In this document: positions 1 to 29,808 of the stretch, one piece after another
How the letters are laid out: each line of letters starts with the position of its first letter
Numbering within the stretch: the stretch's first letter is position 1
Source of the DNA: a virus
Virus record (IMG/VR): IMGVR_UViG_3300033153_001221
Location: 1-29,808 of that record
DNA length: 29,808 bases
Reading direction: 5' to 3' (one strand)
The notes under the pieces: generated by a model
Database searches by the model: none
What the model saw: the letters and a program-made list of their open reading frames with translations, nothing else
Told to the model about the DNA's origin: nothing
Position numbers and translations under genes: made by a program

Positions 1-455
1 GTAACAGATCGGATGTTTCCTGATGAGGAGTTGTCTACGATAATACGTGTGACAGTGTGGCTGGCCGGTGCGTATGTACCAGTCGATGTGCCTTTATTAA
101 CATAGTCCAAAGCGATTGGCTTAAAGTCACCTGAAATATCAGGCACAGCAGCAGTAGCCACTACGAATGTTTTGTAATTGCTCGCAGTAGATTGCAGCTC
201 AGCTTGGATGTCTGTGTAGTAGTACTCAAGGTCAGACTTCATCCAGAAGATGAATAAGCTGCGCGTAGTCCCGGGCGCGGTGCCGGGAGTGAGCGTCAGC
301 GTGCCTGTCTCTGAGCTGTTTTTAGATACGAGCCATGATTCAGAGTTCGTACCCTGAACGGCTACGTTATAAGTATCGGGACCGTCTGTACCGCCCCAAC
401 CTCCTTCGTTATCATTATTTGTATACAGCGTCATGCCTGAAAGAGTAACAGCCAT
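1..455 (-). CDS. Beta-rich virion protein, 3' end outside window
   Basis: An open frame that begins at the ATG at 453-455 (sharing TAATG with the upstream stop) and stays open through 151 codons to the left edge. The start reads MAVTLSGMTLYTNNDNEGGW, followed by a GGTDGPDTYNVAVQG stretch, SESWLVSKNSSETGTLTLTPG and FIFWMKSDLEYYYTDIQAELQ. The composition and strand pattern suggest a jelly-roll or lectin-like virion protein; short proteins with a W-VSKN-like block are known in phage structural regions, but I cannot assign a family. A GGAGGTG site lies about three bases before ATG, close but strong. It is the last visible gene of the fibre module. Confidence 0.68.
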   Translation of the reverse strand, partial: MAVTLSGMTLYTNNDNEGGWGGTDGPDTYNVAVQGTNSESWLVSKNSSETGTLTLTPGTAPGTTRSLFIFWMKSDLEYYYTDIQAELQSTASNYKTFVVATAAVPDISGDFKPIALDYVNKGTSTGTYAPASHTVTRIIVDNSSSGNIRSV

Positions 456-784
456 TAGTACACCTCCGTCGTATACGAGGTGTTGTCTGTTATCAATTTA
501 GCTACAGCTGCTTGGTTGCCGCCGAGTGCGCTGATAAGCGTAGTGTCTCCACCACCGGCTTCTGTCATAGCGAGCGGGTAGTAATCACTGACGAAATCAG
601 TATGCGTATCTACTGCAAACTCCAGATCGCCAGCTTCATTAATACACTTGTATCTGCGAACTGCGAAGCTCACAACATATCTAGGTGTGTCGTTGATATT
701 CCGTAACAGACGCTGTGTGATTAAGAGCTCGCTAAGCATAGCGAGCTCATAACCATCAGTTGCGTTGGTGATACGGATACCCAT
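455..784 (-). CDS. Small virion-region protein, unknown
   Basis: A 109-residue protein that I do not recognise. It starts nine bases after the stop of the 652-aa gene and ends with TAATG coupling to the last gene. The first half is helical then strand-like (YELAMLSELLITQRLLRNIN, then RYVVSFAVRRYKCINEAG), the rest acidic and polar. No good ribosome site is seen before ATG (the upstream bases are taccccgcg), so translation may depend on re-initiation from the upstream gene. No signal peptide or membrane segment. Tight packing, direction and coupling support it as a real gene of the fibre module, but its function is unknown. Confidence 0.62.
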   Translation of the reverse strand: MGIRITNATDGYELAMLSELLITQRLLRNINDTPRYVVSFAVRRYKCINEAGDLEFAVDTHTDFVSDYYPLAMTEAGGGDTTLISALGGNQAAVAKLITDNTSYTTEVY

Positions 785-793
785 CGCGGGGTA

Positions 794-2752
794 TTACTCG
801 TCCGTAATACGGCTTGCAGATATCGAGCCACCAGTAGCTGTGAACGTAGCGTTGTCAGACTCATACGTTTTGATCGGTGTACCACCGCCATCACGTACTC
901 GACCAAACAGATCACGGTCAGCGTTGTATACCATAGTAACGCCTTCGCTCGTAGCACCTGCGATCTTATCGATGTAGCCGATGTACACGTCAGGTGTGCT
1001 ACCACTTGTCGCGTTGTCGCCAGAATAGTTACTAGAAGCAATCGTAAACGTAGAACCAGTCCATGAGGTGTACGCCTGATAACGACGGATGCCTGAGTCT
1101 AACTGGATACGGATAACACCGGTCTGGTTAGTGTCAACAGGGATGCCCGCAGTCACTACGACAGCAGTTTCAGTAGCACCTGACAGAGTAGTGTTCAGAG
1201 TCATCTGAGCAGTATCGATCACCACGCCTGTGCGCGGAGCGACCAGTACGCGGTCCTCAGCAACTACCAGCCCGAATACAGTAAACGTCTGGTTGTTAGG
1301 AGGTGTCTGAGTAGTATCAGTTAAGTCCTTCAGGTTATCGGCAGATGTCAGATCGTCTGGATCGACACCAAGACCGTAAGCACCGATCAAAGTACCGGTG
1401 TATGAACCGATGAATACTTTAGACAATGTTCGTGCTGTAATAGTAGTGTCCACATCAGCGGTCGCAGCAGAAGAGCCACCAGTCATTGGCATGCCATCTA
1501 ACGGAGCAGAGCCTGTAACCACCTGTATATACAGATTGCCAGTAGCGCCGTCATCATCCAGAGCCAGTAAGACACCAGAGCCACCGGACTTGTCGTTATC
1601 TACGATAGTCACGTTGATAGCAGCTGTTGCACCTGAGTCAAGCCCAGTAATTACGTCAGCAGTAATCAGTGTGATGGAGGTGTCTTCCAGAGCTACCACG
1701 ATGTCGCCAGTAGCACCTACGCCACCAGACATAACACGACCAGCAGCACCAGCAGTGCCGATGGTTACATACTCACCGATAGTAAACGGAACGCCTACAC
1801 CTGTGTCGTATGTAATGGTTGTGCCCCATGACACGTGCTCGTTCTCAGTAAATGGACCACCAGATTCGGCGTCGTACTGCACTTGGTGAGTGATACCGAT
1901 AAACAGTTCACCGACCATACCGTACAGTGTTGAGGCTGTACCAGTATTCGTGATGTCCTTGCCCCACTGCCAGATAGCTTTCAAGCCCTGACTGTTAGTG
2001 TTGTACGTCCACTGCGAGTAGTACTCTTGGTCGCCATTACCGTTGTTCAGATCGATAAGCTGGAAACCTTCAGTGTTAGTCGGGATGTCGCCACCTGCCC
2101 ATGCTTGGACAGTAGCCTGTAGTGTGTCGTTCTGAGCGTCAGGTGTGCTACTTAACGCTGCCACTGACTCGCCTTCAGCCATGGTTACGTTAAAGAAGTC
2201 ATACGTATCACCCCAGTGACGATTCTGTACACGGATCTGCTTCTGATCGATGTCAGCGCCGTCGAAGCGCACTTTTACGATTATACGCAATAAAACACCT
2301 GTTACGGTGTCGCCGTTGTAGCCACCAGTTGACTGGTCGCCCCAGAACGGAGTAGCGGGAGTTGTTGTATATTGATACTCGTCGTTGTCCTGAATAACCT
2401 TGACCTGAGTCGAAGTATTGTTTACAGAGCCAAGAATCTTCAGACCAGCGTATAGGACATCACCGCCGTTCTGTTTTAATGAACCAGCATAGAAATACTC
2501 TGATGCGTCATCGTCAATGTTGAATGTCGGACCGCCGTTTGCCGTGTGATCTAGCAATTCGATAATGTTATCCGTTGAACGCGCCGATGGCGTGAACACT
2601 GTGATATCGATTAAATCGTCGCCGGATGCCTGTTCGTCATCAGCTAAGTCTTGGAGCCACCGGTGCAGTTCGAGAACTGTGTAGTGGTTTGTGTTGGCGG
2701 TATGACGAATGTCTCCATTCACCGCTACCGAAAAGTCGTCACCTATTGCCAT
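794..2752 (-). CDS. Large beta-rich virion protein with GE.VTG-type repeats
   Basis: A 652-residue protein with a GAGAGG ribosome site eight bases before ATG. The N-terminus (MAIGDDFSVAVNGDIRHTANTNHYTVLELHRWLQDLADD) and the following AGSLKQNGGDVLYAGLKILGSV, GTASTLYGMVGELFIGITHQV stretches are soluble beta-rich segments. Three units near residues 326, 371 and 426 (GEYVTIGTAGAAGRV, DVITGLDSGATAAINV and GMPMTGGSSAATADV) repeat a Ser/Gly-Ala-Thr-Ala motif often found in viral structural proteins. There is no signal peptide, membrane segment or enzyme motif. Such a large beta protein among fibre genes is probably a tail-fibre or appendage component. The family is only partly recognised and the role is inferred. 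Confidence 0.7.
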   Translation of the reverse strand: MAIGDDFSVAVNGDIRHTANTNHYTVLELHRWLQDLADDEQASGDDLIDITVFTPSARSTDNIIELLDHTANGGPTFNIDDDASEYFYAGSLKQNGGDVLYAGLKILGSVNNTSTQVKVIQDNDEYQYTTTPATPFWGDQSTGGYNGDTVTGVLLRIIVKVRFDGADIDQKQIRVQNRHWGDTYDFFNVTMAEGESVAALSSTPDAQNDTLQATVQAWAGGDIPTNTEGFQLIDLNNGNGDQEYYSQWTYNTNSQGLKAIWQWGKDITNTGTASTLYGMVGELFIGITHQVQYDAESGGPFTENEHVSWGTTITYDTGVGVPFTIGEYVTIGTAGAAGRVMSGGVGATGDIVVALEDTSITLITADVITGLDSGATAAINVTIVDNDKSGGSGVLLALDDDGATGNLYIQVVTGSAPLDGMPMTGGSSAATADVDTTITARTLSKVFIGSYTGTLIGAYGLGVDPDDLTSADNLKDLTDTTQTPPNNQTFTVFGLVVAEDRVLVAPRTGVVIDTAQMTLNTTLSGATETAVVVTAGIPVDTNQTGVIRIQLDSGIRRYQAYTSWTGSTFTIASSNYSGDNATSGSTPDVYIGYIDKIAGATSEGVTMVYNADRDLFGRVRDGGGTPIKTYESDNATFTATGGSISASRITDE

Positions 2753-2767
2753 GGTATGGGCCTCTCT

Positions 2768-3226
2768 TTAGGTATAAGTATAAGATAGTCGGTCATCCCA
2801 TACCTTATTAAACGCATCGCTTCCATTTGCCCACGTCGTTGTAACATCACCATCGCTTTCAGCTATGTCGATCTTACGTATTCTCCACAAGTTACCGCCG
2901 TTCAAAGTGCCCGGAACTGCTTCGCCTCGATACAGAAGCTCGTCGCTAATGAAATCTACTCGGCTAGCATACATGGTCTCTTCCTCAACTATCCCCGGAG
3001 GGCCTTGTGTACCCACAGTTAATATGTTCGTGACCGTATTGTCAATAGCTACTGTAACGGGCTCAGTCGTCGCTATGACGGTCGCTTCGAGCAGATCCAG
3101 AGACAGTGTAACCGTCTCATTCGGTACTTGGACACTAACCTTGAGATTCGTCGGCACAACACGGGTAACAACCGGTGTGGCTGTGACCTTCGTGCTCGCA
3201 TCGACGATCTCAATCGTGTTAGTCAT
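2768..3226 (-). CDS. Small tail-fibre-associated protein with collagen-like motif
   Basis: A 152-residue beta-rich protein. The first 70 residues are Val/Thr-rich strands (IEIVDASTKVTATPVVTRVVP), leading to VGTQGPPG, the same joint motif as in the 86-aa protein at 6728-6988. The C-terminal half (YASRVDFISDELLYRGEAVPG, NLWRIRKIDIAESDGDVTT and NKVWDDRLSYTYT) is a module widely seen in phage structural proteins near fibres, with the pattern W.I.RI followed by WADG or WANG and a final VWDDR..Y.Y. It is likely a fibre connector or a head/tail surface element. The stop is separated by 15 bases from the large 652-aa gene. Role inferred from module and position. Confidence 0.7.
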   Translation of the reverse strand: MTNTIEIVDASTKVTATPVVTRVVPTNLKVSVQVPNETVTLSLDLLEATVIATTEPVTVAIDNTVTNILTVGTQGPPGIVEEETMYASRVDFISDELLYRGEAVPGTLNGGNLWRIRKIDIAESDGDVTTTWANGSDAFNKVWDDRLSYTYT

Positions 3227-3414
3227 TAGTCTCCGCTAGCGCCGTCGTCGGTGTCGCTACCCGCTGTTTCGGCATCGCTCTTAAGTCTTTGCGCCATCAT
3301 CTTCAGCTTCATCTCAGCTGTTACGTACGCATGAGCTTCGCCGCCTTTCAAGTCAGCGCGGCCCATAAATGTCAGGATGTTCTGGACATCCTGTAAGCTT
3401 ATTTCTTCTGGCAT
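3226..3414 (-). CDS. Small acidic protein, unknown
   Basis: A 62-residue protein. I chose the ATG at 3414 because an AGGG site lies four bases upstream and it begins just after the stop of the HEKIH gene; the longer version beginning at 3492 would lie inside that gene and lacks a ribosome site. The sequence is helical (EISLQDVQNILTFMGRADLKGGEAHAYVTAEMKLKMMAQRL) with an acidic end (SDTDDGASGD). Similar short proteins with a LTFMGRADLKG-like stretch occur in phage structural regions without known role. Its stop shares TAATG with the next gene. Function unknown; a fibre assembly helper is possible from context. Confidence 0.62.
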   Translation of the reverse strand: MPEEISLQDVQNILTFMGRADLKGGEAHAYVTAEMKLKMMAQRLKSDAETAGSDTDDGASGD

Positions 3415-3424
3415 GTTACCCTCG

Positions 3425-3709
3425 TTATGTTTGATTAATATCTTCGTGTTCGTCTTTCCAATCGTCCTGATGTGCGTAGGCTTCCTTCTCATACGGATTC
3501 TCTTCGTACCCTACGGTGTAGTGATAATACAGGTATTTGATGTAAAAACCTATAAGCAACCCGCGTAGCTGCTGCTTTATATGTATCTTCTCGTGCTCGA
3601 TGACTGTCCTGTTCGACTCATCCAGTACCAGTATAAACGGCCAGAAAGCAAACCCGTTAGTCGTGCCCCAGAGTTTCTTTACCTGTATTACGTAAGGTGG
3701 CATGTGCAT
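3425..3709 (-). CDS. Small HExxH zincin-like protein
   Basis: A 94-residue protein with a putative zinc metallopeptidase site: TVIEHEKIHIKQQ gives H39, E40 and H43, and NPYEKEAYAHQ offers E74 or E76 as a third ligand. The HE..HI.QQ then N..E.EAY pattern is recognisable in small uncharacterised phage and bacterial proteins. The segment between (LLIGFYIKYLYYHYTVGYEEN) is hydrophobic and aromatic and could lie against a membrane. There is no signal peptide. A GAGGA site lies seven bases before ATG. It follows the propeller fibre gene and precedes a 62-aa gene. Activity and substrate are unknown; the motif could be structural in a family that has lost catalysis. Confidence 0.75.
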   Translation of the reverse strand: MHMPPYVIQVKKLWGTTNGFAFWPFILVLDESNRTVIEHEKIHIKQQLRGLLIGFYIKYLYYHYTVGYEENPYEKEAYAHQDDWKDEHEDINQT

Positions 3710-3722
3710 AAAATAATCCTCG

Positions 3723-5309
3723 TTATACTCGGAACGGCTCAGGCGTTCCTATGAACTCATCGATGCGATATTGGCGCAGATCTTTGGCGCCCGCATCGAC
3801 AAAGGCTATGTCTCTTCTACTAAGCACTGCTAACGCGGCGTCTGAGCCAGCGCCTAAATCAAAATCAATACCTATAGGTGCCCAGTCAGTACCGTCGAAA
3901 CTAAACCTACGCAGCGTGTCATTAATATCGTCGACAAGAACTACATCTGTTGCGTTTATAGCCGCTATCGCCGGGACACCAGTAGAGCCAAGTGCGTATG
4001 CATTACCTTTCTGAGACCAATCAGTGCCGTCGAACGTATAAGTACGTAAACTGTTGCTGGTATCATCTAAATACGCAACATCAGTTGAGCTCAGCGCGGC
4101 CAGTGCAGGCCTTGAAAAAGCTGTAACAGAGAAAGCGTTGCCCACTAGCGTCCAGTCAGTGCCATCGAAACTATATTTACGCAAGCTATCGTTACTATCG
4201 TCAATAAACGCAACAGTAGTGCTGCTCAGTGCAGCCAGTGCAGGATAGCCAGCACTTGAAATAGTCAGGCTATTGCCGACTTGCGCCCAGTCAGTACCGT
4301 CGAAACTATACGTCTCTAGTTTTTCCGTAGAGCTATCAATAAAAGCGACATCCGTGCCGTCTAACGCGGCTAGTGCAGGCGCACCTCCGCCGACGCTAGA
4401 TAGGGCGTTACCTTCTATTGCCCACCCGGTTCCCTGATACTTGTACATAACTAAGGCATCAGTACTGCTATCGATAAACGCTACCTGTATAGCGCTCATT
4501 GCAGCCAACGCCGGGATGCCCATGCTAGAGATGTTTAGCTCAGTGCCTACGTGCGTAATATCCGCCATCTGAGTAATCGTAACCGCAGCTGCGCCCGGGT
4601 CCTGCCAAGTAGCAGCAGTTGAACCAGTAGCGGTTAGTACTTGTCCCGTAGTGGGAGCAGTAGCTACTGCGACATCGATCACAGTCGTAGCCGAAGTTAG
4701 TGAATCAACCCCGCCACCAAACGTAGCTGCGCCCGCTTCATCTATTTTAAATTTTTCAACGCCATCAAGAGAACCGAGAACTAAGTCAGAACCAAGAGCA
4801 AGAGCTACTTCTGTATCAGTGCCGTGGGTGTTCTCAAAGAAACCACCATACCCGCCGGGCGCAGAAGTTGCGCCCCATACGCCGTACTTAGCTGTACCGG
4901 ATGTCGCCAGCCCGTAGACACCTGAGCCAGCAGCTGCAGAGCTCTGCCCCCTTACGCCGTATAAAGTACCCTTACCATTTATGCCGGTGGCCGCCACATG
5001 AGTAGATAAGTTTTCAACATCGAGGGCGTGCCCGATGATAGTCGTATCAAGAACAAACGCACCGGTGCCTGAGTTATAAGTAAGCGGCGAGCCACCAAAG
5101 GCTCCGCCGTCGTTGAACTGCATCTGGGTAGTGCTGCCGCCGGGTGCTCCGCCACCGCCGATCTCTACGATCGAAGCTGCCCCGTCATCTTTCTTCAGAT
5201 ACAGCTTGCCGTCATACGTATTGATCGCCAACTCACCGAGTTCTAAGTCCCCAGTGGTTGGCGTAGCACTCACCGTAGATGAGTTCTTTATGATGATGGT
5301 ATTAGCCAT
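3723..5309 (-). CDS. Tail fibre protein with six-bladed propeller head
   Basis: A 528-residue fibre protein. The N-terminus (IIIKNSSTVSATPTTGDLELGELAIN, then GKLYLKK) is related to the anchor of the upstream fibre. Residues about 50-235 form a Gly/Ala-rich shaft, with a TTQMQFNDGGAFGGS module, a YGVRGQSSAAAGSGVYG stretch and a GLATSGTAKYGVWG stretch. Residues about 243-528 carry six repeats of about 45 residues of the form PALAALSSTDVAFIDDSNDS then LRTYSFDGTDWTQVGN. The lead-in ITHVGTELNISS matches a blade's last strand, which would close the ring as velcro. The tip is therefore probably a six-bladed beta propeller used to bind a host glycan or protein. No catalytic residues are apparent. Ribosome site is weak; translation may be coupled to the preceding stop. 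Confidence 0.8.
   Translation of the reverse strand: MANTIIIKNSSTVSATPTTGDLELGELAINTYDGKLYLKKDDGAASIVEIGGGGAPGGSTTQMQFNDGGAFGGSPLTYNSGTGAFVLDTTIIGHALDVENLSTHVAATGINGKGTLYGVRGQSSAAAGSGVYGLATSGTAKYGVWGATSAPGGYGGFFENTHGTDTEVALALGSDLVLGSLDGVEKFKIDEAGAATFGGGVDSLTSATTVIDVAVATAPTTGQVLTATGSTAATWQDPGAAAVTITQMADITHVGTELNISSMGIPALAAMSAIQVAFIDSSTDALVMYKYQGTGWAIEGNALSSVGGGAPALAALDGTDVAFIDSSTEKLETYSFDGTDWAQVGNSLTISSAGYPALAALSSTTVAFIDDSNDSLRKYSFDGTDWTLVGNAFSVTAFSRPALAALSSTDVAYLDDTSNSLRTYTFDGTDWSQKGNAYALGSTGVPAIAAINATDVVLVDDINDTLRRFSFDGTDWAPIGIDFDLGAGSDAALAVLSRRDIAFVDAGAKDLRQYRIDEFIGTPEPFRV
3726..4585 (-). repeat. Six propeller-type coding repeats (about 45 aa each)
   Basis: Six in-frame copies of a 43-46-residue unit lie at the 3' end of the fibre gene. 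The most constant part is YSFDGTDW (ccagtcngtnccgtcgaaact on the plus strand, at about 3882, 4018, 4153 and 4288). The copies are diverged in their strands but similar at DNA level in this core, consistent with expansion by duplication. Confidence 0.85.
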
Positions 5310-5312
5310 AGC

Positions 5313-6716
5313 TTAGAATGTGCCGCCATTGAGCATATCGTTCAGCAGTACTTTGCGCATACCGACAGCAGTGTCGTAGTACGGGACGTAGTCAACTGCG
5401 CCGTCGATGCCTGCCTCGATAGTCAGAGTACTGGTGTCCAGATCGAACGTACGATTATCTGCAATCGTACCGCCACCTGTAATACCGACACCTGCTGTTA
5501 ACGTAATAGTCGTGTGATCGATGTGATCATTCGCATCCCAGTTCAGCAGAGAGTCATGGTCGATAGAACCGAGAGCCAGTGTGATGTCGATCTCTTTATT
5601 GCCATCATCGTTAGTAACTGTAAGGCCAGTACCGCCGGTGATGTTTTTGAATATCAGATCATTACCTGATTGGCTATGATACACACCAACGCCAGTAGCG
5701 CCGCCATTACTAGCAGTGTACGACCCAGCTCCAGAAAACTGAACAAAGTCGAGTGTAGTAGTATCAACAACAATAGGGTCATTAGTGGAAAGCACCCAGC
5801 CGGTGTCTGCATAACTTGTACCTTCTTCAATGAATGTGAACATACCACCAGTTACTTCATCGTCTTCGTCAGCATCAAGCGTACGTATCCACGTACCAGA
5901 GTCTGCGCCGATAGTGCCTACTGTATAGAGGCCGTTCTGAGAACCGGTTGATTGTGCGTTGATAAGCACGCGATCACCTGCGACCAGTGTTACGCCATCA
6001 ACAGTTAATGGGCCTGCGGACAGGGTAAGGTTTGAGCTGTTCTCTAAACAGCGAACTGACTCCTTAACATCCAGACCTGACGCTGTAGCGTCAACATACT
6101 GCTTTGTTGCAGCGTGTAGGTTAGCTGAAGGGTCGGCATCTAACGTAATACTGGCAACACCAGACATATTGTCTGAGCCGTCGATCGTAATACCGACCTC
6201 TTTGATCAGAGTACCGGAGGTGCCGTCCCATACTGTCATGGCAGTATCAGTAACAGCGACCCCGGGACCAGACACGTCGCCAGCACCAGCAGGTGTAGCC
6301 CACGCACCATCGCCACGCCAGAAGGTCGTAATCGAAGCACTTGTACCTGAGTCCAGATTCGTTACTGGTAAATTGCCCGTAACGTCTGCTGCTTCAGATA
6401 GATTGACCAGCTCTGCTGTGTACGTCTCAGAGGCTGTCTTCTTAAGAAAACCAGTCGCGGGAACGATGTCTGAGTGCATGATCGCACCAGCTGCGTTTAC
6501 GTTCGTACTATCAGTTACATCAGCACCGGTCGAGATGCCCAGCAATTTCTGCACATCTTTGTAGCCACCGATCTTCTCGAGGCTCGCGCCTGCGATACCG
6601 ATGAACAGTTCGCCGTCACCGGTGCCTGTACTCTCTGAATAGGCTAACTCGCCTTGCGCCAATGACGAAGGAGTAGCCGTTGTGGTGGACCGTTTGATCC
6701 GTATTTCGTTAGCCAT
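5313..6716 (-). CDS. Tail fibre protein with Mtd-type N-terminal anchor
   Basis: A 467-residue fibre protein. Residues 1-45 ([23 protein letters not shown], then GELFIG) match the N-terminal domain that attaches many phage fibres, first known in the Bordetella phage major tropism determinant. The middle, from about 195, carries the widespread module ATKQYVDA...[12 protein letters not shown], then [45 protein letters not shown] and [11 protein letters not shown]. The remainder is Thr/Gly-rich beta ([22 protein letters not shown]). It ends in [22 protein letters not shown], a common fibre ending. A strong AGAGGAG site precedes ATG. It probably contributes to host adsorption and is followed three bases later by a second fibre gene with a related anchor. 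Confidence 0.82.
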
Positions 6717-6727
6717 GATTTGCTCCT

Positions 6728-6988
6728 CTAAAAGTATCCGGCGTTAATTTCTATTGTTTCAGTGTCATCTGCAAGCTGCGTCCGATACACTATTGATTCC
6801 CACTTACTGTTCGCTCTTATCGACAATACCTCTGTCGATGGTACCAGCCACAGATCCCCTTCCACTATCGGGTTGGGCTCTGATTCCTGCACATATACTG
6901 ACCCAGCACCGGGCGGTCCTTGCGGGCCCTGTATCCCGACCGATATGACCCGGGGCGGATCGGTTAATACGACAATCCCGGTAGTCAT
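6728..6988 (-). CDS. Small collagen-motif tail protein
   Basis: An 86-residue protein with a short beta N-terminus ([16 protein letters not shown]) followed by a collagen-like GPQGPPGAG, then [22 protein letters not shown] and a beta hairpin ending in [10 protein letters not shown]. The E..P...VEGDLWL segment is a common phage fibre module. A short collagen-type segment usually makes a trimer joint, so this may be a small trimeric connector at the base of the fibre. It shares its VG.QGP.G motif with the 152-aa protein at 2768-3226. It is coupled by TAATG to the gene before and lies 11 bases before the 467-aa fibre gene, so the products probably assemble together. Confidence 0.68.
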
Positions 6989-7362
6989 TAGGTGGTTGTT
7001 ACTTCAGCCGATACTGTTACCACGCCTTGTAATAAACGTGTCACGATGCTGCTACCACTGATTAATTCCAAGTCGTATACACCGGACTCCCACGTCATAG
7101 CCGCTGTCGCTGCGTCATCAAACAACAGGGCTATCGTACCTGCTACGCCACCTAGAGTGATGCCCCCGTTCTCGGTCGTGAGCTCTTCGAGCGCAGTAGC
7201 GTCCGAGCGCGAGTCTTTGATCTTCATACGCGCAGTGAAGCTGGTCAGATCGATGATGTTACCGTCTGCGTCCTGATAGGTAAGCACTGGGTTGAACGTC
7301 GCACCCTGCTCGATCACCATGTTCAGCTTACCGGCTTGCGCCTTAAGTTTTGGGGTTGCCAT
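6988..7362 (-). CDS. Small beta-sandwich virion protein
   Basis: A 124-residue beta-rich protein with the layout IEQGATFNPVLTYQDADGN, then IDLTSFTARMKIKDS, GGITLGGVAGTIALLF and a final YDLELISGS...TRLLQGVVTVSAEV. This order (QGATF, D.DG..IDLT, TARM.I, then YDLEL with a V.RLL.G.V.VS ending) recurs in small proteins near tail and fibre genes in many phages, possibly as immunoglobulin-like tail-fibre network or attachment parts. No proven function is known to me. The start has a GGAG site nine bases upstream and overlaps the end of the o-spanin gene by 20 bases; the stop shares TAATG with the next gene. It opens the fibre module, so a fibre-base role is inferred. Confidence 0.72.
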   Translation of the reverse strand: MATPKLKAQAGKLNMVIEQGATFNPVLTYQDADGNIIDLTSFTARMKIKDSRSDATALEELTTENGGITLGGVAGTIALLFDDAATAAMTWESGVYDLELISGSSIVTRLLQGVVTVSAEVTTT

Positions 7363-7627
7363 CGCAATATTCTCCGATCGTATTCTTGTCGTTGTTGTGC
7401 TTGTCGATTAGATCTAACAAGCCCAGTGTGTAATTGTACAGGTCTTCCCAGCTGCTGCCTGTGAACTCATCATATTCGTACTGCTGATATAGTACCGAGG
7501 ACGGGCACACGCGTTCCGTCTTTGTGTCTGTCTTCACGCGTTCTTTCGCGCAACCTGTCACGGTAAGGAGCAGGCACATCAGACTCCAGACAAACCACTT
7601 CTTCAATGGATAGTTTAAGTTTAGCAT
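7343..7627 (-). CDS. Outer-membrane spanin lipoprotein (Rz1-like)
   Basis: A 94-residue lipoprotein precursor. A basic N-terminus (KKW), a hydrophobic core (SLMCLLLTV) and the lipobox V-T-G-C place lipid attachment on C26, with A27 and K28 after it. The absence of Asp at the position after Cys favours outer-membrane sorting. The mature part of 69 residues is polar and acidic, with one predicted helix (WEDLYNYTLGLLDLIDK). The gene starts around codon 87 of the i-spanin gene, overlaps it by 158 bases in a different frame and runs 127 bases beyond its end. A strong AGGAG site at 7635-7639, seven bases before ATG, supports independent initiation. Together the pair bridges the periplasm and fuses membranes at lysis. 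Confidence 0.88.
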   Translation of the reverse strand: MLNLNYPLKKWFVWSLMCLLLTVTGCAKERVKTDTKTERVCPSSVLYQQYEYDEFTGSSWEDLYNYTLGLLDLIDKHNNDKNTIGEYCDGNPKT

Positions 7628-7886
7628 CAGCTAACTCCTGTTTGATATCAGCCGTCTTCGTGACCAGCCCATTTATATATTTATCTCTTGCCAACAGGTA
7701 CGCGTCCTTCGCACGAATTTCAGTAAGCAAATAGTTATTGTCTTCGACCACTTTGTCATTGACCTTAAGCGCATCGACCAGCTCCATGTCCAGTCGAGCG
7801 TTCTCGTCGACCATAGTATACGCCCAGTACGCACCTGCAGCCATGAGCGCTATGGCAGTTAGGAAAACAGCTATCTTAATCATCAT
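7470..7886 (-). CDS. Inner-membrane spanin subunit (Rz-like)
   Basis: A 138-residue i-spanin candidate with a single N-terminal membrane anchor at about 4-23 (KIAVFLTAIALMAAGAYWAY), facing the periplasm after the anchor. Residues about 28-100 are a charged helical coiled coil (DENARLDMELVDALK, ADIKQELADAKLKL), and a basic end (RDRLRERTREDRHKD) would meet the o-spanin. This is the Rz layout: anchor, periplasmic coiled coil, C-terminal contact region. It acts last in lysis by joining inner and outer membranes. ATGA couples it to the holin, and the outer-membrane partner begins inside its last third in another frame. Function is assigned from architecture and partner, since spanins share little sequence. 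Confidence 0.85.
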   Translation of the reverse strand: MMIKIAVFLTAIALMAAGAYWAYTMVDENARLDMELVDALKVNDKVVEDNNYLLTEIRAKDAYLLARDKYINGLVTKTADIKQELADAKLKLSIEEVVCLESDVPAPYRDRLRERTREDRHKDGTRVPVLGTISAVRI

Positions 7887-8302
7887 TTTATCGTGTCCTT
7901 GTGGAAGATCATTGTCTGATCAGAAACGAACTCGTCGCCTTCTTCGTTCTTCTGCACCCGCTTCATACGGAGCATAGCCTCGAAGTTCACCCAGCCTTTG
8001 CGCCGAGCATAAGCGAGTGTCCCTTCGTAGATCGCTACGTTGAGCAGCGCAATCGCCATGGCGAGCCTACGCTCTTCGACGGACGGCATCTCCAAGAACA
8101 ACCGCGTGAGTGTGTACCCAGCGATAACGGCAAAGAACAGTATTGATGCGGTGATAGTAAAGGGCTGCCACTTACCTTTGGCGTAGTGCTTAACAGCTGC
8201 TTTGAAGAACTGAACTACGACGAGAGTCGTCAACAGTGAGATGAGCAGCCAGAAGTCCAGCATCGGCTGCACTACGTCGTAAATCGTTTGTTGTATATCC
8301 AT
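7883..8302 (-). CDS. Holin candidate, three predicted membrane segments
   Basis: A 139-residue inner-membrane protein directly after the endolysin. Hydrophobic segments at about 16-33 (FWLLISLLTTLVVVQFF), 48-69 (FTITASILFFAVIAGYTLTRLF) and 80-98 (LAMAIALLNVAIYEGTLAYA) alternate with basic loops (KHYAKGKWQ). A 40-residue charged cytoplasmic tail follows. Position between endolysin and spanins, plus the membrane topology, suggests it forms the lesion that releases or activates the endolysin. It is somewhat longer than many class I holins and I do not recognise the sequence family. The third segment is weak, so two spans are possible. The start has a GGAGG site five bases upstream; the stop overlaps the i-spanin start by ATGA. 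Confidence 0.72.
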   Translation of the reverse strand: MDIQQTIYDVVQPMLDFWLLISLLTTLVVVQFFKAAVKHYAKGKWQPFTITASILFFAVIAGYTLTRLFLEMPSVEERRLAMAIALLNVAIYEGTLAYARRKGWVNFEAMLRMKRVQKNEEGDEFVSDQTMIFHKDTIK

Positions 8303-8314
8303 CGATGCCTCCGA

Positions 8315-8725
8315 TTAGACTAATTCGAAGTGAACTAAGTCATCAAATTTCTGGTCAGTATAGTCGCCATCACTGTCCCAATCCCCGCCCCATCGTATCT
8401 TCAGGTCCATTCTGGCGGCCTCGTACTTGACTATACCAGCAAATTCGTAGAACTTCACCAGCTCTTTTACGTTGTCCTCGCCCCATTTCTTAGGGATCGG
8501 CCACGGTGCTGCGTCCACAGCGTTAGATGGGAGCGCGTTATGCTTGGAATCAGGCCACTCAACCTCTGACTGCCCGGTGTTAAAGAAGTGGTTCTGGTCA
8601 GTCTCGTTGCGGTGCCCGTATAAAATCGTACAGTCTTTATGCAGTATCACCCGCTCAAACAGCAGTCGCAGCCTGATGTTGCAGGTATCTAGCCTGCCCT
8701 GTGATGTTCGTCCGTAGCTTGGCAT
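8315..8725 (-). CDS. Endolysin: L-alanyl-D-glutamate peptidase, M15 family (T5 endolysin-like)
   Basis: A 136-residue peptidase that cuts the L-Ala to D-Glu bond of peptidoglycan stem peptides at lysis. It is almost full length relative to the T5 enzyme (137 aa). Zinc ligands are visible as H62 in SKHN, D71 in AVDAAPW and H132 in HFEL, with Y36-GHR39, Q44 and W112-GGDW around the active site. A DWDSDGD loop at 115-121 looks like the calcium-binding loop that makes the T5 endolysin calcium-dependent. There is no signal peptide or transmembrane segment, so it needs a holin to reach the wall. A clear AGGAG site sits six bases before ATG. It starts the lysis cassette endolysin-holin-spanins. Confidence 0.93.
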   Translation of the reverse strand: MPSYGRTSQGRLDTCNIRLRLLFERVILHKDCTILYGHRNETDQNHFFNTGQSEVEWPDSKHNALPSNAVDAAPWPIPKKWGEDNVKELVKFYEFAGIVKYEAARMDLKIRWGGDWDSDGDYTDQKFDDLVHFELV

Positions 8726-8734
8726 TATTTTCTC

Positions 8735-11700
8735 CTAAACGTTAAAACTGGGGTCTCTGTATTCATAAGAAGCCCCGGGGTACATCAGGCGCATAAGATC
8801 GTTAGTAGCAAAGTTGTTAACAGATATTTCCCTCCCAGCATCGAGCTGAGCACCTATTGAGTCTATGAGCTCTCGATCACCAGCGATGAACGCATCAGTA
8901 TAATCTTCTACTAACTCCCGATATACATAGTAATCAAGGAGGATCGTAATTATACATAAACCATCAGTATCGTGCCCATCACGCACCCAGTGAAAAATAC
9001 TTTGGTAATCTATAACGGCTCCCTCTAATAGTGTTTTTGCATTACGCGTGTGTTGCACGTATGTTACATACGGGGTCTGCCTATATCTATCTGTGGCCGA
9101 AAAATTCAGCCCCCAATAGAAAGCCATATATTCTGACGGCTGCGGTATCCAGCCCGGAAGTATTGGATCGTAAAATTCAGGAAGCTCCCAGTTCGCTACT
9201 AGGTCCCACGCAGCGTATGGCAGATAACTAGATTCCGACTGCGGAACCCTAGAGCCTATGTACCCAGTAGTTCCAAAAATAGGCCGTAAATAGCTAGCGG
9301 TGTCGTACGCATACGTAAGCGCCTGTGATCTAGGTTTTCGGCATGCGGTAATTGGGTGTGTCGTCTTCATCGTGAAGTTATCAACATACTGCGTACTGGT
9401 TAGCTCATTATAGTAGCTGCTATAGGTCGTTCCTGAATTACTTCCGAATGTGCGTAAAGTAGCTGCGCTGATTATCTCTTCTTTAATATAGAACGCAGAA
9501 GTGAATTTGAATTGCTGAGTTACTTGGGCTACACGAATACTTAACTGAGATGAAGGTTCAAGCACTGTTGCATTAGGCGTAATCAAATCACGATCTTTGT
9601 AATACAGCACATACCCCTGCCTGTTCGCCGCGCCTAAAATATGGTTATCGACGTGCTGAACTAGCGCACTGTTGATTGCTACATACTCACCGTCCACCTT
9701 TATAGTATTTCGAGTAGCTTTGCTCACATACCCATTAACTGTAAACTCACCATCTACATCAACATCTGCTGGTATAGGCGGTATGTCTGTATCGTCTACA
9801 TTTATAATATATTGGTGTGGCTCAGTTTTAGAAAAATACCCCCCGCCGTACGTAGGCCCGCTCTGAATAATATCGATCTGGCCTCGTCTGTAAAAAGGGT
9901 CAAGGGCAATATTTCCAAAAACAGGCTCATAGTGAAAAGCGAACGATCCACTCTGCTGCTGCTTACCGTAATCAAAAGAACCGCCCGGTAGTCTAAGTGT
10001 TTCGTTCGCAGACGTAGTAAACGAAAAACTAATATCCAAGTAATCTTGGTATATGCCCGCATCTGATTTAGCTTTTGATGAGCTCGTTGTTTCGTTATAC
10101 ACAGACTCTATTTCTGGTGTTAGCTGCTCTGTAATAAATACTCCGCCTTCGTATGTAACACGCGTGCTCAGATTATCGAGCACCTCCATATTAGTTTCTA
10201 TATACCCCCCGATCGTTGAAGGCCTAGTGCTTATGCGTCGACTACGTGCAAACGATCCGTACCACCCGTTAGAGCCTTCAGTAACATCGTACTTAACTAT
10301 GACGGCCTCCCCTTCAGCATCGAATCTACCTATGTCGTAAAACGGCCCCGCCATAGTAGCTGATTCAATCATCTCATTGGATGTACCTACGTAGGGGCTA
10401 GTATCAAGAGACTCATTATTACGAATCACCGCAACAGTAGGATAGTCGGTAGCGCTACCGAACAGGTACTTATGTAAACTTACTACCTCTACCTCTCCGA
10501 TGTTCCTAAGAAACCCAGACACAGGATACTCTGTCGCGCGCACAACGCCGTCAATAGTGCTTGCGTTGTACTGCGTAAAAGATACTCTGTATACATAACG
10601 AAAAATGCCGCCACTTATAACGAGATGCCCATCACTATAATAATAGTCACCTCGAAGTGATGCATAGTGGGCAAAAACTATATCTGACGTATGTGTCAGT
10701 ATATCGGAAACATCTATTATGAATGTCGTACGAGTTTCCGTAACTGGGAGCTTCCCCGATAAGTATGCTTCAGTCATAGCGACTTCTGTCAAAGATTTAT
10801 CTGCATTCAAAGTATCTAGTTCGATTATCTTTGTGTTCACTGTGTCCGTAAAAGCAATAGAGAACTTAACAACTTCTGTCGGTGCAACAGTACCAATACC
10901 GGGGATGGCGTCTGCGTACGTCAGATTCCCCGTTAGCATAAAATACTGCTGTTCTGTCAGTATTGCGTAGTGCTGCACACCATACTTATACCCAACAACA
11001 TCAACCGGCAGTGGTTTCTGATTCGGCAGCGACGCTATGTCTCTGCCTATTGTCATAGTGTTAGACACAACTACATCAGCTGCGTATTCCTCGAGTATTT
11101 GCGCGTTTGCAAGTATCGGCATAAATATGACACGATCGCCGCCCTCGTTCGTGCCCACATATAGCTGACCAGCCGGTGGGATATTTAAAAGAAGATACGT
11201 AGCAAATTCTTCTACAGGGAACGCAGGATCAGAATCCGGACTAACTGTAGCGATAGCCTTCATACTACGCAACAAAGAAGAAGTTCCGGCTAAGCCGAGA
11301 TTCATCAAATTAGATAAGTACTGACTGCTGTACTGCCCGTACATCGTATCTGTATAAGCGTAAGACTTCCAGTTTCCATCATACGTAGCAGCTACTTGCG
11401 CAATAGATATAGAGGCGTACTCAGCGATAGGAGCTAAGCCTACTGCTTCTACCAGATCTGCGGAGGCTGGGGCGTCCTCAGTAGCGTAGAGAGAGATGCT
11501 ACTAATAACCCGCGCCCCCGGCTGATCGTCCCCACCTAGCGTGTACATTATATTATTGCCCCGTAACGTCAGCGCTTCTTCAAGCTCGTACGTAACAGTC
11601 ACTCGTTTTTTAGCCGGTTCGAACAGAAGAGTGAAGCCCTTATACCTATGGGACTGAGAGCCAGTTGTTTTTCTTTTTATCAGCCGCTTAAGGATAGCGA

Positions 11701-11770
11701 CTGAGTAACCTATTATTTCGTTAGGTGTTCCATTGGCCGCTACTATCTTCACTGCGACCACCCGCGCCAT
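8735..11770 (-). CDS. Large virion protein of unknown family
   Basis: A 1011-residue protein I do not recognise. It is soluble in appearance, beta-rich and unusually rich in Tyr (GQYSSQYLSN, YRQTPYVTYVQHTRN), with no signal peptide, membrane segment, coiled coil or fibre-type Gly/Thr repeat. The N-terminus (KIVAANGTPNEIIGYSVAILKRLIKRK) is basic. By eye the gene is more AT-rich and uses ATA, TTT and AGA codons more than its neighbours. The ATG at 11770 overlaps the upstream gene by 22 bases; a GTG at 11750-11752 in a GTGA overlap is an alternative start, with a weak GGGTGG site before it. It lies between the polyvalent ejection gene and the endolysin, so a third ejected protein, tail hub or receptor-binding part is plausible. 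None of these is proven. Confidence 0.68.
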   Translation of the reverse strand: MARVVAVKIVAANGTPNEIIGYSVAILKRLIKRKTTGSQSHRYKGFTLLFEPAKKRVTVTYELEEALTLRGNNIMYTLGGDDQPGARVISSISLYATEDAPASADLVEAVGLAPIAEYASISIAQVAATYDGNWKSYAYTDTMYGQYSSQYLSNLMNLGLAGTSSLLRSMKAIATVSPDSDPAFPVEEFATYLLLNIPPAGQLYVGTNEGGDRVIFMPILANAQILEEYAADVVVSNTMTIGRDIASLPNQKPLPVDVVGYKYGVQHYAILTEQQYFMLTGNLTYADAIPGIGTVAPTEVVKFSIAFTDTVNTKIIELDTLNADKSLTEVAMTEAYLSGKLPVTETRTTFIIDVSDILTHTSDIVFAHYASLRGDYYYSDGHLVISGGIFRYVYRVSFTQYNASTIDGVVRATEYPVSGFLRNIGEVEVVSLHKYLFGSATDYPTVAVIRNNESLDTSPYVGTSNEMIESATMAGPFYDIGRFDAEGEAVIVKYDVTEGSNGWYGSFARSRRISTRPSTIGGYIETNMEVLDNLSTRVTYEGGVFITEQLTPEIESVYNETTSSSKAKSDAGIYQDYLDISFSFTTSANETLRLPGGSFDYGKQQQSGSFAFHYEPVFGNIALDPFYRRGQIDIIQSGPTYGGGYFSKTEPHQYIINVDDTDIPPIPADVDVDGEFTVNGYVSKATRNTIKVDGEYVAINSALVQHVDNHILGAANRQGYVLYYKDRDLITPNATVLEPSSQLSIRVAQVTQQFKFTSAFYIKEEIISAATLRTFGSNSGTTYSSYYNELTSTQYVDNFTMKTTHPITACRKPRSQALTYAYDTASYLRPIFGTTGYIGSRVPQSESSYLPYAAWDLVANWELPEFYDPILPGWIPQPSEYMAFYWGLNFSATDRYRQTPYVTYVQHTRNAKTLLEGAVIDYQSIFHWVRDGHDTDGLCIITILLDYYVYRELVEDYTDAFIAGDRELIDSIGAQLDAGREISVNNFATNDLMRLMYPGASYEYRDPSFNV

Positions 11771-14700
11771 ACGCTAGCACCCGGCAAAGACTTCATCACT
11801 TTGCTCTGGTTGCCAGTAAGGACGCCGGTGGCTACTTGTGTTGGGTACGTAAGTGCGCCCAGATGATTCTCTAAACCTACGCCGCCGAACTCACGGTCTG
11901 ACTTGGAGTCCATTATCATCATACCGCCAACACCTACGATGCCAGAGCGATTGATAGCGTTCTCTATATAGTCCTGAGCTGACCAGTTACCTTTACGTGG
12001 GCTGCCGTCGAAACCATACTTGATCCAGTCACGTGCAGCATCGATCGCAATCATCGCAGGGACATACATCATCACTGCCATGGCAGGCGCCGCGTTACCG
12101 TGCTTATACATCTCAGTCCAAGCACGACGTAATATGCGATCGTGCATAGAATACATGAATGACTTGAGGTGGAAGAACAGCATGTAGTGCGGATCAGATG
12201 CCCAGATCGGACGCTGTGCTGCATTGGGGCGAAGTATCGCACCATCAACCCAGCGGAACAGAGCAGTACGAACGCGGTCATCGCGCGCTAACTTAGCGGC
12301 AGATACTTCGTCGCCAGCAGCGGCTTCTGTCTCCAGTACCTCACGACCTTGTCGTGTCAGTACCGCCACCTCTCCGTTAGCATCGAAAGTTACGTCGCCT
12401 TCCTGTAAACCCAGCTCTTCCATAAAACGCTCAGAGTTCTTATACTTTCCGTCGCTGTGCTTCTTAATAAAGTTCTTCGCAGATGCCAGAGCCATGACAC
12501 GTGTCAGCTTTGTGAGCTGGGTCAGTCCGATAGCTTTGAAGAAAAACTCGTTAACGCCTTTGAGCCGTGCGCTCATGTAAGTGCCACCATACTGATACTC
12601 AAGGGCTTCGTTTGTCATGTGGGTATCGATGACACCCAGACCACGTGCGAGCTCACTCATCTCTGAGCGTGCCAGTGCGCCATCCTTTTTACCAAAATTC
12701 TTAATACCGTTCTGTATCTCTTGCAGCCCTTGCGTGTATGCTTTCCAAGACGACTCCAGATCACCAGAGCGCACTGTGATACCCACGACATCTGCCATGG
12801 AGGTGAACATAGATAATCCGAGTACTGCGAGGTTACGGAACACGATCACTGAGCTCATCGCTTTCTGCAGTGTAGGATTAATCACCTGACCCGGAGTCGG
12901 TGTCTTACCGAACAGCGCGTACAGTTTATTATTTGTTTCCTGACCCAGCGTACCCAGTGATGCGTTCACATAGTTCTCAGCCATCTTCATCTGCGCTGTG
13001 GTAGCGCCGGAGTCCTGTGCTTTCTTCAGCAGTTCTTCTAAGTGGCGACCGTCAGTATCGAAGCGCTTGGTGTACTCAGCACGCTTAACCAAGGAGTCGA
13101 TATACTGGACCATCGTGTACTCGAGACTCTTATTGAGGAAGGGCTCTCGATCCTTTGCATCGATCCAGTCGAGGGTGCGTTGGTTAACCGCTGACATAGC
13201 AGGTGTAAAACCTACGCGGTTAGTCGTAGGGTTAACCGGTGTATCACCGTAACCCATGTTCTCTACGAGATGTGTGTACAGACCTTCAGGGCCGCTGCCG
13301 TCTTCTTTAAAGAAACGACCGTACTTAGGCTTGCGCAACATAGCGATGAACTCATCGCGATGATCCATCATGTACTGTGTGTCGTACATAACCGGGAAGT
13401 AGTTCTTACGGAACTTGATCGCCTTCTGACTGACCTCGCCCTTATTCATCATAGTAGCTACGCCATTCGCTTCAGCGTACTTATACATATCGTCAAACAG
13501 TTTACGCATAGCGTTCGAACGAGCGCGTTCCTCCATGCTCAGCTTACCGCCATACTCCTGCTGTGCATCTTTCAGGATGCGTGCCTTAGCTGCATCGTCC
13601 ATACCCTCGAGGATACGCTCAACGCGATCAGTATACTTGCCGACATTAGTAGCGCGCGCTTCGAAGTATGTCTCAGTAGTGCCTTTCTCATTACCCACGC
13701 GTGCGTGGAATAGCTTAGCTATTTCCTGAAGCGCAGGTATCGTTTGCATGCGTGAATCAGCAGTGAACGTATAGGCTTCGAGATAGCCCATCATACGACT
13801 GCCCTGCTCATACACAACGTTGGCTACGCGAGCAGTGAGTGTGTCGATATAAGTGTCTTTCAAAAAGAACGTGCGCTCTTCCAGCTGTCCGCTGATGCGT
13901 GACTCTTGGAGAGCTTCCAAGATAGCTTCCGCTTTGCTCTCTGTGTCATTGATCTGCAAGAAGTTACGCAGCCACTTCAAGACCTTGCCCATGACGTTGG
14001 TAGACTTAGGCCCCAGCTCTATCTCACCAGCGATCCACAACTGCACGCCGGCAGCCATAGACTGCAAAGGAGCAGCAGCCATCGAACCAGTGAGCTCCTC
14101 GATCTTCGCGCGCGCACTCGGTACTTTGAAAGCGTTTGTCAGTATCAGCTTCTCTTCTTGTATCAGTGATGAGTCTAACCAACGAGCGATCGCTACACGG
14201 CCCTGTGTGTCGTACGGGTCGGATGATGCGAGGTACGCACCGATAGTCTCACCGTTCAGAACACCGTCACGTCCGTTCTTAGACATCTTAATGCCCTGAA
14301 TATTTTTAGCTGCAGCCTCTTCCATATTATCCTGCGCTTGGTTGAACACAGCAGACTTACCTGTTGTATCCAGTGCACGTAGGAATTTAGCGACCTGCTT
14401 ATCAGGATCACCTTTGAAATCTGCGAACAGCTTGCGCAGTTTAGCAACGAGCTGTTTGAAGAAGCGCTCAACAGCATTCTTAGGAATGATGGTATCGTCC
14501 GCGAGGAAGCGTGCGGTGTTATCTGCAAACCACTCCTCGAAATCCAACAGATACTGCAGATCTGCTTTAGACATACTCTGCAATTCCGCATCTACGTTAC
14601 CAGTCATCGCACGCACTGCCATGTGTATAGTCATCTTGGATTTAACAACGTCGGACAGTTTAGCGCCGGGTCTAGCCTGAAGCTCGTCGCGCCATGCTTG

Positions 14701-17700
14701 GAAAGCTTTATCGATAGCTGCAGCGTTAGTAATGTTCACATGTTGTGTAACAACCAGATGCCCTACCTCATGAGCGAGCGTCTCCAACTGAGCCGCCTGC
14801 GATATGTTTGGATTTATGTAGATGCCCTGCTCAGACGCGAACCCATTATAGCTAGTGCTTACGATCTCGTTACCCAGAGCGTCTTTACTAATCATGTTTG
14901 GCCGATCAGCGATCTTCAGTGCTTCTACAGCTTCGCCCACTGTCAGAAGCTTGAAGTCTTTCAACCCTAGCTGCTTACGCCATTTGATGGCAGTACTCAG
15001 CACGCTCGGCATAATTACTTTATCTGGAACAGCGCGCTTAGCGACCTTGCGCTTTTTCTTCTTCGTAACTTTTACAGTCGGCTTGCCAGTACGTGGGATT
15101 ACGTTTCTGAACCCGGTCTCTCTGGCTTTCAGTCCGCCCACCAGTGCGCGGTCAATGAATTTCTCTACTGCGCCTCGATCCATGTCTTCTAGCGTGAAGC
15201 CGCCTTCGAACTCACCCGTGCCTGTCTTATTAGATTCGAACAGATCTTCCAGTGCTGCTTCTACAGATAAATTAGTAGCTCGTGTCTTGCCCTCAACACC
15301 AGACTTAAAATCAGGCAGTGCTGCTTCTGCTCCTCGCTTCTCCTTGATATACGCACGGATGTCGCCCATGGTGGTGATCTTGTTTTCGAATTTACCTGTC
15401 TCTTCGTTCTTCACCTTACGGCTGTGCACGAAGATCGTAGTGTTATCAGGGATCTTGGAGATGTTTGAAATGATCAGCCCGTGGTCTGCGAACAGAGAGG
15501 TTACACCTTCACGGAACGCGCGTGCGATGTTAGCGTCAGTAGTATGCCCCAGTGATCCAGTCTTCGTAGCTTTAGACAGTTGTCCCAGTGCACGGCCTAT
15601 CAGCGACGGGAAATTAACAGACAATCGCTGTTTAGTATCTTTACGTTTTGGTTTGCCGTCCTCACCGCGTACGATCTGTACCAGCGGTACCTCGGCTTTA
15701 GCACGAGCGCCTGTCAGCCCCTGATTAGGAATATTACGAACGATACTCTTCTTAACTCGCACATCAGACGTTGGCTTCACATCAACCTTGCCCAGCGAGA
15801 TAGTCGTATCATCTGCACTGGCTGCAACAATCGGAGATGTGTCTGCCACCATCTTCTGCTTTTTAATAGCGAAGAAGTTACTCAGGAATTGTTTCGGATC
15901 GCTTGTCGCCTGCGCCTTAAGCGCTTCGACTTTCTGTGCATCGAACGCAGCGTTCTCACTAGGCTTGATCGCTTCCCACAACTGCTTACCGGACTTAGTC
16001 TTCAGCAGCTTCTGCGCAGCGCCTTCGACTACCTGCTCCGCAGTGTACTTACCGCCCTCTGAAATAAGTGTTGGCTTAGTGTCTGTTAGCCGACCTGACT
16101 TATCACGCATGCGTAAGCTACGTGTCTGTCCTTGCTTAACAGATTCAACGACCATCTCAGACAGAGGCACCTTAGTGTATACGAAGCCGCCGCTAGTAAC
16201 GGAGTCCTCTTCACCAAACCCTGTAATACCAGTCTTTTCGTCCACCAGCGTCGATACCTGTTGTTTCGCCTGTGCATCAGTGAGCGCATCAGCTACCTCG
16301 AAGGCGCTGACTGGCTTACCGCCACGCTCTTTTGATTTAGCTTTTGCGGTCTCTACCTCAGCACGAAAATCTACTTCTGTAACAAACGTGGGCGATACTT
16401 CGAAATCACCTTCGAGCTCTTTGCCGCCAACTCCGCCTTCTTCAGTTTCGAAGCCGGTAATAGCTGCTTCGCCTGCTTCTTTAAATTCAGGATCAAAACG
16501 ATCACGTATGTCGTCGATAATGTCGAACACACTGCCTTGGTCACTACCGTAACGTTTGTCCAGTTCTTCGAGCACATCGGTATCGATCAGTTCTGGGTCA
16601 CGAGCATACTCAGATATCGTCAGGACATCATTCATCTGCTCACCAGTATCACCGAGCAGTCCGCGCTCACCTAATACGTCTTCAGTCGTAGATATTTCGG
16701 ACAGCGCTTGGCTGAACTTAATCGCCTGCTTCTGCACATCCGGATCTTGCAGGTCGTCGCCCAGTACCGCATCGATCTCATCAGTAACGCCTTGGCGTCC
16801 TTCGAATCGAGTACGTAACTGGCTCAGTGTATTCTTAACGCGCGCACCGCCGAGCTGATCACCAATCTCCATATCACTGATCTGTTGGCCGATAGCATCG
16901 AACGAATCGCTGCCTTCTTGCATTGCGCCCTGTATTGCGCCACCGAAACCACCGATACCACCACCGAGCAGACCGCCAGCAGCGATAGCGTTCCGCATCT
17001 CGCTCAGACCTTCTTCAGTGAAGATGTCAGCGTTATCGTTTAGGAATTTGTGTGCAGCGCGTTCGACTATAGTCTGTGCGCCTTCAGTACCAGCCTCTAG
17101 CGCGCCCTGTGTGATAGCGCCTTTTGAAATAGCTTTACCGACAGATTTCTTAATCGCACCGGTGGCTGCTTTATCTACACCGAAGCGCTTAGTGATGCCT
17201 ATGAATGGGAGCGCCTCAAGTGAACCAGCTACTGTGCCAAAGCCAAGCGCAGTTACTGCCCGTTCACGTGGGGTAGTGGTTTCCCTGATAGACATATCAG
17301 ATTGGAGTTCTGGGAATATAGAGCCGGTCTCTAGCCCGCTCGCGCTAGTGACCATGCCAGTCGTAGCGGCTGCGGCGGTTGAAGGTAGTGCTGCTTTAGG
17401 TAGAGCTGCGCGAACAGCGCCTCTCACGCCTACGCCTGCAGGTCCGCCTACTACCATGGAGGCCATGATGGGTATCTGTTGGCCGATCGCACCGACTGCC
17501 CAGTCAGTAAATGCATCGATATCGTTTACTTCATCGACGTTCTGAATACGGGGACCGAACTGCTGAGCGCGTTCTTGGAATTTCTGTGACTCCATGACAG
17601 CTGCATCAGCAGCTTCGTTGTCACCAGCGAATGCTTGGGCAGCGCCCTCTACACCAGAAGATATAGAAGACAGTTGCTCCATACCAGAGCGTAGCCCTTT

Positions 17701-17805
17701 CTGGAACTGGCTCTTTGACTGAGCCGCTGGCATCCCAGTACGTGGGTCAACCTGTAACGGTTTTAAGCCCTCTCTCAAACCTGTGGCTGGATTTAGTTTT
17801 GGCAT
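11749..17805 (-). CDS. Giant polyvalent ejection-type protein with HEVGH metallopeptidase and LPD38-like end
   Basis: A 2018-residue multidomain protein of the phage polyvalent class, expected to be packaged and injected with the DNA. Residues about 100-300 contain Gly/Ala-rich hydrophobic stretches (IPIMASMVVGGPAGVGV; AAGGLLGGGIGGFGGAIQGA) that could cross membranes. A Lys-rich linker (KVTKKKKRKVAKR) lies near 915. The zincin core is LETLAHEVGHLVV, with H1012, E1013 and H1016; E1090 or E1091 in DFEEWFADNTARFL is the likely third metal ligand, followed by FFKQLVAKLRKLFADF. A long helical region follows. The last 120 residues (AMIAIDAARDWIKYGFDG, then YIENAINRSGIVG) resemble the LPD38 domain found at polyvalent protein C-termini. 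Substrate unknown: cell wall, host proteins or virion self-processing are all possible. The start shares TAATG with the upstream stop. Confidence 0.78.
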   Translation of the reverse strand: MPKLNPATGLREGLKPLQVDPRTGMPAAQSKSQFQKGLRSGMEQLSSISSGVEGAAQAFAGDNEAADAAVMESQKFQERAQQFGPRIQNVDEVNDIDAFTDWAVGAIGQQIPIMASMVVGGPAGVGVRGAVRAALPKAALPSTAAAATTGMVTSASGLETGSIFPELQSDMSIRETTTPRERAVTALGFGTVAGSLEALPFIGITKRFGVDKAATGAIKKSVGKAISKGAITQGALEAGTEGAQTIVERAAHKFLNDNADIFTEEGLSEMRNAIAAGGLLGGGIGGFGGAIQGAMQEGSDSFDAIGQQISDMEIGDQLGGARVKNTLSQLRTRFEGRQGVTDEIDAVLGDDLQDPDVQKQAIKFSQALSEISTTEDVLGERGLLGDTGEQMNDVLTISEYARDPELIDTDVLEELDKRYGSDQGSVFDIIDDIRDRFDPEFKEAGEAAITGFETEEGGVGGKELEGDFEVSPTFVTEVDFRAEVETAKAKSKERGGKPVSAFEVADALTDAQAKQQVSTLVDEKTGITGFGEEDSVTSGGFVYTKVPLSEMVVESVKQGQTRSLRMRDKSGRLTDTKPTLISEGGKYTAEQVVEGAAQKLLKTKSGKQLWEAIKPSENAAFDAQKVEALKAQATSDPKQFLSNFFAIKKQKMVADTSPIVAASADDTTISLGKVDVKPTSDVRVKKSIVRNIPNQGLTGARAKAEVPLVQIVRGEDGKPKRKDTKQRLSVNFPSLIGRALGQLSKATKTGSLGHTTDANIARAFREGVTSLFADHGLIISNISKIPDNTTIFVHSRKVKNEETGKFENKITTMGDIRAYIKEKRGAEAALPDFKSGVEGKTRATNLSVEAALEDLFESNKTGTGEFEGGFTLEDMDRGAVEKFIDRALVGGLKARETGFRNVIPRTGKPTVKVTKKKKRKVAKRAVPDKVIMPSVLSTAIKWRKQLGLKDFKLLTVGEAVEALKIADRPNMISKDALGNEIVSTSYNGFASEQGIYINPNISQAAQLETLAHEVGHLVVTQHVNITNAAAIDKAFQAWRDELQARPGAKLSDVVKSKMTIHMAVRAMTGNVDAELQSMSKADLQYLLDFEEWFADNTARFLADDTIIPKNAVERFFKQLVAKLRKLFADFKGDPDKQVAKFLRALDTTGKSAVFNQAQDNMEEAAAKNIQGIKMSKNGRDGVLNGETIGAYLASSDPYDTQGRVAIARWLDSSLIQEEKLILTNAFKVPSARAKIEELTGSMAAAPLQSMAAGVQLWIAGEIELGPKSTNVMGKVLKWLRNFLQINDTESKAEAILEALQESRISGQLEERTFFLKDTYIDTLTARVANVVYEQGSRMMGYLEAYTFTADSRMQTIPALQEIAKLFHARVGNEKGTTETYFEARATNVGKYTDRVERILEGMDDAAKARILKDAQQEYGGKLSMEERARSNAMRKLFDDMYKYAEANGVATMMNKGEVSQKAIKFRKNYFPVMYDTQYMMDHRDEFIAMLRKPKYGRFFKEDGSGPEGLYTHLVENMGYGDTPVNPTTNRVGFTPAMSAVNQRTLDWIDAKDREPFLNKSLEYTMVQYIDSLVKRAEYTKRFDTDGRHLEELLKKAQDSGATTAQMKMAENYVNASLGTLGQETNNKLYALFGKTPTPGQVINPTLQKAMSSVIVFRNLAVLGLSMFTSMADVVGITVRSGDLESSWKAYTQGLQEIQNGIKNFGKKDGALARSEMSELARGLGVIDTHMTNEALEYQYGGTYMSARLKGVNEFFFKAIGLTQLTKLTRVMALASAKNFIKKHSDGKYKNSERFMEELGLQEGDVTFDANGEVAVLTRQGREVLETEAAAGDEVSAAKLARDDRVRTALFRWVDGAILRPNAAQRPIWASDPHYMLFFHLKSFMYSMHDRILRRAWTEMYKHGNAAPAMAVMMYVPAMIAIDAARDWIKYGFDGSPRKGNWSAQDYIENAINRSGIVGVGGMMIMDSKSDREFGGVGLENHLGALTYPTQVATGVLTGNQSKVMKSLPGASVWRGWSQ

Positions 17806-19634
17806 TATCTCGCTGCATTTTGAAGTGTTCTGGCTTGGCCAGTTCCACGCATTATAACCCTAAGCATGTGATCACGCATGTTTGGTTCCAGTTCATCTGC
17901 GAAGAACAATGGGCGTACCTCGCTAACGACGTTACCCTGTGCGTCCTCTGTAGGCACTTCCATGCCTACGACTGTGTCGCCATCACTATCCTGAGTAACG
18001 CTCATCAGATTAATCGTCTCACGATTAACCGCCAGATCGCCGTTATCATTAAGTATGTCCGCAGCACTAAAGCCTGAGCTAACCAGTGCATTAGAGATAC
18101 TCTCCATCACGCCCGGGTCCATCAGCGGTGTCATAGCAGATGTCAGCATCTGCGATGCTGCTACTGAGCTCGCACTATCGGGGCTGAAGTTAGACTGCAG
18201 CGCTTGGTTAATTGTCGTATCCTCTAAATTCTTCAGTTGGCCTTTTTCTTTATCAGAGAAGAAGCCACTAGCATCGTCCTTAAGTTGTTCGTAATTATCC
18301 AGAATACTGGTAGCTTCCTTACCGACCTTATCTACCCGCTCCTGTACAGAGAAGTCAGTGCCCTGATTCGCCGCACGCGTACGCGCACCACGTAATGTGT
18401 TCAGTACGTTCTGCCCTTCTATAGTAGAACGAGCCTTAGCTTCATTAACATTCAGCTCACGCCCTGCTTTCTTAGTCGTATTCTCACGTTTAGCGATACC
18501 AGTAGCTGTGTTATACGCAGCCAGATCACCGATGCCGCCAGTAGCTTGGACGCCCGCATCTTTCAGTACATCAAAGCCTGAACGGAACTTACCTGCTTCA
18601 TCAGCTAGGAACTCACGATTCGATGCTGCGCCGCGCAGACCAGTAGTGGGCTGTTTAGTAGCTACGCCTGCGGGCTCCTGCGGAACACCTGCAACCTTTG
18701 GTGGCTGCGACGCTGCATCGGCTGCGCCTGCGCCTGCAGGTTGTTGGTCTGTTGGAGACACAGCCTCGAGCATACGACCAAACGGATCGCGCATTGAGCG
18801 ATTCTGTGCTTGGTTACGATTAAAGTTTTCAGTGAACGGCCCTTCTTGGAACGCAGCACGTCCTGCATCACCGATCGTAAGACCGACGTTAGCTGCGGTA
18901 TCGAGCACGCCTGCGCCTACACCAGCCGCTGTACGGAGCGGGCGATTAATCGCTTGGCGACCAAAGTCAGCCGCGTTCTCTGGCAGGTCTTGTATAAACT
19001 CACCACCAGCTTCCACTGCATCAGTAGCCGCTGCATCGAAGCCACGATCAGCTACGTCAACACCGAACTGAATGCCTTGATCGACCAGACCAGCAACAGC
19101 TGCTGGGCCGCCAATCTTAGCCGTAGTACGGCCTGCTGAACGAAGGGCACGGTTCTTCAAACTGCGCTTAGGTGCCTCAGCCGCAGGACGGCTTGGGCCT
19201 CTATCAATTTCTGCGCGGGTAGTCGCACGTTGAGTGGGCGTCTCAGTAGGTGGAGGCGTAGTCGCTCCGCCAGCAGTACGTGGCGCTGCCTGTTTTACTG
19301 GAGAGCCTTGTTGTGGGCCGGCTGCACGAGCACGTATGCTCTCATTCGCTCTGGCTGCAGAGCCGCTAGTAGCCGCCTTAACTTTGCTCTTCGTAGTGTC
19401 AGCTACTTTCGTAACTGTCTCAGCTGCTTTGGCTTTAGCGCCCGGAACCTTGCTCTTAAGAGCACTGGCTGCACCTGTTACTTTCTGCGTAGCGGCCTTT
19501 ACCTCTTTGCTGCCAGTAACAGTTTTCTTTATGTTAGTACCGGCGTCACGAAGCCCACCGACAGCTTTGTCGATAATATTCTGCTTCTTAGGTGCTCTCG
19601 CTTTACGTCGTCTATTTTTCTTGCGTTCTGCCAT
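17805..19634 (-). CDS. Basic internal virion (ejection-type) protein
   Basis: A 609-residue protein with an extremely basic N-terminus (MAERKKNRRRKARAPKKQN) followed by about 100 residues rich in Lys, Ala, Thr and Val, resembling histone H1 tails (SKVKAATSG, AKAKAAETVTK). Residues about 110-165 are a Pro/Thr/Arg-rich linker. Residues about 170-280 are Ala/Gly-rich helices with small-residue hydrophobic faces (IGGPAAVAGLVDQGIQFGVDVADRGFDAAA), as in ejection proteins that insert in membranes. The rest is polar and Gln/Asn-rich. No enzyme motif is seen. It precedes the 2018-aa polyvalent gene and is coupled to it by TAATG at 17803-17807. DNA contact inside the capsid and transfer with the genome are inferred from composition and context. 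Confidence 0.65.
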   Translation of the reverse strand: MAERKKNRRRKARAPKKQNIIDKAVGGLRDAGTNIKKTVTGSKEVKAATQKVTGAASALKSKVPGAKAKAAETVTKVADTTKSKVKAATSGSAARANESIRARAAGPQQGSPVKQAAPRTAGGATTPPPTETPTQRATTRAEIDRGPSRPAAEAPKRSLKNRALRSAGRTTAKIGGPAAVAGLVDQGIQFGVDVADRGFDAAATDAVEAGGEFIQDLPENAADFGRQAINRPLRTAAGVGAGVLDTAANVGLTIGDAGRAAFQEGPFTENFNRNQAQNRSMRDPFGRMLEAVSPTDQQPAGAGAADAASQPPKVAGVPQEPAGVATKQPTTGLRGAASNREFLADEAGKFRSGFDVLKDAGVQATGGIGDLAAYNTATGIAKRENTTKKAGRELNVNEAKARSTIEGQNVLNTLRGARTRAANQGTDFSVQERVDKVGKEATSILDNYEQLKDDASGFFSDKEKGQLKNLEDTTINQALQSNFSPDSASSVAASQMLTSAMTPLMDPGVMESISNALVSSGFSAADILNDNGDLAVNRETINLMSVTQDSDGDTVVGMEVPTEDAQGNVVSEVRPLFFADELEPNMRDHMLRVIMRGTGQARTLQNAAR

Positions 19635-19644
19635 GGCTCTCTAC

Positions 19645-21489
19645 CTACGTAATTTCTACATCTACAGCGCTCGCTAGTGCGCCCAGTGATGTATAGAATT
19701 CCTGCCACATCTCTGCAGGTTTAGTGTAATTATCGATACGTGCTTTCATCAGCGCTATATTATGATCAGAGAAGTTCTTCTGCTCGATCATGCGCAGATT
19801 GCCCAGTGTCGCGTTATAGTCATTAACAAACTTCCCTGTCTCAACCGCCAGTCCGGCTTGCCCTACAGTTAGGTCGCCGTGTGCTGACGCTATTCTAGCT
19901 GCGCCATCAGATTGTGCAATCGCTACATCAGCTGAAGCTCTCTGCGAAGCGATCTGCGCTGTGTAACCGCGTATCGCAGAATCGTATGCTGATAGTATAG
20001 TCCGTTGCTCATCTAATTCAATAGACGCCTTCTGCACCTGTATGTCCGATACCAGCTTAGCTGCTCGAACTTCAGACTCATGTGCGCCTACCTGAGTCTT
20101 GTACAGCTCGACTCGAGTGCCTTCAGCGTTGACCTGTGCAGTGAATGCTTGGATCTTAGCGATCTCTACATCTACACCGCTGCGATGCGCTTGGACTTCA
20201 GAGTTAAACACAGCCAGTTTATTGCGCTCGATGTCGCTGCGTATCTTAGCTGCCTGCATCTCAGTATTATATATGTCGATGATCAGACCGGTCGCACGCA
20301 CCTGAGCGCTGTACGCATCGATCTGCGATTTGTTTAGATCAATCTTAAGCGCTTCTGCTTCAAGCTGAGCTTTCTGTGCTTCGAGGTTCGCCATCTGGCC
20401 ACGAATCTCTGTTGCCCATGCAGTCGCATACTGTGCATACGCCTGTACGCGCGCATTATATAGTTCAACATTCGCATTGAATGAACGCAGAGCAAAGTCG
20501 ATCGTAGACTGCGCTGCTGATAGTAAGCGCTGCTGTACGAAACCGAAGTTCGTAACCATTGTCTGATTAAGCGTGAGCGTATTAGCCAGCACGTTCTCAC
20601 GAGATTTACGTATCAGATCAGCTCGCTGAATACTGACTTCACGATTAGCATCGGAGACTTCGTCGAGTGTTTTTTGTTGGTTCTTTCGCAGAAGCGCAGC
20701 AAGTACGCCAGTAGGCAGTTCGAAGCCACGCGACGCCATAGTTTCAATAGTTGTTTCTTCATCAGTAACTCCAGCGCTTGTAGCGCGGTCTACTTCACGA
20801 TCGAACAATGCCTCTTCGTCGATGTGGTTAACACCCCAGCCTCCGTTGCGTAAATCATCCAGTATTAAGTCACGCAGCGCTACGAGCTCTTCAGAGTCAT
20901 AGTCTTCTTCTTCGTAGAAGAACGTAGAGTCAGGCGCTAACAGATCATCCGGTACATCAGGGAACACCTGAGTAAACAGCGGAATTGAAATCGAGCCTAT
21001 AGATGGCAGTACGATGTCGGACAGCTCTGGCACTGAAGGTATTGAATACACCGGCGCGTCAGGCGTCTGTACGTCATTAATGTTTGGAGCAACCGGTGCA
21101 GAGGGAATCAGTACTGACGGTGCAGATGGAATATTTACAATAGGCATCGTTGCAGTCAGCGCTGGTGCTGATGGCAAATCTATAACTGAATCTATTACAA
21201 GCGCGGGCGCAACAGGTAGTGCTGCAGCATTAAACTGTGCCGCTGAATAGCTATTCGCTGCGTCATCGAGAGCTGCGGTCGTAGCATCAAACCCGGCGGG
21301 GCTTCCGAAACTACCTACGAGCTGATCTAAGTCAGCGAGCTGGCCCGATACCGGGTCTACAAAAAACGCATCGCTCTCTGGGTTAAGCCGCGTCTCCATA
21401 TTCGCCAGCATATCCGCCATCTTTTCTGCCGCAATAGCGGCTTGCGCGGTGATATCTGCTGCATCAATTACGTTTGTAGGGGAGCCCAT
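19645..21489 (-). CDS. Helical virion protein with Pro-rich segment and long coiled coil
   Basis: A 614-residue protein coupled by TAATG to the upstream repeat protein. Residues about 95-175 are rich in IPSAP and VPELS-type proline motifs, an extended linker. Residues about 190-215 are strongly acidic (YEEEDYDSEELVALRDLILDD), leading into DLRNGGWGVN...DEEALFDREVDRATSAG and ASRGFELPTGVLAALL. This arrangement, an L..DL..GG.G....EEA...R..DR block followed by a RGF.LP.G segment and a helix, recurs in virion proteins of many phages. Residues about 275-580 form a nearly unbroken Ala/Gln/Glu-rich coiled coil without Pro or Gly breaks. No catalytic motif is seen. Position before the basic 609-aa and 2018-aa proteins suggests an internal virion or ejection protein; a structural rod is the alternative. 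Confidence 0.68.
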   Translation of the reverse strand: MGSPTNVIDAADITAQAAIAAEKMADMLANMETRLNPESDAFFVDPVSGQLADLDQLVGSFGSPAGFDATTAALDDAANSYSAAQFNAAALPVAPALVIDSVIDLPSAPALTATMPIVNIPSAPSVLIPSAPVAPNINDVQTPDAPVYSIPSVPELSDIVLPSIGSISIPLFTQVFPDVPDDLLAPDSTFFYEEEDYDSEELVALRDLILDDLRNGGWGVNHIDEEALFDREVDRATSAGVTDEETTIETMASRGFELPTGVLAALLRKNQQKTLDEVSDANREVSIQRADLIRKSRENVLANTLTLNQTMVTNFGFVQQRLLSAAQSTIDFALRSFNANVELYNARVQAYAQYATAWATEIRGQMANLEAQKAQLEAEALKIDLNKSQIDAYSAQVRATGLIIDIYNTEMQAAKIRSDIERNKLAVFNSEVQAHRSGVDVEIAKIQAFTAQVNAEGTRVELYKTQVGAHESEVRAAKLVSDIQVQKASIELDEQRTILSAYDSAIRGYTAQIASQRASADVAIAQSDGAARIASAHGDLTVGQAGLAVETGKFVNDYNATLGNLRMIEQKNFSDHNIALMKARIDNYTKPAEMWQEFYTSLGALASAVDVEIT

Positions 21490-24400
21490 TATTGTGCCTT
21501 CCGATTATGTTGTTGTACAAATACGCTAAGGTCGTCAATCAAGAAATCAGCCCCAGCAACGTTCTTAACGCCATACCCCCAGTATCGTGACTTCAGTCCT
21601 TTGGCTATCGTAGCACGTCCGCGCTTGATTCCGCTGGTGCTGGATACGTGCTTAACACTATATTCTCGTATTTCGTCCTCGCCGTCCACTACAATCTGTA
21701 TATTCAGCGCCCCTGCATTATCTGCTCTATAGCCGATGTGGACTGCTTTGACGCGCTTGAGGTCCTCAGTTCTGAAACTGTCGAAGCCGAACAATACGTC
21801 AGCGTCGATGTCGACAGTATTATCAGTATCACCGGTAAGTTCATATACGCCATCATCAGACACTCCTATGTTTTTGCCGAATACGTTAGCAACTAGCAAA
21901 TAATTATAATTATCGTACTCGCTCATACGCATGCTCTCTGTATTAAACGCCCAGCCTGAGTGCGTCAGAGTAGCAGTAACCTGCATGTATCCCTGCGCTT
22001 CTACAGCGGGGAGGGTCAGATCTGCATAGAGCAGGCCAGCAGATACCATCGCGCTGACCAGAGAGTCCATTGTAAAGACCGGCAGTGTTGCGTCCCCTGT
22101 ACTCACTGTTCCGCCGGCATTTACGCCGAATGCAGATAGTGAAGGTATAGCCATGTTGCCTACGATAATCGGGCTGTTTACTGAGTTGCCGACCATGGTC
22201 AGGCTAGGCAGTGACAGGTATCCGTTATCGTCTAAGAATCGATCATCGCCGACGCCTGATGTAGCGATCAGCATCGGTATACGCATCTGACCGACAGACA
22301 CAGATGATGTAATCATCGCGCCTGCAACTACTATCGATGGAAGTGTTACATCAGCAGTATTGTCGCCAGCTGCCGCTACTTCCAGCAGTGGGAGCGTCAT
22401 CGCACCTTCAGCGTATGCGCCCGCAACTATCTCACCAGTAATGGTAAGCGGCGCCATCGTCATACTTGACAGCAGCGTCTGCGTCATAACAGCGTCGGCT
22501 GTCAGAGCGGGTATTTCCATTATGTGGTATTCGATGTAGCCGTCTATGGTCATCGCGCCCATGGTCATGTCGCCACGCATATACGCAGTAACTTCGCCGG
22601 TCGCTACCATCTCTGGTGTTACTGTTACGTCGCCAACCGCTCCTGCGACTATCTCACCAGCAGCTACGATCGTAGGCACCAGCGTAACCGACGCATCAGA
22701 ATGCAGAGTGGCTCTGCCAGTCGCTGAGATTGTTTGGCTAAGAGTTACGTCGCCATCAGCGTGCAGAGTGGACCTGCCGGTCGCTGAGATTGTTTGGCTG
22801 ACAGTTACGCCGCCATTGGAGTGCAGTGTTTGATTAGACGCGGTAGCTGTTATCGTAGGTGTAACTGTTACATCAGCATCAGAGTGCACAGTTATGCGCC
22901 CTGTTGCAGACATCGTAGGCGTTACAGTTACGTCGCCATCAGCATGAAAAGACGGATGCGCTGTTGCGGTGATAGTAGGCGCTAGTGTTACGTCGCCATC
23001 AGCATGCAGGTCGATGTGGCTAGTCGCTGCGACTGTAGGTGTAACAGTTACATCGCCATCAGCTGTTGTTGGCGGTGTGTAGAATGCTGATGTAACATCC
23101 CACGCAGTGTCCATATCATACTGATATATCATACCGCTGAATTCTGATGACCACATACGGTTGCCATCAGGCTGCACTGCTATAGCGAGCGCAGTGGTGA
23201 TCTCTGAAGAAGTGCTGTACGTGCCTACGTAAGCTAGTGAGCTCATGTCCCACGCAGGGGACATAGAATATTCATCTATCTGGTCATTAGGGCGGTCATT
23301 TAAGAAAAACTGAAGCCCGTCTGCTTTAATACTAACCCCGCCTTCTGGGACGCCTGAATTAGCACTAACTGATGTGGTGTGGTTGTACGTTACCGTTCCA
23401 GATAAGTCCCACGCCGTAGTAAGTGTGTACTGATCTATATTCGTACTATCGTCGAGGTACATCTTCGTACCATCAACACTAAACCTAACGCCTATAGCCG
23501 CTGTTGAATTAGCAGAGATGTCGTAATTATGATCTTCTGTTCCGCCTAACGAACTCAGGTCCCACGCGGTGCTCATGGTGTATCTGCGCACTCGGTCGTT
23601 ACTAGAGTCATGTACGTATAATTTCGTACCGGAGTCTCCAATATGCATACCGTAGCTAGCAGCGCCTAGCTCTGTCGGAGACTTGCTTACAGTGTCATAA
23701 GACGCATCTCTTATGTCCCATGCATACAAGCATGAGAACTGAAATATGTCCCCGTCTTGATCCAGACAATAAAAATGTAGTCCGTCGTCACTCCACACGA
23801 TCGCTCTGAGATTGCCAGATATTGGCGCGCTCGTATCAAATGTCACCGAATCAGTTGTGGTCCACGGCTCGTAGTCCGCTGTTGTTACGTCCCACGCGGT
23901 GCTTAAGGTGTACTGATACACCCCGTCAGTATCAACCGCTGACGGTACGTACATCTCTGTACCGTCGCCTTTAAAGAACAGCCCGCCGCCGCCGCCTCCG
24001 CCCTCTGTGTACGTAAAATCCTGTCCCGTATCAAAACTGCCTGAGCCTATGTCGAACGGCGTTGACAGCGAATAGCGATCTACTTCGGTGAAACTACCTA
24101 TAAGCACATAATCATTAGTGCCGTCTTCTACATACAACCCGCGCGCATTGCCTAGCTGCGAACCATATGCCATGCTCTTCGATGCATACGTCACTGTCCC
24201 TGTGATGTCGTGCGCTGTTGTTACGGTGTACTGATAGACTGTGTTACTGACCGCGCCGCTGATATACAGCTTAGTGCCGTCAGGGCTCAGTGCTACTGTG
24301 TACGGTCCCGCTTCTTCTGGGTTTACATCAAACGTTCCGTCAAGTGACGCACTTGTTAAGTCCCATGCTGATGATAGCGTCCACTGTTCAACGCGATCAT

Positions 24401-24653
24401 TGCCGTTGTCCATAAAATACAGCTTCGTACCAGCCGTATTGAACCATAGGTCATATGCAGAGACGCCGACATTTAATGACAGCGTCTGCCCGGAGTCAAA
24501 AGTACCGGTGTTTACGTCCCACGCAGTCGACAGCGTGTAGCGGTGCACTTTATCGCCGCCGCGATAAATTATAAACAGCTTAGTACCGCTGTCGCCTATA
24601 TAGAGGCCTTGCGGGCTCGCTGACTCCGCGCTTACATCAAGAAACTTACCCAT
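21489..24653 (-). CDS. Large repeat protein: propeller-like N-half, tandem-repeat stalk, beta C-terminus
   Basis: A 1054-residue virion protein, probably an adhesin or appendage. Residues about 1-525 contain ten copies, spaced about 52 residues, of a beta-propeller blade ending in a sequence like YQYTLSTAWDV, preceded by SPDGTKLYI-type strands. Residues about 525-700 hold eight clear 20-residue units of the form HADGDVTVTPTITATG, followed by degenerate units (MTLPLLEV, SLPSLTMVG, MAIPSLSAFG) to about 880. The final part (about 900-1054) is a separate beta domain with FGKNIGVSDDGVYELTGDTDNTVDID and GYRADNAGALNIQIVVDGED, resembling a jelly-roll or carbohydrate-binding module. The start has an AAAGGT site, and the stop shares TAATG with the next gene. 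A surface-binding role is inferred from architecture; the family is not recognised. Confidence 0.7.
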   Translation of the reverse strand: MGKFLDVSAESASPQGLYIGDSGTKLFIIYRGGDKVHRYTLSTAWDVNTGTFDSGQTLSLNVGVSAYDLWFNTAGTKLYFMDNGNDRVEQWTLSSAWDLTSASLDGTFDVNPEEAGPYTVALSPDGTKLYISGAVSNTVYQYTVTTAHDITGTVTYASKSMAYGSQLGNARGLYVEDGTNDYVLIGSFTEVDRYSLSTPFDIGSGSFDTGQDFTYTEGGGGGGGLFFKGDGTEMYVPSAVDTDGVYQYTLSTAWDVTTADYEPWTTTDSVTFDTSAPISGNLRAIVWSDDGLHFYCLDQDGDIFQFSCLYAWDIRDASYDTVSKSPTELGAASYGMHIGDSGTKLYVHDSSNDRVRRYTMSTAWDLSSLGGTEDHNYDISANSTAAIGVRFSVDGTKMYLDDSTNIDQYTLTTAWDLSGTVTYNHTTSVSANSGVPEGGVSIKADGLQFFLNDRPNDQIDEYSMSPAWDMSSLAYVGTYSTSSEITTALAIAVQPDGNRMWSSEFSGMIYQYDMDTAWDVTSAFYTPPTTADGDVTVTPTVAATSHIDLHADGDVTLAPTITATAHPSFHADGDVTVTPTMSATGRITVHSDADVTVTPTITATASNQTLHSNGGVTVSQTISATGRSTLHADGDVTLSQTISATGRATLHSDASVTLVPTIVAAGEIVAGAVGDVTVTPEMVATGEVTAYMRGDMTMGAMTIDGYIEYHIMEIPALTADAVMTQTLLSSMTMAPLTITGEIVAGAYAEGAMTLPLLEVAAAGDNTADVTLPSIVVAGAMITSSVSVGQMRIPMLIATSGVGDDRFLDDNGYLSLPSLTMVGNSVNSPIIVGNMAIPSLSAFGVNAGGTVSTGDATLPVFTMDSLVSAMVSAGLLYADLTLPAVEAQGYMQVTATLTHSGWAFNTESMRMSEYDNYNYLLVANVFGKNIGVSDDGVYELTGDTDNTVDIDADVLFGFDSFRTEDLKRVKAVHIGYRADNAGALNIQIVVDGEDEIREYSVKHVSSTSGIKRGRATIAKGLKSRYWGYGVKNVAGADFLIDDLSVFVQQHNRKAQ
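22600..23070 (-). repeat. 60-nt tandem coding repeats (20-aa units)
   Basis: Eight clear in-frame units of 60 bases (one is 63) encode HADGDVTVTPTxxATGxxx-type 20-mers. Each unit carries gttac[ag]tcgccatcagc or a close variant on the plus strand. The units around 22702-22757 and 22762-22817 are nearly identical, indicating a recent duplication or conversion. More degenerate copies continue toward 22100. Confidence 0.85.
23080..24640 (-). repeat. Ten propeller-type coding repeats (about 52 aa each)
   Basis: Ten imperfect copies of a blade module occur within the first half of the 1054-aa protein. The diagnostic end of each is [ST]xAWD[VLI], e.g. LSTAWDVNT, LSSAWDLTS, VTTAHDITG, LSTPFDIGS, LSTAWDVTT, LYAWDIRDA, MSTAWDLSS, LTTAWDLSG, MSPAWDMSS and MDTAWDVTS. 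At DNA level only the stretch around tcccacgc is well kept, so the copies are old. Confidence 0.75.
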
Positions 24654-24666
24654 TACAGGCTACCTT

Positions 24667-25107
24667 TTACTCAGGTACAGTGATAGTAAACGTGTCTACA
24701 GTTACCTTGTCTGCTATAGCAATGGTTGTCGATGTCATCTGCAGATCACCGGTACCTACAGCTACAGTAGTCACATCACCATCGATGCGAATTTCTGTAG
24801 TGCTGGATGCACCAGTATCAGATGTTGTCATCAGACGGAACCATGTAGCTGTGCTAGCTGCGATAGCAGATAGCTCTTCCCATGCAGCGGAGTCAATAGA
24901 CAACACGCCATTAGAGATAGCAGCAAACGCACTTGCCGGTAAGTCTACAGAAGCAAGCAACGTACCTGCACCGACTACGTCGTTAGCAGATGTGGGCTGC
25001 GTGCCATCATATATGTCGAGGTTGCCGAGATCGAAAGCTGTTTCGATAGCGGTTGTACCTGAGAGCATGTTGTCACGCAGGCCCTGTGAAAATTTTGCAT
25101 TAGCCAT
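24667..25107 (-). CDS. Small virion protein, paralogue 2 of a tandem pair
   Basis: A 146-residue protein starting 11 bases after its paralogue, with an AGGAG ribosome site eight bases before ATG. Shared blocks include S.GLR at the start, IYDGTQPTSANDVVGAGTLL (IYSGSQPTSPDD in the other copy), a Trp followed by an FRL strand, ASSTTEIRIDG (ASTTDSRMDG in the other), MTSTTIAI and a final F.IT.P. Identity outside these blocks is low, so the duplication is old and each copy has diverged, suggesting different positions or partners in the virion. The gene ends 13 bases before the large repeat protein. Function is unknown; a tail-associated role is inferred from context. Confidence 0.72.
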   Translation of the reverse strand: MANAKFSQGLRDNMLSGTTAIETAFDLGNLDIYDGTQPTSANDVVGAGTLLASVDLPASAFAAISNGVLSIDSAAWEELSAIAASTATWFRLMTTSDTGASSTTEIRIDGDVTTVAVGTGDLQMTSTTIAIADKVTVDTFTITVPE

Positions 25108-25118
25108 GTTTTATGCTC

Positions 25119-25559
25119 CTATGCTGAAGGTAAAGTTACGTCGAAGCTTGTGATCGTCTGCACAGCAGAAACTACGATCGCTGTCGAGCTCATATTCAAC
25201 TCACCGCCAGATGTAGCGATAGCGCCATCCATACGTGAATCAGTTGTGCTCGCTAATGACGGATCATCAGTTGCTTCGAATAAACGGAAATAGCCTGCAG
25301 TACCGGTAGCGCCTGCTGTGCCTGACCATGTTTCTGCGACGGCCTTTGATATCACACCAGCGACAGGAACGTCGAAGTTAATACCTACAGCAGCGCCATC
25401 AGAATAGATCGTTGCCAGCAAAGTGCCTGACGCCGGATCGTCCGGGCTAGTTGGTTGAGAACCGCTGTAAATGTTAACGAACGACGCGGTAAACTCAGTT
25501 TTAAAATCTGCGGTACCCAAGAGTGCTTGGCGCAGGCCTGTTGATAAACGTAATGCCAT
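25119..25559 (-). CDS. Small virion protein, paralogue 1 of a tandem pair
   Basis: A 146-residue beta-rich protein, preceded by an AGGA ribosome site seven bases before ATG. It starts with a short helix (STGLRQALLG) and a conserved IYSGSQPTSPDDPASGTLLAT segment, then GYFRLFEATDD and an MSSTAIVV stretch, and ends in alternating beta residues (FDVTLPSA). The next gene encodes a protein of the same length with the same blocks in the same order, so the two arose by duplication. Similar IYSG.QPTS..D...GTLL proteins are frequent in phage structural regions, but I know of no proven function. Position just after the nozzle gene suggests a tail-associated or fibre-anchoring part. The duplication is directly visible; the role is inferred. 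Confidence 0.72.
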   Translation of the reverse strand: MALRLSTGLRQALLGTADFKTEFTASFVNIYSGSQPTSPDDPASGTLLATIYSDGAAVGINFDVPVAGVISKAVAETWSGTAGATGTAGYFRLFEATDDPSLASTTDSRMDGAIATSGGELNMSSTAIVVSAVQTITSFDVTLPSA

Positions 25560-25569
25560 TATTCTATCC

Positions 25570-26793
25570 TCACTTTTGGATAACTGAAATTATATGATTT
25601 TGACCATCTTCTTGTCGGAACATAGCCGTGCCTTTTAAACCTTTAGGAATCGTTACATCTGACTGTGTCAGGTTGTTTACCGAACCATCCGGCATACCTA
25701 CACAAAGCCCTTTGTGGCTCATCCATGCTGGGAGTATATCAGAAATTGACCCGTCTCCAAGCAACGCACCATCAATATGTGTGCGCGTCCCTATTACTGC
25801 TCCATACGGCGCTACGATGTCCATCTCTGCTTTTTCTAGCGTATCGCCTTTTATGTAGTACGTCAGCTTATCGGTACATACAAAAACTCCGCCCTCGAGC
25901 ACTGCGATTATCGTAACCGGTGCCGGGAGCTGATATGTTATTTCCAGATCTACGTGCTCAGGTGCGTACGGATCTGACATGAATACGAGGTTGCCCTTCG
26001 CATACATCATGCGGTTGTTTCGTCCCATGGCAACTACATCAAATGCAGGCGGTGGGACTTTGAACTGATTGCGTAGTGCTCGCTGTAAGAAGTTCGCATG
26101 CGCTGTGTAGCTGGTATTACCTGTCGTGTTGTCAGTCTGCATCGCGAAATACAGCGTTGAGCCGTTCGGACGTGAGCAGTATATGTTGATCGCTACGACC
26201 CCAGCATTCGTGCTGGCGGTATGGGTTAGAGTGATTCCAGATAAATCTTGACTTAGATCAACTATTGTAGCGATGCTCGCACCGCTCTCGAAGCCATCAC
26301 TGCGCACATACGTGCAGGCGACCTGATAGCGACCGGCTGTCATCTGTCCTACTTTCGCAGGTATCTCATTGGCTACCACTTTGGGCGGTGGCTGCACGCC
26401 CAGCTCTACGCTAGTATTATCGATCACCTTGCCTGTCTCCACACCGTTGGAATAGATCACATCTGGTGTCGCATCATTCGCGCACAGCATGCCTGTCTGC
26501 GTCAGCCCAGAGCGTAGCGCTGTTGGGTTGAATGTCTCGTCTACAGCAACGAGAGTATCTCCTTGTAGTAGAAGCAAGTGGTCATTATTACCCCATGCAG
26601 CGTCCACCGTGCCAGAGCCCAGAGCGAGCGCCGAAGTAGCGCCCTTACGGCGCTTAACTTTATTCTGTCGTGTGATGTCAACATTGAGCGCCGTAACGAG
26701 GCCTGAATTACCGACCTCGACAGGGTCATCGACTGTCGATAGCCCGGGAAACTTATTGACCGTTACTGTGGGCATCTCTGAATTTCTGGACAT
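25570..26793 (-). CDS. Tail nozzle-like protein (short tail tube)
   Basis: A 407-residue beta-rich protein likely to form the distal tube (nozzle) of a short tail, comparable in role to T7 gp12 or P22 gp10. The N-terminus reads FPGLSTVDDPVEVG followed by ALNVDITRQNKVKRRKG, a pattern seen at the start of such proteins, in which the basic NKVKRRKG turn follows the first propeller strands. Later parts show repeating hydrophobic strands with TYVRSDGFESG, DVVAMGRNNRMMYAKGNLVFMSDP and a LTYYIKGDT hairpin, consistent with a propeller-like platform. It is translationally coupled (TAATG) to the adaptor gene and followed by two small paralogues. The role rests on fold-type pattern and gene order; a generic minor virion protein remains possible. 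Confidence 0.6.
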   Translation of the reverse strand: MSRNSEMPTVTVNKFPGLSTVDDPVEVGNSGLVTALNVDITRQNKVKRRKGATSALALGSGTVDAAWGNNDHLLLLQGDTLVAVDETFNPTALRSGLTQTGMLCANDATPDVIYSNGVETGKVIDNTSVELGVQPPPKVVANEIPAKVGQMTAGRYQVACTYVRSDGFESGASIATIVDLSQDLSGITLTHTASTNAGVVAINIYCSRPNGSTLYFAMQTDNTTGNTSYTAHANFLQRALRNQFKVPPPAFDVVAMGRNNRMMYAKGNLVFMSDPYAPEHVDLEITYQLPAPVTIIAVLEGGVFVCTDKLTYYIKGDTLEKAEMDIVAPYGAVIGTRTHIDGALLGDGSISDILPAWMSHKGLCVGMPDGSVNNLTQSDVTIPKGLKGTAMFRQEDGQNHIISVIQK

Positions 26794-27503
26794 TACAAAC
26801 CGCCATACCTGACAGTCGAAGTAGTTGCTGAGTATCGTTTACGTTTCATGTCTCGTTTTACGTCGAGGTGAAACTCTCTGGCTTCTCCCTTAGCGCGATC
26901 TGCGAGATCCTGTTCAAATGTATCGACGTCGTTTTTGCTGTACGCCAGATACTTCATATACAGTATTAGCCCACGCTGATATTCAGTTTCGATGATCTCA
27001 AAACTAGCTGAATCTTCCGTGATGTCCTTGAGTGGTAGGCGATAAACCTGCAATTCCAATGTGTCGTCGATGACGGGTATGCTAGCAAGACGACCTTTGT
27101 TCTGCTCCATGTCAGTGACAAGGAAGCGAGGCGTACCGACAGCTTGTTGCCAGCGGTAGGTCGTAGTGAAATTAAACGGGGAGCCGTAGGTGTCGATCGT
27201 ATTAGGCTGATCTTCCATCTGCGCAAACGTGACCGGTGTAACCTTATGGCCTGTGCTCAATAGTTGAGCAATGCGTATCTTAGTAACACGAGGGTCGAGT
27301 GCAACCCATGGATCGTCAGCTGTAATAGCGACCTGCGCTATCTCTGCAGTAGACGCATCAGAGAAATAATCTGTCTTACGCGCAAACTGCTTTTGCGATT
27401 CGTCCAGATAGTGATAAACCTCGAGCGTATTCCACAGTGGGTCAGCCTCATCAGTGTCATCTACAGTAAGTCGAAATAGCTCAACTACATCTTCTGGCGT
27501 CAC
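26793..27503 (-). CDS. Head-to-tail adaptor protein (SU10 adaptor-like)
   Basis: A 236-residue protein matching the phage adaptor family typified by the SU10 adaptor, which forms the ring joining portal to tail in short-tailed phages. Supporting features are the helical N-terminus with DPLWNTLEVYHYLDESQKQFARKTDYF, then an ALDPRVTKIRIAQL strand-helix, an LELQVYRLPL strand, and a C-terminal helix leading into a basic tail (DVKRDMKRKRYS). The start codon is GTG at 27501-27503, chosen because an AGGAG site lies six bases upstream and the ORF is closed soon before it. The stop shares TAATG with the next gene, which encodes a nozzle-like protein; adaptor followed by nozzle is the expected assembly order. 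Confidence 0.75.
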   Translation of the reverse strand: MTPEDVVELFRLTVDDTDEADPLWNTLEVYHYLDESQKQFARKTDYFSDASTAEIAQVAITADDPWVALDPRVTKIRIAQLLSTGHKVTPVTFAQMEDQPNTIDTYGSPFNFTTTYRWQQAVGTPRFLVTDMEQNKGRLASIPVIDDTLELQVYRLPLKDITEDSASFEIIETEYQRGLILYMKYLAYSKNDVDTFEQDLADRAKGEAREFHLDVKRDMKRKRYSATTSTVRYGGL

Positions 27504-27541
27504 AACGCTCTCCTATCTTTTAAAAAACCTACGTATCCACG

Positions 27542-27868
27542 CTATAAAGCGCTTAAACCAGTTGGTGGCTTTGGGACTGCCACCACGATCTCGAAAGACA
27601 GAGGCGCAGAATAATCACTCTCGCGCCCCTCTGTATCGACGTCCGTGATATACATATCATACACGCCTTCTGCCAGAGGCGTACCCAGATCAGAGATCGG
27701 CATACTAAAGTCGTATGCCTCTGCTGTAGCCGTAAACACTGGCGCTGTAGGCGGACTGCCAGCAATCTCGATGTATACGTTGTACCCACGACGATCTGCC
27801 GGTAAGTACGGCGTATTATCTTCGCGTTCGTTAGAGCCTACCCAGCTCAGGTTTGTCGGGTTGATCAT
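27542..27868 (-). CDS. Stand-alone fibronectin type III-like protein
   Basis: A 108-residue protein that reads as a single fibronectin type III-like beta sandwich. It opens with NPTNLSWVGS, has a central GYNVYIEIAG strand followed by a YDFSMPISDL stretch, and then EGVYDMYITDVDTEGRES, the usual strand-F/G pattern. It ends in a proline-containing linker (VAVPKPPTGLSAL) that itself resembles the start of another FnIII domain, as if cut from a longer array. FnIII domains are common as surface additions to phage head and tail proteins, where they are thought to aid weak binding to cells or glycans. Here the domain is a gene of its own, coupled by ATGA to the upstream gene and followed by the adaptor gene. 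A decoration or attachment role is inferred. Confidence 0.7.
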   Translation of the reverse strand: MINPTNLSWVGSNEREDNTPYLPADRRGYNVYIEIAGSPPTAPVFTATAEAYDFSMPISDLGTPLAEGVYDMYITDVDTEGRESDYSAPLSFEIVVAVPKPPTGLSAL

Positions 27869-28482
27869 TTAGCTGCCTTTTTCTTAGGTGCTGCTTTTTT
27901 CGGTGCCGGTGCTTTAGTTTCTTCTTTAGCAAGCACTACTTCCTCAGTGCCCGGGCCTTCTGCGCCAGCCGCTTCTTTTTTAACTATAGCGGCGCCCTCA
28001 GCAGCGACGTCCTTATCTTCGGCTGCGGTCTGTTCGCTCGCAATTTCGGCTTTCTCTTCCTTTGTTATTGTCAGATTGCTCGGATCTTTTTTCGATGCTA
28101 GCTTCTGTGCCCGTGCCACCCAGATGGCGTTACGTTCGTTCATCTCCAAATCGATGCCGGTTACGCGAAAAATCGCCTTGAGTGACGGTAAGCCGTCCGC
28201 GCCAAAAGACATACGGTTATTGTCAGCTACCAGTTTGTCCATGGCACGTGTGATTGTTTCCGCACGTTCTTCGCCTTGGATCTCAGCTTGGCGAGCATAT
28301 GGTGCATCAACGTGCTCTACGCTATCTTCATCAAGTGCTACAGCGCCACAGCGCATAGCTTCTGTGTGCAGTAGAGGAGGGACGAATTGCGGTACGTCCT
28401 TCTTAAACTCTACGCCATATCCGAAACCTGAAACGTTGAAGTCCCGCTTCATCACGAACATATTTTTATTATCTTCACTCAT
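27865..28482 (-). CDS. Head-region protein with Lys/Ala/Pro-rich C-terminal tail
   Basis: A 205-residue protein of unknown function, first gene after the capsid terminator, with a GAGGG ribosome site seven bases before ATG. Residues 1-125 look globular: a beta-type start (MKRDFNVSGFGYGVEFKKD), a VPPLLHTEAMRCGAVAL segment, and a helical middle. From about residue 130 the chain is charged and low-complexity, alternating Glu/Lys/Ala, and ends in a histone-H1-like APKKAAPKKKAAK tail. Such tails usually bind nucleic acid or remain disordered, so contact with packaged DNA is possible. Its stop overlaps the next start by ATGA. Position between capsid and adaptor genes suggests a head-completion or virion-assembly role. 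The function is inference; I do not recognise the family with certainty. Confidence 0.72.
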   Translation of the reverse strand: MSEDNKNMFVMKRDFNVSGFGYGVEFKKDVPQFVPPLLHTEAMRCGAVALDEDSVEHVDAPYARQAEIQGEERAETITRAMDKLVADNNRMSFGADGLPSLKAIFRVTGIDLEMNERNAIWVARAQKLASKKDPSNLTITKEEKAEIASEQTAAEDKDVAAEGAAIVKKEAAGAEGPGTEEVVLAKEETKAPAPKKAAPKKKAAK

Positions 28483-28493
28483 GTTTTACCCTC

Positions 28494-28532
28494 AAAATTT
28501 ATAAAAATACCGGGGCCGAAGCCCCGGTATTT
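28494..28532 (-). terminator. Intrinsic terminator with UUCG tetraloop
   Basis: The arms at 28505-28516 and 28521-28532 form a perfect 12-bp inverted repeat around a 4-base loop. Read on the minus strand the loop is TTCG closed by a C-G pair, the exceptionally stable C(UUCG)G tetraloop. A T-rich run (ATTTTTATAAATTTT) follows on the minus strand only, which sets the direction. It lies 20 bases after the stop of the small head protein gene and just upstream of the ribosome site of the 205-aa gene, so it separates the capsid pair from everything downstream. No convincing promoter lies between hairpin and next gene, so some read-through is expected. Confidence 0.9.
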
Positions 28533-28551
28533 AATGCTTCAAAAACAACCG

Positions 28552-28947
28552 TTATGGCTGATTCTCGTTGGCACGAGAAGTGATGATATACATCAATTCA
28601 AGATAGCCTGCGCCAGTAGCGGGAGTGCCGCCACCAGATGTCCACGTTAGCTGTACAACGTCGCCCAGTGTCTGTTCAACACCAGTTGGCACTAAGTCGG
28701 TAAGACCTGTTGCCTGCACGTTAGTAGCACCTAATGGAGCCCCGCCGCCAGTTACTTCGATTGTGTCCGAAGTAGTGGAGTCGAAGACTTCAGTGATAAC
28801 CATCGTACCCGAAAGTACGATAGCGCCGATAGGCAGGTCGACAGCTTCGACGGCTACACCGTCTTCCATCTCTGCGAGAGTGAAGACTTGGCGAGCTACC
28901 AAAGGCCATTGACGACCGTTGTTTTTGTTTGCTGTTGCGATAGCCAT
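28552..28947 (-). CDS. Small probable head (capsid-associated) protein
   Basis: A 131-residue protein encoded directly after the major capsid gene. The start is backed by an AGGGGG ribosome site about nine bases upstream of ATG. It begins with a polar segment (MAIATANKNNGRQWPL), has a predicted beta-rich body with alternating hydrophobic residues and Gly/Thr/Ala loops, and has no membrane segment or signal peptide. It shares the capsid transcript and lies before the terminator, so it is likely made in large amounts, as expected of a decoration or cement protein. That role is inferred from position, size and beta-rich composition; I do not recognise a catalytic motif or a named family. It could instead be a minor head protein or a capsid fibre base. 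Confidence 0.7.
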   Translation of the reverse strand: MAIATANKNNGRQWPLVARQVFTLAEMEDGVAVEAVDLPIGAIVLSGTMVITEVFDSTTSDTIEVTGGGAPLGATNVQATGLTDLVPTGVEQTLGDVVQLTWTSGGGTPATGAGYLELMYIITSRANENQP

Positions 28948-28961
28948 TTTAAACTACCCCC

Positions 28962-29808
28962 TTATGCTGGTTTCAATGCTACGTCGATAGTCAGAACACC
29001 GAAGTCTTCTGCAGTACCAGAGTAGATTGAGTTATAGACTGGTTTCTTCAGACCACAAATCTTACCAACAGAGATACCCTGTTGATTTTCGTAGTCGAAG
29101 CCCTTTTCTTCCCAGTACGGATCACCGATATCAGCGTAACCCATAGCTTGCGCGCCACACATCAAAACACGTGAACCGTCAACTAGACCACCAGTACCCC
29201 AAGCACCTGCCGCCGGAGCGTTTTTGGTGTTGTATACATGGCGATATTCGTAGATAGCTAGGCCATCAACATAGATGACGTTAGTGCCTTTGAACAGCGG
29301 GTTGCTCGCAGAACGAGGAAGTGCATCGCGCCATGCCTGATTGAACTTGGTGTCTTTCTTCAGGTTAGCGATGCTGATTGGATCCATGAAGACATTGTAC
29401 ATTTCTGTACCAGCTTCACCACGAATCGGACGGATATAGTTATCCACTGCGTATGCTTTCGCATCAAGCAGCATGTCGTAGGTAGGTGTGTCGCCGACTG
29501 TGAAGTTAGCTGATGTGTTCAGGTTGTCACCTGTATCAGCAGTCATCAAACCGGTTACGCTGTCCCAACGACAAGCACGACGAGCAGAAGGAGCCGTAAC
29601 GTCAGCAGCATACTCAAGGAACGGAAGATCCGAACCTACGCGTACAGCGCCTTTGTTAGTCTGACTATACGCAACGCCTGACAGTGTCAGGAACGCCAGT
29701 TGGTCCATACGATCGGCCAGCCAGTATGCCAGTACGTCCAGCGAGTTTTCGCGGAATGTAACAACAGACTTCTGATCAGCCATACGGCCTTCATGACGGT
29801 TAGCATGA
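28962..29808 (-). CDS. Major capsid protein, N4-gp56 family (5' end outside window)
   Basis: This protein forms the icosahedral shell of the phage head. The visible 281 residues match the C-terminal two thirds of the N4-gp56-type coat protein (DUF4043), usually near 380-400 residues. A segment of the form FRENSLDVLAYWLADRMDQ, a central block with VFMDPISIANLKKD, and a late QAMGYADIGDPYWEEKGFDY stretch are all typical. The ATG at 29783 is probably internal: the frame stays open upstream to the window edge (residues HANRHEGR precede it), and the family carries an R-x-GRM-type sequence there. The stop is at 28962-28964. A probable small head protein follows 14 bases downstream, and an intrinsic terminator closes the pair, consistent with very high expression. 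The family call is from recognised sequence pattern; the true start cannot be seen. Confidence 0.88.
   Translation of the reverse strand, partial: HANRHEGRMADQKSVVTFRENSLDVLAYWLADRMDQLAFLTLSGVAYSQTNKGAVRVGSDLPFLEYAADVTAPSARRACRWDSVTGLMTADTGDNLNTSANFTVGDTPTYDMLLDAKAYAVDNYIRPIRGEAGTEMYNVFMDPISIANLKKDTKFNQAWRDALPRSASNPLFKGTNVIYVDGLAIYEYRHVYNTKNAPAAGAWGTGGLVDGSRVLMCGAQAMGYADIGDPYWEEKGFDYENQQGISVGKICGLKKPVYNSIYSGTAEDFGVLTIDVALKPA

Follow-up and report, generated by a model that had tools for sequence, protein, structure and literature searches.

The 2018-residue protein encoded on the minus strand of the window (the whole 29,808-nucleotide stretch analyzed here, a 29.8 kb virus fragment held as IMG/VR record IMGVR_UViG_3300033153_001221) carries a C-terminal core homologous to T7 gp16. 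Ahead of that core lie an intact zincin-type site and a degenerate second zincin, and the core-bearing relatives of this protein almost always keep a single intact zincin. We see about an even chance that it belongs to the internal virion (ejection) proteins of short-tailed phages as a giant member, with a peptidase that cuts its own chain or its partners during or after ejection. Ejection proteins are the route of short-tailed phages across the cell envelope.

The late operon and the layout of the giant protein

The gene is a single uninterrupted ATG open reading frame whose opposite strand is full of stops. The initial annotation had its extent and length right and gave no strand. The frame matches the 'virion structural protein' family phrog_30152 over residues 1246-2016 (1.5e-78) and sits within a podovirus late operon together with genes for the major capsid protein, an SU10-type adaptor, and tail proteins, all on the minus strand. 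The features referred to below are as follows.

28962-29783, minus strand: major capsid protein (Phage_capsid_3; PF13252, 1.5e-23), a marker of the late structural operon
26793-27503, minus strand: SU10-type adaptor protein (PF24175, 2.4e-8)
19645-21489, minus strand: conserved 614-aa protein, second putative ejection-operon partner (phrog_10969)
17805-19634, minus strand: 609-aa protein directly upstream, fast evolving, putative ejection-operon partner by position
11749-17805, minus strand: 2018-aa open reading frame, putative ejection protein with gp16-like core and zincin (phrog_30152 match)
16906-17805, minus strand: N-terminal region, residues 1-300, Gly/Ala-rich and conserved in relatives (alignment A4, hydropathy)
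15001-16905, minus strand: middle region, residues 301-935, a fast-evolving variable slot with sequence recognizable only in the closest relative, L012
14311-15000, minus strand: Z1, zincin metallopeptidase domain, residues 936-1165 (AlphaFold2; sub-threshold Peptidase_M78, phrog_87 metallo-protease)
14758-14772, minus strand: HEVGH, residues 1012-1016, zinc-binding His and catalytic Glu (conserved motif)
14533-14535, minus strand: E1091 in FEEWFAD, probable third zinc ligand (conservation in core-recruited relatives)
13771-14205, minus strand: Z2, degenerate second zincin, residues ~1201-1345, HExxH and third Glu lost (profile match, column comparison)
11752-13335, minus strand: core, residues ~1491-2018, helical module like T7 gp16 or internal virion protein D (hhalign, Foldseek BFVD, VP2 p19)

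Of the relatives examined, at least 13, from both the Z1 and the Z2 class (L114 is one case), have a ~610-aa homologue of the 614-aa protein upstream, and in most of those a fast-diverging open reading frame separates it from the giant gene. The slot of the 609-aa protein itself holds a frame of ~420-860 aa in most relatives examined, with a sequence match in L012 only. By analogy, the two upstream frames and the giant gene may correspond to the consecutive ejection genes gp14-gp15-gp16 of T7 and gp52-gp51-gp50 of N4. Searches of NCBIfam and PADLOC gave no matches, nor did a sequence search against the PDB, and a provirus search of genome contigs confirmed none.

Several other genes on the minus strand are of separate interest. 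The gene for a 1011-aa protein at 8735-11770 shares 22 bases with the giant gene's end; the protein matched nothing in Pfam, PHROG, or NCBIfam, and the relatives examined have no homologue in this position. The gene at 21489-24653 encodes a 1054-aa protein that starts with a weakly beta-propeller-like region, contains repeats of the unit 'DGDVTVTPT..ATG', and ends in a conserved virion-structural part (phrog_26502); in relative L001, this position is taken by a SPRY domain. The adjacent 146-aa genes at 24667-25107 and 25119-25559 resemble each other through cross-hits in relatives and probably represent a tandem duplication in the tail region.

The C-terminal core and its kinship with T7 gp16

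Relatives were gathered as six IMG/VR loci, then as 62 seeded by the EEWFAD motif, and then as 75 seeded by the C-terminal core alone, a set that is unbiased regarding the peptidase. Among named phages, homologues occur in KPP25/R18-type Pseudomonas phages, Aeromonas phiA008, Microcystis Mae-Yong1326-1, and Roseobacter CRP-810. The window protein and L012 share 77% identity in residues 1-300, 56% in the middle region, 64% in Z1, 61% in Z2, and 83% in the core.

Three comparisons tie the core to gp16 and internal virion protein D. With hhalign, it aligned to a gp16 alignment of 20 T7-like rows plus LKA1 and L223 at 97% and an E-value of 5.1e-11 over ~390 columns, with a score of 93 as against at most 22 for the reversed and 15 shuffled controls. 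Against the T7-like rows only, the E-value was 2.2e-5 and the score 49, compared with at most 23.4 across 30 column shuffles. VP2 p19, an entry that BFVD calls Internal virion protein, matched the core profile at 7.7e-10 (0.018 for its reversed sequence). Finally, an AlphaFold2 model of residues 938-2018 built with 64 sequences (pLDDT 78, with the core mostly above 85-90) gave 78 Foldseek matches below 1e-3 among the predicted viral structures of BFVD. Among them are entries named 'large polyvalent protein', the structural protein of KPP25 (2.5e-30), and numerous T7-like phage proteins labeled internal virion protein D or internal core protein. Pfam had no matches on the core, and a full-length Foldseek search against the PDB returned nothing significant.

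The initial annotation had described the last 120 residues as LPD38-like, and we reject that assignment in favor of a gp16 or internal-virion-protein-D type for the C-terminal ~530 residues. The LPD38 model PF18857 is silent in the window and in up to 83 relatives, while the same model finds JC1 gp69 at 2e-34; profiles of alignment A7 and of the core have nothing meaningful in common with the LPD38 region of JC1. The ~800 residues downstream of the peptidase, which had no assigned role in the initial annotation, hold a degenerate second zincin followed by the gp16-like core. The gp16 link turns this formerly unassigned region into a testable ejection module, and many 'large polyvalent protein' entries could be annotated as gp16-type ejection proteins, with the LPD38 label corrected.

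The resemblance to T7 extends to gene position, as gp16 is also a large late protein encoded downstream of other structural proteins. However, T7 gp16 has an N-terminal transglycosylase and no zincin, whereas the window protein is ~700 residues longer (N-terminal region, slot, and peptidase) and has a zincin instead of a lytic transglycosylase, for which Pfam gave no match. The transglycosylase at the gp16 N-terminus is itself phage-specific, present in T7 and absent in P22-like phages (PMC8954989). KPP25 ORF088 (Kochitakasuvirus; phrog_30152) is homologous across residues 1216-2016 of the window protein at 27% identity, shares the layout of Z2 followed by the core, is annotated as a structural protein, and belongs to an operon with other structural genes. 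That annotation, the PHROG category, and the gene context suggest by analogy that the window protein may be packaged and ejected.

The N-terminal region, the slot, and the two zincin domains

Residues 1-300 contain two Gly/Ala-rich hydrophobic stretches, 111-131 (KD 1.37) and 184-204 (KD 1.47). The initial annotation had put such stretches near 110-130 and 270-290; the former agrees with ours, and the latter is Gly/Ala-rich (52% G+A across 268-296) but falls below the hydropathy cut. These residues likely form a membrane module, and they have weak profile similarity to the N-terminal domain of the N4 vRNAP (score 31 vs 24 reversed). Residues 301-935 have no Pfam match, no recognized domain, and no relatives beyond L012. 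The parts lying upstream in 27 core-bearing proteins yielded one instance each of ART-PolyVal, LPD23, NADAR, DUF7831, and an additional M78 domain.

In Z1, the residues H1012, E1013, and H1016 proposed by the initial annotation are where it put them, and FEEWFAD spans 1089-1095. At the composition of this protein, chance alone would yield about 0.013 HExxH motifs, the motif is retained in relatives at 20-35% identity, and HEVGH is, judged from sequence conservation, a true zincin motif. Alignment A9 was recruited via the motif itself, so its H/E/H/E invariance is partly by construction, and we used core-recruited sequences to choose between E1090 and E1091, both of which had been offered as ligands. 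E1091 is the likely third ligand because its equivalent is Glu in all core-recruited relatives inspected, whereas position 1090 varies (E, D, H, or T). AlphaFold2 modeled residues 936-1165 confidently (pLDDT 84.8, pTM 0.79) and predicted the helix and strand order expected of a zincin, with H1012, E1013, and H1016 on helix 1003-1022 and E1091 on helix 1089-1102. This two-helix order is the one described for polyvalent MPTases by Iyer et al. 2017 (PMC5512222). Against the PDB, the Z1 model had no significant match to a solved zincin, the best being Certhrax (E 0.58). Peptidase_M78 (PF06114) reached 17 bits (E 0.0052) against a curated cut-off of 22 bits; it is listed for 5 of 9 members, with that same best E-value. 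A profile comparison with the C1 zincin of N4 gp50 gave a modest match (E 1.4e-4, score 35 vs 13 for the reversed control). In L033, L034, L037, L038, L039, and L040, the Z1 motif reads HEALGH or HEAIGH (HExxxH), an expanded form mentioned for some polyvalent peptidases in the same paper (PMC5512222).

The second domain tells the opposite story in the two branches of the family. The profile of the Z2 region matches an intact HES[LMFI]H/HEALH zincin in KPP25-type relatives, and in alignment A7 all 24 of these have HExxH and the third Glu; in the 19 window-type sequences, a complete HExxH is absent from Z2 and the third Glu is mostly replaced. KPP25-type proteins thus lack Z1 and have an intact Z2 (HESMH), whereas the window protein has an intact Z1 and a degenerate Z2. 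Dereplication at 85% core identity left 56 proteins. Z2 alone is intact in 27 of them, Z1 alone in 25 (including six with Z2 undetectable and L148, assigned by eye), both in 2 (L016 and L128), and neither in 1, with L158 unclassified, so that exactly one intact zincin is found in 52 of 56. L024 alone has both zincins apparently dead: Z1 of this 3083-aa protein reads HEMGE near residue 1840, with the second zinc-binding His lost; its sister L057 keeps HEIGH. On a maximum-likelihood core tree, the four zincin states need 5 changes where the minimum possible is 3. The pattern is therefore old and has been kept, yet it follows deep clades with few independent switches behind it, which makes it suggestive and short of proof. 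The comparison of Z1 with Z2 amounts to a set of natural active-site swaps that predict essential residues.

Both the link to gp16 and the pattern of a single intact site seem to be new. A gp16-type core in zincin-bearing giants, a dead second zincin, and alternation of the intact site were not found in open-access literature, and a review of ejection proteins does not mention a protease. The accessible text of Iyer et al. 2017 describes MPTases in phage polyvalent proteins, N4 gp50 included, that resemble Z1 in having HExxH and a Glu helix with a variable insert between them, a large multidomain chain, and ART or LPD domains in relatives, and it contains neither the gp16-type core nor the Z1/Z2 alternation (PMC5512222).

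What the peptidase may do

The proposal of a virion-borne polyvalent protein with a peptidase gains from the zincin-type site, the PHROG virion matches, the KPP25 annotation, the late genes, and the relatives with ART-PolyVal or LPD domains; the part of it that fails is LPD38 at the C-terminus. In the mechanism that we favor, the transglycosylase of gp16 would be replaced by a glycine-rich N-terminal region, a variable cargo slot, a zincin, and then a dead zincin remnant. The protein would be packed in the head and ejected together with the DNA, and its N-terminal region and core would interact with the cell envelope and the inner membrane. The peptidase, with H1012, H1016, and E1091 as its putative zinc site and E1013 as general base, would next cut its own chain or neighboring ejection proteins, freeing the cargo segment from the membrane-bound core. 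We favor processing of self or partners because nearly every core-bearing relative keeps an intact zincin by the core and recognized effector domains are sporadic. A processing role for polyvalent MPTases was proposed by Iyer et al. 2017, citing processing of P1 DdrB (PMC5512222). Counted against this reading are the clade structure of the pattern, the lack of a significant match to a solved zincin, and the HEMGE of L024. Strict action in cis is also not universal, since CRP-810 has its zincins and core on separate annotated genes. The N4 vRNAP has an HExxH domain yet is packaged unprocessed, according to the same source (PMC5512222), and therefore autoproteolysis is not general.

The main rival, which we hold to be clearly less probable, has the delivered zincin cleaving host proteins (defense or stress proteins, for example) with the gp16-like core as only a delivery vehicle. 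Relatives carry ART-PolyVal, NADAR, and LPD23 upstream of zincins in the same chain, and Iyer et al. 2017 deem host-directed MPTases possible (PMC5512222). If the N-terminal hydrophobic region spans the membrane as in N4 gp50 (PMC12633501), the zincin would be cytoplasmic. However, effector domains are usually patchy, which is not how an intact zincin in nearly every core-bearing relative is distributed. It is unlikely that the zincin opens the cell wall, replacing the transglycosylase of T7 gp16 by cutting peptide cross-links of peptidoglycan. The zincin does occupy the place of the T7 gp16 transglycosylase, upstream of a gp16-like core (PMC8954989), and no wall-lytic domain appears in the upstream parts of the 27 relatives or in five neighboring proteins of relatives. 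Yet it resembles M78 and polyvalent zincins and no known peptidoglycan-hydrolase family, and in KPP25 a separate putative endolysin is encoded among the structural genes. Wall cutting is also less likely because the zincin would follow, rather than precede, the probable membrane region. In T7 gp16, the transglycosylase at the N-terminus works in the periplasm, while the DNA-binding gp16-C ends up in the host cytoplasm (PMC8954989).

Loss of catalysis, with the fold kept as a scaffold, has a low probability in our estimate. Z2 is dead in the window protein, Z1 of L024 has lost one ligand, and activity of the window protein is a prediction from sequence; set against this, the HExxH motif and the third Glu have persisted as a set over deep divergence, and the loss of a site from one domain goes along with its retention in the other. 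Least probable of all is descent from an N4-type vRNAP that lost its polymerase, with a homologous N-terminal domain, C1 zincin, and C2 and with the middle region in place of the polymerase. N4 gp50 (Schitoviridae) does share a membrane-type N-terminus, central cargo, an HExxH zincin, a large helical C-terminus, and the same operon place, and Z1 has its profile match to C1. However, the RNA polymerase of N4 has no Pfam match in the window protein and no phmmer match in core-bearing relatives, and the N-terminal similarity is weak. The C-terminal modules are unrelated by profile (core vs N4 C2, scores 22-35, E 0.01-0.2) and by structure (9pnr, E 1.6, TM 0.07), and on these grounds we reject the core equivalence suggested by the layout.

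Returning to self or partner processing, we would extend it, tentatively and with more doubt than confidence, to a large podoviral gp16-type family that needs exactly one working zincin by the ejection core, moved between two tandem domains, so that its own protease matures the ejection machine. If true, this maturation would be a step not known for T7 or P22.

In Roseobacter phage CRP-810 (L010), the giant is split at ~6640-6760 into gp35, with two HExxH zincins, and gp34, with the core. The peptide MLRGRKLD occurs near the gp35 end and again at the gp34 start, which suggests a small duplication with a frameshift or an assembly artefact.
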